NCBI GenBank assembly: GCA_003152075.1
Contig: PLZG01000062.1
Span: 1-60,694 of the forward strand
Source: a candidate division FCPU426 bacterium
GTDB lineage: Bacteria; Oederibacteriota; Muellerivitia; Muellerivitales; Muellerivitaceae
Direction of reading: 5' to 3'
Length of the DNA stretch: 60,694 bases
Shown here: positions 1 to 60,694 of the stretch, in pieces
How the letters are laid out: each line of letters starts with the position of its first letter
How positions within the stretch are numbered: the first letter of the stretch is position 1
Position numbers and translations under genes: made by a program
The notes under the pieces: model-generated
Databases searched by the model: none
Told to the model about the DNA's origin: nothing
Seen by the model: the letters and a program-made list of their open reading frames with translations, nothing else

Positions 1-2
1 TT

Positions 3-293
3 CGATGCGTCCCAAAAACAGGGCGCACAAACCAGATCAGAGTTCATTTGGACTCCACGGGCCATCCCTTAGTAGGAGACAAGCTTTACGGGAGAACCGA
101 CGAAGAATTTTTAGCCTTTATTTCCCACGTCAAGGCCGGCGGGGACCCGGCATACCCTGGCCAAATGGAAGTACCCCGCCACCTATTACACGCTTGTAAA
201 CTAACTTTTGACCACCCTGTGACTAATAAGCGGATTTCATTCGAGGCCCCACTTCCCCCCGATTTCCAAAAATTTATCCAAACTCATGCTTAA
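3..293 (+). CDS. RluA/RluD-family pseudouridine synthase, C-terminal part
   Basis: Only the 3' end is present; the reading frame is open from the window edge. The first visible residues read PKTGRTNQIRVHLDSTGHP, followed by LVGDKLYG and later RHLLHA and FEAPLP. This is the conserved C-terminal signature of the RluA family (TGRTHQIRVHL...HP..GD..YG...RqaLHA), which isomerises specific uridines of 23S rRNA. The catalytic Asp motif lies upstream of the window. About 96 residues are visible, ending in TAA. The family is certain; the target uridine cannot be told from this fragment. Confidence 0.9.
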   Translation, partial: RCVPKTGRTNQIRVHLDSTGHPLVGDKLYGRTDEEFLAFISHVKAGGDPAYPGQMEVPRHLLHACKLTFDHPVTNKRISFEAPLPPDFQKFIQTHA

Positions 294-428
294 CTTATGA
301 AATTAACTCACAAATTCGATTTGGCGGAACACAACCAAGAAACTTCTAAATAAAGAATCAATGACGGTAAAAAGCATGTTATATTGCCGAAATTGCCGTT
401 TGGGTTGAATATCTCAAAGGAGAAAAGT

Positions 429-1037
429 ATGTCAAAATATTCTTTGGTTTTGCTTGGTTTGCTTTTAGGCCTTGGGGGTTGCGCTCCCGCGATTCAATTT
501 TCAGAAGTCAGCGCGAAGATTGCTGATTTTCATCCAAAATCGATAGTCGTTCTTCCCTTTACCAATTCGGTTGGAATGGAAAACGCAAACGACCTCACCA
601 ACCAAAAAATGGTCCAGGTTTTAACTGATACCAATTTCTTCTCCCGCATTGTTCCCCCAGGTGATGTCAAAGCCTTAATGTTGAGGGCTCCCGCGGCCAT
701 TGATGTCATCACCAGGTACCGCTCGACCTGGATCGCCACCGGTACGGCGGAGCCCAAAATATCAGCTTGGCTTGGGAAGGCCTTCAACGTCGATTCCATC
801 GTTTTTGGGGAAGTCACCGCTTGGAGTGAGTCCGCTAACATGAGCCATCATATCTATGACGCGGGCCTGGCGTTGAGGTGGGTGGACGCGGCTAGCGGAG
901 AACCCCTTTGGAAGGCTTCCGAGGGTCTCGAGTTTATCGCCGGCAACCCCTGCATTTTCGACTGTTCCAGCGCCAGCAAAATCATGGATATGTGTTTGAG
1001 AATCGTGATGGATAACTGGCCGGGGATGAAAAAGTAA
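429..1037 (+). CDS. lipoprotein resembling the GNA1162/CsgG-like group
   Basis: A 202-residue lipoprotein. The ATG at 429 is preferred over an upstream in-frame ATG at 384 because AAAGGAG lies 6 bases before it and the protein then begins MSKYSLVLLGLLLGLGGC, a lipoprotein signal with the lipid-modified Cys near residue 18. The mature part (SIVVLPFTNSVGMENANDL, then FFSRIVPPGDVKALML and NVDSIVFGEVTAW) resembles the DUF799/GNA1162 and CsgG-like lipoproteins, which have an alpha/beta fold like the N-terminal domain of TolB. The role is unknown; an envelope-associated protein is likely. A strong terminator follows at 1062-1090. Confidence 0.6.
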   Translation: MSKYSLVLLGLLLGLGGCAPAIQFSEVSAKIADFHPKSIVVLPFTNSVGMENANDLTNQKMVQVLTDTNFFSRIVPPGDVKALMLRAPAAIDVITRYRSTWIATGTAEPKISAWLGKAFNVDSIVFGEVTAWSESANMSHHIYDAGLALRWVDAASGEPLWKASEGLEFIAGNPCIFDCSSASKIMDMCLRIVMDNWPGMKK

Positions 1038-1061
1038 AATTTTAAATTCTTAACTTAATAC

Positions 1062-1090
1062 AAAAAGCCCCGACATGTTCGGGGCTTTTT
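1062..1090 (+). terminator. intrinsic terminator after the 429-1037 lipoprotein
   Basis: A perfect 12-bp inverted repeat (AAAAAGCCCCGA / TCGGGGCTTTTT) with a 5-base loop ends in a T run. It lies only 20 bases before the GTG start of the next gene, so that gene is read by read-through or from a start site inside this short gap. Confidence 0.85.
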
Positions 1091-1110
1091 GTATTTCAGG
1101 AGAAGTTTTT

Positions 1111-1563
1111 GTGAAAGAACTTACGGCCACCCCCATGTTTGGAGCTCGTTCCACGCCCCGAAGTTTTTTACTTTCGCTCGTTCTTTTATGCTTTTTAACC
1201 GCCTGCGCGCGAGGGAAGGGGGAGGTCACCGCCAGGAACAAAACCGGACAAACCATCGTGGAAGGCCATTTGAGGATTGGCTCGAAAGTTTTCGACCTGT
1301 CCGGACTGGGTGCCGGGGAATCCCGCGCCTTTCCCTTCCAAAGCGCCGAATGCTCTCCTTGCGAGTATCAATTGAGTCTCACGCTCGCGAATCATTACCA
1401 GGCCATTCAATCAATCGGTTCTATCCGCGGCGGGATGGATTACCATGATTCCTTGCTGATTGAAAAAGACGTGCTTTCCTTGGAATCTTCCCAAAACCCT
1501 AACGGGAACAACAACCTCACCTATAAAGGGTCACAAAGCAAAAAATTGAAGTTTTTTAGGTAA
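1111..1563 (+). CDS. small lipoprotein of unknown function
   Basis: 150 residues from a GTG at 1111, chosen because CAGGAGAAG sits just upstream and the product begins VKELTATPMFGARSTPRSF, then a hydrophobic stretch ending in FLTAC, a lipobox. An upstream in-frame ATG at 1075 lies inside the terminator stem and is unlikely. The mature domain (TARNKTGQTIVEGHLRIGSK...GLGAGESRAFPF) looks like a small beta-sandwich, but no family was recognised. Its start sits 20 bases behind the terminator of the preceding lipoprotein. Confidence 0.6.
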   Translation: MKELTATPMFGARSTPRSFLLSLVLLCFLTACARGKGEVTARNKTGQTIVEGHLRIGSKVFDLSGLGAGESRAFPFQSAECSPCEYQLSLTLANHYQAIQSIGSIRGGMDYHDSLLIEKDVLSLESSQNPNGNNNLTYKGSQSKKLKFFR

Positions 1564-1587
1564 TCCTCAACAGCTTTGGACCGAACC

Positions 1588-1625
1588 CCACCCGGGTGGA
1601 GCCAAGGGCAAGACCGGGGCTCCAC
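1588..1625. terminator. inverted repeats between convergent genes
   Basis: The gap 1564-1709 lies between two converging genes. It holds the perfect palindrome CCACCCGGGTGG (1588-1599) and an overlapping pair GTGGAGCC (1596-1603) / GGCTCCAC (1618-1625). Such structures often stop transcription from both sides, but there is no clear T run, so the role is inferred. Confidence 0.35.
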
Positions 1626-1709
1626 GAAGTCCAAGCTTCGCTTGCCGGGCATTAAAGGCCCAGTCCGCTTTCATCCAGGGTCAAAACCGGGGATTTCAAT
1701 TCGACGACT

Positions 1710-2651
1710 TTAAAAATAAGCCGCGAACCCAAACTGCGCCGGATAGTAAACCAATGTTCCCCCACTGGATTGGGTTTGGTTATACCCTTGAGAGGTAATG
1801 TTCGTGTTGACGCCTGTCAAGAAAACGATAGAAGCCTTTGCCTGAAGGAAAAGCCGAAAATATTGGCCTATGGAAAAAAGAACGCCCCCGCCCGCGACCA
1901 TCATGGGATCGGTCACGAAAGAAAAAGTGTAGTTTGAGCCCGGGTTGGAAAAACCATTCGAATTATAAATCGCGTTGAGACCGCGCCCCGCGAGGATGTA
2001 AGGCCTGGCAACGGCGCCTCCAAAGGTTACTCGAAGTTGTAGCAACCCTTCCCCGCAATAGGTGAGGGTGGGGGAGTTAAGGCCGAAAAGATAAACATTC
2101 CCCGCAAATCCCAGGGCAAACATTCCGCCATTCATGAAATAGACGGTTTCATCCATCCCCAAACCCGTCCCGCCCAAACCGAAAGCCGGCCCCAAGCTTA
2201 AGTCATATTCTGGACCGCGATAATCAAAACTACCACCCCTTTTCCAAATATGCTCGGCAACCGGGGTGGTAGTGGCAACTAGGGCCGTGGCCGTTTGAGC
2301 GGCCGGTTGAGTAGCCGCGATCTGTTTTTTTAGTTTTTCAACAAACGCGGCCAAACTCTGGTTGCTGGGATAAACCGCGAGGGAATTATTGTAAGACTCA
2401 AGCGCCTGGGCTTTATTCCCCAATGCGTACTCACAATTGCCTAAACCTTGGAAAGCCGCGGCGTTTAGGGAGTTGTTTTGAATAATCGCCTGGTAAAGTC
2501 CCTTCGCCTTCAAATAATCTTTTGCGGCGTAAGCTTGGTTGGCCGCTGTCATGTCCTTGTCCGAAATCGTTTGAGAAAATACACCCTGAGTCAAAGATAC
2601 GAAAACCGGCAGGAACAGCAAAACCAGAAACCTCAAATTGATTTTTCGCAT
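1710..2651 (-). CDS. TPR protein with C-terminal barrel-like domain
   Basis: 313 residues from the ATG at 2651; AAGGGG is correctly spaced for it and touches the alternative ATG at 2657. A signal peptide (MRKINLRFLVLLFLPVFV...GVFSQ) is followed by about two TPR units at residues 25-110 (AANQAYAAKDYLKAKGLYQA, then ALGNKAQALESYNNSLAVYP), an Ala/Thr-rich linker, and about 170 residues rich in Gly and aromatics with alternating hydrophobics, ending QFGFAAYF. The final aromatic suggests a small outer-membrane beta-barrel. It may help assemble or monitor envelope proteins of the neighbouring locus; no specific function is recognised. Confidence 0.6.
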   Translation of the reverse strand: MRKINLRFLVLLFLPVFVSLTQGVFSQTISDKDMTAANQAYAAKDYLKAKGLYQAIIQNNSLNAAAFQGLGNCEYALGNKAQALESYNNSLAVYPSNQSLAAFVEKLKKQIAATQPAAQTATALVATTTPVAEHIWKRGGSFDYRGPEYDLSLGPAFGLGGTGLGMDETVYFMNGGMFALGFAGNVYLFGLNSPTLTYCGEGLLQLRVTFGGAVARPYILAGRGLNAIYNSNGFSNPGSNYTFSFVTDPMMVAGGGVLFSIGQYFRLFLQAKASIVFLTGVNTNITSQGYNQTQSSGGTLVYYPAQFGFAAYF

Positions 2652-2782
2652 ATACATCCCCTTGCTTCTATGTCGCGGCTCTAAAACTCAAGCGATTCTA
2701 CTCTTTCCTGCTTTTTCCCACATACAAATTCTTCCATATAACCGCAACCAGGCGGCCCGATGGGTCCAAGTCATGGGCACCA

Positions 2783-3502
2783 TCAGCCTTTAAAATCCTT
2801 TGCTTTCCAAAGGGCGATGCCGCCTAAGATTCCGGCTCGGTCGGAAACAATCCTGGCGTTTTTTTCCAACTTGAAGTTAATCAACCTCGCGTTACCGCCA
2901 CCGATATGGAGTTGGTCGTAATTCAGGAGCGTGTTAAGCCATTCCAATGCCTGTCGAACCTTTTTATTCCACTTTTCCTTCCCTATCTTCTTTAAAACCC
3001 GATCCCCGATATATTCGTTGTAGGTTTTCGCGCCCAAAACTGGGTGTTGGGCCAATTCAAGCCTTGGCATTAGCTCCCCATTTCGGAACACCGCGGTGCC
3101 TACCCCATATCCCAGAGTTACCACCAATTCCAAACCTTTTCCCTTTATCACGGCGAAACCCTGCATATCCGCGTCATTTAAAAGCCTTACCGGTTTTCCC
3201 CATTTCTTTTGAAGTTCCTTCGCCAAAGGATAATCCCGCCAAATTTTGTTTCCAAAGTGGGGAGCCGTGATGACCCTGCCATCTCGAACCACTCCCGGAA
3301 AGCCTATCGACACCCTGTCAAAACCAGGGAAAGGCTTCACTAAATGGGTAAGCGCATCCACCATGACTTTCGGAGGACAGGGGTAAGGGGTCTCAATTCT
3401 AACTGGTTCCGCCGCCATCTTGCCAACCGCGTTTAAAACTGAGGCCTTTAGCCCCGTTCCGCCGATATCTATCGATAATGTAAAAGGCCTCTTTTTAGCC
3501 AC
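2783..3502 (-). CDS. ppgK: polyphosphate glucokinase-like ROK/ASKHA kinase
   Basis: 239 residues from a GTG at 3502 with GAAGGA six bases upstream; it starts 16 bases after the stop of the STAND gene, so the two are probably cotranscribed. The N-terminal phosphate-binding motif SIDIGGTGLKASVL, the LLNDADMQGFAV segment with a putative catalytic Asp, VVTLGYGVGTAVFRNGEL and the C-terminal LHIGGGNARLI match the polyphosphate glucokinase branch (EC 2.7.1.63), which phosphorylates glucose from polyphosphate or ATP. The family's usual ELGHHP motif reads ELAQHP here, a departure worth noting. In this context it would trap glucose released from plant-wall glucan. Another ROK sugar kinase activity is possible. 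Confidence 0.8.
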   Translation of the reverse strand: MAKKRPFTLSIDIGGTGLKASVLNAVGKMAAEPVRIETPYPCPPKVMVDALTHLVKPFPGFDRVSIGFPGVVRDGRVITAPHFGNKIWRDYPLAKELQKKWGKPVRLLNDADMQGFAVIKGKGLELVVTLGYGVGTAVFRNGELMPRLELAQHPVLGAKTYNEYIGDRVLKKIGKEKWNKKVRQALEWLNTLLNYDQLHIGGGNARLINFKLEKNARIVSDRAGILGGIALWKAKDFKG

Positions 3503-3518
3503 ATTGGTTCCTTCACGC

Positions 3519-6230
3519 TTATTTTTGGAAATATTCCACCACTTGCGCAAGTTGGAGTTCCCCGGCCTTGGATTCCAATTCAGCGGCCCGGGTGGGATCG
3601 ATTGTTTTTTTCAGGCCTTCTAAAAAAACTATTAATTTTTCCCGGATTTCCCACTCGGTCGCGCTATGCCGCGAAAGGAAGAAGGCGCTGAAAAAAGCCT
3701 GTTCTTTCTTTCCCTCTTCGGCTTCCAACCGGCATAAATAGTAAAGAGTCCTCATAACAACCGGAAGCGCGAAAATTTCGAAAGCCATTTTTAACGCCGC
3801 CCTCAAATTCTTCGGGGCGTTGACCCAATCCTTCTGTTCCAGGTAAACCTCACCCAAATTGCAATAAGCCACCCCCACTTCCCTCAAGTTTCCAGTTTTT
3901 TTAAACAGGGTAAGGCTTTCCTCAAAAAAGTCCAAAGCTGCTTTCCAATCCTGCCGGCTGATCGCGACTTGCCCCAAGCCATCCAAAGCGTAAGCCGTAC
4001 CCCAAGGGTTGGCGATTCCCTTGAAAATATCCCTGCTTTGGCTAAGGTAATTTTGAGCTTCCCCCAAGTGTCCCAGCAGGCATTCCAATTGTCCGATATT
4101 CGCCAGGGACCAGGCCAGGCCCCATTGATGATTGACCTTTTGGTAAATATCCAGCCCTTCCTTGTAGCTTTCCAATCCCCAAAGGCAGTTCCCCAGGGCC
4201 CTCAAGACATGACCCTGACTGTTGGCGGCCCAGGCGATTCCTTCCCGGTCCCCCATTTCCTTGAAGGACTTCAAGGCAGTTTCATAAAGTTTCCTGGCAA
4301 ACTCGTAGTTTCCAAGGGCCCAATGGATATTGCCAAGTTTTCCCTGGGTCCAGGCCACCCCGCTGCGGTGCCCGATTTCTTTATGGACCTTCAGGCTTTG
4401 AACGCAAAGTTCCTCTGCCTCCTCATATCGGCTTTGGTCAAAGGACAAGTTGACGATTTCCGTCAGGACCACCGAAAGGGAATGGGCGTCCCCCAACTCG
4501 GTGAACAGGTTTTGGCTTCGGTGAAGCTGTTGCCGCGCTTCCGTCAAGTGCCCCAGCCGCCAGTTCACGTAACCCAGGTTTTTCAAGGATAAGGCCAGAC
4601 TGGGCAGGTCCCCGTCCTTCTCACAGGAATTAACGCTTTGTTCCAATAACCTTTTCGCTTCTTGGAAACCCCCGCTGATCAGGGATAAGGCAAAGCAAAG
4701 GTGGTTCACCGCGAAGGCCACTTGTTTTCCGGAGCCAACTTTCTCAAGGATACCGAGACTCGAACGAAGCAACTCCGTGGCTTTCTCGCTCTGACCCATG
4801 GGATAGAAAAACCTTCCCTGACGGGCTATCAAATCCCCTTGGAGCGCCCATAAAGTTTTCGAGGCCCCAGGACCTTCCCTTTTAAGCATCTCTTCAAGGG
4901 TTTTGGCCCCCAGGCCGAAAATTTTCTCCCCTTCCTGGTATAAACCACGGATGTCGTAATAACAAAAGAGGGCTTCCAGAAACATTTCCATCTCCGCCTG
5001 CATCCTCTTTTCCACGGCCCAACCCCAGGCGGCCCGGATATCCTCGATTTCCCCACCCACAGCCTCAACGGCTTCCTTTTGGCGGGAACCGAAAAACCAA
5101 GCCCCCCTTTCCCTCATAAAACCGGCGTAATAAAGACAGTGTTTTTGGTGGACCTCTTCCTTGAGGGCTGGCGCCTCCTCCAGCTTTTCAACAATAAATT
5201 GTTTCAGGAGGGAATGGATCTCAAAGCGGCCGAAAGGGTTTTTCCGGAGGATGGACTTGTCCGCCAGGAGGGCCAGGTTCGTGGCCGGGGCACCCGTGAC
5301 AAACTCCGCCGCGCCCCCTTGAAAGGGGCCCTCGAAGACCGATAACTTCCGGAGCACTTCCTTTTGGTTGGCACTCAACATGTTCCAGGAATGTTCGAAA
5401 GCTGCCCTCAAGCTTCGGTGGCGCTCGGGAAGGTCGCCGTAGGTACTCACCAGGAAATCCCGGTTGCGGCGGATCTCACCCAATATTTCCTTAAGGGGCA
5501 GGGCCCTGACCCAGGCGGCCGCCAATTCCAGCCCCAATGGCATTCCATCCAGAAACTGGCAAAGGTGGATCAAATAGGGCTTGTCCTCCTCAGTCAATTG
5601 GAAATCCGGCTGGGCTTCCCGCGCCTTATGAAGAAACAACTGAATGGATCCGTATTTTTCGATTCCAACCTCATCCTCGTCCGTGGGGACCTTCAATCCC
5701 TGCACCTCAAAAATCTTCTCCGCCCGGAGACCTAAGCTCTCCCGGGAAGTGATGATAAATTTTACCTTGGGCGCTTCCTCGCGAATTTTCAGAAGCCAAT
5801 CCGCTTCTTCAAGCAGATGCTCAAAGTTGTCCAGAACTAGCAAGGTTTCCTTTTCCCGCAGGTAATTCAAAACCTGCTTTTTCATGTCCTCCTGCCCGAA
5901 GGAGGTTATTTTGAGCGCGTTTGCGATGGCCGAGCCCAGGAATTCGGAGGATTGGACCGAGACAAGGGGAACAAAGCAAACCCCGTCGGTGAACCGCGCG
6001 GCGCTTTGGGCAGCCACTTCCTGGGCCAAGCGAGTCTTTCCCACGCCCCCGGGTCCGACCAGGGTCAATAGGCGGCAAGAGGGGTCGGAAAGAAGACGGA
6101 TGATCCCTTGAAGTTCTTCCTGGCGTCCCAATAGCGGGCTGGAGTTTGGTTGATAAGTGTCCGGGGCCACAGGGAGTGGACCAGGAGATAGAACCTCATC
6201 CAATTTCAGTTTTTCTAACTCGGGAGACAT
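3519..6230 (-). CDS. STAND-type NB-ARC ATPase with TPR array
   Basis: 903 residues. An AfsR-like NB-ARC domain has Walker A GPGGVGKT at residues 59-66, Walker B LLVLDNFEHL near 130-140 and the GMPLG helical-domain motif at 230-234. From about residue 440 to 800 there are repeated TPR units of the MalT/AfsR type (for example GDREGIAWAANSQGHVLRALGNCLWGLESYKEG). Such proteins are ligand- or partner-gated switches; the AfsR and MalT relatives are transcription activators. This one starts almost at the NB-ARC domain and has no N-terminal BTAD/winged helix or C-terminal LuxR helix-turn-helix, so direct DNA binding is not evident. Being next to ppgK and the glycosidases suggests a regulatory role for the locus, which is inference. 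Confidence 0.8.
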   Translation of the reverse strand: MSPELEKLKLDEVLSPGPLPVAPDTYQPNSSPLLGRQEELQGIIRLLSDPSCRLLTLVGPGGVGKTRLAQEVAAQSAARFTDGVCFVPLVSVQSSEFLGSAIANALKITSFGQEDMKKQVLNYLREKETLLVLDNFEHLLEEADWLLKIREEAPKVKFIITSRESLGLRAEKIFEVQGLKVPTDEDEVGIEKYGSIQLFLHKAREAQPDFQLTEEDKPYLIHLCQFLDGMPLGLELAAAWVRALPLKEILGEIRRNRDFLVSTYGDLPERHRSLRAAFEHSWNMLSANQKEVLRKLSVFEGPFQGGAAEFVTGAPATNLALLADKSILRKNPFGRFEIHSLLKQFIVEKLEEAPALKEEVHQKHCLYYAGFMRERGAWFFGSRQKEAVEAVGGEIEDIRAAWGWAVEKRMQAEMEMFLEALFCYYDIRGLYQEGEKIFGLGAKTLEEMLKREGPGASKTLWALQGDLIARQGRFFYPMGQSEKATELLRSSLGILEKVGSGKQVAFAVNHLCFALSLISGGFQEAKRLLEQSVNSCEKDGDLPSLALSLKNLGYVNWRLGHLTEARQQLHRSQNLFTELGDAHSLSVVLTEIVNLSFDQSRYEEAEELCVQSLKVHKEIGHRSGVAWTQGKLGNIHWALGNYEFARKLYETALKSFKEMGDREGIAWAANSQGHVLRALGNCLWGLESYKEGLDIYQKVNHQWGLAWSLANIGQLECLLGHLGEAQNYLSQSRDIFKGIANPWGTAYALDGLGQVAISRQDWKAALDFFEESLTLFKKTGNLREVGVAYCNLGEVYLEQKDWVNAPKNLRAALKMAFEIFALPVVMRTLYYLCRLEAEEGKKEQAFFSAFFLSRHSATEWEIREKLIVFLEGLKKTIDPTRAAELESKAGELQLAQVVEYFQK

Positions 6231-6543
6231 GGGAATCTTTCTTTTCGAAATTAACCCTCGCCCCTTGAGGGAGGGGCCAAAAGCTGGGAACGACAGGCTA
6301 ATTATAAACCTTGGTCCAACTACCCTTAAGAGAATACGGCAATAAAGAATCAGAAAAATGCCCGCTTTTCATTTGAGCAGCATGGTGAAATTGAGGATCG
6401 AACCCGAGTCGAGACTAAGGCCCACCCAATGGGGCCAATTTCTCCTTGGGAATTCCGGCGGAAATTATCCCGGGGCATTTGATTCCAAAGGACTTATTTT
6501 TATTTTAGAATTAAAAAGCGACGCCCGATGTTTGCAGCTGATT
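6231..6543. other. 313-bp gap without a recognisable feature
   Basis: This lies upstream of the STAND gene and downstream of the GH26-like gene, both on the minus strand. No convincing open frame, RNA gene or dispersed repeat was seen. It could contain the promoter of the STAND-ppgK pair, but no clear -35/-10 pair was identified. Confidence 0.4.
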
Positions 6544-7968
6544 TTAGCTTTTCCAGCGGTAGAGAAGCCTTACCCTAGGGGCCTTGATTAACTTTGCGCT
6601 TTCTTGGGAAGCCGCGTTTGAATTCATCCCATCAGCGGGAGGCGCGAAAACCACTACCGGGAACGGTTTGGAAACACCCCATTCGACCGCCGCCATGGTA
6701 ACGTCCACCCACTCCACGCCCGGCCTCTTGTAACACCATTTTTTTCCCGCCTTGATCACCAGATTGGACCCCTTCTCGAAGAGTACTTCTAAAAATACCG
6801 GGCGGCTTTTCAGCGGAATCTTCCAGCCCAACCCGTCTGAGTCATCCGAAGAACGCCACTCCATCCCGAACCCCTTTGTTTGCGTCCAGGTTTCTTTCGG
6901 CTGAAAATAGGGTTCTTGAATCAATTCTTTATAAACGGATAAGAAGGGTGTGGAAAGACCATTTCCCGGATGGTTAGGATCTTCCCTTTCCAATCCGAGC
7001 CTTCCCCTGTCCCGAAACTGGTAAAGGGTGATTCCCTTGAGAAATTCAGGCTTTTGTTTGAGAACCCTGCGGTAAAAGGCCTCGGTGAGTTTCGATTGGA
7101 AGATTTCCCCACCGACATTTCCATCCGTGTTGAATTCCCCAATTTCCAAGCCCTTGTCCTCGCCGGTTAATTGGACAAATCGGCGGTGAATTCCGGTGAT
7201 CTGGCGCCACACTTCATCGACACCCACGATCTTGTGGGTTTTTTCCAAGTCCTCCGGCTCGCAAGGCTTAATGGGCCAACCGTAATGAAGGGTGACATAT
7301 TGATCCGCGGACCAAACATCAGCGGCTTCCAGGATGGGAGCAAGGTCTTTTTCGTGCCTCAAATGGCCTGTCTTGTGGTCATCCAGATGACCCCAGCAAC
7401 CAATCAATTGGACGTGGGGAGCTTCTTTTTTCAGGATGCCCGCGAACCGAACGAAGAAATTCGCGACTTGCTTGTAGGAATATCGCTTGCTGTACACAAA
7501 CCAAAAACCATCGCACTCGTGGTTCAAGCGGACTCTTAAACGCCCATAGGGCTTGAGCTGGCGGGCGATCACCCGGATATGGTCATCCGAAACAGCACAA
7601 TCCATGGTCAGTGTCAGCGTGACCTCTTGCCCATGCCGGCGAATATCCCGCATTTGTTGAAAAGCGTCACTTTCCGTATCCCCTTTGGGCCCTCCCAGAA
7701 AGGGAAAATAATCATCATAAGGGTAATCCCAAGCGCCTTTCTTTCCACCTTTGGCATGCGCGATCGAAGCCCTCTTGGGCCAACCCTTGGTCAGGGGGTA
7801 ATAGCAATACATGAGGCTGATGGCTCGGTGGGGACGGCCCAGGTTGGTGAGGATATAGTCCTGGTTGACGTATTCGCCCCGCTCGCTCCCGTCACCCAGG
7901 TCGAGTGAGCAGGCCGCGGGACTTAATGTTACCTGGTAAGGCGATGAAAGAGTTTTTAAACGGGCCAT
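6544..7968 (-). CDS. GH26-like (clan GH-A type) glycosidase, no signal peptide
   Basis: 474 residues, ATG at 7968 preceded by GAGGA. Residues 30-370 read as a (beta/alpha)8 barrel: the segment RLRVRLNHECDGFWFVY resembles the acid/base region of GH26 (R..HE.NG.WF), and GLEIGEFNTDGN resembles the strand carrying the second catalytic Glu. A C-terminal beta-rich domain follows (residues 375-474). There is no signal peptide, so it would act in the cytoplasm. Substrate is unknown; beta-mannan-type activity is only suggested by the motif. It lies between the xylose-binding protein and the STAND regulator, in keeping with an accessory glycosidase. It may be a diverged or unclassified family. Confidence 0.55.
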   Translation of the reverse strand: MARLKTLSSPYQVTLSPAACSLDLGDGSERGEYVNQDYILTNLGRPHRAISLMYCYYPLTKGWPKRASIAHAKGGKKGAWDYPYDDYFPFLGGPKGDTESDAFQQMRDIRRHGQEVTLTLTMDCAVSDDHIRVIARQLKPYGRLRVRLNHECDGFWFVYSKRYSYKQVANFFVRFAGILKKEAPHVQLIGCWGHLDDHKTGHLRHEKDLAPILEAADVWSADQYVTLHYGWPIKPCEPEDLEKTHKIVGVDEVWRQITGIHRRFVQLTGEDKGLEIGEFNTDGNVGGEIFQSKLTEAFYRRVLKQKPEFLKGITLYQFRDRGRLGLEREDPNHPGNGLSTPFLSVYKELIQEPYFQPKETWTQTKGFGMEWRSSDDSDGLGWKIPLKSRPVFLEVLFEKGSNLVIKAGKKWCYKRPGVEWVDVTMAAVEWGVSKPFPVVVFAPPADGMNSNAASQESAKLIKAPRVRLLYRWKS

Positions 7969-8037
7969 TGTTCCTCAATAACAAGAATTCACAAAACCAA
8001 TTTTGAATTTAAAATTTTAGTTTTAAATTGCCGTAAA

Positions 8038-8060
8038 GTTTTCAATCAAAGATTGAAAAC
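8038..8060 (-). terminator. perfect hairpin downstream of the xylose-binding protein gene
   Basis: A 10-bp perfect stem (GTTTTCAATC / GATTGAAAAC) with a 3-base loop, inside the AT-rich gap 7969-8098. On the minus strand it follows the xylF-like gene and is trailed by a short, interrupted T run, so it may be a weak terminator. The same gap carries the short direct repeat ATTCATAATTCATAATT. Confidence 0.4.
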
Positions 8061-8098
8061 TTCCTCAATTTAACATTCAAAATTCATAATTCATAATT

Positions 8099-9145
8099 TT
8101 ATTTCTTCACTTGAGGCCACTTATCCTTTGGTACGTCTTTATAAACTTCTTCCATTTTTTGGAAACCATCGGCAATAACAGTCGTGACCAAATTGTCCTT
8201 ATCCACCGGGATCGGGTCCAAAAAATAGCTTGGCACATCTTTCTTGCCGTTATTAGTGGTCACGCCTTTTTCCAAGGGCTCACCCTTCGCCAGCTTCACG
8301 GCGATTTCGGCGGCCTTAGCCGCAAGAAACTTCACGGGCTTATATACGGTCATAGTTTGGGTCCCCGCCAAGATGCGCTGGCAAGCCGCCAATTCAGCGT
8401 CCTGCCCCGCCACCAGCACCTTTCCGTCGAGCTTTTGTTCGGCCAGAGCCTGGATGCTACCTCCCGCCGTGCCGTCATAGGAATCCACTACCGCATCCAC
8501 CTTGTTGTTCGTGCGGGTCAGGATGTTTTCCATATTTTTCAAAGCGTTTACCGCCAACCAGTCATTGGACCATTGGTCGCCGACGATCTTGATATCACCC
8601 TTCTTGACCAGAGGGTCCAAAATGTTTCGCTGTCCCTTGCGAAGAAGAATCGCGTTATAGTCTGTGGGAGCCCCACCCATGAGAACATAGTTGCCTTTGG
8701 GTTTTAATTTCACGAGCGTGCTGGCCTGCAATTCCCCAACCTTGACATTGTCAAAGGAAACGTAAGCATCCACGTCCGAGTCTAAAATGAGCCGGTCGTA
8801 AGACAAAACAGGCACGCCCATCTTGTGGGCCGATTCCACGATAGTGGCGGAGCTTTTGGCGTTATGCGGAATAACCACCATGCACTTAATGCCCTGGGTC
8901 AGTAAGTTCTCGGCTTGTGAATTCTGGAGGGCGTCGTTGGATTCGGCCGACTGCACCAAAACCCCTACCCCTTGCTCATTGCATTTGGCGGTGAAAACAT
9001 CACGGTCCACGGCCCAGCGAGCCGCGCGAAGGGTATCCATGGAAAGGCCGATCTTGATTGGGTACTTGCTTTGGGAGTTCCCCCCGCAGCCAACAAAGAT
9101 GAAAGACCCAAACACAAGTGTAAATAAAATTTTAAGATTTTTCAT
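8099..9145 (-). CDS. xylF: D-xylose-type ABC substrate-binding lipoprotein
   Basis: 348 residues, ATG at 9145 behind AAGGAGAAGGA. The signal ends FIFVGCGG, a lipobox with Cys at residue 20, so the protein is membrane-anchored rather than freely periplasmic. The mature protein is a periplasmic-binding-protein type 1 fold close to XylF: KIGLSMDTLRAARWAVDRD, NDALQNSQAENLLTQGIK, PVLSYDRLILDSDVDAYVSFDN, LMGGAPTDYNAILLRKGQ and VLVAGQDAELAACQRI are typical. It would bind xylose released by the alpha-xylosidases. The ATPase and permease partners (xylG, xylH) are not next to it. Confidence 0.88.
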   Translation of the reverse strand: MKNLKILFTLVFGSFIFVGCGGNSQSKYPIKIGLSMDTLRAARWAVDRDVFTAKCNEQGVGVLVQSAESNDALQNSQAENLLTQGIKCMVVIPHNAKSSATIVESAHKMGVPVLSYDRLILDSDVDAYVSFDNVKVGELQASTLVKLKPKGNYVLMGGAPTDYNAILLRKGQRNILDPLVKKGDIKIVGDQWSNDWLAVNALKNMENILTRTNNKVDAVVDSYDGTAGGSIQALAEQKLDGKVLVAGQDAELAACQRILAGTQTMTVYKPVKFLAAKAAEIAVKLAKGEPLEKGVTTNNGKKDVPSYFLDPIPVDKDNLVTTVIADGFQKMEEVYKDVPKDKWPQVKK

Positions 9146-9170
9146 TCCTTCTCCTTTTTTGATTTTAATC

Positions 9171-9368
9171 TGTCATTGCGAGCCGCGAACTTTGCGACAG
9201 GCTTGGAGCGGTCATCCGAATTTCGGCTGGTTGTAGTTGGCCTTTTAGGCCAACTACAACCAGCCGTCAAGTTCATGGGTGAATTGCTGGACTACTTAAG
9301 ACTTATTTAAACTTGGGTTGCTTCGTCGTAACCGTTCCCCTATTCGGGGAACACTCCTCGCAATGACA
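9171..9368. repeat. dispersed palindromic repeat, GTCATTGCGAG family, with inner hairpin
   Basis: The outer ends are a perfect 12-bp inverted repeat (TGTCATTGCGAG / CTCGCAATGACA). Inside is a perfect 20-bp stem (9224-9243 / 9247-9266) with a TTT loop and a smaller hairpin (GTTCCCC / GGGGAAC, 9334-9352). The element ends one base from the GH29 stop codon and lies before the xylF-like gene. It resembles non-coding MITE-like elements. The inner 20-bp hairpin looks like a second element nested in the first. Confidence 0.8.
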
Positions 9369-9369
9369 G

Positions 9370-11610
9370 CTATTTTACTTCTATGGGGCCTAACGGTCCC
9401 TCATAAAGCCCCGCGCCCCCAGAACCGTTGTAGACCCGGATGGAAATGACATTGTCCTTGCCAAAATGAATTAGCTTGGCCGGAACCTCATAATGCCGAT
9501 CCTGGTTCCACGCCGTATTTTTGCCGGGGGGAAAATCCCCCATGTGCCCAATCTCCTTGCCATTGAGATAGGAAATATCCGCGTCGTCAATCTTACCCAA
9601 GGGAAGAACAATAGAATGTCCCTTCCATTCCGCCGGAATAATAAAATGCTTGCGATACCAGCCGTAACAATTCTCGCATTTGTAGCCATGATCTTCCCAT
9701 TTCGCGGGAACCTTCACCTTTTCCCAAGAGTTCTCATCAAGCCTGGGTTTTATCCAATCGGGGTTGTCTCCCTTAGAAAACAGCCACTCGCCGGAAAGGT
9801 CGATGACCGGCATGGTAGCTTGTCCAAAAAGCATTGATTGTCCGGAAGCGGACAAAGCAACCTTGTAGACCCCAGCTTGTGAACTTTCGTAAGGCAACTC
9901 AATTGAACTAGTGGAGAGGGCGGTTACCGTAACCGTCTCGGACGAGACTTTTTTCCCATTGATCAAAAGTGAGATTTCCCTCGCCGATTCGGCATCACCA
10001 TAATTCTGGATAACCGCCTTGGCCGCGAAACCCGAGGAAGTCGTATCTATTTTCAGCCCGCCCATCATCGAACCATCTAATAGTGCCTTGTAAACCACCG
10101 AGGATGAACCGGTTTTCAAGGGAACAGGCAATGTCAGCCCATCGTCTTTACGATCCCACTTCACGGTTTCAGTTGAGCCCAAGATGGTCACTTCTTTGAT
10201 CTTCACCCCAGGCGCTCCTTTTTTTCCCAAAAAGGTAACTTGAAGGGGTTTGGTGGGTGGCACCATGGAAAGAACGTATAGGGCGTTTCCTTTTCGTGTA
10301 AAACGCACGTCTCCTTCCTGATACTTCATGTCCGACTCGCTGAACTTCCCGCCACCATCCTGGGTGGGCCCTTCCCCGTTGACGATCCACGGCCTGGTGC
10401 CATAAATAGCCTCGCCGTTCACCTTCAACCAATCCCCTATCTCCAGAAGCACTTTTTCCTGTGCCTCTGGAATGGTGCCGTCGGGTTTAGGGCCGATATC
10501 CAAAAGAAGGTTTCCGTTCTTGCTCACCGCGTCAATAAGGGTGCGAATCAAGTACCCAGAGTCTTTAAGCTGGTCATCCTTTAGGTAGGCCCAGGACCGC
10601 CAACTCACCGAAGTATCGGTTTGCCAGGCCACGGGGTTAATGCCGGGAAGTTTTCCTTTTTCCACGTCCTGAACCGCCGTGCCGGGAACAAATGCCTTGT
10701 CCTTGGTATTGAGAACCACTCCCTGCTTCCATTCCGCCCCCCGGTTGTAATAGTAGGCCATGAACTTCCTCAGGTAAGGCGCAAACTCGGGTTTCTCGCC
10801 CACCCACCAATCGAAGTACATGATCTGAGGTTTGTATTTGTCCACCAATTCACAGGACCGGGCCAACCAGTTGCGCAGGTATTCTTCGCTTGGGGTACTG
10901 TAATCTTCCTCAGCCGGGCCATAAAAATCGAAATTTTTGGGATCTTTCACGTCCGAATCAAATTTGGTCCCACCGCTCATGAACCACCAATGTTCAGCCC
11001 GGTGGGAAGAGAACCCGGCGACTAGACCGGCGGCACGGTAGGCTTTCTCTTCAAGGCCGATGAGGTCCTTCTTGGGGCCCATTTTGGCGGCAGTCCATCG
11101 AGAAAGGTCGGAATCATACATGGCGAAACCGTCGTGATGCTCGGCCACCGGCATCACGTACCTGGCGCCGGCCTCCTTGAAGACCTCGGCCCAATGGGCG
11201 GGGTCGAATTTGTCCGCTTTGAATTGGGGAATAAAATCTTTATAGCCGAATTTGGATTGGGGGCCATAGGTGGCCACGTGGTGTTTGAAAGCGTCGTCCC
11301 ATGTCAAGTCCATCTGGTACATGTTGCGGGAATACCACTCGTTGGCGTAGCCGGGAACGGAATAAAGGCCCCAGTGGATGAAAATACCAAACTTGGCGTC
11401 CTGGTACCAATCGGGAATCTGGTATTTCCGCAGTGAATCCCAATCGTCTTTAAAGGGCCCGGATTGGATGACAGACTCAACCTGGGCGATCTTCATATCA
11501 ACCTTGGCCTTTTCGGAACCCGATTCCCACGAAGCTCCAAAAGCCACCTCATTCATCAAAATTGCCATTCCGGAAATCATTAATAACATACGACTTCTTT
11601 TCGGACTCAT
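9370..11610 (-). CDS. secreted GH29 alpha-L-fucosidase with C-terminal beta-sandwich domains
   Basis: 746 residues, ATG at 11610 behind AAGGCGGG, signal peptide to about residue 25. The GH29 catalytic domain spans roughly 65-480: WYQDAKFGIFIHWGLYSVPG, YVMPVAEHHDGFAMYDSDLS and the nucleophile strand QIMYFDWWVGE with Asp near residue 267. GH29 enzymes release alpha-L-fucose, for example from fucosylated xyloglucan side chains, with retention of configuration. The C-terminus adds a CARDB-like segment (about 500-600) and a GH2-N-like galactose-binding fold (DLSGEWLFSKGDNPDW...WYRKHFIIP). It starts 27 bases after the terminator of the preceding binding-lipoprotein gene. It ends in TAG. Confidence 0.9.
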   Translation of the reverse strand: MSPKRSRMLLMISGMAILMNEVAFGASWESGSEKAKVDMKIAQVESVIQSGPFKDDWDSLRKYQIPDWYQDAKFGIFIHWGLYSVPGYANEWYSRNMYQMDLTWDDAFKHHVATYGPQSKFGYKDFIPQFKADKFDPAHWAEVFKEAGARYVMPVAEHHDGFAMYDSDLSRWTAAKMGPKKDLIGLEEKAYRAAGLVAGFSSHRAEHWWFMSGGTKFDSDVKDPKNFDFYGPAEEDYSTPSEEYLRNWLARSCELVDKYKPQIMYFDWWVGEKPEFAPYLRKFMAYYYNRGAEWKQGVVLNTKDKAFVPGTAVQDVEKGKLPGINPVAWQTDTSVSWRSWAYLKDDQLKDSGYLIRTLIDAVSKNGNLLLDIGPKPDGTIPEAQEKVLLEIGDWLKVNGEAIYGTRPWIVNGEGPTQDGGGKFSESDMKYQEGDVRFTRKGNALYVLSMVPPTKPLQVTFLGKKGAPGVKIKEVTILGSTETVKWDRKDDGLTLPVPLKTGSSSVVYKALLDGSMMGGLKIDTTSSGFAAKAVIQNYGDAESAREISLLINGKKVSSETVTVTALSTSSIELPYESSQAGVYKVALSASGQSMLFGQATMPVIDLSGEWLFSKGDNPDWIKPRLDENSWEKVKVPAKWEDHGYKCENCYGWYRKHFIIPAEWKGHSIVLPLGKIDDADISYLNGKEIGHMGDFPPGKNTAWNQDRHYEVPAKLIHFGKDNVISIRVYNGSGGAGLYEGPLGPIEVK

Positions 11611-11637
11611 TGACCCGCCTTGTGAAAAACAGAAATA

Positions 11638-11669
11638 AAAAAGGTGGCCCCGCCAGGAGCCACCTTTTT
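11638..11669 (-). terminator. intrinsic terminator after the 11792-12436 lipoprotein
   Basis: An 11-bp stem (AAAAAGGTGGC / GCCACCTTTTT) with a 10-base loop; on the minus strand it ends in a run of six T. It separates the binding lipoprotein from the GH29 gene, whose ATG is 27 bases beyond. The gap 11670-11791 is AT-rich and shows nothing else. Confidence 0.85.
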
Positions 11670-11791
11670 AAAAATGTTTTGCGGAAAAATTTGAACTTAT
11701 CGACACAAAAACTTTAAGAGTACTTTTAATAATAGCCTTCAGCAGAAAACTAATTTAAAGAATCTAATTTCACTAAAATAATTTTAGTTGG

Positions 11792-12436
11792 TCAATAGAT
11801 ATGGATATCGTCAATCTTGACATTGCCAGGAATAACGGTTCCCGACCCCCCTGTGGCTGCCTGAATAATGATGGAAGTTACTTTACTCATATTGACGCCC
11901 CCGTATATCGACGTAGGGAAGGATAAACTCAATGCGGTCCATGCGCCTTGAGTGAGGTTGGCATAATAACTGTAACTGACGTTCGTGCCATCGGATGGAA
12001 AAATTTGGCCGCCCGGAAAGCCTCCAACAACGGTACCGGCGTCGATCCACATTTCGCATTGAATGCCGCCACCAGTCAAATCAATCGAGGGAAATGTATG
12101 AACAATACCAGCACTGGTATTGTTCGCGGTGAATGGGGCGTAGAGGTTCAAGCAATAGAGTGGGGTGATATCCCCCGGCGCGGCAAGAGTCATGACCACG
12201 CCCGGAATGTTCCCACCCGTCGCGGTCCAGCCTTGCGCGGTATTATTCTCAAAGTTATAAGTGTTATTAAAAGGGGTGGGCGTTGGAGTGGCCGTAAAAG
12301 GGGGGGGCACAAAGGCAGCAATGGGTGGATAATTACCGGTACAGCCCTGTTGCAGCCACGAAAAAGACATCATTCCCAACATTAAAAACGCGGAAAAGAA
12401 AACCCATTTTGACGTCTTCATCTTTCTTTTACTCAT
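11792..12436 (-). CDS. carbohydrate-binding-like lipoprotein
   Basis: 214 residues from the ATG at 12436, placed behind GGGAGGG (an upstream in-frame ATG at 12457 overlaps the ribosome site). The signal ends SWLQQGC, a lipobox, followed by a short FTATPTPTP linker and one jelly-roll-like domain of about 150 residues ending GNVKIDDIHIY. The closing strand (hydrophobic-D-D-x-hydrophobic) is shared by the other lipoproteins here and is typical of galactose-binding/CBM-like domains. It is probably a surface glycan-binding lipoprotein made with the porins upstream. No exact CBM family can be assigned by eye. Confidence 0.65.
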   Translation of the reverse strand: MSKRKMKTSKWVFFSAFLMLGMMSFSWLQQGCTGNYPPIAAFVPPPFTATPTPTPFNNTYNFENNTAQGWTATGGNIPGVVMTLAAPGDITPLYCLNLYAPFTANNTSAGIVHTFPSIDLTGGGIQCEMWIDAGTVVGGFPGGQIFPSDGTNVSYSYYANLTQGAWTALSLSFPTSIYGGVNMSKVTSIIIQAATGGSGTVIPGNVKIDDIHIY

Positions 12437-12472
12437 CTGAACCCTCCCCCGTCTCAAGCGGGCCGTTTCAAA

Positions 12473-13246
12473 TTAAAAAAACTGTATTTCATCCACGTAG
12501 AAATCCACTTTAACCGTTGTATTTGGCAAGTTATTTCCGCCTTCCGACCATTGAAGGCCGACGATTTGCTGTAAATTCGCCCCCGACAGGGTCGGAGGCA
12601 CAATGGCCGCCCCGTAATTTCCGCGGGTCATGGAAGAAAAAGGGAGGGAAACGAGCTGCCAATTGCCGCCAGTAACGCCATAGGCATACGCAAAACCATT
12701 GTAACAGGCGTTGCTTGCCGCGCTTTGATTGCAGGTTCCATTGGGCGGGATGGAGGTTTGAAGCACCGGGATGGAAAAGGACCTAACGACCGCAGTATCA
12801 TCGTTCATTACCTTAAGGTAGAACTTTATGCCGGTAAACAGGCTGGCGTCGTAAACCGAGACAGGGGCCCCATTCAAAGTGACACCGGCACTCTCGATGG
12901 GTATCCCGAATTGGATCGCTTGATAATTGTTACCTGTAGAAGGAGTAAAAACCGAACCGTTTATCCAAACGCAATGCGCCGTATTATTCGCGCCGGGAGC
13001 CACAATGAGCGGGGTCACGTTAGGACTCCCGTTGCCGTTGATGGCGCCGACCGTTTGGACATGGTTCCCGAGCCTGTTAGCCTCAGCCAAACTCGGATTG
13101 ATGATGAGCCCGCTTTCAAAATTGACAACCATCGAAGGGTTAGGTCCCGTCGAAGAGAGATAGCTCGAAGGATACTGGGTATTGCACCCAGTCCAAACCA
13201 AGGCCCCCATAAGGGCTATTAAGCAAAACTTAAAACTGGACTTCAT
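12473..13246 (-). CDS. carbohydrate-binding-like lipoprotein, paralogue of 20543-21310
   Basis: 257 residues, ATG at 13246 behind GGAG; the start overlaps the end of the upstream porin gene by 17 bases, so translation is probably coupled. Lipobox LVWTGC. The rest is one CBM11/CIA30-like jelly roll: VNFESG near the start, YDASLFTGIKFYLKV with an exposed aromatic, RSFSIPVLQT and the terminal VDFYVDEIQFF. Residue order and spacing match the protein at 20543-21310. It probably binds oligosaccharides at the outer surface and hands them to the adjacent porins, a role analogous to SusD/E/F but from a different fold family. Confidence 0.65.
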   Translation of the reverse strand: MKSSFKFCLIALMGALVWTGCNTQYPSSYLSSTGPNPSMVVNFESGLIINPSLAEANRLGNHVQTVGAINGNGSPNVTPLIVAPGANNTAHCVWINGSVFTPSTGNNYQAIQFGIPIESAGVTLNGAPVSVYDASLFTGIKFYLKVMNDDTAVVRSFSIPVLQTSIPPNGTCNQSAASNACYNGFAYAYGVTGGNWQLVSLPFSSMTRGNYGAAIVPPTLSGANLQQIVGLQWSEGGNNLPNTTVKVDFYVDEIQFF

Positions 13247-15656
13247 AGGTTAACTCCACAATGTGATCGATCAACTTGGTCTGAGTGATGGCGTTCCACG
13301 TATAGTTCCCCTGGTACCACTCATAATCCAGGTAGATGTTCGAATTACGGTTAATCTTCAAATCGCTCGACAAGAGCATTATTTGCGAGCTCCCATTGAC
13401 GGTAAATGTCGAATAGCGCCCCAAGTCGGTATTATCATACAAGTAAGAATACCGCGTCCAGTTACTTCCCCCGATTCCCGCGTCGGTCCCGTTACTATCC
13501 TGCTCGCTGAAAGAGGCCCCGACTTCCCAGACCGGTAGCACATCCGCTTTTAGGCTTCCAATGATCCAAGTCGTTGTTAGCGTTCCCAAGGCACTGTTGG
13601 TTTGCTCAAAGCGCGCGTTGGTTCCCAATTCCAAAGGCCGGTCAAGGCCAATGAAAGGCGCCAAATTGAAGGACGGCCCCACATTGATGTAGGTAAAGGT
13701 ACGGATTGGGACAATTGTCGTGCCCACTGGGCTGTCTACAGGAACAAACGCAGTTCCAGGAGTGAGAACTGAGCTATTTACTACAAGGTTACCACTGATT
13801 TCCTGGACAAAGTAAGCCGAGCCTTTAATTTTCAGGGCCTGCTCCCTAAGCGCTTTAACGTCCAATTCTGCGCCAAAACCCTGCCGGTTGGGGGTCGCCA
13901 AACCATAGGGGAAAGTATTGTCCTGGGTGCGGTCATAAAAACCATAAATACCCCCGGCCCTTGGGACGTTTTGGAGGAAATATTGGCTCCTCAGGTCAAC
14001 ATTACTGAACAAGGGGTTATTCACGGCAAAACCGGAGGTGGCAGTTACGGCATCCTGCCGGGTTTGCGCCATGGGGGAATAATAATAAGGCCCTACGTTC
14101 AAGACATTGAGGGTTAATTTGGATTCGCCCAATTGAAAATAAGGCCCGGCCATCAATGCAAAATCCTTGCTGATTTTAGCATTATCTATCTTATCGTCCT
14201 GGAAACTGCTGAAGGCGTATTCCATCGCCCCGCCGAAATAAAAGTCACCGCCCAATCCCACCTTGATGTCAGGCCTCACGCTGCCCGTGAGATATTGGTG
14301 CGCCCAAGTCGAGGGATTGAACTGTCCGTAAGGCGAACCTGGTGTTTGGGTGTTAAGTGGTTCGTCGAGGATGATTCCATAGGTATCCACGCCCAGTTGG
14401 AAGGAGGTTCCGCCCAAATACCACTTTTGAGTCTTCAATCCGCCCGTGCCGCCGAAAACCCAATCGGTAAATTGGCCGGGGCCAAAAAACCAACCCGTGT
14501 CGGTAAAACCGTTTCGGATCATATTGGCAAAAGCGGAACCATGAATTTCGCTGATCAGACCCCCGTCCGGCCACATTGCGGCAGTCCCAATTTTTAAACC
14601 GCGGAATGGCCAATCAGGTTCATGGTTTAAAAAGCTCTCATACTTGGCCCAGTCATCCTGCCGGGCGTAAGCCTCAGGCAAAAAGGCCAAATCAAGGTTA
14701 TTCCGGTTCCAAAGCGTAAGGGGAGTATAAGATTCTCCGAAATCCCCTACGGTGGCCGACATCCAAGTTGGGTTGAATTCCATGCTGACCCGTCGAACCG
14801 TAAATACCGGATTGTCATTAGGCGTAACGGTAGACCCTAGCCGGAAGATGGAATCCCAGCTGATTTCTTTCGAAACCGTCCCCACTGGGTTAAGGTCCAA
14901 AAAGGCGGAGGTCGTCCGAGCCCCGGGATAAGGTAGCGCCACTCCGCTGCTGGCCGTGTCAAATTGATTAGACATGAGGTTGATCCGTCCAACTCCATGG
15001 ATCGCGACCGTGGGGAATTGCTCAATACCCTTTATCCTCTTGCGAAGGTCATATTGGTCGGCGTCCACGTTGTCTGCACGGTCCCGAACCGCTTTTAACC
15101 TGTCCTTAACCGCTTTGAGCTCGTATTGATAGGCCTCGTCCAGGCTATGGAGGCTTTCCGCCGCCTTGGCTAAACCGGCCGGGGACTCGTCAGGCGTGGC
15201 CTGGGCCGAAGCCTTCTCCGAACCAGGGGCCTGAAGCTCATCGCTTGAGGATGCCGGGGGCACCTGTCCATCCGCTGGCGGAGGAGGTATTTCCATATCA
15301 GCCTGAGCCACTACCAACTCGTCATATTTCCGATGGGCCTTCAGGATTCTTTGGACGACGTCATATCGGGTTAAAGGGGCCTCGGAGTCAGTCACCGTCA
15401 ACAAGCCAGCCTTGGCTAATTTTTTCAAGTGTTTATAAGTAACATCCGTCGAGGGAACGGTATCGAAAAGATTGTCCGATGCGGCTTGTACGATTGATAT
15501 AGTTCCAAATAAGAACAGTACCAACAAAACTGCCATTCTGAGGCGAACTTCGCCGAAGAATCTATGTTTCAAGGCAAAACAAAGATCCTTCGCTTCGCTC
15601 AGGATGACAATCCCGGAATTGAAAATGGGTTTGAGTGTTTTAGAAGCTGACTTCAT
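13230..15656 (-). CDS. SLH-coiled-coil outer-membrane porin, third of three
   Basis: 808 residues from the ATG at 15656, which has GGAGG seven bases upstream and overlaps the end of the preceding porin by 17 bases. After the start, residues 16-40 (IVILSEAKDLCF...RFFGEVRLR) are the translation of a dispersed repeat; the real hydrophobic signal core begins MAVLLVLFLFGT at residue 41. Then come an SLH-like module (DTVPSTDVTYKHLKKLAKAG), a Pro/Ala linker, a coiled coil (residues 165-215) and a barrel of about 590 residues ending ELTYEVQF. SLH-porins anchor to the cell wall and form diffusion channels. An internal start at 15536 is possible but lacks a clear ribosome site. Confidence 0.75.
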   Translation of the reverse strand: MKSASKTLKPIFNSGIVILSEAKDLCFALKHRFFGEVRLRMAVLLVLFLFGTISIVQAASDNLFDTVPSTDVTYKHLKKLAKAGLLTVTDSEAPLTRYDVVQRILKAHRKYDELVVAQADMEIPPPPADGQVPPASSSDELQAPGSEKASAQATPDESPAGLAKAAESLHSLDEAYQYELKAVKDRLKAVRDRADNVDADQYDLRKRIKGIEQFPTVAIHGVGRINLMSNQFDTASSGVALPYPGARTTSAFLDLNPVGTVSKEISWDSIFRLGSTVTPNDNPVFTVRRVSMEFNPTWMSATVGDFGESYTPLTLWNRNNLDLAFLPEAYARQDDWAKYESFLNHEPDWPFRGLKIGTAAMWPDGGLISEIHGSAFANMIRNGFTDTGWFFGPGQFTDWVFGGTGGLKTQKWYLGGTSFQLGVDTYGIILDEPLNTQTPGSPYGQFNPSTWAHQYLTGSVRPDIKVGLGGDFYFGGAMEYAFSSFQDDKIDNAKISKDFALMAGPYFQLGESKLTLNVLNVGPYYYSPMAQTRQDAVTATSGFAVNNPLFSNVDLRSQYFLQNVPRAGGIYGFYDRTQDNTFPYGLATPNRQGFGAELDVKALREQALKIKGSAYFVQEISGNLVVNSSVLTPGTAFVPVDSPVGTTIVPIRTFTYINVGPSFNLAPFIGLDRPLELGTNARFEQTNSALGTLTTTWIIGSLKADVLPVWEVGASFSEQDSNGTDAGIGGSNWTRYSYLYDNTDLGRYSTFTVNGSSQIMLLSSDLKINRNSNIYLDYEWYQGNYTWNAITQTKLIDHIVELTYEVQF
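15532..15609. repeat. dispersed repeat (ATTCTGAGG...CAGGATGAC family) inside a porin gene
   Basis: About 78 bases with imperfect inverted ends: GCCATTCTGAGG on one side and CTCAGGATGAC on the other, with the inner pair GAAGAATCT / AGATCCTTC. On the minus strand it is read in frame as part of the 13230-15656 gene and gives the peptide VILSEAKDL, a known coding signature of this repeat type. It lies between the start codon and the hydrophobic core of the signal peptide. Confidence 0.8.
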
Positions 15657-17808
15657 AGGTCAACCTCCATATCTCGTCCGTGCGGTCGTAACCGGGGATG
15701 TCGGCCCACTGGTAAAGGTTCATGAACCAATCCCCATGTACTTCAAAGGTCTTACTGATGGGAAGTTTGAACCCTACCGCCCAGGAAGTGCGGGTGATAT
15801 TGAGGGGTTGGTAAGCATAAGTTCCAATAGACCCACTATCCAGGTAAGTCGCGTAATTGGCCAGCGAGGAAGGTGTCCCTCCATTCAGGGTATATTCACT
15901 CCCGGTTGATTGGGCCTGTTCAAAAGCGCCCGTCAGTATCAACCCTTCGAAAAGGGGAACCCCAGGAAAAGGTCCGGCGTCAAGACTGACAATGACTGTG
16001 TTCACCGTGAAAGGAGCAACGCCCAAGCCCAGATCGGTCGTTTGATGTTTGAAATCTCCGGATACCGACCAGGTTGCGAGCGACCCTTCCACAAGCTTGG
16101 CCAAATCAACCGTCAAGGCTCCCTCAACTCCACCGAAAGTCCTGGCAACCGTGGTATTAACAATGCCATCTACCGGCACAAACGAGTTGCCCGCGGTGGT
16201 TAAAACATAGTCGGGTTGGATTTCATGCATGTTAAGGTCGACAGAAACTTGAGGCTTGAGCCAGCCATCCTTTCCGATATCAGCCGTGAAACCAACAACA
16301 AATCCCTCACGGTTGGGGGTAGCATCACCATAAGGAAGGATATTCTCCCCCAGCCTGTCGTAAGGGGCGAAAGCGGGCTGGTTGACCCCTTGGAATACAT
16401 AGTTGTTTAAGTACCCCGGCAGCCCGTCATCGAGGTTTTGATTGGTGGAGAGATACCCAACCGTTCCCACCGCGGGGGTGAACCGGTTGGTCTGGGCACC
16501 AGGCGAGTAAAAATAAGCCCCATTATTTAGGTATTTCAACGTGAGATGGGCTCCCTGGTAATTAACGGACCCATTGGTAAGTAAAGCCCAGTCCTGGATA
16601 ACACTGCCGGGGTTTTGAATATCGTCCTGATAACGGCTGACGGCGTACTCGGTGGAAGCGGTTAGGTTAAAATCCTTGTCGATGGGCGCGGTGGCCTTCG
16701 CCGAAAGACTGCCGATATCGTATCTTTTTCCATAAGTAAGTGTAAGGTTCGGGATATAGGGAACGTTGGTGGTACCTGTATCATCCCAAAGCAAAAGCCC
16801 GGTTCCCTTGATTTCCAGATTATTGTCAAAAAAATCCAAGGCGGCCTCACTTCCGGCGTAATCGTTGGCAAAACTATATTGGGTGGCTGATTTCATTTCC
16901 CCCGCCATAGCCTGGGCATGGGCAGAACTTAAGACTGGATTCTTGGCCAGGTCCTGGTCCGAGGAAACCTCAAAACCCCTCATATGCCATTGGGGGCCGT
17001 GATCCATGTAAACCAGTTCCTCGATATCCTTTCGGGTTCTGTGATAGGAAGTCGGTTCAATCATCGTATAAACGGGTATTTCAGAATTCCATAACGTCAA
17101 GGGCGTGTAGTTTCTATAAAAATCCCCCCCTGTAAGGTTGGCCACCTCATTGGCGTCGGAAAGCGAAATCCACCTCAAGTCGAAACTAGGTTGAATGGGG
17201 TCGGCGTAATAAAGCCCGATGGTCCGGATCATGCGGAGGGTGGCGTTGAAAAGGACAAAGGGCACCGGAACGCTCCGCAAGTTCATATCCCCGAACATGA
17301 CGTCGTTGTAATCCAACGGGCTATAAACGGCGCTTTTTCCGAAACCCCGGTAGGTGTCGAAATAAGCCCGGGAATAACCCCCCGCTTCCGTTCCCGATTG
17401 TTTCAGGTATTCCCTCTGCAAAGACTCGAATTTTTCGTCGCGGCGGCCCTGGTCGAATATACGATCTTCCAGTTTGGCCACATCCACGTCCATATTTGAA
17501 AGCTCCCCTTTGAATTCTTCCACCAGGGTTTTAAGGCTTTCAACGGACTTCTCATCCGCCGTGTTATTGGTGGAGCCGGCTTGGGCCATGACATAATTGG
17601 AAGCGACAGCGGTAAGCTGGGCAACCTCCAAATTGGTCAAACTGCTTGTCGGCTTGGCGGGTTTGGGGACAACCCCCGCCTCGACTAAGGCATCCAGCCG
17701 CGAGTTTATCCAACCGTCGCGCGTGGAGGTCGCCAACGAACCATGGTCCGCGAAGGCGGGCAGGGACATTACCATCGACAATATGAGGAATAGGATTTTT
17801 CTTTTCAT
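15640..17808 (-). CDS. SLH-coiled-coil outer-membrane porin, second of three
   Basis: 722 residues from the ATG at 17808, which gives a standard signal peptide (MKRKILFLILSMVMSLPAFA); an in-frame TTG at 17859 would add 17 charged residues and has its purine run too close. An SLH-like segment (STRDGWINSRLDALVEAGVVP), a Gln/Glu coiled coil (about residues 75-130) and a large barrel ending RLTYEVSF follow. The C-terminal Phe is typical for BAM-inserted barrels. Its 3' end contains the start codon of the next porin. It probably forms an oligosaccharide channel. Similar domain order in the two neighbours points to tandem duplication. Confidence 0.75.
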   Translation of the reverse strand: MKRKILFLILSMVMSLPAFADHGSLATSTRDGWINSRLDALVEAGVVPKPAKPTSSLTNLEVAQLTAVASNYVMAQAGSTNNTADEKSVESLKTLVEEFKGELSNMDVDVAKLEDRIFDQGRRDEKFESLQREYLKQSGTEAGGYSRAYFDTYRGFGKSAVYSPLDYNDVMFGDMNLRSVPVPFVLFNATLRMIRTIGLYYADPIQPSFDLRWISLSDANEVANLTGGDFYRNYTPLTLWNSEIPVYTMIEPTSYHRTRKDIEELVYMDHGPQWHMRGFEVSSDQDLAKNPVLSSAHAQAMAGEMKSATQYSFANDYAGSEAALDFFDNNLEIKGTGLLLWDDTGTTNVPYIPNLTLTYGKRYDIGSLSAKATAPIDKDFNLTASTEYAVSRYQDDIQNPGSVIQDWALLTNGSVNYQGAHLTLKYLNNGAYFYSPGAQTNRFTPAVGTVGYLSTNQNLDDGLPGYLNNYVFQGVNQPAFAPYDRLGENILPYGDATPNREGFVVGFTADIGKDGWLKPQVSVDLNMHEIQPDYVLTTAGNSFVPVDGIVNTTVARTFGGVEGALTVDLAKLVEGSLATWSVSGDFKHQTTDLGLGVAPFTVNTVIVSLDAGPFPGVPLFEGLILTGAFEQAQSTGSEYTLNGGTPSSLANYATYLDSGSIGTYAYQPLNITRTSWAVGFKLPISKTFEVHGDWFMNLYQWADIPGYDRTDEIWRLTYEVSF

Positions 17809-17873
17809 TCGTCTTTTCTTAATTAGCCTTTCACACTTTTCCACTTTTATACTTTTCAACTTCCTTTAGCCTT

Positions 17874-20468
17874 TCAAAAATGAAACAAAAAATAACAGTA
17901 ATACTGGTCCGCTTGGTAATTGTTCACGGGTACTATGATGTCGTTGTAAATCAGGTGCTTATACCGCAACTCCAGCTTTCCTCCGCCCCAGGGAACATCG
18001 CAGGCCAGCCCCGCGCCGATGGAATCGGTGCGCCAGTTGATGAGAGGATAGGTGTAGTCGGATTTCCAAACTTCCAGGCCGTAATCCCCGGACAAATTCA
18101 CGTTTTTCAGGACCTGGTACATTAATGTACCTTCGTAAACGATTTGGCTGAAAAGATTGGGGATATTCGCCAGCGTTTGGCCAGGGCGGTTCGGGTCGGG
18201 CAGTGTGGCAGTTGCGCTGTCGGTGACACCCGAAATATCGTGATTGGTATAGAAGAAGGCTCCATAAAATGGCTCGGCAATGCTCAGCATCTTGTTGAAC
18301 TGAAACTTGGTCGTGAGGGTGATGTAATTAAAGGTCTTTAGGTTATCCAGGTTGGTGTAGACGTTGTGGCCGTTTGCGTCCTTTTGGATGACCCCCGGGG
18401 AAGAATAAACCGGGAGGATAAAGGGAACCCTCGTGGTGTATCCCATCCCCACGTTCATGTAATTTTCTGTTCCCGATCCGACGCCGGCGATTCCAAAACC
18501 ATCATTACGGAGATTACTGATGTTCGTGGCGGTGGCCGTTCCCATCGGGTGCAATCCCCCGTACCCGCCCCAAATGTTGTTCCCCCAAAGGCCCGTGTCA
18601 TCCGGATAAAAAGCCGTGATGAGGTTATAGCTTTCGATCACGTTGTGGCCCACTTCATCGGTGATCATCCGGTACTCCGTGTTCGAGGCCACGTCGAAGT
18701 TGATGATGATGTCGTCGAAAATACTTGGAAGAAATTTGGTCCAACTTTCCTGGCGGCCTTTCCATCCCAGGTTCCCCCTCCATCCATGCCGGTCGCTGAT
18801 CATGTCGTTCACCATTCCGACGAAACCGTAGTAATAGTCGGTGTTTGCGGCGGCCGACCCGCCGGCATAACCAAAACGGCCCATGTTAAATCCCGCCATG
18901 TAGGCCGTGCCTTGAATATTGGCATAATTGTCACTAATGGCCGTGTAGTAAAGGGTAAAGGGATAAATGGAAAGGGCGGCTTGGCCTGCTGGGGCCTCAT
19001 AGGCTTCGGGATTAGGATTGCCCGTTTCAATGCCCGTGAAAAAGTGGCTCATGCCCCCTTCAACACTCAGAAAAAAGGGCTTTAAATCAAAACCCAGATC
19101 GGCTTCATAATTTTTCAGGTCCATAGCCGGGGTGTTAGGCGGAGTGATTCCGAAATCCTCATTTACCCAATAGGTGGCCAGGGAGGTCTGTAAAAAGCCG
19201 TTTAGCCATGGCTGGCTATATTTGACGCCTTCTTCCCAACGATGGATTTCCGGAAGGTAGGTATTGGACCTTCCCATGCGCCCAAAGAGGAGGGTCATCT
19301 TGGCGTCTTTGCTAACGAGGGGCAGATTGCTCCCCATCAGGTAAATCCCGTCGAAAACAATGCCGGTGTTGGACTGGTTGAGGTAAGAGAGGGTACTGGG
19401 AACGTAACCCAGGTTGGTCATGAAATCGTCCCAATTTTTCTGATTTTTGTCCGTGGAGTATTTCTTAATGTCGAAAGGATCCTCATACCTCAAATTGCTG
19501 AGCGGATTACCACGGGTGAAGTCACCCAGGTCCGTATCCGCTGTGTAATCTTCCACGGCCACGGTCGTGTCCCAATGGCCCAACTTCCCGTCCATGGCCC
19601 AGTTGATCTTGGGGCTGAAAAGGTAAATAGAAACCGGGCTGGAGGATGCGTTGGAGTCGTACACATAGCCGCCGAGGCCCAAACTGATGGAACCCTTCCC
19701 CCCAAGGTCACTCCACATGCCTAGGTTCACCTCATTTATAGCCCTGGTCGCGCTGACTTGAGTGATGCCGGAAACGTTAATGTTTTCAAACCTTAAATCG
19801 GAAAGAGTATTGAAATTGGGGGAGCCTGAGGATTTGTTCGACTTTTTGAAGGCGGAATCGACATCATCTTGAACAGCCTTCAGCTTTTCCAGTTCATTCT
19901 CACGGTCCTTAAGGCGTTGGTCATCCAAGCTCAATCGCGTCCGCAACATGGCCGCTTCCTCGCTTAACTCTTTCAACAATTCCTCAATTTCGTTTTTGGC
20001 GGCGTTCTGATTCATAACAGGAGCAGGCGCGGCAACAGGCAAAGCGGGAGCTTTTAAAGATGGAATAACAACAGGTTTAGAAGTAGGCATTGCTAGAACC
20101 GGCACAGGGGTAGAAGTGGGCACTGGAGCTACGGCCGCAGGAGCCGGCAGGCTCGGGGATTCAAGAGAGGGAACAACTATATGGGGAGTTGAAGTTGGTA
20201 CGGCAATGGGCGCTGTTATTTTGGCTTTGGCTTTTTCAACATAAAAAGCCAGCTCCAACCTTGTCACAACCTTACCTTCGTCCAGGACGGTTTTATCTTG
20301 CTGGTCCAATAGGCCGTAATCACCCAATTGCTTTACGCGTTGATAAAGTTTCTGGTCCGAGGTGACATCCTCAAAGGGGTCGGCCCAAAGGCGTACAACC
20401 GCCAAGCTCCCTATGAGAAGAAAGCAAAGAGAAAATGAAGTAACCAAGGTTTTAAGTCTTAAACTCAA
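17874..20468 (-). CDS. SLH-coiled-coil outer-membrane porin, first of three
   Basis: 864 residues from a TTG at 20468 with AGGGG upstream. Signal peptide MSLRLKTLVTSFSLCFLL...WA, SLH-like module DPFEDVTSDQKLYQRVKQLG (residues 31-85), a Pro/Val/Ala linker with the repeated VPTSTP motif (85-150), a coiled coil (155-205) and a barrel ending YYCYFLFHF. Like its two neighbours it combines a wall-anchoring N-terminus with a pore, the design of SLH-porins in other Gram-negative lineages. It is the first porin after the lipoprotein at 20543-21310, with 74 bases between, so one transcript is likely. Confidence 0.75.
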   Translation of the reverse strand: MSLRLKTLVTSFSLCFLLIGSLAVVRLWADPFEDVTSDQKLYQRVKQLGDYGLLDQQDKTVLDEGKVVTRLELAFYVEKAKAKITAPIAVPTSTPHIVVPSLESPSLPAPAAVAPVPTSTPVPVLAMPTSKPVVIPSLKAPALPVAAPAPVMNQNAAKNEIEELLKELSEEAAMLRTRLSLDDQRLKDRENELEKLKAVQDDVDSAFKKSNKSSGSPNFNTLSDLRFENINVSGITQVSATRAINEVNLGMWSDLGGKGSISLGLGGYVYDSNASSSPVSIYLFSPKINWAMDGKLGHWDTTVAVEDYTADTDLGDFTRGNPLSNLRYEDPFDIKKYSTDKNQKNWDDFMTNLGYVPSTLSYLNQSNTGIVFDGIYLMGSNLPLVSKDAKMTLLFGRMGRSNTYLPEIHRWEEGVKYSQPWLNGFLQTSLATYWVNEDFGITPPNTPAMDLKNYEADLGFDLKPFFLSVEGGMSHFFTGIETGNPNPEAYEAPAGQAALSIYPFTLYYTAISDNYANIQGTAYMAGFNMGRFGYAGGSAAANTDYYYGFVGMVNDMISDRHGWRGNLGWKGRQESWTKFLPSIFDDIIINFDVASNTEYRMITDEVGHNVIESYNLITAFYPDDTGLWGNNIWGGYGGLHPMGTATATNISNLRNDGFGIAGVGSGTENYMNVGMGYTTRVPFILPVYSSPGVIQKDANGHNVYTNLDNLKTFNYITLTTKFQFNKMLSIAEPFYGAFFYTNHDISGVTDSATATLPDPNRPGQTLANIPNLFSQIVYEGTLMYQVLKNVNLSGDYGLEVWKSDYTYPLINWRTDSIGAGLACDVPWGGGKLELRYKHLIYNDIIVPVNNYQADQYYCYFLFHF

Positions 20469-20542
20469 TCTGAACCCCTACTCATTTTGTGGAATCAACA
20501 CCCATTAAACCGGTTTAAGGTTTTTTCACAAACTCCAAACTA

Positions 20543-21310
20543 TTAAAAGAACTCAACTTCATCCACCCAATAATCAATGTCGTAACTACCAGCTGTATTC
20601 TGGGCGTTGTGATTCCATTCGATGGTGATGAGCTCTTTCAAGTGGTCGGTGAAATCAGGAGGAGTGACGGGAGATCCCCACCCCGATCCTCTTTTCAAAT
20701 CCCCGAAGGCGTAAGTTTTCTGGGCCCAATCGCCCGTGACCGAAAGGTCCGCGCCGAAATGGTTGTAACACCCATCCGAGCAGGTTCCCCCGTTGGAAGT
20801 TGGAAGGGTTGCTGCGATGGGAACAGAAAATCTCCTTGTCAAAGCCTTGTCCGAACTAGGACATTTGTAATAAAATCGGATCCCCTGAAACATGCTGGCG
20901 TCATAGGCGCCGCTTTGTTTGAGTTTGCATTGGAGAGTGAAGGCGGGATATTGTCCGTCCCCCTTGTTGGTGAGAGTTCCAAAAATGTGGACGGCCATCT
21001 TCGTTCCATTAGCGCCACCCGACACAATATAAGGGTCATTAATTGTATTGCCCGCGTAGGCAAAAGCGTTCCAGGTTCCACCATTACCGCCATAAAGTTT
21101 GGTATTTAAATTTTTGGAACCATCCTCAAAATCACCAACGTTTTTCTGGTCGGCGGGCACAATTACCTTGGCCACCATATCCGCGGGGTTTCTAAGGCCG
21201 TCCATCAGGGGTTCATCCTTGGAACCTTTATTCACGAAAACCGCTCCACAACCAGCGAGGAAAAGAATCGCGACTGAGCCCAAGATGAAATAATTTTTGA
21301 ACGGGATCAT
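20543..21310 (-). CDS. carbohydrate-binding-like lipoprotein heading the porin operon
   Basis: 255 residues, ATG at 21310 behind AAGG. Lipobox ILFLAGC. The mature domain is a CBM11/CIA30-like jelly roll: VGDFEDGSKNLN, a central YDASMFQGIRFYYKC strand, RRFSVPIAATLP and the final IDYWVDEVEFF. It is the paralogue of 12473-13246; the pair flanks the three porins. Two close Cys pairs in the centre (GGTCSDGCYNHF) may form a disulfide. Probable function: surface binding of glycan fragments. It is the first gene of the minus-strand operon, so the operon promoter should be in 21311-21631. Confidence 0.65.
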   Translation of the reverse strand: MIPFKNYFILGSVAILFLAGCGAVFVNKGSKDEPLMDGLRNPADMVAKVIVPADQKNVGDFEDGSKNLNTKLYGGNGGTWNAFAYAGNTINDPYIVSGGANGTKMAVHIFGTLTNKGDGQYPAFTLQCKLKQSGAYDASMFQGIRFYYKCPSSDKALTRRFSVPIAATLPTSNGGTCSDGCYNHFGADLSVTGDWAQKTYAFGDLKRGSGWGSPVTPPDFTDHLKELITIEWNHNAQNTAGSYDIDYWVDEVEFF

Positions 21311-21631
21311 GGCAACCTTGTTGCGAAGATTTGGAACGACGGGGCCTCTGAGGCCACGGTTTGGAAAAGCGGTGGGTATTCTACTAATAAAATTCTAACC
21401 CAAGCTGAAATTCTTTGAGAAGTTGTACTTTTTGGAAAAAGTTTAACTTCTTTTCGACAAAACCCCGTTTACCCAAGCGGATTATATCGTTAAACGCCGG
21501 ACATTCAATGGCGGGCATCGATTCCGGCTCAACGGGGAGGCAAGAAATATAGTGTCGCAGTATAATTCATTCACTATACTTTCAACCTCGACTTAACCCA
21601 TTTTAATTTTTTGTTCCAGGGAGGCTTAAAG
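21311..21631. promoter_or_regulatory. divergent intergenic region between the porin operon and the GH31 unit
   Basis: 321 bases between two divergently read lipoprotein genes, so promoters for both directions should be here. The most operator-like element is GGCCTCTGAGGCC (21343-21355), a 6-bp inverted repeat around one base, about 33 bases upstream of the minus-strand start. AT-rich stretches lie at 21361-21460. No convincing -35/-10 pair could be fixed. Confidence 0.4.
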
Positions 21632-23107
21632 ATGAAGCGCTTGATTGGATTGATCCCGTTGTTGCTTTTGGCTGTTTGGATAACCGTGGAAGGTTGTCGT
21701 ACAGTCGCAACCCCCACTTTCCCCACTCCTCCTACTTCTACCTTTACTAATACGCCAAATGTCCCAACTAATACGGCGACGATCTCACCCACGAAAACAC
21801 CGACAAACACACCGTTTAACACGGCGACGACAACACCGACAAACACTCCGACGAACTCCCCTACGGTGGGTAGTCCAACTAACACTCCCACCATATCCAG
21901 CACCGCCACAAATAGCCCAACTAGTACCCCGACCGACACACCAACCGATTCTCCAACTCCTGGCGGGTTTACCAATACGCCGACTCCTTGCCCAGCGCTG
22001 GTCTTATCCAGTTACACCTTCGACACCTGCACCCAGGGTTGGAGCCTGGATGCCACCAGCATCACCACCGGCGAAATCATCACCCAATCCACGACCACTT
22101 TCCACACCGGTCCCGGTGCTTGGCAGGCTTACATCCCCTTCACCCCAACTAACAACACCGAGGAAATCAATATCAATTTCCCTTGCGGCACTTTCCAGGA
22201 CTTCTCCAGCGTTGCGGTAACCATGTGGGTCTATTCCACGGTGACCGCGAACGCCCAGATGTTCTGTAACTATGGCACAGCCCCCGGAGCTTGTTATGCG
22301 GGCTATCAAAATCCAGGCTTCTGCAACGGCACCGGATGCGCCGGAGGCCAAACCGGGAGTTACGCTTCCTTGGTTGCGAACACTTGGACCATGTTGTACT
22401 TCAAGCCTTCCCTGACACCCCCCGATGGCCAATACGTGAGCAAGTTCGGGGTCCAAATACTCAATTGCACCTCCCCCGCTACCATCTACATCGACGACGT
22501 CGCCATCACAAACTTGGCGACGCCCACCCCGACCCCGGCGGGTTGCGTGTCGGCGCCCACTTTTAACTCCATCTATCCCTTCATCTGGAACAATGACAAC
22601 TATTGCACCGTTCCCAGCGGATGGTCTTCCAATAACAACAGCGGTACCATCATAGTCCCAAGCCTGCTTCTTTCGATCTTACAGAACCACACCATCGGCT
22701 GCTCGGGTACCTGCGACTCCCTTTTAATGGGTCCCATACCTTTCACAGCGGCGAATCAAGTCGCCAACGCAGAGTATGTCTTTCCGAACGGGACGGGGGG
22801 AACCGATATAACCGGCAAAACGATCAGCGCTTGGTACTATCTGGATGCCACTCCCTCGAACGCCGGCTATGGACAGATGTATATTCAAGACGGTTCCATC
22901 GGTAGTTACAATTATCAATCCTTAGGCTTTGGCGGCACTTACGCCCTAGTAACGGGAGTCTGGACCCAGGTCTCCATCCCCGCCAATCAGGGAGGGGTCG
23001 ATCCCACAGGCCTTTGGAAGCTCGGCATCCAGATCGGTACAGGCGCCAGCGCGGTCAGTGGGTTTCAGAGCGTCAACCTTTACGTCGATGACATGACGAT
23101 CCAATAA
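21632..23107 (+). CDS. TPT-repeat lipoprotein with two carbohydrate-binding-like domains
   Basis: 491 residues from the ATG at 21632 behind GGGAGG. Lipobox WITVEGC, then a Thr/Pro/Asn/Ser repeat linker (TNTPT, TPTDSPT; residues about 28-118), then two jelly-roll-like domains of about 180 and 190 residues. Each opens near a Cys/aromatic segment and closes with a Y-[IV]-D-D strand (ATIYIDDVAIT; NLYVDDMTIQ). The linker would hold the binding domains away from the membrane. A terminator follows, and 66 bases after the stop the GH31 alpha-xylosidase begins, so the lipoprotein is likely the binding partner of that enzyme. Confidence 0.7.
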   Translation: MKRLIGLIPLLLLAVWITVEGCRTVATPTFPTPPTSTFTNTPNVPTNTATISPTKTPTNTPFNTATTTPTNTPTNSPTVGSPTNTPTISSTATNSPTSTPTDTPTDSPTPGGFTNTPTPCPALVLSSYTFDTCTQGWSLDATSITTGEIITQSTTTFHTGPGAWQAYIPFTPTNNTEEININFPCGTFQDFSSVAVTMWVYSTVTANAQMFCNYGTAPGACYAGYQNPGFCNGTGCAGGQTGSYASLVANTWTMLYFKPSLTPPDGQYVSKFGVQILNCTSPATIYIDDVAITNLATPTPTPAGCVSAPTFNSIYPFIWNNDNYCTVPSGWSSNNNSGTIIVPSLLLSILQNHTIGCSGTCDSLLMGPIPFTAANQVANAEYVFPNGTGGTDITGKTISAWYYLDATPSNAGYGQMYIQDGSIGSYNYQSLGFGGTYALVTGVWTQVSIPANQGGVDPTGLWKLGIQIGTGASAVSGFQSVNLYVDDMTIQ

Positions 23108-23123
23108 CACTTAGGTTACCCAT

Positions 23124-23158
23124 AAAAAGCCCGCCTCCTTACGGAGGCGGGCTTTTTT
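23124..23158 (+). terminator. strong intrinsic terminator before the GH31 gene
   Basis: A perfect 15-bp stem (AAAAAGCCCGCCTCC / GGAGGCGGGCTTTTT) with a 4-base loop and six T. Only 15 bases separate the T run from the TTG start of the GH31 gene, which leaves no room for a normal promoter between them. Confidence 0.9.
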
Positions 23159-23173
23159 GTTTCAGGAGACGGC

Positions 23174-25963
23174 TTGTCAAAAGCAATTGTAAACACAGCA
23201 CTTTTAATGCTTTTATTTTCTACGGCTTTAAGCCGGGCAGCGGAGCGGATTGAGAAGCAGCCCAGCGGCGTTGTTGTCCCTGTTACCGGCGGCCTCCTCA
23301 AAATCCAGTTCTATTCCGATTCCATCGCCCGTATTTCCTTCACTAAGAACCGAAAGTTCTTTTCCCGCCAAACTATTGATGTCGTAGGCAAACCCCTCCC
23401 AGCCATTCAATGGACACTGGAAACTACCCCTAAAAGTTGGAATCTCAAAGGGAAACTACTAACCGTCTCAATCGATCGCACTACGGGAAAAGTCCAATTC
23501 CTTGACGCAAACGGAGCCTCTATTTTGGCGGAAAACGGTCGCCAACTCGAACCTGCCCAAGTCCAGGGAGAGCAAACCTTCCATATCCGCCAACAATGGC
23601 AGGACAACCCGAACGAATCCCTCTATGGCCTAGGCCAAAATCAGTTCGGGATGTTGGATCTAAAGGGTATGGACCTGGACCTGTGGCAGCACAACACCAA
23701 TGTGGCGGTTCCCTTCCTCGCCTCCAACGGCGGTTATGGCATCCTCTGGGAAAATACTTCCTTTACACGCTTTGGGGACTTAAGGGAATTCGTTCCTATT
23801 CCGGCTGAATATTTATACAATCGGGAAAACAAGCTAGGCGGCTTAACAACAGAGCCCCTGGATCACTCCGCGCCCGCGTCCCAAGCCTCGCTTATCGATA
23901 TCGACCTTCACCCCAAGCAAGGAGAGGAACGCCCTAAATCCACCCTTTGGGAAGGCTTTATTGAGGCTCCCGTCATGGGTGATTACCAATTCGAGGCCCG
24001 CTCCAACGGCGGAATCAGGGTCTGGCTGGACGGCAAACTCATCATGGAACATTGGCGCCAAGGCTGGCTAGCTGACCACGACCGGGCGAAAGTTAGTCTG
24101 GAAGCGGGCAACCGCTATTCTCTTAAAATTGAGTGGGATACGGAACAAGGAACAACCCTCCAATTTTCCTGGAAAATACCAGCTCCAGAGAACCGAAACA
24201 CTTCCCTCTGGTCCGAGGTGGGCGATGGGATCGATTATTATTTCGTCTATGGCCCCGAATTGGATAAGGTCGTGGCTGGCTACCGCATCCTCACGGGCCA
24301 AGCCCCGATGATGCCCAATTGGGCCTTCGGCCTTTGGCAGTCCCGCCAACGGTACGAGACAGCTCAACAAAGCCTGGACGTGGTGGATGGTTTTCGCCAA
24401 CGGCAAATCCCCTTCGACAATATTGTCCAAGACTGGCGTTACTGGCCCGACGGTACCTGGGGTTCCCACCAATTCGACCCGGCCCGCTTCCCCGACCCCG
24501 AAGGATGGCTCAAAGCCCTCCACGAAAAACACGCCCATGTCATGATCTCGGTCTGGGGCAAATTTTACCCCGGCACCCAAAACTTCGTGGAAATGCGCAA
24601 ACATGGTTACCTGTACGAATTGAATTTGAAGGAAGGGATAAAGGATTGGCTGAAATACCCCTTCACCTTTTATGACGCCTTCAACCCCGGGGCACGGAAG
24701 CTCTTTTGGGACCAGGTGAATACCGCACTCTTTCAAAAGGGTATCGACGCCTGGTGGCTGGATTCCATCGAGCCCGACTTGATGCCATCCCCTCCCAACC
24801 GGGAAGAAGTCCGCGAGCACATGAACCCCACCGCCATGGGCACCGGTTCCCGGATGCTCTTGGGATACCCCCTCATGAACAGCGAGGGAGTATATGAGGG
24901 CCAACGAAAGGTCTCCCCAAACCAACGTGTTTTTATCCTCACCCGCTCCGCCTTCGCTGGCTCCCAGCGCACCGCCTCGGCCGTCTGGTCGGGCGATATC
25001 ACCGCCAACTGGTCGGTCTTCGCCAAGCAAATCCCGGCAGGCCTTAACTTCAGCCTCTCCGGAATCCCCTATTGGGCTACCGACACGGGCGGCTATACCC
25101 TGCCCTGGAAATTCGCCGGAAAGAACCCAAAACCGGAGGACGTTGAGGAATGGCGGGAACTGAACGCGCGCTGGTTCGAATTCTCCACTTTTTGCCCCCT
25201 GCTCCGGGTGCATGGCGAATTCCTCCCCCGGGAAATGTGGGAACTGGGGGGCGAAAGTTCTCCCGCCTATAAGGCCGAGTTGAAATTTGATCGCCTGCGA
25301 TACCGCTTGTTCCCTTACCTCTATTCAACCGCCTGGACGGTCACGGACAAGGGAGAAACTTTCATGCGGCCCCTGGTTATGGACTTTCCGCAGGACAAAC
25401 AAGTAAGGAACCTCACGGACGAATATATGTTTGGCCACGCTTTCCTGGTGGCTCCTATCACCCAATTAAAAGCCAAGAGTCGTTCAGTTTATCTACCGGA
25501 AGGAACCTGGTACGATTTCTGGAGCGGGCAATCTGTTGCAAGTGGAACCCACGAAGCTCCCGCTGCCTACGATTCCATGCCCCTTTTCGTGCGGGCTGGG
25601 TCCATCATTCCCTTCGGGCCTGAGCTTCAGTTCATCACCGAAAAACCCCAGGACCCTACCACTCTCTATATATACGAAGGAGCGGATGGGGACTTCACGC
25701 TTTATGAGGACGACGGCTTGACCTACGGGTACGAGAAAGGCGAGTATTCGGAGATTCCCATTCACTGGGACGACACCGCGAAAAAACTAACGATTGGAGA
25801 GCGAAAAGGTTCTTTCCCAGGAATGATAAAAAATCGGACATTCAAGGTGGTTTTAGTTTCCAAAAACAAGCCAGCGGGTTTTTCCTTCGAACCGAAAACA
25901 ATAGGCAATCTTCGGTATGAGGGCCAAGAAGCAAGCTTAGACCTCGGCGGCTTCCGAAAATAA
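23174..25963 (+). CDS. secreted GH31 alpha-xylosidase with inserted PA14 domain
   Basis: 929 residues from a TTG at 23174, directly behind CAGGAGA. Signal peptide to about residue 23. A GH31 N-terminal beta-sandwich is interrupted at about residues 232-335 by a PA14 domain (WEGFIEAPVMGDYQFEARSN...RVWLDGK), as in xyloglucan-specific alpha-xylosidases of the Cellvibrio Xyl31A type. The barrel carries the nucleophile Asp of WWLDSIEPD near residue 530 and the acid/base Asp of WSGDIT near 608. It would remove alpha-1,6-xylose from xyloglucan oligosaccharides outside the cytoplasm. Alpha-glucosidase activity is the main alternative. Its stop is one base from the converging 25965-30260 gene. Confidence 0.87.
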   Translation: MSKAIVNTALLMLLFSTALSRAAERIEKQPSGVVVPVTGGLLKIQFYSDSIARISFTKNRKFFSRQTIDVVGKPLPAIQWTLETTPKSWNLKGKLLTVSIDRTTGKVQFLDANGASILAENGRQLEPAQVQGEQTFHIRQQWQDNPNESLYGLGQNQFGMLDLKGMDLDLWQHNTNVAVPFLASNGGYGILWENTSFTRFGDLREFVPIPAEYLYNRENKLGGLTTEPLDHSAPASQASLIDIDLHPKQGEERPKSTLWEGFIEAPVMGDYQFEARSNGGIRVWLDGKLIMEHWRQGWLADHDRAKVSLEAGNRYSLKIEWDTEQGTTLQFSWKIPAPENRNTSLWSEVGDGIDYYFVYGPELDKVVAGYRILTGQAPMMPNWAFGLWQSRQRYETAQQSLDVVDGFRQRQIPFDNIVQDWRYWPDGTWGSHQFDPARFPDPEGWLKALHEKHAHVMISVWGKFYPGTQNFVEMRKHGYLYELNLKEGIKDWLKYPFTFYDAFNPGARKLFWDQVNTALFQKGIDAWWLDSIEPDLMPSPPNREEVREHMNPTAMGTGSRMLLGYPLMNSEGVYEGQRKVSPNQRVFILTRSAFAGSQRTASAVWSGDITANWSVFAKQIPAGLNFSLSGIPYWATDTGGYTLPWKFAGKNPKPEDVEEWRELNARWFEFSTFCPLLRVHGEFLPREMWELGGESSPAYKAELKFDRLRYRLFPYLYSTAWTVTDKGETFMRPLVMDFPQDKQVRNLTDEYMFGHAFLVAPITQLKAKSRSVYLPEGTWYDFWSGQSVASGTHEAPAAYDSMPLFVRAGSIIPFGPELQFITEKPQDPTTLYIYEGADGDFTLYEDDGLTYGYEKGEYSEIPIHWDDTAKKLTIGERKGSFPGMIKNRTFKVVLVSKNKPAGFSFEPKTIGNLRYEGQEASLDLGGFRK

Positions 25964-25964
25964 A

Positions 25965-28900
25965 TCAGTGAAGTATCATGACCTTTAAGGTTTGGCGGCC
26001 CGCCAAGTTTCCCGCGGCATCTTTCGCTTCAACCATCGCGATGTAGAGGCCGCTGGCCAGCCCTAAGGCATTCCAATAAACGGTGTTTTGGCCAGTTTGG
26101 CCGTCCAGGGTGGCCACCCTCTCCCCCGCGATCGTGTAAACATAAGTCCTCAAGGTGAGACTCGCCGGGGAGTTGGCCGTGAAGGTAGTGCTCGTGATTC
26201 CTTTAGTGCCATCCAGTATATTCGGTTGGGCGGTAATCAGGTTCACGCTGTCAGCTCCCACAACTGACACCTTCTCGGTCAGTGTTGTCGTGCCTCCGTT
26301 ACCGTCCACCGAGTGAACTTCCACGTAATACTGGCCTGGTTGCACAAAACTTCCCGAATCGCTCCGGCCATCCCATACGATGCTCGTCCCATTGCTCAAA
26401 GTAATGACCACCTGCTTGTTTACGGCGTTGGACGCGTCACTGGGCTTGAACGCTTTCGTGGACAACTGAACCCCCAAAACCGCAGGTTTTCCCGGGTCGT
26501 CCACATAAGCGTACAAATGCTTCACGATTTCCCCCGCCTCGTTGTAAATCTGCACCGTTTCCTTATATAAGGAACGGCTGACCATCGTTTGTTGGGTCAC
26601 GCTGGTCACTTCCCCCAACGAGCTTACGCTGTCCACTTTGATGTGGTAGACCCCGTTGGATGCCGGATCCCCTTGCGCGTTGGACCCATCCCATACCCCG
26701 ATCAATGTGTTCTTGAAGTAGATTTGGACCTCGTTATTCGGGCCCTTTAAGGTCGTAATCACGGCCCCTTTCAAGGTGATACTGTCGATCGGCTGGGATA
26801 AGACCTCAACCAGAATAGTCTTCACCAACTCGCCCGCCTCGTTATATACCCCCACCGTTACCGTGTATTGTCCGATCACGGTCACCGTCACGGCGGAAGT
26901 AAGGGTTATTCCCGAAGAGTTCATTTGGGCCCCGTTAGCGATATCCGTCCCACCCGGCACCAGGTCGTTCACCTTGGTCATATAGTTCAATTGATAGTTG
27001 CCAGCCGGCAAGGGGGGCAGGTTCCAAGCTAATTGGGAGATGGCCGGGTTATAAACAGGCGCTGGCAAAGTAACGGGATTATTAGTTCCGGGTCCGGTGT
27101 AAGTCACGTTATTCGGCAGGGTATCGGTGATAACGGCGCCGGAAAAACCGCTTCCCGTGACGTTAATGTTAAGGGTATAAGCCAATGTGTCCCCGGAATG
27201 AACATTCCCAGCGGGGTTAACGGATTTATTGAATGCCACGCTCAGGCCAGGAGTATTGGTGGCGGTACTGGTGGGGCTGTTGGCGGGTGTGGTGGTAAAG
27301 GTCAAGGTAACGGTAGGGGTTGGAGAAGTGGTGGGTGTATTGGTCGCCGAGTTCGATGGCGTTGGGGTTGGAGTCTGGGTAGGTGAATTGGTTGCTGAAT
27401 TAGTTGGCGTTATCGTGGCGGTATTGGTGAAAGTGGATGTTGGCGTAAGAGTCGGGCTATTGGTGGCCGTGTTGGTGATCAGTGGGGTATTGGTGGAAGT
27501 ATCAGTATTCGTGACGGTGGGGGTGTTGGTGGGGGTTTCGGCAGGGGTCAAGGTAGCCGTATTCGTGGGGGTCAAGGTTGCGGTGTTCGTTCTAGTCAAT
27601 GTCGCGGTGGGAGTGGGTGTTTGAGTGGGAGTGTTTGTAAAGGTATTCGTTGGAGTAATGGTCGGAGTATCCGTCGGAGTATTTGTGAGTGTTTTAGTTG
27701 GAGTATTAGTGGGGGTATTTGTGATCAAAGGGGTATTGGTAGGCGTATCGGTGATGGTAGGCGTGGGGGAATTGGTCGGGCTATTAGTTGGGGTCCTGGT
27801 GGGAGTGTTGGTAGGGCTATTAGTCGGGGTAAGCGTGGGAGTAATGGTGGGGGTATTCGTCGGGGTCCGTGAAGGGGTGGGGGTTGGGGTATTGGTAGCG
27901 GTTAGGGTTAGCGTGTTGGTGGGACTATTGGTCGGAGTTGATGTTGGAGTCCGGGTGGGGGTAATAGTCGGGCTATTGGTTGGGGTCAGGGTAGGAGTTT
28001 GGGTTGGCGTGTTCGTAAAACTGTTGGTGGAGGTTGGGGTCGGTGTGTTAGTCGGGCTATTAGTGGGAGTACGGGTTGGGGTGATGGTGGGGCTGTTAGT
28101 AGGCGTAAAGGTTGGGGTGATGGTCGGGGTGTTGGTCGGGGTATTCGTGGGAGTTCGAGTCGGCGTGATCGTCGGGGTATTGGTGACGGTCGGGGTAGGG
28201 CTGTTGGTGGGGGTGTTGGTTGGGGTATTCGTTGTGCAGCCGGTAACCGAAACCACTTCCGAATTGGAGGTCACCGGACTTTGGCCATTAGCGGTAATCA
28301 CCGAAGTGTTAGTGATAGAATTGGAGCCTGTGCAACCCACCACCCCCCACCAGGTAAGGGCTCCCGACGCTCCATAAATGGTGCTTGGATCGTTCCAAGT
28401 TAAAGTGGGTCCCCCGGTGAAATTAAAAGTGACTCCGGCGCCCTCACCAGCCGTGGTTTGGTTGACGAAAGTCACGCCCGAAGGAACCCCGTCCGTGATG
28501 GTGGTGTTCACGATAGCATCGGCGGTGTAGAGGCTCAAGTTAGAATAATAATCCGTTCCAGCGGTGCTATCCCCCTGCCAACCAAAGGAAGTGGCCATGC
28601 TACAAATACAAGCGTCCACCGCGGTATCGGTAAAGCTTAGGGTGGCGACATTCGAGGGCTGACCCTTGGGCCAAACACTGATATTAAAAACCAAATTCGC
28701 GCCCACATGCTGGACCGAAACATTCATCGTATACCAAACCCCGGCCGTGAAAGCGAAGGGGGTTCCGTTGACGGTGACTCCGGCCATGAGGGTGCCGCCG
28801 TCTTTTTGAAGGAAGATGCTAGCGGGGATGGGGTCCAATGAAATACCCGCCACATAATCGAATGTCACACCCCCACAAACCCCGTAAGCCAGAACCATAG

Positions 28901-30260
28901 TGGCATCGGCGGTGGGACTTCCACCCGTGGCCCCTGGCGCGGTAATGGGAATTTCCATATCGCCCTGCAGGACGTAGGGGGTCCCACTGCAAAGACTGAT
29001 GGGGCTGTTTCTCAAAAGGAGGGGATAGGGGCCGGTGCTATTGGCGCTGGTGGTGGAACAAACATTTATATAGTGGTCGCTTTGGGAAGTTTGGGTGACT
29101 GACCATGTGTTTCCCCCGCAAGTACCCGTCCCAACCGTGACATAACCCGAACCGTTAAAACCTGTGTTCCCCGGCCCACCCACAATGCCCGTATTGGCGG
29201 TGCCAAGGGCGTTGTTGTCGTAGGAATCGTAAAATTGAAGGCTCGACTGGTCGATTTTATAAGCCAGGGTATAAGTTTCGGTGGAACCGGTTGGAAGGGT
29301 AGAGGACGATTCGCTCTTTTGTAGGGTGTACCCGCCCTTCGTAGAATTGGCGGATACCGAATTAGTGGCGATGCTCGCCGTGGTGCTCCCAATCGGGGAA
29401 TAGTTGGCCGTATTGCTGATGACCACGCTGCCGGTATTCACTTGAACCAGCATCCAGGCCTGGCCTGATTTTACCGCCCCAGGATCCGCCGGGAAGGTCC
29501 AGGTGATTCCAGAGCCAGCGACCGTTCCGCCACTGGTATAACTTCCCGGAGGGCCGGCGGCAACTAAGGTGGTGTTAGCGGGAACTGAATCGGTAATGAC
29601 GTAATTGCTGGAATCGTTCGAGTACTTGTAATCCACCGCGAACAAAAGCAGATCCCCTGTCGCGGCCTGGTTGCCCTGCACGGACTTGACGGCTGTGACG
29701 GCCGAATTGGTGCAAGGTACGCTGACGGTCGCGAAACCGGTGAGATTGCCGCTTCCACAAGCCAGGTAGCTGGTTGACATGGCCACTACCACGTCGAATG
29801 TGCCACAATTATCCGACAACCCCGGGGGAAGGGTTTCCAAGAAAGTGACGGGGCCGCATTGGGGCGTGGTGACTCCACCGTTGTTCATGTAATACCCGTA
29901 ACCATACGTGGCCGGGGCGCTCCCAAAAAAACCTCCTACCGCTTGGTCTTCTTGATTCGTTCCGTTTGCGTCCACCCAAAAATAACTCCCCAAAACCGGG
30001 ACCGAACAAGAATTGATGGTCGTGTTTCCATTGGCGTTGACGTTCAAGAGCAAGACGTTGCTGGGACTGAAGGCGGGCAAGCAATAATCAACCACTACCG
30101 TAATAGGCTCGGTATAACTGGTCAGCGTCGGATTTAAAACGGTAATAACGGGATTGGCCCCGTCCACCGTTTGGGCGAACGAAGCGGACGAAATCATAAA
30201 CAAAGCGGCGGCCAAGCCAACGATCAGGAAAAAGAGAGTTGATTTCGGAAATGTCTTCAC
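25965..30260 (-). CDS. giant secreted TNTPT-repeat protein with DUF11 and FlgD-like domains
   Basis: 1431 residues from a GTG at 30260. Signal peptide ending MISSASFAQ. The N-terminal half has DUF11-like segments ([20 protein letters not shown]) and a lectin-like region (residues about 340-590, [11 protein letters not shown]...). Residues about 673-1003 are an uninterrupted TNTPT/TNSPT/TPTRT repeat. Then a DUF11 domain ([20 protein letters not shown]) and three FlgD-Ig-like modules ([43 protein letters not shown]), ending LKVMILH. The last 400 residues closely match the neighbouring expansin protein. It is likely an extracellular or surface adhesin/scaffold; the terminal FlgD-like module could be an export or anchoring signal. 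Confidence 0.7.
27250..28233 (-). repeat. Thr-Pro-Asn coding repeat in the 25965-30260 protein
   Basis: About 980 bases of degenerate 6- to 15-base units (ACN CCN ACN AAY) coding TNTPT-type repeats. The antisense frame is open and Val/Gly-rich but is only a mirror of the repeat. Such arrays are prone to length change and to assembly collapse. Confidence 0.85.
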
Positions 30261-30451
30261 TCATCACCGCTTAATTTTATTGGAGCTAATTCGCCAAGAA
30301 GATGTCACCCGGAAAGCACCGCTGATTCTATTTAAAAAATGCAATATTCATACCCTTTTCAAATCAAAACCCACAAAATATTTTGAATAAAAGTCGCAGT
30401 TTCACGGAAAACGGAAAATCGATTTTCGGAAAGAAGTGCCCTGCCAGCGTC

Positions 30452-30480
30452 CTGAACAAAGAAGCTTTGTCAGTTTTTTT
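30452..30480 (+). terminator. terminator-like hairpin with no gene in front
   Basis: CTGAACAAAG and CTTTGTCAG pair around AAG with one bulged base, followed by seven T on the plus strand. No plus-strand gene lies upstream within the gap 30261-30786, so it is either a relic or the end of an unrecognised short transcript. The rest of 30261-30600 is AT-rich and otherwise featureless. Confidence 0.35.
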
Positions 30481-30600
30481 CAAATTTAATGTGAAACTTA
30501 AAAATTTTCATCATCCAAAATATTAAAAATAAGAATCCAGACATGAATTTTTATGATTCAAAGAAAACAAATTTTTGTTGAGGAAAATTTCTAACGTTTA

Positions 30601-30786
30601 GTGCCTCGTGCCGAGACCAGAAGCCTCCGTGGCAAGGCTACAATCCGAGTCACGGGTCTTGAATGTACCAGACCTCTTGGTAAAAAGGCCTGGTACCGAG
30701 ACACAAGCTTTGAGTATGCCAAACCAGAACGGAAAAGAGGTTTGGGTTCGAGGCACCAGCTTTAAGGGTACTAATCCCTACAGGGA
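30601..30786. repeat. tandem array of diverged ~51-base hairpin units
   Basis: Units at 30661-30711 and 30712-30763 align well; a more diverged one occupies about 30601-30660 and a short partial one 30764-30790. Each unit has a stem (AGCCT/AGGCT; TACCAG..CTGGTA; CCAAAC..GTTTGG; CTAATCCC/GGGATTAG) and a conserved tail of the form CGAG-R-CAC-N-AGCTTT. The array lies between the two giant surface-protein genes and its last hairpin touches the stop of the expansin gene. No family was recognised. Confidence 0.65.
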
Positions 30787-33700
30787 TTAGTGAAGGATGA
30801 GGACTTTAACTGTTTGGTGGCCTACCAAATTGCGGACTGGGTCCTTGGCGTCAACCACCGCGATGTAGATGCCACTGGCCAGCCCCGAGGCGTTCCAGTA
30901 AACGTTGCTTTGGCCCGCTATGCCATCCAGGGTGGCTACACGCTCCCCTGCAACAGTGTAGATATAGGCCCTTAGGGTGAGGTTGGTCGTTGAGGCGGCC
31001 GTGAAGGTCGTCCCTGTGACGCCTTTTTTTGCGTCCAAGATGTTTGGCTGGGCCAAAATCAGACTAGGGCTGTCGGACCCCTGCACCGAGACCTGTTCCG
31101 TTAGCGTCGTGGTTCCGCCCTTGCCATCCACCGAGTGCACTTCCACGAAATATTGGCCCGTCTGCACGAAGGTTCCGCTGTCGCTTCTTCCGTCCCAGAT
31201 AATCGTCGTTCCATTGCTCAAGATCACTCCCAGTTGATTGGGTGTCCCGCCCACAGGGTTGTTGCTTGGTTTTATGACCGTCGTGGACAACTGAACTCCC
31301 ATTACCGCCGACTTGCCAGGGTCATCCACAAAGGCGTAAAGGTGCTTCACCACCTCGCCTGATTCGTTGTAGATAAGGACTGTCGCCTTGTACAGCGACC
31401 GGCTCACCATTACCTGCTGGGTCACACTGCTCACCACCCCCGTCGAGTTTATGCTGTCCACCTTGACGTGATAAATCCCGTTCGGAGAGGGGTCCCCGCT
31501 TGCGCTCGTTCCGTTCCAGGAGCCGATCAGCGTGTTCTTGTAATAGATATCTACCGCGTTATTAGCCCCGTTCAGACTCGTAATGACATCCCCGGAGAGG
31601 GAGATACTGTCGATGGGCTGGGAGAGTAGCTCTATCTTGATGGTCTTCACCAGTTCCCCGGCCTCGTTATAGACCCCCACACTGACCGTGTATTGGCCAA
31701 TGACAGTTACCGTCACCGCCGAGGAAAGGGTAATCCCTGAGTAGGTCAATTGGGCACCGTTGATGATATTCGTCCCGCCGGGCACCAGGTCGTTTACTTT
31801 CGTCACATAGTTCAATTGATAGGTTCCGAGTGCCAAAGGAGGCAGGTTCCAGGTCAGCTGGGAGAGTGTAGGGTTATAAGAAGGGCCAGGCAGATTAACC
31901 GGAACATTTATGCCAGGCCCGACGTAGGTCACGTTAGTCGGCAGAGTGTCGGTGATAACAGCCCCGTTTACACTGTTCCCCGTGACAGTCACGTTAAGGG
32001 TATAGGTCAGGACGTCGGCGGAGTGGACGTTCCCCGAGGGGTTCACCGACTTGCTGAAAGACACGTTCATGGTGGGGGTGAAGGTAGGGGTGAAGGTGGC
32101 AATAAAGGTGTTGGTAGAAGTCTTAGAAGGGGTTGGTGTGGGACTATTGGTAGGAGTCTTGGTGGGAGTAGGTGTCGGGCTATTAGTAGGGCTATTGGTG
32201 GGTGTGAAGGTGTTGGTAGATGTCTTGGTAAAGGTCTGGCTGTTGGTATTGGTGGGCGTGTTCGTAAAGGTGGCTGTAGGCGTATTGGTATTGGTGAATG
32301 TGTTAGTGGCGGTATTAGTGTTGGTAGAGGTATTGGTCCAGGTGGCAGTAAAGGTATCGGTGGGAGTGTTGGTACAGGTAAAACTGTTGGTTGAGGTATT
32401 TGTGTTCGTAAATGTAAAGACGGGCGTCCATGTGTTGGAAGGTATATTTGTGAAGGTATTAGTCGAAGTGGGCGTCGGCGTAAACGTCGACGTATTAGTA
32501 GGAGTATTGGTCTTGGTAGGCGTATTGCTTGGAGTGTTGGTGATGATAGGAGTATTGGTGGGGCTATTGGTAATCGTCGGGGTGTAGGTGTTGGTGGGCA
32601 TGTTCGTAAAGGTGCTAGTGTTCGTATTGGTATAAGTCGGGGTATTAGTAAAGGTGGGCGTCGGCGTAAACGTCGACGTGTTCGTGAAAGTTGGTGTACT
32701 TGTATTGGTATTGGTCTTAGTGGGTGTGTTGGTGGGAGTATTGGTAATAAGCGGCGTGTTGGTGGGTGTGTTGGTAATGGTCGGCGTGAAGGTATTAGTG
32801 GGAGTATTGGTCTTGGTGTTGGTCGGGGTGGAAGTAGGCGTCGGCGTAAACGTCGATGTATTCGTGTTGGTAAAGGTAGACGTCGACGTGTTCGTGTTAG
32901 TGGGCGTATTGGTCTTAGTCAGAGTGTTTGTAGGCGTATTCGTGAATGTGTTTGTATTAGTCGGAGTATTCGTGGACGTCGGGGAAAACGTCGACGTATT
33001 CGTACTGGTAGAAGTTGAAGTGTTAGTCGAGGTATTGGTTGAGGTGTTGGTGCTAGTGGCCGTGAAAGAGTTGGTCGCGGTATAAGTCCTCGTGAAGGTG
33101 CTTGTCGAGGTAGGTGACAAAGTATTAGTGGGCGTATTGGTCGGAGGCACTGTTCCCGTCCAGGTGTTAGTCGGGGTCGGGGTAATGGTAGGAGTAAAGG
33201 TATTCGTCGCCGTGAAAGTCCTGGTCGACGTATTGGTCGAAGTACTAGTGGAGGTGCTGGTTGAGGTATTAGTGGACGTGTTGGTAGACGTAAAGGTCTT
33301 CGTAAATGTGTTGGTGGGGGTTGCCGTAGCGGTGTTGGTGGACGTCGAAGTAGAGGTGCTCGTGGAAGTCGAGGTGGAAGTGCTGGTTGAAGTAGCAGTC
33401 CTGGTAGCTGTGGCCGTGAAGGTCCTTGTAAAACTATTAGTGGAAGTAGATGTCGACGTGGAGGTGCTCGTTGAGGTTGAGGTAGAAGTGGCCGTCTTGG
33501 TCGCCGTAGCCGTGAAGGTTCGTGTGTTAGTCGGGGTCGAGGTAGAAGTGCTTGTGGAAGTCGAGGTTGACGTGGATGTACTGGTTGAGGTGGCGGTAGC
33601 CGTGGCCGTAAATGTGCGGGTAGGAGTGGACGTACTGGTGGAAGTTGACGTGGAGGTGGATGTAGCCGTGGCTGTCGACGTCGCGGTAAATGTCCTGGTA

Positions 33701-36132
33701 GCGGTGCTCGTTGAAGTGCCCGTCGAGGTCGACGTCGAGGTGGATATGCTGGTGGAAGTTGAAGTTAGGGTTAAGGTACGGGTTGCGGTCGCCGTGGGAG
33801 TCGTGGTTGAGGTGCTTGTGGATGTGGAAGTGCTGGTGGAGGTTGAAGTGTTGGTCTTTGTAAATGTCAAAGTCGAGGTAAGCGTATTGGTGAAGGTAGG
33901 GGTGGAGGTCCTGGTTGGCGTGGGTGTGGGGGTGGGTGAAGTGGTCGGCACCGGCGAACAGGGATTGTTGTTGGTGGTAAAGCTTACCGTGTTGGAGGTT
34001 ATGGGTCCAATACCCGTGGCCGTCAAAACCGCGTCATTGGGGACCGTGCACTCGGTGCCAGAGCCATAACTTTGAATGGTCAGAGTGACTGAATCACAAA
34101 AGCCATTGCCCGGGAAACCGATGGGATAGGCCCAGGAAATAGCCTGGGATCCCCCGAAAGCGTTGGGGCCATTGGGTGTGTTATTGAAACCATACCCACA
34201 TCCGGGCGTTCCATCGAACCACTTCTTGTAGCAAATGTTGGTCATGAAGAAAGTGTTATTGCTGGCGGTGTTGAAGAGGCTGTCTCCCACGGTCACCGGC
34301 CCCGAAACTGGTCCCCCTGTGTTACAAGTCTTCACCACGTAGGTCACTGGCTGGTTGGGGGCAACATTCGAAGGGGCCGTGCCCAGGAAGGATTTGGTGA
34401 TATTGAGGTTAGACGGCGGAGTCGGGGAGGGACAAACTGTCGTAACATTGAATGTCTGGCGATAATAAATGGAAGCGAAGGCCAACTGATCCCCGGTAAT
34501 GTTAGTCGGGTCGGTGTTGGTTCCGTTTCCACCGTCAAGGTCCGCCCCAATGGGCGGAAGGAGTCCTCCGTTAATTGGATCGTTCGCGGGCAGAAGCCAA
34601 AAAGCGGGTGGGTAAACCACGGTCACGGGAGCAGCCCATCCTGATGGAGCGTAAGTGGGGTCCCACCAGGTGACCGAACTGCTGGGCGGGGGCGGACCAT
34701 TGGGGACTGGCTGGTTGTAAATCTGGACATTGCCGCTGCTGCTGGTGACATAGGCGGTGGAACCGTTTGACATGCCGATAGAAAGGGCCCAGGTGGCCCA
34801 ATTGTAATGGAGCGCCAGGTTGTAGGCTTGCACCGCGATGACGTTGGCCCCCACCACCAGGTCGGCGACGGGTACCGAGACGCAAGGCACGGGAGGGCTG
34901 GCGTAACCCACGCCGACAAATGTGGTGGAACCGGATATCGTGATGGGATGGCCGTTGACCCAGACCATGGCGTTGTCATCAGCCCCCACGCAGATGTTCG
35001 CGGAGGTCATCGAGCATCCCCCGACGATGGGGGTGGGCGACCGCGTGGCGGTGGCTGTATTGGTGGGTGTGGCGGGTGTGTTGGTCTTGGTGGACGTATT
35101 GGTCGCCGTGGGAGAGGCCGGGGTGTTGGTGTGGGTAGCCGTAAAGGTGCGGGTGAATGTATTGGTCGGGCCGGGTGTCCAAGTGGGGCCGCAGGGAGGA
35201 AACTGGACGCTGGTGGTTCCAAGTGGGTTCGTGGTGCCAACCGAGGTGGGAGCCACAAAAGAACAGGCGGTTACGGGCCCTATCGTGACCGAGTTGCCCC
35301 TCGCGTCGGTGACGATAAAGTTATAGGGGCCAGCGCCCATGTTGTAGTTAGCGGACTTGAGTCCCCAGTACTCGGTGTTCCCCGCGTCGGACGTGATCAA
35401 GGACAAACTGGTGTAGGCGCCACCGTTGTCGCTGACTTGAACCGCGACGATAGGAAACAAGGAATCCAGGAATTGGATAGGGGTATAGAAGGTGTTACAT
35501 CCACTTTTAAATTGATAGGCGATATTCCCCGAGGGATTGTTTTGTGTCAGAAGGCTCAATGGGCATTGGGTGTAGTTCCAGGTGATGTTGATTTGGCCGA
35601 CCGCAGTGGCGGCCAATGCGCCGAAGGCCTGGGGCGCGAGGTCAAGTTGGTGAACATTGCAAGGCGCGGGACATTGGTCAACCACCATGACCGTGACCGC
35701 ATTGCCGTTGGCGGTGTTTTGGACGGCGATACAAGCTCCGCAACCCCCTCCGTTGTTGTAATCGGACCAATTGAGGGCGACGTAATAATTGGGGTCGTAA
35801 GCCCCGGCCTCAAAAGCGCAATTACCCGTACCGGGGGTCGTGTTCAAGCTCGTGTACCAGGTCCCGATGCCCGAAAAGACGGTAGGGGGATTGGTAGGAC
35901 AATATTTTGAGGTCCCCACCGTATCCGTTTGGGCCCGAAGCCCGGAAGTGCTCATAAAAACGAAAACCGTGAATGCCCAAGGCAAAAACTCCAGCCATTT
36001 CCCATATGGCTTTCTGGCAGAGGATTGGAACAAAAAGAGAAAAAAATTGAACCGGTTCAATTTTTGAACACAAAAAAACCCCGCGCGAAGCGCGAACCCA
36101 GTCCCATCTTTATGTTTGATTTGACTCAACAT
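30787..36132 (-). CDS. giant secreted protein with N-terminal bacterial expansin and TNTPT/STST repeats
   Basis: 1781 residues if begun at the ATG at 36132; residues 1-33 cross a terminator-like hairpin and a palindrome, so a TTG at 36033 (n-region, then WAFTVFVFM...LRAQ) is a likelier start. Residues 75-190 are an expansin D1 double-psi barrel: NGGGCGACI and [15 protein letters not shown], with both acidic residues of the EXLX1 site (Asp152, Asp164). Residues 200-285 are a CBM63-like D2 in which the aromatic platform is replaced by FY and YW. Then come a Thr-rich linker, a jelly roll (about 375-520), DUF11, a 620-residue TNTPT/STST repeat (about 731-1354), DUF11 and FlgD-like modules. Expansins loosen cellulose-xyloglucan contacts without hydrolysis. 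Confidence 0.8.
32085..33935 (-). repeat. Thr-Asn-Ser-Pro coding repeat in the expansin protein
   Basis: About 1.85 kb of low-complexity coding DNA. The promoter-distal part codes TNTPT and TNTST units, while roughly 33,180-33,900 codes long alternating Ser-Thr blocks separated by TRTFTATAT-type spacers. The antisense Val-rich frames are mirrors, not genes. Confidence 0.85.
36042..36095 (-). terminator. 24-bp perfect palindrome and terminator-like hairpin before the expansin gene
   Basis: 36042-36065 is a perfect palindrome (AAAAATTGAACC and its complement) flanked by T-rich sequence on the minus strand. Just upstream on that strand, CGCGC-TTC-GCGCG plus GU pairs is followed by seven T (about 36072-36095). 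Both lie within the first 33 codons of the longest reading frame. They probably terminate the substrate-binding-protein transcript before the expansin gene. Confidence 0.5.
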
Positions 36133-36236
36133 TCAACACCCCAACATAAACTCTCGAATAGCAACATTTTCGGCGTTCATACTAAAAAATCGTTTTCATC
36201 AGAGGATGAGATAAAATTTCGAACCAACTGTTTCAT

Positions 36237-37580
36237 CTATTTCACCCCGAAATACTTCCGGTTCAAATCCTTCACCAGTTTCGGTAATACTTGCTCAGGT
36301 GTTTTATCCCCATTCCATACCCGATCCATCGCTGGCCCCACCTGCCCATACCATATTTCGTTCCAATTCTTCATAAACGGCCCAAAGTGGGCCTCGTTAG
36401 GCATATTCAAAAGGATTTTCTTACTAGCCGGCCCGGGACTTTTCAGGAAAGCGTCCGATTGGGCAACCTTTACGAGGGCGGGTTGAACCAATCCGGTTTG
36501 GGCCACCTGGGCCTCAATATCCTCACCTGCAAGTTCCTTAATGACGATCCAAGCCTGTTCTTTTTTCTTGCTCCCCTTTGTCATTGCGTAGCCCGATCCC
36601 CCGCTTCCCCATCCACGGGTACCGTGGGGGCCCCAGGGAAATTCCACAACGTCAAACGAGAGGTCTTTGTACTTTAGGAATTTTGGCGTATGCCAGATGC
36701 CAGATGGCATCATGGCCACTAAACCGTTGGCGAACATGTCCTCAGCTCCCTGGCCGAAATTGAAGTTTGAAACTTGGCTGGGAGTGGGAGAAACATGGTA
36801 GGTGTAGATCAAGTCCCACCGGAACCGGAAGGCCTCCAAGGCCCTATCTGAGTCCAGGGCTAGGCGGGTTGGGTTTTCATCGCTGTCTGTGAAATACCCC
36901 CCATTATCCAGCAGGAAATTTTCCGCCGTGGTGGCATAGGGGTCAGCCCAGGCCCAGCGGACCAATTTTCCCGCGGAATCTTTTTTCACGAGCTTCTGAC
37001 ATATGGAGAGAAGGGGTTCGGGCCATTTCCACTTGGAGGTCGGGTAGGGCAGTCCCACCTCGTCAAAGATTTTCTTGTTGTAATAAACCAGTCCGAAAGG
37101 AGCGATATCGGTAGGCAGGGCGTAAATTTTTCCCCCAGGACTGTACCTTTTCAAAATCGTGGCGTAAAAGCTGTCGGGGTCGATTCCGTCACGTTTGGCC
37201 AAGTCCGTCAAATCCTCAAATGCCCCCCTCTGATAGAGATCAACGAAATTATTGGCTTCCGTGCTCACCACGTCCGGCGCGTTTCCCGCCGCCATCATGG
37301 TAGTGATTTTGTTTTGAAAATCGTTATAGGGAATATTGGCTAAAATAATTTTTAAGCCTGGATGGCGGCTTTCGATTTGCCGCATAGCGTTGTTGAAGAT
37401 CTTAATAGAATCCACATCGGATGTGAAAATAGCTACCCGAACAGCGTTTTCATCCCTTGATTTACACCCGGCCAATAGAAGTAGCATGAATAAACAAATG
37501 ATTTGGATTTTGGGTCTCACCCAATCGATTTTTGGCAAGGTCATAAGCCAAGAATATCCGAGTTTCTCGCCCTTTTCCAC
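36237..37580 (-). CDS. family-1 sugar ABC substrate-binding lipoprotein
   Basis: 447 residues from a GTG at 37580 with GGGAG upstream; an ATG at residue 13 is an alternative. Lipobox LLLLAGC near residue 38. The mature protein is an extracellular solute-binding protein of the maltose/oligosaccharide type: MRQIESRHPGLKIILANIPYNDFQNKI, AGNAPDVVSTEANNFVDLYQ, GKIYALPTDIAPFGLVYYNK and FANGLVAMMPSGIW are characteristic. It would bind oligosaccharides after transport through the outer membrane. No permease or ATPase gene is adjacent, so it must work with a transporter encoded elsewhere. Confidence 0.85.
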   Translation of the reverse strand: MEKGEKLGYSWLMTLPKIDWVRPKIQIICLFMLLLLAGCKSRDENAVRVAIFTSDVDSIKIFNNAMRQIESRHPGLKIILANIPYNDFQNKITTMMAAGNAPDVVSTEANNFVDLYQRGAFEDLTDLAKRDGIDPDSFYATILKRYSPGGKIYALPTDIAPFGLVYYNKKIFDEVGLPYPTSKWKWPEPLLSICQKLVKKDSAGKLVRWAWADPYATTAENFLLDNGGYFTDSDENPTRLALDSDRALEAFRFRWDLIYTYHVSPTPSQVSNFNFGQGAEDMFANGLVAMMPSGIWHTPKFLKYKDLSFDVVEFPWGPHGTRGWGSGGSGYAMTKGSKKKEQAWIVIKELAGEDIEAQVAQTGLVQPALVKVAQSDAFLKSPGPASKKILLNMPNEAHFGPFMKNWNEIWYGQVGPAMDRVWNGDKTPEQVLPKLVKDLNRKYFGVK

Positions 37581-38082
37581 TTTTACACTCCCAATAAACT
37601 TAAACCACTACAAGGCCCAAACGGGAGAAAAACCATTCTTAAATTAAGGGCTTCTGGTCTTAAATAATCGTAATGTGATTAAACTTTTTCAGTTAGTTTC
37701 GCTCAAAACCCACTTAAGTTTTTTTGATCCATTCCTAATTCCGGGTCAGGAATTTGCATCCATGGTCAAAACAACCGAACTTGTTCGTCCTGAAAAGGTC
37801 TTCAAAATTTCTCCCTAAAAATTTTGAGGAAGACCAAAATACAATTTTTGTAAGAAATGCCAAAAAGCTCCATTTTTAATTCAAAATAGCGCTTTCAGCC
37901 GAATTTAACATTAAACCTTTTCGGCATGACAAAAGCTCCTCACAACCCACCTTTGCCCTAAAAAACTGGGTACTCGTGGTATTATTTGGCATCCATTTAA
38001 GAAATCGGTTTGCTTTGAACCCCACACCTTCTACCATGCGCCAAAACGATTTCCGAGGGAACAACTAATCTCAGGGGGCAAC
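37581..38082. promoter_or_regulatory. 502-bp divergent intergenic region
   Basis: This separates the substrate-binding gene (minus) from the TPT lipoprotein (plus) and should hold both promoters. The only structured element noticed is the interrupted inverted repeat GGTCTTC-AAAATTT ... AAATTTTGAG-GAAGACC at 37797-37835. No confident promoter hexamers. Confidence 0.35.
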
Positions 38083-40278
38083 ATGAAGCGTTATCAAAAT
38101 TGGGTTAATTTATTTTCAGTGGTAACGTTTTTAATGGCCATTGCCGTAGGTTGCGTCCGCAACATAACTGTCGCCCCGACTACCCCAGGGATCACGAACA
38201 CCCACACCTTCACCATTACACCGATTGTCACGAACACCGCCACTAACTCCCCAACTCCTACTACTACCAACACCGCGACCCAGTCCCCCACCAACAGTCC
38301 TGTCGTGGCTAATACTAATACCGCCACCAATTCACCCACATCGACACCCACTAACAGTCCCATCGGAGCCAATACCAACACCGCGACCAGAACTCCGACC
38401 AATTCTCCCACAAACTCAAACACCAACACCGCCACCAACACACCTCTTGTTGCAAACACTCCAACCTATACCGCGACCCCTTGTAATGCGTCCAGTGTGA
38501 TTACTAACTATACTTTTGATAGCAATATAAGTTGCTGGCATATAGATGCTTCTAGCTCCGCCGTAGTCCCGTTTTTAGACATTTCCCCAAGCACAACACA
38601 CACTGGCGGCGGATCACTCCACTTAACGGTTAATGAACCCTCCTCTTCGGTTCCTGCTCAGATTGAAGTCCAATATGTTCCACCAGCCACTCTGACAGGC
38701 GCCACCATCTCTGCCTGGATTTATGTTGATCCAAGTTTGGTGGGCACTACCGTCCAAGTTTTTGCCCAAAGCGGCGCGGGTTGGGTTTGGGACAGTGGTG
38801 GATGGACGACTTTCACCGCTGGTCAAGTAGGCACTTGGGTCCAGGTCACTTGGATTCCGCCTTGGACCAACGGGGGTGAAAATTCGGTCATGGTGCAGCA
38901 AATTGGTTTGCAGTTCTACAATATACCTGCTTCCAGCGCTGGTAATATTTACGTCGACGACCTCCAGATTACTTTTGCCAACACACCCACCCCCACCGCA
39001 ACAAATAGCCCTACAGCCACTATCACAAACACCCCTCCTCCTGGCTCGACTCCCACCGACACACCAACCAACTCGCCAACGAACACCCCGACTCCAACAC
39101 CTACCACTTCCGCTTGTCCCTTGCCATTGGCAGCCCCTTATACCTTCAACACTGATATAGGTTGCTGGGCAACATCCAATAAACTTGGCACAACCACTAT
39201 CAACTGGACAGGAAGCGCTCCAGCCGGATCGCCAAGCGGTGGAGGGGCCCTTGAAGCTAATGTTACCTATAGTGCGTCTGCCCAGAGTGAAGAGGACTTC
39301 CAAGTTCCACTGCCCGCCAACACGGACCTAACCAATAAAATCCTCACTTTCAATGTTTATGTTGACAGTGGCACCCAGGGAACGGCTACTTATGGCGGAA
39401 TGCAGGTCGATGACACGACTACTGGCAGCTACGTCTTCTGCAGTACTGCATGGATCGGTATTCCAACCTTCGGGGCTTGGCATAGTTACGCCCTTAACCT
39501 GAGCAACACCTGTACCTCAAACTTAACTGATGTTCGGGCTATCGGTATCCAAATCTTCATAGGCACTGGCGGTGGAACCGGCCATATTTACATCGATGAT
39601 GTAACCCTTACAACCGCAACACCTCCAACCAATACTCCCACTCCCACGGGACTGGGATGGACTTATGAGGATGCCACAACCCAACATTGGACCATCGTGA
39701 CCGGTACTACCGGCACAGGAGATACCGGAGCGGTGACGACTCTTGCAGGGATTACCGGTATCGTTGCTAACCCCGGCGCAAATGCCAGCGTTTATGGGTT
39801 TGACATCAACCTTCCCGCCGTCCCCACAGGACTCTCTGGTGCCAACAATGATTTCCAAGCGGAATGCAACAGTACCTCAGGAAGTCCCATCATTGGTACG
39901 GGTATGGATTGGAGCCCGACGGGATTAAACCTTACCTCAGTAACGGTGCAATATTGGTTTAGTCCTTCCATCGGCAATTACGCTTCTACCCTTTATCCTT
40001 ATATTAGGGCTGGGGGCGGGGCCAATACCTACGGAGGGACCTACGGAGGAGGGGCTGCTGAATGTAATGGTACCTGCCCCTATATGGCAGCCAATACTTG
40101 GCAAACCGTTACTTTCTCACCAACCACCTCCAATCCCGCTAATATAACAGCTGGTCAATTGGCCGCTTGGGCGACCGATTCCACTAACGTATTAGCTGTC
40201 GGAGTGGACATTAACATATCCTCGGTCAATCCATTCCCCGGCGGAGATTACGTGATCGACAACATCACGCTCCAATAA
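38083..40278 (+). CDS. TPT-repeat lipoprotein with three carbohydrate-binding-like domains
   Basis: 731 residues, ATG at 38083 behind CAGGGGG. Lipobox AIAVGC, Thr/Pro/Asn repeat linker (about residues 32-135), then three jelly-roll-like domains separated by short TPT linkers, each closing with a Y-[IV]-D-[DN] strand (GNIYVDDLQIT; GHIYIDDVTLT; DYVIDNITLQ). The first has exposed Trp residues (GAGWVWDSGGW, WIPPWTNGG) suitable for glycan stacking. It is built like 21632-23107 with one more module. It is followed by a terminator and the GH2 gene, repeating the lipoprotein-glycosidase order seen twice elsewhere in the window. Confidence 0.7.
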   Translation: MKRYQNWVNLFSVVTFLMAIAVGCVRNITVAPTTPGITNTHTFTITPIVTNTATNSPTPTTTNTATQSPTNSPVVANTNTATNSPTSTPTNSPIGANTNTATRTPTNSPTNSNTNTATNTPLVANTPTYTATPCNASSVITNYTFDSNISCWHIDASSSAVVPFLDISPSTTHTGGGSLHLTVNEPSSSVPAQIEVQYVPPATLTGATISAWIYVDPSLVGTTVQVFAQSGAGWVWDSGGWTTFTAGQVGTWVQVTWIPPWTNGGENSVMVQQIGLQFYNIPASSAGNIYVDDLQITFANTPTPTATNSPTATITNTPPPGSTPTDTPTNSPTNTPTPTPTTSACPLPLAAPYTFNTDIGCWATSNKLGTTTINWTGSAPAGSPSGGGALEANVTYSASAQSEEDFQVPLPANTDLTNKILTFNVYVDSGTQGTATYGGMQVDDTTTGSYVFCSTAWIGIPTFGAWHSYALNLSNTCTSNLTDVRAIGIQIFIGTGGGTGHIYIDDVTLTTATPPTNTPTPTGLGWTYEDATTQHWTIVTGTTGTGDTGAVTTLAGITGIVANPGANASVYGFDINLPAVPTGLSGANNDFQAECNSTSGSPIIGTGMDWSPTGLNLTSVTVQYWFSPSIGNYASTLYPYIRAGGGANTYGGTYGGGAAECNGTCPYMAANTWQTVTFSPTTSNPANITAGQLAAWATDSTNVLAVGVDINISSVNPFPGGDYVIDNITLQ

Positions 40279-40295
40279 ACCGTTTTCATTTTATT

Positions 40296-40331
40296 AAAAG
40301 CGGTTCACCCAAAAGGTGAACTGCTTTTTTT
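40296..40331 (+). terminator. intrinsic terminator after the 38083-40278 lipoprotein
   Basis: A stem of about 14 bp with one mismatch (AAAAGCGGTTCACC / GGTGAACTGCTTTT) and a short loop ends in a T run. Confidence 0.8.
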
Positions 40332-40413
40332 ATGTCCCGAACGGCGTTAAAACGCCATCCTCGAAAAACTATTAAACTTTTCCCTTTTGTTTCACCGCCA
40401 ACCTTCGTTTTCA

Positions 40414-40441
40414 TTGAAGACTGATAGGAACATGGCATAAT
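40414..40441 (+). promoter_or_regulatory. putative sigma70 promoter for the GH2 gene
   Basis: TTGAAG (40414-40419), a 16-base spacer and CATAAT (40436-40441), 61 bases before the GH2 start codon and downstream of the preceding terminator. The hexamers are near consensus, but this is a by-eye call. Confidence 0.4.
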
Positions 40442-40502
40442 CCCTATCCATGCCGGACACCATCTTTCCTTTCATTTATCGAACCCTTTTTAAGGAGAAC
40501 CC

Positions 40503-43256
40503 ATGTCTTTCAGAAAATTTATATTCCTCTGTGCGGCCCTGGTCTTTCCAATGAACTCCATGGCCACCGGAACCAATAACCGAGAACGCTTGAACTTTGA
40601 CGGAGGCTGGCGCTTTCACCGAGGCGAGGTAGCGGGATCGGAAATTGAAAATGGATTGGTTCTCAACGGTTGGCGTTGGATGGATGCCGGAAAGACCAAA
40701 CCTACTGACGATAAGATGGCAAAAGTGGGAGTCAAAACCACCGGTCCCGAATGGAAAGACGCGGCCAACGGCCAGGACGTCTTCAACAACCAGGTGGGGT
40801 TCGCCTGGTATCGCCTAACCCTACCCAACAGCACCGGCCCCAAAAGGGTCCTTCATTTCGCGGCGGTAGATGACAACGCCACGGTCTGGGTGAATGGCAA
40901 GAAGATGATTTACCACGAAGGCTGGAACGACCCCTTCGATATCCCATTGGATTTCGTTTGGAAGGAAGGCGGCCCCAACGAAGTGGCTGTCCTGGTGGAA
41001 AATACCGCGGGCCCCGGCTATATCAAGGAAGCCGACCTGATAACGGTAGGCAAAGAAGAAAAGACACCCCCGACGGCCCAAACTGAATACAACGACAAGA
41101 CCTGGCAGTCAGTTCATCTTCCCCATGATTTCGTCGTGGAAGGAACTTTCGACCCAAAGGGAGATGGCTCCCATGGATTCCTCCCAAAAGACGCCGGCTG
41201 GTATCGCAAAACCTTCGATCTTCTAGCTTCCGACAAAGGCAAAAACCTTTGGATTGATTTTGACGGTGTTTACCGGGATAGCCGGGTCTGGCTGAACGGA
41301 AAGCTCCTGGGAAAACACGCCAGCGGCTACACCAGCTTCCGCTACGACATCACGGATACTGCCAATTACGGCGGCAAAAACATCCTCACGGTCTATGTCG
41401 ACGCCCGGGTTTCTGAGGGCTGGTGGTATGAGGGCGGTGGCATCTACCGCCATGTCTGGCTCAATAAGGCTGACTCCCTGCACGTCAAACCCTGGGGCAC
41501 CTATGTCATTTCCAAGCCTGTTGGAAAAAAGGCCAGCCTTACCCTCGAAACAACCCTGACCAATCAATCCGAGTCCGCGACGTCATTTAAATTGGTTTCC
41601 GAGATCAAGGACGCCAAAGGTAAAACCGTCCTGAAACTTACTAGTCCCGGAAAGGTGGCCAAAGGCGGGGAAAAAAAGATCATCCAAAAGGGCCAAATCA
41701 ACAAAGCCATCCTTTGGTCCTTGGAAAACCCCTATTTGTACACCTGGGTCACCCGGATTGAAAAAGCTGACGGGATCGCGGATCAAGTGGAAACACCTTT
41801 CGGTGTTCGTTCCATCCGTTTCGACAAGGACAAGGGGTTCTTTTTGAACGACAAACCAGTGAAGATCAAGGGAACCTGCAACCACCAGGATTTCGCCGGG
41901 GTGGGCGTGGCCATGCCAGACCGCCTCTTTACCTACCGTATCGAAAGGCTAAAGGAAATGGGCTCCAACGCCTACCGCTGTTCCCACAATCCTCCGGCCC
42001 CGGAACTGTTGGACGCCTGTGACCGGTTGGGAATGCTGGTTATGGATGAAAACAGGAGACTAGGCGATACTCCCGAAATTCTTTCCCAGGTCGAAAGCAT
42101 GCTCCTGCGTGACCGCAACCACCCCAGCGTTATCCTTTGGTCGTTATGTAACGAGGAAGCGCTCCAAGGCACAAAGGAAGGCCGTAAACGCGGCGAGGCC
42201 ATGAAGGAAGTGGTCAAGAAATACGACAAAACCCGTTTGGTGACCGCGGCCATGAACTACGGTTGGGGCGGGGACGGACTTTCCAATGTCCTTGAACTGC
42301 AGGGTTTCAATTACGCCATTGACCAATATGACGCCTACCGCAAAAGCCATCCCAATGTTCCTTTATACGGTAGCGAGACGGCCAGTACCGTTTCCACCCG
42401 GGGAATCTACGTCACCGACAAGGTGAAGGGCTATGTGAGCGCTTACGACGTAAACCACACCATGTGGTCCTTGCCAGCCGAGGCCGCCTGGCGGCCTATC
42501 GCCGACCGGCCCTGGATGGCTGGCGTTTTTCTTTGGACGGGTTTCGACTACCGTGGTGAGCCCACGCCCTACAATTGGCCCTGCATCAATTCCCACTTCG
42601 GCATCCTGGATATGTGCGGTTTCCCCAAAGATAATTTTTACTACTACCAGGCCTGGTGGGGCGACAAGCCCATCCTGCACCTTTTCCCCCACTGGAACTG
42701 GTCCGGCAAGGAAGGGCAACAGATCGACGTCTGGGTCCACACAAACTACGACCAGGTACAGTTATTCCTCAACGGCAATTCACTGGGTGTCAAGGAAATC
42801 CCCAAGAATGGGCATTTGGAATGGAAGGTCTGGTATGAACCCGGTGTGCTAACCGCCAAGGCTCTCCACGAGGGTAAGGTTGTTGCCGAAACCAAGGTTG
42901 AGACTACCGATACTTCGGCCCAGGTCAAACTGGAGCCCTATCAAACTGAATTGTTGGCGGACGGTGAGGACGTGATGCCAGTTTTCGTTTCTATACTTGA
43001 TGACAAGGGTCGCCTGATGCCTATCGCGGACAACTTGGTGACTTTCAAGGTGACTGGCCCCGGCCATATCGCGGGAGTGGGCAACGGTGACCCTTCCAGC
43101 CACGAGCCCGATAAGGCTGAGCAACGCAGTGCTTTTAATGGTTTGTGTATGGTGCTGATCCAAACCGAGGAGGGCAAAGCCGGGGAGATTACACTGATAG
43201 CGGAGTCTAAGGGCTTAAAACCCGCTTCGGTTACAATGAAAAGCACCACACCTTAA
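40503..43256 (+). CDS. secreted GH2 beta-galactosidase-type glycosidase
   Basis: 917 residues, ATG at 40503 behind TAAGGAGAA, signal peptide to about residue 21. Two galactose-binding-like segments precede the catalytic part: one at about 90-180 (DDNATVWVNGKKM) and the usual GH2 N-domain at about 200-320 (WYRKTFDLLA...DSRVWLNGKLLG). The barrel has the acid/base Glu in WSLCNEEA near residue 551 and the nucleophile Glu in YGSETAS near 625. The end (about 700-917) holds DUF4982 and Big-like sandwiches (VELLADGEDV...-type segment before VTFKVTGPGHIAGVGNGD). It is most likely a beta-galactosidase acting on xyloglucan side chains; other GH2 activities cannot be excluded. Confidence 0.85.
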   Translation: MSFRKFIFLCAALVFPMNSMATGTNNRERLNFDGGWRFHRGEVAGSEIENGLVLNGWRWMDAGKTKPTDDKMAKVGVKTTGPEWKDAANGQDVFNNQVGFAWYRLTLPNSTGPKRVLHFAAVDDNATVWVNGKKMIYHEGWNDPFDIPLDFVWKEGGPNEVAVLVENTAGPGYIKEADLITVGKEEKTPPTAQTEYNDKTWQSVHLPHDFVVEGTFDPKGDGSHGFLPKDAGWYRKTFDLLASDKGKNLWIDFDGVYRDSRVWLNGKLLGKHASGYTSFRYDITDTANYGGKNILTVYVDARVSEGWWYEGGGIYRHVWLNKADSLHVKPWGTYVISKPVGKKASLTLETTLTNQSESATSFKLVSEIKDAKGKTVLKLTSPGKVAKGGEKKIIQKGQINKAILWSLENPYLYTWVTRIEKADGIADQVETPFGVRSIRFDKDKGFFLNDKPVKIKGTCNHQDFAGVGVAMPDRLFTYRIERLKEMGSNAYRCSHNPPAPELLDACDRLGMLVMDENRRLGDTPEILSQVESMLLRDRNHPSVILWSLCNEEALQGTKEGRKRGEAMKEVVKKYDKTRLVTAAMNYGWGGDGLSNVLELQGFNYAIDQYDAYRKSHPNVPLYGSETASTVSTRGIYVTDKVKGYVSAYDVNHTMWSLPAEAAWRPIADRPWMAGVFLWTGFDYRGEPTPYNWPCINSHFGILDMCGFPKDNFYYYQAWWGDKPILHLFPHWNWSGKEGQQIDVWVHTNYDQVQLFLNGNSLGVKEIPKNGHLEWKVWYEPGVLTAKALHEGKVVAETKVETTDTSAQVKLEPYQTELLADGEDVMPVFVSILDDKGRLMPIADNLVTFKVTGPGHIAGVGNGDPSSHEPDKAEQRSAFNGLCMVLIQTEEGKAGEITLIAESKGLKPASVTMKSTTP

Positions 43257-43271
43257 AGGCAAAACCTATAT

Positions 43272-43415
43272 TTACCGCCAAGACGCCAATTAAGCCAAGA
43301 AAGGCAAAGTAGTTTAGAATACCTAACGCCCAACAATGGCTTTGGATTTTTGGTTCAAAACAATTTATGTTTAAAAAAATTTTTGTTGTTCGTTTTCTTG
43401 GCGTCTTGGCGGTGA
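43272..43415. repeat. dispersed palindromic repeat, ACCGCCAAGACGCCAA family
   Basis: Inverted ends TTACCGCCAAGACGCCAA and TTGGCGTCTTGGCGGTGA around an AT-rich centre, between the GH2 and GH31 genes. A second copy lies at 52870-52997 and a diverged one at 48775-48880. Confidence 0.8.
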
Positions 43416-43437
43416 AAATCCTTCTTAGGAGTCTTAA

Positions 43438-45756
43438 GTGAAAGAACTTCCCTATCCCCTCTTGAATCACCCCTTGGACGTCAGCCGGTCATTCTCGAAC
43501 CTCGAAAACACAATGTTCTTGCCGGAGAAACTTGACCGATTTGATACCTCCAAAGCCTCCGGCGATATCCTCTGGGGCCGTTACGCCTACAAGGTGCGCA
43601 TGGCTTTTAACCAGGAAAGCATCAACCTCATTCCCACCCAGCCCTGGGAATTCCCGGCGGAGTACGGCGGCGAAAAGGAACCCTATCCCTTTTCCATCAC
43701 CTTTTATGGCGACCGCACCCTGCGCCTGCGCTTTTCTGGCCGTAAGACCCCACGCAAGGGTAAAGAAGCCTCACTTATGCTCAATGGTGAACCAAAGGCA
43801 ACCGCCCCCTGGAAAGTCTCCAAGAAAAAGGGCCACATTGTCTACCAAGGCAATGCCGGTTCTATTACGGTTGTCGAGAATCCCTGGTCCCTGGAAATTC
43901 GGGATTCCTCCGGAAAACTTCTTACCAAAACCCAGCATATGAAAGATAACCGGAGCCTTCGCAATACCGATCCCCTACCCTTTTGCTTCCAGCGCCCCAC
44001 CCCAGAATATGGCCGCCAATTCGCCGCCACCTTTTCTTTAGCCAACGATGAGAAAATCTACGGTTGCGGGGAATCATTCACCCGGCTGGACAAGCGTGGC
44101 CAGAAGGTAGTTCTTTGGACCTACGATGCCCACGGCGTCCAACACGACGGCATGTATAAGCCTGTTCCCTTCTTCATGAGCAGCAGAGGCTACGGAATGT
44201 TCCTGCACACCACCGCTCCGGCCACTTTTGATTTCGGACATTCCTACGGCGAAACCACCACCCTCTTCACGGGTGACGAGGAATTAGACCTGTTTGTTTT
44301 CCTGGGAAACCCCAAGGAAGTGCTTTCCGAATACACCACCCTGACAGGTCGTAGCCCCGTCCCGCCGCTCTGGTCCTTCGGGCTTTGGATGAGCCGTTGC
44401 ACCTACAAGTCCGAGAAGGAAGCCAGGGACGTGGCGAAGAAACTTCGCTCGCATAGAATTCCTTCCGATGTCATCCATTTGGATACAGGCTGGTTTGAAG
44501 AAGACTGGCGCTGTGATTACAAGTTTTCCACGACCCGTTTCAAGAACCCCCTCAAGATGATCAAGGATTTGGCCAAGCAAGGCTTCAAGGTCAGTCTCTG
44601 GCAGTTGTCCTACTTCAACCCCAAGAACCGCCTCTTCAGGGAAATCATCACCAACGGTTTAGCCGTCACCGATGGCAAGGGAAACCTACCCACCGAAGAT
44701 GCTACGCTGGATTTCAGCAATCCAAAAACGGTTAAGTGGTATCAAAAACAGTTGGCGGGGCTCTTAAAGATGGGCGTCGGCGCCATCAAGGTAGACTTCG
44801 GCGAGGCGGCCCCTTTAAAGGGTGTTTACCATTCAGGAATGACCGGGTTCGAGGAACACAACTATTATCCCCTGCGTTACAACAAGGCGGCGGCAGATGT
44901 AACCAAGGCCGTGACCGGCCAAAACATCATCTGGGCCCGAAGCGCCTGGGCCGGAAGCCAGCGCTACCCCCTCCACTGGGGCGGCGACGCAGAAGACAGC
45001 TTTGGTGGAATGGCCTCCACTTTGCGGGGCGGGCTTTCTTTTGGCCTCTGCGGCTTTTCCTTCTGGAGCCATGACATCGGTGGCTTCGTACATCCCGCCA
45101 CCAAGGAGCTTTATCGCCGCTGGACACCCTTTGGAATGCTCACTTCCCATAGCCGATGCCACGGTGTACCGCCCCGGGAACCCTGGGTTTATGGCAAAAC
45201 CTTCGAGGACGAGTTCCGTTTATCTGTGGAGATGAAGTACAAGCTGATGCCTTACGTTTACGCCCAAGCGGTGGACAGCGCCAAAAAGGGCTTCCCTATG
45301 CTCCGCACCCTTTTCTTTGAGTTCCCGGAAGACCCTACTTCCTGGCTCATCGAGGACGAATATATGTTCGGGTCGGATATTCTGGTGGCGCCCCTGATGG
45401 AAGAAGTGATGGAGAGGAACATCTATTTGCCACCCGGCACCTGGATTGATTACCAATCTAAGTCAGCCTATCGGGGCCCCCAATGGCACAAGATCAAAGC
45501 CGGAGCCATTCCCTGCGTCATTCTGGTAAAATCCGGCGCGGTCATTCCCCACTTGGGCTTGGCCCAATCCACCAAGGACATGGACTGGTCCAAAATTGAA
45601 TTGCGGGTATACGGTTCGGCCCACGAGGCCGATGGACTTTTGTGCCTACCCAAAGATAAGGTCCTGCGGAATTTGCTTTTGGAAAAACATGGCGGCGCTT
45701 GGGAAATTCAGAAGGGGTTATTGCCAAAAGTAACGTACACGATCAAAGAAACTTAA
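43438..45756 (+). CDS. cytoplasmic GH31 alpha-xylosidase (YicI-like)
   Basis: 772 residues from a GTG at 43438 behind TTAGGAG. No signal peptide, so cytoplasmic. The GH31 N-domain covers about 1-270; the barrel carries the nucleophile Asp of IKVDFGEAAP near residue 453 and the acid/base Asp of HWGGDAEDSF near 517. The KxDFGE form of the nucleophile motif is the one seen in alpha-xylosidases such as YicI. It would trim xylose from imported xyloglucan oligosaccharides, complementing the secreted PA14-GH31 enzyme. The stop overlaps the converging acetyltransferase gene by 4 bases. Confidence 0.88.
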   Translation: MKELPYPLLNHPLDVSRSFSNLENTMFLPEKLDRFDTSKASGDILWGRYAYKVRMAFNQESINLIPTQPWEFPAEYGGEKEPYPFSITFYGDRTLRLRFSGRKTPRKGKEASLMLNGEPKATAPWKVSKKKGHIVYQGNAGSITVVENPWSLEIRDSSGKLLTKTQHMKDNRSLRNTDPLPFCFQRPTPEYGRQFAATFSLANDEKIYGCGESFTRLDKRGQKVVLWTYDAHGVQHDGMYKPVPFFMSSRGYGMFLHTTAPATFDFGHSYGETTTLFTGDEELDLFVFLGNPKEVLSEYTTLTGRSPVPPLWSFGLWMSRCTYKSEKEARDVAKKLRSHRIPSDVIHLDTGWFEEDWRCDYKFSTTRFKNPLKMIKDLAKQGFKVSLWQLSYFNPKNRLFREIITNGLAVTDGKGNLPTEDATLDFSNPKTVKWYQKQLAGLLKMGVGAIKVDFGEAAPLKGVYHSGMTGFEEHNYYPLRYNKAAADVTKAVTGQNIIWARSAWAGSQRYPLHWGGDAEDSFGGMASTLRGGLSFGLCGFSFWSHDIGGFVHPATKELYRRWTPFGMLTSHSRCHGVPPREPWVYGKTFEDEFRLSVEMKYKLMPYVYAQAVDSAKKGFPMLRTLFFEFPEDPTSWLIEDEYMFGSDILVAPLMEEVMERNIYLPPGTWIDYQSKSAYRGPQWHKIKAGAIPCVILVKSGAVIPHLGLAQSTKDMDWSKIELRVYGSAHEADGLLCLPKDKVLRNLLLEKHGGAWEIQKGLLPKVTYTIKET

Positions 45757-46181
45757 AGTTTCTTAAAAAAATGATAGACCGATTGTCCCTTTGGATAGAG
45801 TTTAAGCCGTCCAAAAACCTTATAGCCCATTTTTCGGTAAAAACCCGGGGCTTGAAGGCTATGGCTGTTGAGATGGGAAATCTTACAGCCTAGTTTTCGG
45901 GCTTCGGCTTCCGCCTTTTCTAAGAGCCGTTTTCCAAGACCCTGTTTCCGATGCTTGTCATCCACCCAAAGCTTGTCTACAAAAAGGCAATTCCAATATT
46001 TAACCGCCGAGAGGCCGCCAATCATCTGGTCCCTTTTACCCTTCACGCGCAAGTTGATTTCGCGCGCGTGGAAAGGCCCGGCTTTGCTTTCGGTATAGGC
46101 CCTCAGCTCGCGGGTCAGGTGTTCTTTGAAGGCCTTGGTCTTTCCTAAAAGCTTATTAATTTGGTAGGTGGTTGTTTTCAC
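45753..46181 (-). CDS. GNAT-family N-acetyltransferase
   Basis: 142 residues from a GTG at 46181 with GGAAG upstream. The acetyl-CoA binding motif A reads DKLWVDDKHRKQGLGKRLLEKAEAEA, with the family's Q/RxxGxG/A core (QGLGKR), followed by the motif B region FYRKMGYKVFGRL. The order and length fit small GNAT enzymes. The acceptor is unknown. It converges with the cytoplasmic GH31 gene and is last in a minus-strand cluster of small enzymes. Confidence 0.8.
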   Translation of the reverse strand: MKTTTYQINKLLGKTKAFKEHLTRELRAYTESKAGPFHAREINLRVKGKRDQMIGGLSAVKYWNCLFVDKLWVDDKHRKQGLGKRLLEKAEAEARKLGCKISHLNSHSLQAPGFYRKMGYKVFGRLKLYPKGQSVYHFFKKL

Positions 46182-46199
46182 CCGACTTCCTTTTTCCGC

Positions 46200-46676
46200 T
46201 CAATTAACGTGCTCGCCCTTGTCCTTCATTAAAATCCTGCCCAATTCGGGGATTTTCTGGACCAGGGCGTTCTTTTCCTCTTCCGGCAGGGAAAAGTAGC
46301 TGTCCTTCTCGTGGACGATCGAGACAAACCAGGGCTCCCCCGTATTATTCAACAAACAAATATCCTCGGGGAAGTTTGGCTGTAACCAGCCGTAAAGGTG
46401 GTCGTTGATGTCCTGGATGGCCTTCGCGAACGGTTCCTCGTATTTGTACCTGTGAACCAGCGCGTTTCCGGCGGACATTTTGTGGCCCGGCCATTTATTC
46501 GTGACTTTCTTCTCGGCCAGGTAGGGCTCCAGTTTTTTGAGGACCGCCACGCCGTCGGGCGACATCCGGTTCAAGGGCTGGATAATCAAAAGCGCACCGG
46601 AGCATTTCCCAACACCGAAATCCAGGATATCGCAAAAGGCACTTGGACTCGGTTCGCTTTTCAAGACATAAATCAT
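46200..46676 (-). CDS. hypothetical protein
   Basis: 158 residues, ATG at 46676 behind GAGGGGG. No family recognised. The protein is soluble, with no signal or membrane segment; it has a hydrophobic segment SGALLIIQPLNRM, a possible helix-rich middle (KKLEPYLAEKK) and an acidic C-terminus ending GEHVN. It sits between the SnoaL-like and GNAT genes, all minus strand. Confidence 0.5.
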   Translation of the reverse strand: MIYVLKSEPSPSAFCDILDFGVGKCSGALLIIQPLNRMSPDGVAVLKKLEPYLAEKKVTNKWPGHKMSAGNALVHRYKYEEPFAKAIQDINDHLYGWLQPNFPEDICLLNNTGEPWFVSIVHEKDSYFSLPEEEKNALVQKIPELGRILMKDKGEHVN

Positions 46677-46785
46677 GGAACCCCCTCAATGGCCAGCTAT
46701 GACCTTATGGGGACACTCTAGCACTTTACCGGCTTTTCCCGGTTAAATTGGGCCAAGGACTCGATTGGCCGTTTTTTCCAGCGGC

Positions 46786-47163
46786 TTAAAACAGTCCATC
46801 CTGGTTGGTCGAATCCGCCGGCACCTGTTGGGCGCAATCCCATAACTCCACGATTTTATCTCCTTGGAAGCGGAACATGTGCACGACCGACAACTCAAGC
46901 TCCCCTGGGCGCAGGACAACGTGGGAGTGGGTGGCTACCAGATCCCCATCGGCCAGCACCCTTTTAATATCGAACTTCTTTTGGGGAAACTGGGCGTGGT
47001 TCTCCATCATGCCCTTTTTCAGCGCCGGAAACCCCGCCGGAGTGTAGGCGTTATGGTGCTTGCCGCCCAGGTCAATGTGCTTCCGGTAAGCCTCCTCAAT
47101 CTGTCCCGCGACAACCAGGTTCAAAAAATCCACCGCGGCTTTTTTTCGCTCCTCCAGGTTCAT
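46786..47163 (-). CDS. SnoaL-like/NTF2-fold protein
   Basis: 125 residues, ATG at 47163 behind AAAGGAGAGG. The pattern AAVDFLNLVVAGQIEEAYRK, then HHNAYTPAGFPALKKGM, VLADGDLVATHSHVVL and VVHMFRFQGDKIVELWDCAQ is that of the SnoaL-like branch of the NTF2 fold. Members are small ligand-binding or isomerase-type proteins. It is cotranscribed with the SRPBCC genes (13-base gap). Confidence 0.75.
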   Translation of the reverse strand: MNLEERKKAAVDFLNLVVAGQIEEAYRKHIDLGGKHHNAYTPAGFPALKKGMMENHAQFPQKKFDIKRVLADGDLVATHSHVVLRPGELELSVVHMFRFQGDKIVELWDCAQQVPADSTNQDGLF

Positions 47164-47176
47164 TCCGCCTCTCCTT

Positions 47177-47668
47177 TCAGTGTCCCTTTTCAGCCAGGTA
47201 AGCCGCCAGGTTATCGAGGGTACCGTTCGTGCCTTGTTTCGCTCCTCCCAAAAATGGTTCGGAACCCGGGTTGGCCTCGATGACCTTCATTTCCAGTACC
47301 AGGCCCGTCTCCTGGCCCTTCTCCTCCAGGGTGATGGTCTGCCTGATCGTGAAAAAAGGTTTGCCGCCCGGGCCTGGCACGGCCTGTCGGATCACGAGGT
47401 GCTTGGGCTCTTCCACGGACTCGTAAATAGCCTCGCAGTCGTGTTCCTGACCTTCCGGCCCGCGGAAGGTATAGGTCCAAAGCCCGCCGGGCCGCAGGTC
47501 CACCTTGCAGTTGTGCGTCGTGAAAGGCTTCGGCGCCCAGAAATGCGTCAGGTGCTTGGCCTGGGTGAGGCACTCAAACACCAGCTTGCGGGGCGCCCTC
47601 AGGGTGCGTTTCAGGACCAGGTCCTTGGGATGCGCCTTTGTCTCAAAATTTCCGATTTCTACTGACAT
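47177..47668 (-). CDS. SRPBCC/AHSA1-type ligand-binding protein
   Basis: 163 residues, ATG at 47668 with AGGAGG upstream. It shows the AHSA1 signature: LVLKRTLRAPRKLVFECLTQ, HLTHFWAPKPFTTHNCKVDL, RPGGLWTYTFRGPEG and the C-terminal GTNGTLDNLAAYLAEK helix. This START-like fold forms a hydrophobic cavity. In bacteria such genes usually sit beside an ArsR regulator, as here. Ligand unknown. Confidence 0.85.
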   Translation of the reverse strand: MSVEIGNFETKAHPKDLVLKRTLRAPRKLVFECLTQAKHLTHFWAPKPFTTHNCKVDLRPGGLWTYTFRGPEGQEHDCEAIYESVEEPKHLVIRQAVPGPGGKPFFTIRQTITLEEKGQETGLVLEMKVIEANPGSEPFLGGAKQGTNGTLDNLAAYLAEKGH

Positions 47669-47753
47669 AACTGCCTCCTTTTTTCATTTGATCGGGCTGC
47701 CCCCGTGACCGCCCGGCTTTTGGGCAGGCATGGGAGCCTCCCCCTACAAAACC

Positions 47754-48725
47754 TCAAATCTTCCCCAAATATTCTTCCAGCTTGTCGAAACTTCCCGTCC
47801 AACCCCCGGTCATTCCCGCTTTGGCCTTGTTGAAGGTTTCCTTCTCAGCGGCCGTGGCCTCGCCATAGACTTCCCATGTGATGGTAACCCGGGTCTTGTC
47901 CGGGCCTTCCTCCGCCAACGCGATTGTGGTCAGCATATTCTCGGGCCAAGTGGGCGACATGGGATGACGGGTGGTTTTCTCGTTTTCATCCGAAAATTGT
48001 TGGGTATAGACAATCCGGTTTGGCTTGGTAATTTCCAGGTAGCTGGCCTTTCCGTACATTTTCATGTTATTGGGGCCATCCATCCGGTAAAAGGAACTTC
48101 CGCCGGGCCTGATATCGGCCTTCAGGTATTCCATGGTAAAACCCGTGGGGGGCACCCATTGGGAAAGATGCTTGGGGTCGGTCCAGAGCTCAAACATCAT
48201 CTTCAGGGGCGCGTCGAAGGCCCGGTTGATGACGAATATGTCCTTGCCGGAGGATTCCTGCGTCAGGTATTCCGCCAACCGGTCCCAGGTCGAATAGCCG
48301 CTGGCCTTCTTGATGATTTTCCGGGATTCTTCGGCGGCCTCGGGCGTGGAATGGCCCATGGTCATGTTCATTTGGGTTTTCCCGTCGACTTCCTTAAAGA
48401 GCACCGTGACCCGGAAGAGGGGTTTTTGTTCGTCGTTGCCGCCGTGGTCGTAGACCAGCTTGGAATATTTCTCAACCTCGAAGTATTTCGTCTTGTTGAC
48501 GTAATCAACGCCGTCGGGCCCATGCATGGTGTAATGCCAATGCCCGCCGGGTTTTAAATCCTTGCTATGGGTGGTGATGGTAAACCCGCGCGGTCCCCAC
48601 CATTGGGCCGCTTGTTTCGGGTCGTTCCAGGCATCCCAAACCATCTTGACGGGCGCGTCGTAGAGCCGCGTAAATTTAATATCCTTCTCCGGGGCTTTCA
48701 CAACCTTGCTTTTATTTGTGGCCAT
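47754..48725 (-). CDS. tandem two-domain SRPBCC/AHSA1 protein
   Basis: 323 residues, ATG at 48725 behind AAGGAGAA. Two full AHSA1 domains are joined: residues about 15-155 (FTRLYDAPVKMVWDAWNDPK, QWWGPRGFTITTHSKDLKPG) and about 165-323 (VINRAFDAPLKMMFELWTDP, QWVPPTGFTMEYLKADIRPG). The usual protein has one domain, so this is an internal duplication. The two halves differ enough to bind different ligands. It is upstream of the single-domain SRPBCC gene and downstream of the ArsR gene. Confidence 0.85.
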   Translation of the reverse strand: MATNKSKVVKAPEKDIKFTRLYDAPVKMVWDAWNDPKQAAQWWGPRGFTITTHSKDLKPGGHWHYTMHGPDGVDYVNKTKYFEVEKYSKLVYDHGGNDEQKPLFRVTVLFKEVDGKTQMNMTMGHSTPEAAEESRKIIKKASGYSTWDRLAEYLTQESSGKDIFVINRAFDAPLKMMFELWTDPKHLSQWVPPTGFTMEYLKADIRPGGSSFYRMDGPNNMKMYGKASYLEITKPNRIVYTQQFSDENEKTTRHPMSPTWPENMLTTIALAEEGPDKTRVTITWEVYGEATAAEKETFNKAKAGMTGGWTGSFDKLEEYLGKI

Positions 48726-48774
48726 GTTTCTTCTCCTTTTTTTATTTAAACCAAAACCACCGGCAAAACCTTTT

Positions 48775-48880
48775 TCACCACCAAGGCACCAAGAGCCACA
48801 AGAAAAGCAAAGATTTAAAGATTGAAATCAGGACCCTTCTGCTCTTTTGTTTTTAGTTGTTCTTGGCGCCCTTGGTGCCG
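48775..48880. repeat. diverged copy of the ACCGCCAAGACGCC repeat family
   Basis: Inverted ends of the form CACCACCAAGGCACCAAGAG and CTTGGCGCCCTTGGTGCCG, related to 43272-43415. It lies between the ArsR and SRPBCC genes. Confidence 0.6.
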
Positions 48881-48905
48881 TTGCCCTTCAAAAGAAGGGC
48901 TTGGT

Positions 48906-49250
48906 TCAACTGCCTTTTTTCTTCCCTTTTTTCTGTATTTCCTTTAGGTAATCATCCAACCGGTCCAAGCTTTCCTCAAAGAAACGGCGGTAATGCTCTA
49001 CCCAATCAGCGACTTCCTTCAACCGGCTCCCATCCAAATGGCACGGGCGCCACTGAGCGTTGCGGCTGCGGACGATCAAACCGGCCTTTTCCAGCACCTT
49101 GAGATGCTTGGAGATAGCCGGGGCGCTCATCTTGTGGGGCTTGGCCAGCTCCTGGACCGGGACATGGCCCGAGGTCAGGCGGGCGAGAATCGCCCTCCGA
49201 GTCGGGTCGGCCAGGGCCGCGAAAGTGGTGCTGAGATGGTCGGTCGGCAT
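48906..49250 (-). CDS. ArsR-family transcriptional regulator
   Basis: 114 residues. Winged helix-turn-helix: TFAALADPTRRAILARLTSG, PVQELAKPHKMSAPAISKHL (recognition region) and VLEKAGLIVRSRNAQWRPC (wing). No metal-binding Cys pair of the ELCVCDL type is present, so it belongs to the non-metal ArsR group that commonly pairs with SRPBCC genes. The Lys-rich tail is unusual. It probably represses the downstream SRPBCC/SnoaL cluster. Confidence 0.88.
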   Translation of the reverse strand: MPTDHLSTTFAALADPTRRAILARLTSGHVPVQELAKPHKMSAPAISKHLKVLEKAGLIVRSRNAQWRPCHLDGSRLKEVADWVEHYRRFFEESLDRLDDYLKEIQKKGKKKGS

Positions 49251-49376
49251 TTCTATTTAACCCCATGGTTAATTAACTGATTGGTAAATTAAACCTACAA
49301 AAGGAAATTTGTCAAGTGGGGGAAATAAAATTTTGAGGGTCTTTTTTTAGGAGGTGTCTGTTCGGAAGAAGTGTCC

Positions 49377-49510
49377 GTCATTGCGAGGTTCAGCCCCAAT
49401 CGGGGCGAATTGAACCGTGGCAATCTCAGTCTGTTTACCTAAAACCAAAGGCAAAACCTGAGATTCCGACGTCGCAAACCAAGCCTATCGGCTTTGCTCC
49501 TCGGAATGAC
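49377..49510. repeat. dispersed palindromic repeat, GTCATTGCGAG family, second copy
   Basis: Begins GTCATTGCGAGG and ends CCTCGGAATGAC, with an inner pair CAATCTCAG / CTGAGATT and a small hairpin CCCCAATCGGGG. It is related to 9171-9368 by its ends but lacks the 20-bp inner stem. It lies between two minus-strand genes. Confidence 0.75.
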
Positions 49511-49526
49511 ACTCATAAGAAGGGTG

Positions 49527-50342
49527 TTAGAAATCCTCAGCGACGACCTTGATGCTAATGGTGGGTTCGGACCTTCTGCTCTTATAAACCACTTCTTCCA
49601 TGTCTTCCAACACCGAAACAATGGCGGCGCCAGTCCCAATCAAGCTTAGGTGGGCCGACTTGAGAGTTCCCGGATAGCTATGGAGACCCGCGAAATGCTT
49701 GGGTGACTGGTGTAGATAGGTGTAACCCTGGGGATCGTAACGGCAGGCCGATTCAATCACGGGTTTCTGGTCGTCCTTGTTCAAGGCCTTGGTCAGCATG
49801 ACTTCCAGGCTGTCCTCATCGAGCTTGCGGTCAGGGATGTCAAAAAAAACTGCCGAGACACAGAAATTGGAGACCCCCCGAAGTTTTAAACGCATCGAGG
49901 CTTCCTTAACCGAATGGAACAGCTTATCCGGCTCTTCCTTCAAGGCGATATCCTTGCCCACAATCTCGCTCATCAGACTCGTCCGTGCGGGCTTTCCCAG
50001 CATTTTATTGGTCTTGGCGAACATTAAGGACCCGTCTTTTTCGGGGCTGCAGGTGTAAAGCTCGTCAATGAGCCTTTTGGAAGTCGGGTCGTAAATGAGA
50101 GTTCGGTGCGATTCGGAAAGGATCCAGGAATATTTCAACACGTCGTCCGGCCCCACGTTCCCGAAGCCGGGATAGGGGACAAAATCCAGGATGATGAAAT
50201 CATTGGCTAAAAGTGTTTCGTTGCCCAGGTCCAAAAGGGCCATACAGCGTTTCTTGACGTCCGTGGGGAGTTCCACCTTCTCATAAATCGAGAAGATACC
50301 CGTTCCCATCGCGTATTTAGAATCATCCAAAACTTGGGCCAT
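49527..50342 (-). CDS. hypothetical protein
   Basis: 271 residues, ATG at 50342. No family recognised. The protein is soluble with mixed alpha/beta composition and no signal. Features seen: KYAMGTGIFSIYEKVELP at the start, a central basic stretch KTNKMLGKPARTSL, and a C-terminal segment SLIGTGAAIVSVLEDMEEVV. Transcribed alone between a dispersed repeat and a 287-base AT-rich gap (50343-50629) in which nothing else was seen. Confidence 0.5.
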   Translation of the reverse strand: MAQVLDDSKYAMGTGIFSIYEKVELPTDVKKRCMALLDLGNETLLANDFIILDFVPYPGFGNVGPDDVLKYSWILSESHRTLIYDPTSKRLIDELYTCSPEKDGSLMFAKTNKMLGKPARTSLMSEIVGKDIALKEEPDKLFHSVKEASMRLKLRGVSNFCVSAVFFDIPDRKLDEDSLEVMLTKALNKDDQKPVIESACRYDPQGYTYLHQSPKHFAGLHSYPGTLKSAHLSLIGTGAAIVSVLEDMEEVVYKSRRSEPTISIKVVAEDF

Positions 50343-50629
50343 TGACCGCTTTCCACAAAATTTATGGCCCTATCATAATGAAAACGCTTCTCAAATCCAA
50401 TTTTATTTTTAATTTGAAAAGGGTTCTTGTTCAATTCCTGACGTTTTTATATTTTTTAAATCCTATCGATAAACTTTTCGTTTTTCCGGCGGATGATCTT
50501 GAACCTTAATTAATCTTAAGTTTTGCAAATAAGAGCTATCTAAACGTGACGAAAGAAAGTTCAACCATTTAAGCTCAAATTTTCAGATGAAAGTTAATTT
50601 AAAGGGTTTTAGTGGGTTTTCTTTGGAAA

Positions 50630-51934
50630 TTAAAAATTAACGTCCAACCGGGCCCCAGTTTGCGCTTGAAGGCCCGGCAGGGAGAAAGTGCCCCCCTGCT
50701 GGCCCCAGGGGGCCGAGATATAGACGCGGCCGCTGATGCGGTTGGTGAACTGGCAGGCCATGTCCAGGCGGGAAAAGCCACTTTGGCTGTTGAAGTCGTA
50801 AAGGTTGGTTTCCATAAAGGTGATGTCCGTCAGGCCCCCAGGTCCGGCCAGGACGAAAGCGAAGACCCCGAATTGGGTCAGGGAATTAGAGACAATTCCC
50901 CCTGGTCCCACCGTGGGATATTCGGCGAATTCTCCCTCAAAACTCACCGTATCAGTCTTGCGATCCGAGTAACGGACCTGCCAACCGGCCCCCGTGCTGA
51001 AGGCCCCTTTCCAATCACCGCCGCCAGCCTGCCCCATGGCTCCCTCAAAATAAACATCCAGGTCGCCCACCCCTTGGGAGATATCGAATCCCCCACGGCC
51101 CGGCAGGCCCTTGGGCAGGTACCCGGAAAGCGATATCTCGCCGCTTTCCAGGAAGTTGGCGATACCGTCGTAGCCCAGTTCCCCCCGGAAATAACCCCCG
51201 GCGGGGTTGCCGTTGGTGGGATTGCCGGTGAGGCCCACCGCGTAAAGGTTGGCGGTTCCTGAAGGGATCTGCATCTTGACCATGTCCACGCCCGTCCTCT
51301 CGTCCGACGGCAGGAAAAAGTCGAAGGGTTGGGAGTTGAGGAAATCGGTGGGATTGAAGAACTTGGCGGCGCCGTATTTCACCTTCTGCCGGCCGATGGT
51401 GAAGAAGAGTTTGTGGTCGAGGTTTGCGGAAATGCGCAGTTCCTGCAGGTTCACCGACAGATTGTCGCTATTCCCGGAACTGAAGCCGTAGGGATTGGTA
51501 TAGCTGCTGGCGCTGGGGCTGCCGCTGGAAAGCCCGGTGGGATCGTAGAAGGCGCGGATGCGGGCGAAGACTCGGTTGTCATTCTCCAGTTTGGAATCCA
51601 GGTAGAGGAAAAGGATATTGGGGTTGCTGATCAGGTTCTGGTAGAGGGCGAGGCCCTTTTGGATGTAATAATCCGCCTCGGTGGAAATGGTCCCGCCGAT
51701 CTGGGTATTTTCCTCGGCGGAGGTCAAAAGGGAATGGGGTTTGGTGTCCATTTCCTCAGAATCCTTCGTCGCTTGCGCGTTGGAATGAACTCCTGGGACA
51801 GCCTTAACGGCAGGAGTGGGAGCCGGGGTCGTGGAGGAATCCCCCCCGAACATGTCGGCCTCCGAGGGTCGATCAGCCGCCAGGAGCGGCGATGCCAGCA
51901 AAAGGAAAGCTGACAAGATAAAGAACTTTTTCAT
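50630..51934 (-). CDS. outer-membrane porin-like beta-barrel
   Basis: 434 residues from the ATG at 51934, which follows AAGGGG and yields a clean signal peptide (MKKFFILSAFLLLASPLLA); a longer frame from 52054 would read through a dispersed repeat. After a Pro/Ala-rich stretch, a 16-18 strand barrel begins; IGRQKVKYGAAKFFNPTDFL, the acidic turn SDERTGVDMVKM and the terminal ARLDVNF recall DUF1302/alginate-type porins often encoded with LolA-like and FtsX permease genes, as here. Substrate unknown. Confidence 0.7.
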   Translation of the reverse strand: MKKFFILSAFLLLASPLLAADRPSEADMFGGDSSTTPAPTPAVKAVPGVHSNAQATKDSEEMDTKPHSLLTSAEENTQIGGTISTEADYYIQKGLALYQNLISNPNILFLYLDSKLENDNRVFARIRAFYDPTGLSSGSPSASSYTNPYGFSSGNSDNLSVNLQELRISANLDHKLFFTIGRQKVKYGAAKFFNPTDFLNSQPFDFFLPSDERTGVDMVKMQIPSGTANLYAVGLTGNPTNGNPAGGYFRGELGYDGIANFLESGEISLSGYLPKGLPGRGGFDISQGVGDLDVYFEGAMGQAGGGDWKGAFSTGAGWQVRYSDRKTDTVSFEGEFAEYPTVGPGGIVSNSLTQFGVFAFVLAGPGGLTDITFMETNLYDFNSQSGFSRLDMACQFTNRISGRVYISAPWGQQGGTFSLPGLQAQTGARLDVNF

Positions 51935-51973
51935 CGCGAACCCCTTTTGAACAGAAAAAGCAAAAGGCAATTT

Positions 51974-52090
51974 TGCCACAGATAAATGGGATAAAAGAGA
52001 TAAAACCAAAACTATTTTATATCTTTTAGAATTCTGTGTTTTGCCTTTAATCAAATGATTTATCTATGTTCATCCCATTCATCTGTGGCT
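51974..52090. repeat. dispersed palindromic repeat, GCCACAGAT...ATCTGTGGC family
   Basis: Inverted ends TTTGCCACAGATAAATGGG and CCCATTCATCTGTGGC with an AT-rich centre, located between the LolA-like and porin genes. Confidence 0.8.
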
Positions 52091-52107
52091 AAGAATTATT
52101 TTTGTAG

Positions 52108-52902
52108 TTACCTGCTCTTGGTTTCCAGCCAGGCCTTCGTAAAGATGTTCTCCGGCAGGGCCGACAGGTCCACCGACTGGATGATGACTAGGGTGGAATT
52201 ACCCTTGTCGATTTCGTCAAAGATGTGGATTTCCTTCGGGAACCACTGTTCCGCCTTTTTGCTTTCGCTGTAGAGCTTGTTCCATTTGGGATCATAGCTG
52301 GTGCGCATGAGGCGCCCCGAAAGTGCGAAATCCTGCCGCTTGAGGTAATTGCCCGTGGCCGAGTCCACCCAGAACTCTACCAGGGGGTAGGACACGTCAA
52401 TGCCCGGCTTAACGGTGAGCTTCAGGTGCCAGACCTGGAAAGTCCCGAGTTTTTCATCCGCCACGAACTGGGGATCGTATTCGTTAGCCAGGTCCGACTG
52501 GTCGAAGTCCTGCCGGTCCGAGTCCGTCCCGCCGATTCGCTCCCGGTCCGTGCGGCGCTCCCACTTGCCCACTGTTGGGTCGTAGTACCACAGGTTCCGG
52601 TCCACCCGCAGGTAGCCCTTCCCCGCGTCGGTCTTGGGCTTGGTGAAGAGGATCATCAGCTTCTGGTCCGCGTCCCGGCGGTAGACCAGGGCCTCCTGTG
52701 CCACGTCCGGCTTGTCCTTTTGGTGCTGTTCCAAATAGACCAGGGACTTATAATCCCCGCCGCTGCGGATACGCTGGTCGATACCCTTGAGCACGTCGAC
52801 CATCTCGGGCTTGGTCAGTTCCTTCGCAAAAAGGCCCCCCGGCAAAACTAAAAGCAAAAAGGCCAATCCACCGCCAAGACGCCAAGTTAGGCGAAAGAAC
52901 AT
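52108..52902 (-). CDS. LolA-like outer-membrane lipoprotein-sorting protein
   Basis: 264 residues from the ATG at 52902 (AAAGGA just upstream), giving signal MFFRLTWRLGGGLAFLLLVL...FA. A longer frame from an ATG at 53007, with its own AGGA motif, adds 35 residues coded by a dispersed repeat. The mature protein matches the PF17131 group: LKGIDQRIRSGGDYKSLVYL, LMILFTKPKTDAGKGYLRV, LWYYDPTVGKWERRTDRERI and VEFWVDSATGNYLKRQDF. These periplasmic proteins are thought to work with FtsX/MacB-type permeases in moving lipid-linked cargo. The upstream gene encodes such a permease and the downstream gene a porin, so the three form a probable operon. Confidence 0.8.
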   Translation of the reverse strand: MFFRLTWRLGGGLAFLLLVLPGGLFAKELTKPEMVDVLKGIDQRIRSGGDYKSLVYLEQHQKDKPDVAQEALVYRRDADQKLMILFTKPKTDAGKGYLRVDRNLWYYDPTVGKWERRTDRERIGGTDSDRQDFDQSDLANEYDPQFVADEKLGTFQVWHLKLTVKPGIDVSYPLVEFWVDSATGNYLKRQDFALSGRLMRTSYDPKWNKLYSESKKAEQWFPKEIHIFDEIDKGNSTLVIIQSVDLSALPENIFTKAWLETKSR

Positions 52903-52997
52903 TTGTTCCTTTAAAACATTCAAAAATTGGTTGTAACCATCCTTGGCAATTCCATTTTTTTGTCCGTCTTTCTTGGCGAACTTGGCGTCTTGGCGGT
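52870..52997. repeat. dispersed palindromic repeat, ACCGCCAAGACGCCAAG family, at a gene start
   Basis: A perfect 19-bp inverted repeat (52870-52888 with 52979-52997; ends ACCGCCAAGACGCC) around a centre of about 90 bases. It covers both candidate start regions of the LolA-like gene and lies at the point where base composition changes. Confidence 0.85.
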
Positions 52998-53014
52998 AAA
53001 TATTCATGTTTTTC

Positions 53015-55204
53015 CTATCCTACGTGGGATATGGCCGTGACGGGTCTCATCCGGGCGGCCTTGAACGACGGTATCAACGACACCAAGGTGCAGCAAAGGG
53101 TGATCACCAGCGCCCCCCCGATGATTTTGACGGGGTCCAGGGCGAAATGCAGGCGGTTGGACATGGTGAATATCTGGGCACCCTCGGGAACCGGTATTTG
53201 CGCCGCGTCCAGCCCCAACGATAACAGGCAACCCAGCACCGCTCCCGCGGCCGTTCCCATCAAGCCCAGGCAAAAAGCCTCCATGACGAACATCACCATG
53301 ACCGAACCGCGTTGCATGCCGATGGCCCGCAAGGTGCCGATCTCCCGGGTGCGCTCGCGGATGGCGATCCACTGCACGTTCATCAGGCCCACGGCGATGA
53401 TGGCCAGGAGGATGCTGACCAGGGTCCAGGTCAGGGCGTCCAGGGCCGAAAGGGTCCAGCGCATGGGCCCGATCTCGTCCTGCCACTGGGTCAGGTCCAG
53501 GCGCAGGCCGGTCCAGTCCTGGTGGTCCATGGCGTCCAGCTTTTGAAAGTAGAAGCCGGGCTCATCGTCCATGACGCTGTAACCGGCCGCCTCCAAGGCC
53601 TGGCGCAGCAGGGCCACGTCCTGGGGCGCCCGATCCAGACCCTTCAAGTAGAGCTGCAGGACGCCGCTGCTGCCGGGCTTGGACTGATAGAGGGCATCCA
53701 GGCTGGCCGTGGGCACGAAGAGATTGAAGCGGTTCAGGGGGCCGATGTCCTGCACCAGGCCCACCACCCGCAGGTCCACCGCATTGGCCATCCCGCGCAG
53801 GGTGGGGCCCTCCAGGCTGACCTCGTCGCCGAGGCGCAGGCCCATCTTGCCGGCCAGGCTGTTGAAGATCACCGTGGTCCCGGGCTGGGTGAGCGCCAAG
53901 AAACTGCCTTGGGCCATGGCCAGGGCGTGCGGCAGGGCCGGCTCGCGCAGGATGTCGACGGAGCGGACATTCACCTGCTGGGCCCCGTGCGGCCCCACCA
54001 GCTTGACCCAGGCCCGGCCCCGGGCCACCTGGTAGTCCAGGTCCGGCAGGGTGGCGGCCACCAGGGCCTGCAGCTTGGCGGCGTCCTGCAACAGCGGGAC
54101 GGTCCGGCCGGGGCCGGCCTTGAAGTAGCCCGCCACGTTCACCTGGCCGGTGCTGATGGCGGTCGAGGAGGCCAGCATGGACGCGCGCACCCCGTCGCTG
54201 AGGCAGCTCAAGAGGGCCAGCAGGCCGCTGACCGCGGCGATGGCCCCGCCCAGCAGCAGGATCAAGTTCCACAGGTCGCCCAGTTTTTCGGTGTTGAGGA
54301 AAGGCGCGCGCGCCGGGGCCCCGCCGGCCGCGGCCATGGCCTCGTTCACTTTTTCGTCCATGCCCGTGTAGGCGCCGGGCACCGGGGTGTCGACCGGATG
54401 GGCCTGGGCCGCCGCAGGAGCTGCGGCAGCGGGGGCCTGGTCCGTGGCATGGGCCAGCAGGGGCAAGGCCATCAGCAAGAGGGCCACCGCCGCGGTCTTG
54501 ACGGCCGCCTTGGCCTTGGACTTGGCCGCGGGCTTGTCCTCCACGCCCAGGTCCTCAAGCACCTCCGGCCGCTGGCGGCCGATGCTGTAAAGGGCCCACC
54601 CAGTGAAAAAGGCCTCGCCGATGGAAAGCGGTGTCTGCACCGGCAGGTAGCCGGCGTAGATGACCTTGAGGTAGCCGATCAGGTCCATCTTAGGCTGCGG
54701 CACCACCCAGGCCAGGTGCGCGGCCAGGGTGAAGCCTGCGGCCACATAGGTGAGCACGTCGCCGACCAGGCCCGCCAGGGCCCCGGCCCAGAGCCGGCTC
54801 AGCCCGGCCCTGCGGGCCAGATGGTAGGTGGCCCAGCCGCTGCAGCCGCCCACCACGCCCAGGGTGATGGTGTTGGCGCCCAGGCTGCTGAAGCCGCCGT
54901 GGGCGAAGAAAGCCGCCTGCAGGAAAAGCGCCAGGCAGGACAGCAGGATGGTCACACCCGGCCCCAGCAGGATGGCGGCCAAGGGCGTGCCGCAGGGATG
55001 CGAGCAGGTGCCGGCGTAGGACGGCAGCGGCACCAAGGAGACCAGGAAGACGAAAGCGCCGGCCATGGCCAGCAGCGGCTTGCGCTGGGGCTTGGTGGCC
55101 ACGAACCGGTTGGTGGCGTGCACGCCATAGGCCACGGCCGTGGCGCCCAGGCCCAAGGTGATGGCCATGCTCGGGCCGGTGAGGATGCCTTCGGATATAT
55201 GCAT
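53015..55204 (-). CDS. CbiM/CbiN-like metal permease fused to FtsX/MacB-type permease
   Basis: 729 residues from the ATG at 55204 (GGAG upstream). This start is fixed by the CbiM rule that the mature chain begins Met-His-Ile: MHISEGILTG, with His2 and the SHPCGTPLAAILLGP loop as Co/Ni ligand sites. Residues 1-215 are CbiM; about 235-320 resemble the CbiN-like part of fused NikMN proteins (ARAPFLNTEKLGDLWNLILL). From about 325 the chain runs straight into an FtsX/LolC-E permease: LSDGVRASMLAS, a periplasmic domain, IRERTREIGTLRAIGMQRGS and a final FKAARMRPVTAISHVG. No CbiQ/CbiO or LolD-type ATPase gene is nearby. The LolA-like gene follows by 7 to 112 bases. The fusion may be real or an assembly joint. 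Confidence 0.75.
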   Translation of the reverse strand: MHISEGILTGPSMAITLGLGATAVAYGVHATNRFVATKPQRKPLLAMAGAFVFLVSLVPLPSYAGTCSHPCGTPLAAILLGPGVTILLSCLALFLQAAFFAHGGFSSLGANTITLGVVGGCSGWATYHLARRAGLSRLWAGALAGLVGDVLTYVAAGFTLAAHLAWVVPQPKMDLIGYLKVIYAGYLPVQTPLSIGEAFFTGWALYSIGRQRPEVLEDLGVEDKPAAKSKAKAAVKTAAVALLLMALPLLAHATDQAPAAAAPAAAQAHPVDTPVPGAYTGMDEKVNEAMAAAGGAPARAPFLNTEKLGDLWNLILLLGGAIAAVSGLLALLSCLSDGVRASMLASSTAISTGQVNVAGYFKAGPGRTVPLLQDAAKLQALVAATLPDLDYQVARGRAWVKLVGPHGAQQVNVRSVDILREPALPHALAMAQGSFLALTQPGTTVIFNSLAGKMGLRLGDEVSLEGPTLRGMANAVDLRVVGLVQDIGPLNRFNLFVPTASLDALYQSKPGSSGVLQLYLKGLDRAPQDVALLRQALEAAGYSVMDDEPGFYFQKLDAMDHQDWTGLRLDLTQWQDEIGPMRWTLSALDALTWTLVSILLAIIAVGLMNVQWIAIRERTREIGTLRAIGMQRGSVMVMFVMEAFCLGLMGTAAGAVLGCLLSLGLDAAQIPVPEGAQIFTMSNRLHFALDPVKIIGGALVITLCCTLVSLIPSFKAARMRPVTAISHVG

Positions 55205-55290
55205 GATACTCGTCTCCAACTGAAAATTAGTTTCAATCATAGTATGCAGCCCGTCGGTCCCTGTCAATCCCCGCCGGACTTGAATGAAAA

Positions 55291-55315
55291 CGCCCGGCCT
55301 TGGGCGGGCCGGGCG
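55291..55315 (-). terminator. intrinsic terminator after the 55345-56094 lipoprotein
   Basis: A 9-bp GC-only stem (CGCCCGGCC / GGCCGGGCG) followed on the minus strand by TTTTCATT. Confidence 0.65.
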
Positions 55316-55344
55316 GGCGGTACCATATTTTCGTGGCCGGCCCG

Positions 55345-56094
55345 TCAGGGCATGCTGATGCGCAGAGAATCCATCACAAATTGATAGGTGCTCGAGATGC
55401 AGTTGCCCGTGGTGATGTGCAGGATGTCGTAATAGGGCGGCCCACCAAACACGTCGGCGGTGACGCCGCCGCTATAGGTATGGGTGATGCCGCTTTCCGC
55501 GGGCCAGCCGTCAAAGGCCAGGCTGCTGGTGGTGGTGCCGGTGTTCTTGATCGTGACGCTGTGCCAGACCGTGGACCCGGGCGCAGGGCAGTACACGCAA
55601 CCGCTGATGGGGGCCCCGTTGAACTGGTAGCTGGTGCCGTTGCCGATGATGTCCAGGTACCAAAGCACGACATCGGAGCTGCCGTTGAAGATCTGTATGT
55701 GGATGCGGAGCGGATCCGTGGCGGTCGGGCTCAAGCTGCCGGCCAAAAAGTGGAACGTGGTGGTCAGCGGCGTAGTCATCTTGACCGTGGTGGACACGCT
55801 GCTGAAGGTGTTTCTTACGTGATCTGAGGTAGTGGCGTTGGAGCCGGCGCTGTAGACCGCGAAGGCATAGGCGCCTTGATACGCCCCGCCGTTGATGAAA
55901 CTGAGCTGGGCTCCGGGATCCGGGGCCACCCAGCCGCCGGTATGGGGAATGCCTTCGTAGTCCTCGGACAGCAAGGTGGTGCCGCCGCCGCCGCCGCCGC
56001 TGGACGGGCCATAAGGATTGCTGCTGCCGCAACCCAGCTGGCAAGCCACCAGAACCGCCACCAGGCCCAGGATTTTGACCGGATTCTCACGCAT
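55345..56094 (-). CDS. lipoprotein with lectin-like beta-sandwich
   Basis: 249 residues from the ATG at 56094, with GGGGG at correct spacing; an ATG at 56106 overlaps it. Lipobox VACQLGC, a Gly6 linker coded by a short GCC microsatellite, then about 200 residues of beta-rich sequence (EDYEGIPHTGGWVAPDPG, TTFHFLAGSL, GSTVWHSVTIKNTG, QFVMDSLRISMP) resembling a concanavalin-type or galactose-binding sandwich. No catalytic motif seen. Composition is high-GC like its neighbours to the right. Confidence 0.55.
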   Translation of the reverse strand: MRENPVKILGLVAVLVACQLGCGSSNPYGPSSGGGGGGTTLLSEDYEGIPHTGGWVAPDPGAQLSFINGGAYQGAYAFAVYSAGSNATTSDHVRNTFSSVSTTVKMTTPLTTTFHFLAGSLSPTATDPLRIHIQIFNGSSDVVLWYLDIIGNGTSYQFNGAPISGCVYCPAPGSTVWHSVTIKNTGTTTSSLAFDGWPAESGITHTYSGGVTADVFGGPPYYDILHITTGNCISSTYQFVMDSLRISMP

Positions 56095-56328
56095 GCATGC
56101 CCCCAAAATGATCTAGATCAACTAATGAGCATCCATTTACCACCATTTGAATCCATCCGCGCAAGCCTATGGCCAGGGCTGTTTTGTTAACTTTGCGGCA
56201 ATTTGGGCCTTCATTTGATGTAAAAGGCCTCAAATAATTGCATTTTCCATCATCAAAAGTTCATCCAAAATCGTATAGAAAAGGGGCCAGGCAAGGCGTC
56301 CGCGGCCCGATTCAACTCTGGAGGGATC

Positions 56329-57123
56329 ATGCTCAAATACTCGCTCATCCTGGCCCTCGGCCTGGGAGCAGCCGGCCTGGCCCCGGCCGCCGGTGTGGAC
56401 CTGGACTACAAGGACGGCTCCACCAAGCTGCAGGGCTACCTCGTCAAGGCCGCCGGCAAGGACAAGGTCCCCGGCGTGGTGATCGTGCACCAGTGGATGG
56501 GCCTCACCGACTATGAGAAGGGCCGCGCCGAGCAGCTGAGCAAGGAGCTGGGGGTCACGGTCCTGGCCGCGGACATCTACGGCAAGGGCGTGCGCGCCAC
56601 GGACATGAAGAGCGCCGGGGAGCTGTCCGGCAAGTACAAGGCCAACCGGCCACTCTACCGCCAGCGCGTGAAGGCGGCTGTGGATGCGCTGGCCAAGCAG
56701 GACGGGGTGGACGCCTCCAAGCTGGCCGTCATCGGCTACTGCTTCGGCGGCACCGGCGCCCTGGAGGCCGCCCGCGCCAACCTGCCGGTGAAAGGCGTGG
56801 TCTGCTTCCACGGCGCCCTGGACAGCCCCGGCCCGGACAAGGACGGCATCCAGGCCAAGATCCTGATCCTGCACGGAGCCATGGACAAGTTCAGCAGCCC
56901 GGAACAGATCGCGGCCATGAAGCAGGAGTTTGACGACGCCAAGGCCGACTGGCAGATGACCCTCTACAGCGGGGCCGTGCACGCCTTCACCCAGCCCATG
57001 GCCGGCAACGACCCCAGCACCGGCATCGCCTACAACGCCAGCGCGGACAAACGCAGCTGGCAGGCCATGAAGGACTTCTTGGGCGAGCTCTTCCCTTCGG
57101 CGAGCGCGGGGCAGGCTCTCTAA
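56329..57123 (+). CDS. dienelactone hydrolase-family alpha/beta hydrolase, exported
   Basis: 264 residues, ATG at 56329 behind CTGGAGGG, signal peptide to about residue 21. The DLH catalytic triad is visible: Cys138 in GYCFGGTG, Asp186 in LHGAMDKF and His218 in GAVHAFTQP. VPGVVIVHQWMGLTDYEK carries the oxyanion region. Members hydrolyse dienelactones or simple esters; a secreted one in this context has no assigned substrate. Ends 20 bases before a terminator. Confidence 0.88.
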   Translation: MLKYSLILALGLGAAGLAPAAGVDLDYKDGSTKLQGYLVKAAGKDKVPGVVIVHQWMGLTDYEKGRAEQLSKELGVTVLAADIYGKGVRATDMKSAGELSGKYKANRPLYRQRVKAAVDALAKQDGVDASKLAVIGYCFGGTGALEAARANLPVKGVVCFHGALDSPGPDKDGIQAKILILHGAMDKFSSPEQIAAMKQEFDDAKADWQMTLYSGAVHAFTQPMAGNDPSTGIAYNASADKRSWQAMKDFLGELFPSASAGQAL

Positions 57124-57142
57124 ACGGCGTCCGGGAATGCCG

Positions 57143-57170
57143 AGCCCCGCCTGAAAGGGCGGGGCTTTTC
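57143..57170 (+). terminator. intrinsic terminator after the hydrolase gene
   Basis: A 9-bp stem (AGCCCCGCC / GGCGGGGCT) with a 6-base loop and a following TTTCTTTT tract. Confidence 0.8.
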
Positions 57171-57200
57171 TTTTGCCCAGGCCTTGCTAGGATGGCTGCC

Positions 57201-57965
57201 ATGCCCAAGCCCAAACCCCAACCCGCCATCCGCATCCAAGGCCTGCACAAGGACTACAAGCAGCACCAGGTGCTGAAGAACATCACCCTGGACCTGCCGC
57301 CGCAGCGCTTGAGCGTGCTGATCGGGCGCAGTGGGGCCGGCAAGAGCACGCTGCTGCGCTGCCTCAATGGGCTGGAGACGCCGGACCAAGGGCGCCTCAG
57401 CGTGGCGGGCATTGACCTCAATTTCCCGGATGATGCCCGGGACGAGGCCAAGGACCAGGCCGTGCGCCTGCGCACGGGCATGGTCTTCCAACAGTTCCAT
57501 CTCTTCCCCCACCTGACCCTGCTTGAGAACCTGGAGCTGGCCCCGCGCGTGGCCCATGGCCGCCTGGACGCCCATACCCTGCGCCGGGAGTGCGAGGACC
57601 TGCTGGACAAGGTGGACCTGGCTTTCCACCGCGACCACTACCCCTCCCAGATGTCCGGCGGCCAGCAGCAGCGCGCGGCCATTGCCCGGGCCCTGGCCAC
57701 CCATCCCCAGGTGCTGCTCTTTGACGAGCCCACCAGTTCCCTGGATCCGCAGCTCAGCGAGGAAGTGCTGAAGGTGATGCTGACGCTCAAACGCGAAGGC
57801 ATGACCCAGGTGATGGTGACCCACGAGCTGGGCTTCGCCCGAAAATACGCGGACTGGGTGGTGTTCTTGGAGGACGGCGTGGTGGTGGAGCAGGGGCCCA
57901 GCCTCCAGGTGTTCGGCAAGCCCAAGGACCCGCGCACCCGGGACTATGTGAAGGGGGCGGCATGA
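57201..57965 (+). CDS. polar amino-acid ABC transporter ATP-binding protein
   Basis: 254 residues from the ATG at 57201; an ATG at 57192 lies too close to its AGG. All ABC motifs are intact: Walker A GRSGAGKST, Q-loop VFQQFHLFPHLTLLEN, signature MSGGQQQR, Walker B VLLFDEPTSSLD and the switch His in MVTHELGFAR. It belongs to the GlnQ/HisP group. The stop overlaps the start of the SBP-permease gene (ATGA), so the two are translationally coupled. Confidence 0.92.
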   Translation: MPKPKPQPAIRIQGLHKDYKQHQVLKNITLDLPPQRLSVLIGRSGAGKSTLLRCLNGLETPDQGRLSVAGIDLNFPDDARDEAKDQAVRLRTGMVFQQFHLFPHLTLLENLELAPRVAHGRLDAHTLRRECEDLLDKVDLAFHRDHYPSQMSGGQQQRAAIARALATHPQVLLFDEPTSSLDPQLSEEVLKVMLTLKREGMTQVMVTHELGFARKYADWVVFLEDGVVVEQGPSLQVFGKPKDPRTRDYVKGAA

Positions 57966-59149
57966 AGGCCCGCCTGACCCTCCTGCTTACGGTCCTACTG
58001 CTGCCGCTGGGATTGTCCGCGGCCGCCCAGGGCACGCTGCGCTGGGCCGGCGACAGCGAAGGCGGCGCCCCCTTCATCTACCAGGACCCGGCCGATCCGG
58101 CCAAGCTGGTGGGTGCGGAAGTGGAATTGATGGACCTGGTGGGCGCCCAGCTGGGCCTGAAGCCGGTCTTTGTGCAGAACCAATGGGAAGGCCTCATCCC
58201 GGGCCTGGACCGCGGGGACTACCAGGTGGCGGTCAACGCCATTGAAATCACGCCCGAGCGCCAGCGCCAGGTGGCCTTCAGCCAGCCCTATTTTGTCACC
58301 TACGAACAATTGGCCGTGCGCCGGGGCGAGACCAGCATCAACGCGGTCGAAGACCTGAAAAACAAGAAAGTGGGCACCTACAAGGGCGCCCTGGCCCAGG
58401 AGATCCTGGAGGAACGCGGGCTGAAGCCCCTGCTCTACGAGGACATCGACCCGCTCTACCGAGACCTTGGCTTCGGCCGTTTGGACGCGGTGCTGCTGGA
58501 CCAGCCCATCGCCCTCTACGTGGGCAAGCCCTTGCCGGACGTGAAGTTTGTGGGCGACCCCGTGGGCCAGCTGGCCTACGGCATGGCCTTAAGGAAACAG
58601 GACAGCGCCCTTCGCGCGCGCCTGGACCAGGCCCTGGACCATCTCCGCGCCAGCGGGCAGCTCAGGAAACTTTGGGAACGCTGGGGCCTGTGGAACCCGC
58701 TGCTGGCCGCGCAGTGGCATGACCACCGCGACGGCGTGGCCGAGCCCGTGGCTTGGGAGCAGTACTTGGCCGGCCGCGGCGCCACCGAAACCCTGGGCCA
58801 GCGCCTGCAACGCTACGCGTTCAAGTTCACACCCCTGCTGCTGCAGGGCGCCTGGGTGACCCTGCAGCTGAGCGTCACGGGCATGAGCCTGGCCATTGCG
58901 CTCGGCCTGGCCCTGGCCCTGGCGCGGCTCTACGGGCCCTGGCCCCTGCGCTGGCTGAGCGTGGCCTATGTGGAGCTCTTCCGCGGCACGCCCCTGCTGA
59001 TCCAGCTTTTCATCCTCTTTTACGGCCTGCCGCATTTCGGGGTGAGGCTGACCCCCGTCATCGCCGCCATCCTCGGCCTGGGGTTGAATTACGCGGCCTA
59101 CGAAGCCGAGAACTACCGCGCCGGCCTGCTGGCCGTGCCCAAAGGCTAG
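57962..59149 (+). CDS. amino-acid ABC transporter SBP-permease fusion, cut by an amber codon
   Basis: 395 residues to a TAG at 59147-59149. A signal peptide is followed by a type-3 solute-binding domain (residues about 22-245: APFIYQDPADPAKLVGAEVE, EITPERQRQVAFSQPYFVTY) and the start of a GlnP/HisM permease (about 280 onward, LLLQGAWVTLQLSVTGMSLA, YVELFRGTPLLIQLFILFYG). The break falls in the most conserved part of the family, AVPKG[14 protein letters not shown], where Gln (CAG) is expected; one C-to-T change explains it. The reading frame continues unbroken as 59150-59458. It could be a sequencing error, a nonsense mutation, or a split protein restarted at the abutting ATG. Confidence 0.85.
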   Translation: MKARLTLLLTVLLLPLGLSAAAQGTLRWAGDSEGGAPFIYQDPADPAKLVGAEVELMDLVGAQLGLKPVFVQNQWEGLIPGLDRGDYQVAVNAIEITPERQRQVAFSQPYFVTYEQLAVRRGETSINAVEDLKNKKVGTYKGALAQEILEERGLKPLLYEDIDPLYRDLGFGRLDAVLLDQPIALYVGKPLPDVKFVGDPVGQLAYGMALRKQDSALRARLDQALDHLRASGQLRKLWERWGLWNPLLAAQWHDHRDGVAEPVAWEQYLAGRGATETLGQRLQRYAFKFTPLLLQGAWVTLQLSVTGMSLAIALGLALALARLYGPWPLRWLSVAYVELFRGTPLLIQLFILFYGLPHFGVRLTPVIAAILGLGLNYAAYEAENYRAGLLAVPKG

Positions 59150-59458
59150 ATGGAAGCGGCGCTGGCGCTCGGCATGAGCCGGGCCCAATCCCTGCGCCAT
59201 GTGCTGCTGCCCCAGGCCGTGCGGGCCGTGCTGCCGCCCGTGACCAACGATTTCATCAGCATCCTCAAGGACAGCTCGCTGGTCAGCGTCATCACCATGG
59301 TGGAGCTGACCAAGGTCTATGGCGAGCTGGCCGCCACCTACTACGACTGGCTGGGGCTGGGCATCCTGACGGCCCTGCTTTATTTCCTGATCGGACTGCC
59401 CTTTGTCTGGCTGGCCCGCCGCTTGGAAACCAGGCTGCACCCGGAGCGCCAGGCCTAG
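59150..59458 (+). CDS. C-terminal part of the amino-acid ABC permease
   Basis: 102 residues in the same frame as 57962-59149, from an ATG that directly follows the amber codon (TAGATG). [24 protein letters not shown] is the EAA cytoplasmic loop that contacts the ATPase, followed by two membrane segments. Without the preceding transmembrane helices it could not act alone. If both parts are made, they could assemble as a split permease. Confidence 0.85.
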
Positions 59459-59482
59459 CCTTCCCCTTTTTTTGAAACCCCC

Positions 59483-60694
59483 ATGCCCTTGACCCTGACC
59501 GGCCTGAGCGCGGACGAGGCCCACCGCCTGCTGTCCAGCCACGGCCCCAACGACCTGCACCCGCCCCGCAAAGCCGCCTGGCTGAACCGCCTGCTGCGGG
59601 TGCTGGGGGAACCCACCCTGCTGGCGCTGCTGGCGGTGCTGACCCTTTACATCTTCATGGGTTCGCGCGGCGAAGCCGTGCTGCTGGGCCTTTTTGTGGC
59701 CCTGGTGCTGGGCATCACCTATGTGGAGGAGTCCCGCACTGAACAGACCGTGGAGGCCCTGGGCCGCTTCGCCAGCCCCCGCGCCGTGGCCAACCGGGAC
59801 GGGGCCTGGATCCGCATCGCGGGCAACGAGGTGGTGCCCGGCGACCTGCTGCGCCTGGCCGAAGGCGACCGCATCCCGGCCGACGTGCAGCTGCTGGAGG
59901 CCCACGACCTGAAGGTGGATGAGAGCCTGCTCAGCGGCGAGAGCGCGGCCGTGTTCAAGCACGAGGGGGCCGGCGAGGACGCCTTTGCCTGGGCCGGCTG
60001 CCGCGTGATCGCGGGCCAGGGCATGGCCCGGGTCACGGCCACCGGGCTGCGAACCAAGGTGGGCCTGCTGAGCGTCAGCCTCACCCAGATCCACAGCGAC
60101 GCCACGCCCTTCCAAGAGGCGGCCGAAGGCCTGGTGCGCTGGCTGGGCTGGCTGGGCGCGGCCAGCTGCGTGGTGGTGGTGCTGCTCTGCCGCTGGGGCG
60201 GCCAAGCCTGGGCCCCGGCCCTGCTCATGGGCCTGACCCTGGCCATCACCCTGGTGCCGGAAGAGCTGCCCGTGATCCTGACCGTGTTCATGGCCATGGG
60301 TTCGCGACGCCTGGCCCTGCATAAAGTGCTGGTACAGCGCCTGCCCGCGGTGGAGACCCTGGGCGCCATCTCCATCCTGGCCGTGGACAAGACCGGCACG
60401 CTCACCGCCAACCAAATGCGGCTGGACCAGGTGCTGGCCGCGCCGGGCGCGGACACCGAGGGCCTGCTCGCCGCCGGAGCCCGGGCCTGCGAACCCGAAC
60501 CGTTCGACCCGATGGAGCGCGAAATACTGGCCCGGGCCGGCGAGCCCATGGGGCGCATCACCAAGGAGTACGAGCTGCACGGCCTGCCCCCGCGCATGGG
60601 CCACGTGTGGGACTGCGGCCTCCTGAGCGTGAAGGGCGGGCTCGAAGGCGTGCTGGAACAATGCGTGGAGGAGCCCAGCTGGGCCTGGGCCCGC
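59483..60694 (+). CDS. P-type cation-transporting ATPase, N-terminal part
   Basis: The frame is open from the ATG at 59483 to the window edge, 404 codons. It shows an N-terminal cation-ATPase domain (AHRLLSSHGPNDL), A-domain motif VDESLLSGES, the membrane motif TLVPEELPVI (PEELP, as in Ca2+-type pumps rather than CPC heavy-metal pumps) and the phosphorylation motif DKTGTLTANQM. It resembles the PacL/P2-type family; the ion is not certain. No good ribosome site is visible before the ATG. High GC, as for its neighbours. Confidence 0.9.
   Translation, partial: MPLTLTGLSADEAHRLLSSHGPNDLHPPRKAAWLNRLLRVLGEPTLLALLAVLTLYIFMGSRGEAVLLGLFVALVLGITYVEESRTEQTVEALGRFASPRAVANRDGAWIRIAGNEVVPGDLLRLAEGDRIPADVQLLEAHDLKVDESLLSGESAAVFKHEGAGEDAFAWAGCRVIAGQGMARVTATGLRTKVGLLSVSLTQIHSDATPFQEAAEGLVRWLGWLGAASCVVVVLLCRWGGQAWAPALLMGLTLAITLVPEELPVILTVFMAMGSRRLALHKVLVQRLPAVETLGAISILAVDKTGTLTANQMRLDQVLAAPGADTEGLLAAGARACEPEPFDPMEREILARAGEPMGRITKEYELHGLPPRMGHVWDCGLLSVKGGLEGVLEQCVEEPSWAWAR

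Follow-up and report, generated by a model that had tools for sequence, protein, structure and literature searches.

A giant stalked protein headed by an EXLX1-type expansin in a candidate division FCPU426 bacterium, probably displayed on the cell surface through SprA-type export

The window analysed here, the whole of a 60,694-base contig from a candidate division FCPU426 bacterium, carries an open reading frame for a giant protein of 1,781 residues (P0001), whose translation has no internal stops and which lies in the contig interior, more than 24 kb from each end. From its N-terminus the protein runs through an expansin, a jelly-roll-like module, a Thr-rich TxT stalk, DUF11-like and FlgD-Ig modules, and a C-terminal β-sandwich. 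Glycoside hydrolase and sugar-uptake genes surround it, and a second giant protein is its neighbour. The features are:

30787..36132, minus strand: P0001, expansin-headed giant protein, whole reading frame (open frame and family matches)
36080..36096, minus strand: hairpin resembling a terminator, with a T run, within the annotated start of P0001 (simple consensus scan, weak)
35932..36060, minus strand: probable signal peptide, ending ...SGLRA ahead of Q68 (by eye; paralogues alike)
35560..35874, minus strand: expansin D1, double-psi β-barrel, residues ~87-191 (DPBB_1, Barwin and alignment with BsEXLX1)
35245..35529, minus strand: expansin D2, CBM63-like, residues ~202-296 (NF041144 to residue 284, Foldseek over D1 and D2, alignment with BsEXLX1)
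34438..35016, minus strand: jelly-roll-like β-rich module, residues ~373-565 (by eye)
33949..34410, minus strand: first DUF11-like module, residues ~575-728 (by eye; Pfam not significant)
32071..33945, minus strand: Thr-rich TxT stalk, residues 730-1354 (composition and spacing; degenerate DNA repeats)
31705..32070, minus strand: second DUF11-like module, residues 1355-1476 (aligned with the copy in homologue L043)
31072..31704, minus strand: FlgD-Ig modules, residues 1477-1687 (Pfam FlgD_ig, two stretches)
30790..31071, minus strand: C-terminal β-sandwich, residues 1688-1781, candidate type A sorting domain of type IX secretion (TIGR04183 below cut-off; model pLDDT 95.5)
25965..30260, minus strand: P0002, neighbouring giant protein of 1,431 residues, with a different head, the same type of stalk and a C-terminal module 72% identical

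The true start of P0001 may lie downstream of the annotated ATG at 36132, because the terminator-like hairpin falls within the reading frame; the consensus scan that found this hairpin yields equally many sites in shuffled sequence. In-frame TTG codons, candidate starts, occur at 36060 and downstream. By eye, a hydrophobic stretch ends at SGLRA-Q68 and is repeated in form in the paralogues, and the mature protein probably starts near Q68.

The head of P0001 is a genuine two-domain EXLX1-type expansin, as the original prediction held. Residues 89-284, covering D1 and D2, match the NCBIfam family NF041144 (expansin_EXLX1) at 107.3 bits against a cut-off of 100 bits, over positions 2-176 of the 194 in the profile, and D1 by itself exceeds the Pfam cut-offs for DPBB_1, at 33.4 bits, and for Barwin, at 25.6 bits. 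The nearest solved structures are likewise two-domain expansins (7wvr at 5.5e-20, or 1.8e-28 with a profile). An AlphaFold model of residues 69-315, of moderate confidence (pLDDT 71, pTM 0.63), recovered the expansin fold: the best 11 Foldseek hits were all two-domain expansins, plant and microbial, with E from 1e-13 to 2e-10, and 9ms5 and 7wvr were both matched at E 1e-13 over ~210 columns, with a query TM of ~0.6. As to the refuting condition set at the outset, an unformed D1 groove, the comparison covers the fold, which is that of an expansin.

Both acidic residues predicted to be conserved in D1 are indeed present, D71 and D82 of BsEXLX1 corresponding to D152 and D164. They are invariant in the 20 expansin heads of the phylum, where the K119 equivalent is kept in 17; the equivalents of K119 and T12 are also kept in P0001. 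The D2 face is more variable. W125/W126 of BsEXLX1 are replaced by F215/Y216, the change from WW to FY having been read correctly at the outset, and across the heads the W126 position is aromatic in 19 of 20, whereas the W125 position is aromatic in five and Gly, Ser, Asp or Thr in the other 15. Y157 has no clear or conserved equivalent in an alignment including the 20 heads, while W256, near that position, is invariant among them; the W125, W126, Y157 aromatic platform is therefore not reproduced in the D2 of P0001. We do not take this to exclude membership of the family, because accepted members vary (7wvr has Y-W), but the scarcity of aromatics at W125 and the want of a clear Y157 equivalent mean that cellulose binding may differ.

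Some ~1,465 residues follow the expansin, close to the ~1,500 first estimated. What these residues comprise was foreseen in part: the Thr/Ser repeat is present, as a stalk of 625 residues interrupted briefly at one point (Thr makes up 45% and Ser 16% of residues 746-1385), and so are the FlgD-like modules (40 bits), whereas the jelly roll was seen by eye only and belongs to no Pfam family, and DUF11 is not significant by Pfam in P0001, yet scores 41.6 bits in the homologue L043 of another genome (G029). The stalk may be glycosylated; PMT glycosyltransferases (PF02366) were found in the genome, but also in the Escherichia coli and Bacillus subtilis controls, so that this family is uninformative on the point.

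The architecture recurs in relatives, where a search for it had been suggested. Six expansin heads are encoded in this genome, all on giant proteins, and 20 (all matching NF041144) were found in the little-known candidate phylum FCPU426/Goldbacteria, in seven of 45 genomes, all within a single clade. The complete order of head, stalk and tail is also seen in P0005 and P0006 of the same genome and in L015 and L043 of others. A hit in Fibrobacteria (L018) was recorded as well; spread beyond FCPU426 was surveyed by one pattern-limited scan. The C-terminal module is common to ~15 proteins, and the stalk-plus-tail chassis carries other heads: an NHL propeller, a GH9 cellulase with a TxT stalk and a YPNP-type tail, and many sister proteins whose heads look non-enzymatic. 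Since stalk and C-terminus are found under so many heads, they are a feature of a family and not of one fusion.

Type IX secretion is usually placed in Bacteroidota, and our literature search found no description of such a system in FCPU426/Goldbacteria. Judged from its sequence, the C-terminus of P0001 beyond the FlgD-like modules looks like a type A sorting domain. Its last 94 residues score 19.7-20.1 bits against TIGR04183, under the cut-off of 23 bits; the P0006 tail reaches 23.6 bits, at E <= 1 the model recognises 11 of the 13 related tails, and the family matches at 54 places in the genome, P0001, P0005 and P0006 among them. The same genome encodes SprA/Sov, a 1,988-residue reading frame (P0003) recognised by full-length TIGR04189 at 203.3 bits (cut-off 200), SprA_N (PF14349) alone giving only sub-threshold matches; SprA/Sov is encoded in 40 of the 45 genomes of the phylum. 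PorV is present on another contig, C79 (PF19572, 35.3 bits, cut-off 27). No C25 (PorU-type) protease was matched by PF01364, though the control genomes gave none either, and of the motor proteins GldM was sought, with TIGR03517, which gave no match at E <= 1; the motor may be a divergent one. Foldseek returned only generic Ig-like folds for the C-terminal domain model, which is uninformative, and we do not count it as support. The proposal of a surface tether is likely as regards display; for the route, the candidate sorting domain and the SprA translocon gene point to the more specific type IX export in its place.

We consider it likely that P0001 is an EXLX1-type expansin exported through SprA, displayed on the cell surface and active in wall loosening. 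The protein would be made with a Sec signal peptide and would cross the outer membrane via the SprA-type (type IX) translocon, which would recognise the C-terminal β-sandwich; once retained at the surface, its ~600-residue Thr-rich stalk would hold the expansin head off the cell. There D2 would bind glucan chains, the presumed substrate, and D1 would loosen non-covalent contacts, opening polysaccharide fibres to hydrolases, whether secreted or on the surface, among them the GH9 cellulase with its like stalk and tail.

Of the other readings, the one that survives best, although we think it unlikely, is that the head keeps the expansin fold but works as a carbohydrate-binding adhesin, having lost loosening activity and merely holding the cell to a glycan surface, the stalk serving as a spacer. 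The degenerate D2 platform across the family, the long adhesin-like stalk and the non-enzymatic look of many heads on sister proteins would all suit it; the D71 and D82 equivalents, however, bear on loosening and not on D2 binding (PMC5072189), and their invariance argues against this reading. It is less probable again that the tail is removed after SprA-type export, leaving the expansin free or slime-bound. A sortase removes type A sorting domains in known systems, and released cargo is familiar from type IX secretion (PMC10202324), but the C25 peptidase was not found, by a profile silent in the controls too, and a 600-residue stalk with several Ig-like modules would better fit an anchored protein. 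An RlpA-like role on peptidoglycan, the cell's own or that of other bacteria, we reject as very improbable: DPBB_1 also spans RlpA and lytic enzymes, and certain PDB expansins carry a peptidoglycan-binding label, but D1 and D2 match EXLX1 above cut-off and fold as two-domain expansins, and a separate RlpA-like protein of 188 residues is encoded on contig C69. An assembly artefact, with an expansin gene falsely fused to one for a repeat protein, is also rejected, as scarcely credible: TxT repeats have interrupted the assembly in another place, where contig C56 stops within a stalk, but P0001 lies more than 24 kb from both contig ends, the stalk DNA is degenerate, the frame is open and the architecture is complete in the four other proteins named above.

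P0001 differs in several respects from the systems it most resembles. BsEXLX1 (YoaJ, PDB 2bh0) and the Clavibacter (4jcw), Talaromyces (7wvr) and Streptomyces (9ms5) expansins, which all lead the Foldseek list, share D1 and D2 with it, and Y73 of BsEXLX1 is Cys in P0001 as in 4jcw and 7wvr; two-domain microbial expansins have ~200 residues, however, whereas here the expansin heads a protein of 1,781. As in Clavibacter CelA (GH5-CBM2-expansin) and the Clostridium clariflavum dockerin-expansins (PMC5072189), the expansin is a module of a larger polysaccharide-active protein, but P0001 has no GH, CBM or dockerin, and has instead a stalk, a type IX-like tail and six paralogues in the genome. Candidatus Cellulosimonas argentiregionis, of the same candidate phylum, was captured on cellulose and its cellulases tested (PMC7031533); expansins go unmentioned in that paper, and type IX secretion appears in a reference title only. 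With the type A cargo of Bacteroidota (TIGR04183) P0001 shares a C-terminal β-sandwich, a GxY core and a basic hydrophobic end, as well as SprA and PorV in the genome; it differs in its sub-threshold tail, in GldM and C25 sortase not being found, and in the extra FlgD-Ig modules ahead of the tail.

The usual picture of a microbial expansin is of a small secreted protein with an obscure bacterial role, or of one module on a single enzyme. The five further such proteins in this genome suggest that loosening walls from the cell surface is an entire strategy here, and we tentatively suggest, at a little short of even confidence, that this FCPU426/Goldbacteria family has a multi-copy surface expansin tool kit: as many as six expansins in one genome, their D2 faces differing; SprA-type type IX export, apparently with neither a GldM motor nor a C25 sortase that can be recognised; and an interchangeable stalk-and-tail chassis that a cellulase also uses. 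The natural D2 variants offer material with which the purpose of the aromatic platform could be tested, and the findings are further evidence that FCPU426/Goldbacteria, a group outside Bacteroidota, generally possess SprA-based secretion with its cargo tails. Up to six expansins per genome on long stalks, probably exported by type IX secretion, suggest a use for wall loosening in these bacteria that requires the cell to be kept close up to its substrate.

P0001, the giant protein encoded on the minus strand at 30787-36132, was predicted to begin with an expansin, and this assignment could be addressed through both family and fold. The NCBIfam model for the EXLX1 family (NF041144) matches residues 89-284 at 107.3 bits (cut-off 100), Pfam DPBB_1 and Barwin are both above cut-off in the N-terminal part, and the closest solved structure by sequence is 7wvr (E 5.5e-20, or 1.8e-28 when a profile of 20 homologues is used). 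A structural model of residues 69-315 (mean pLDDT 71, pTM 0.63), a check suggested at the outset, has two-domain expansins of plants and microbes as its eleven top PDB matches. Expansin function has been tied by mutagenesis and structures to D82, D71, Y73, T14 and the W125/W126/Y157 platform (PMC5072189; numbering of the reference expansin BsEXLX1). In an alignment with a BsEXLX1 sequence that is letter for letter that of PDB 2bh0, D71 and D82 correspond to D152 and D164 in P0001, K119 to K209, and T12 is also kept; Y73 is replaced by Cys, as also in Clavibacter and Talaromyces proteins, and W125-W126 by F215-Y216. The two D1 acids and the change from WW to FY in D2 are thus as first described. 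D152, D164 and W256 are invariant across the alignment of 20 heads, and among these homologues the W125 position is aromatic in five and the W126 position in 19. By family and fold, the head belongs to the EXLX1 expansins, with an altered D2 face.

The remainder of P0001, described in the original prediction as jelly roll, DUF11, Thr/Ser repeat and FlgD-like modules, is made up as follows:

After D2: jelly-roll-like module without a Pfam family, by eye
Next, before the stalk: DUF11-like module, by eye
Residues 730-1354: TxT stalk with one short interruption, by composition and spacing
After the stalk: second DUF11-like module (Pfam DUF11 significant in L043, a homologue in another genome)
Next: FlgD-Ig modules, 40 bits
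Last 94 residues: C-terminal beta-sandwich, model pLDDT 95.5

Thr makes up 45% of residues 746-1385, Ser 16%, Asn 12% and Pro 8%. The repeat units of the stalk DNA are only 71-84% alike, which makes collapse or expansion of a perfect repeat unlikely. Nor does the expansin part end at an assembly break; the reading frame runs through 1,781 residues without a stop and lies inside the contig, whose 60,694 bases make up the whole window. The annotated start is doubtful because a terminator scan picks out, at 36096-36080 within the ORF, a terminator-like hairpin that has a T run, although scans of this type give equally many sites in shuffled sequence; judged by eye, the residues upstream of Q68 read like a signal peptide.

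Other features of the window were recorded:

3519-6230, minus: STAND-type protein of a bacterial candidate phylum, NB-ARC (40 bits) then TPR repeats
12473-20468, minus: four successive ORFs (257, 808, 739 and 864 aa) with overlapping or nearly touching ends and no Pfam match above cut-off, possibly an operon of unassigned function
53015-55267, minus: single ORF with an unusual pairing of CbiM cobalt-uptake (141 bits) and FtsX-like permease (83 bits) domains
52000-60694: G+C rising from ~0.52 to 0.64-0.68 over the contig's final 7-8 kb, with genes including ordinary transporters; possibly transferred or misassembled

The genome (4.10 Mb, 114 contigs) encodes six expansin heads, beside a short RlpA-like protein:

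P0001, in the window: 1,781 aa
Contig C66: two adjacent proteins, 1,743 and 1,980 aa
Contig C56: one protein, broken off by the contig end
Contig C91: two proteins, 1,087 and 1,446 aa

A search of relatives gave 20 expansin heads, spread over seven of the 45 phylum genomes. All but one of the seven fall in the organism's own family (eight genomes of which were searched), and they include FCPU426 bacterium nzgw216 of the same genus; FCPU426 has been placed within Goldbacteria (PMC7031533). The 20 heads group in a single clade (support 95/92, with long outgroup branches) that excludes three characterised expansins and a protein of Fibrobacteria, the nearest to P0001 being a head from the same genus with 79% identity. 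Centralia_MAG_561 (L015-L017, JAJPJW contigs), also head-bearing, carries the record label Proteobacteria but shares identical DNA with a genome in this family, and the label looks wrong. Fibrobacteria bacterium AD312 encodes an expansin-like protein of 342 aa (L018:3513-4538) with, by eye, a lipoprotein-like N-terminus followed by a Ser-rich linker, which may be another way to hold an expansin at the cell surface.

With regard to export, a 1,988-aa ORF on contig C39 (L012:3311-9274) matches the T9SS translocon SprA/Sov model of NCBIfam at 203.3 bits (cut-off 200), and the same model matches 40 of the 45 phylum genomes at E <= 1e-10, most under the curated cut-off. PorV is above cut-off in this genome, and 54 places match TIGR04183, the type A sorting domain; 24 of these are individually above cut-off, and P0001 is one of the 54. 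The search of this genome gave no match for GldM, nor for the C25 peptidase (PorU), for which the same search gave none in control genomes either. We read the machinery as a putative SprA-type T9SS with accessory parts divergent or missing. TIGR04183 is found at E <= 1 in 11 of the 13 tails compared, which come from proteins with an expansin head or the chassis; the paralogue P0006 is above cut-off, the tail of P0001 scores 19.7 bits (cut-off 23), and Foldseek with its model was uninformative. From these matches P0001 is a probable cargo of the SprA-type system and likely falls within its type A cargo, its own tail being under the cut-off. Our literature search, with most subscription journals outside its reach, found no expansin exported by T9SS, and a review of T9SS function mentions expansins in general terms only (PMC11205867). 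In the modular expansins known from bacteria, the fusion partners are GH5, CBM, discoidin and dockerin modules (PMC5072189), whereas those in P0001 are stalk modules and a T9SS-like tail.

A search of the genome with the ~390-residue C-terminal module of P0001 gives 24 matches, roughly 15 of which are near full length, and the C-terminus of the neighbouring giant P0002 (25965-30260, minus) is 72% identical to that of P0001. The heads borne on this chassis vary between expansins, jelly-roll-like modules, an NHL propeller and others without a family. Two loci outside the window illustrate the plan:

L059:193-3039, contig C97: GH9 cellulase, the only one found, built on the plan of the expansin proteins: a TxT stalk, plus a C-terminal tail of YPNP type resembling the tail of one expansin paralogue on C91
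L065:766-3639, contig C13: beta-propeller head of NHL/teneurin type, carried on the C-terminal chassis that P0001 also has

In the window, GH31, GH2, fucosidase and sugar-binding-protein genes surround P0001. The chassis-borne heads, the stalked and tailed cellulase and these neighbours together fit an attack on polysaccharides by proteins displayed at the cell surface; we infer that P0001 would be retained there, on a stalk that may be glycosylated, with a head that may loosen walls. The giant expansin-headed protein is real and its first reading mostly right, and the main interest lies in the presence of six such expansins, in the chassis that they share with other heads and in the probable export through SprA.
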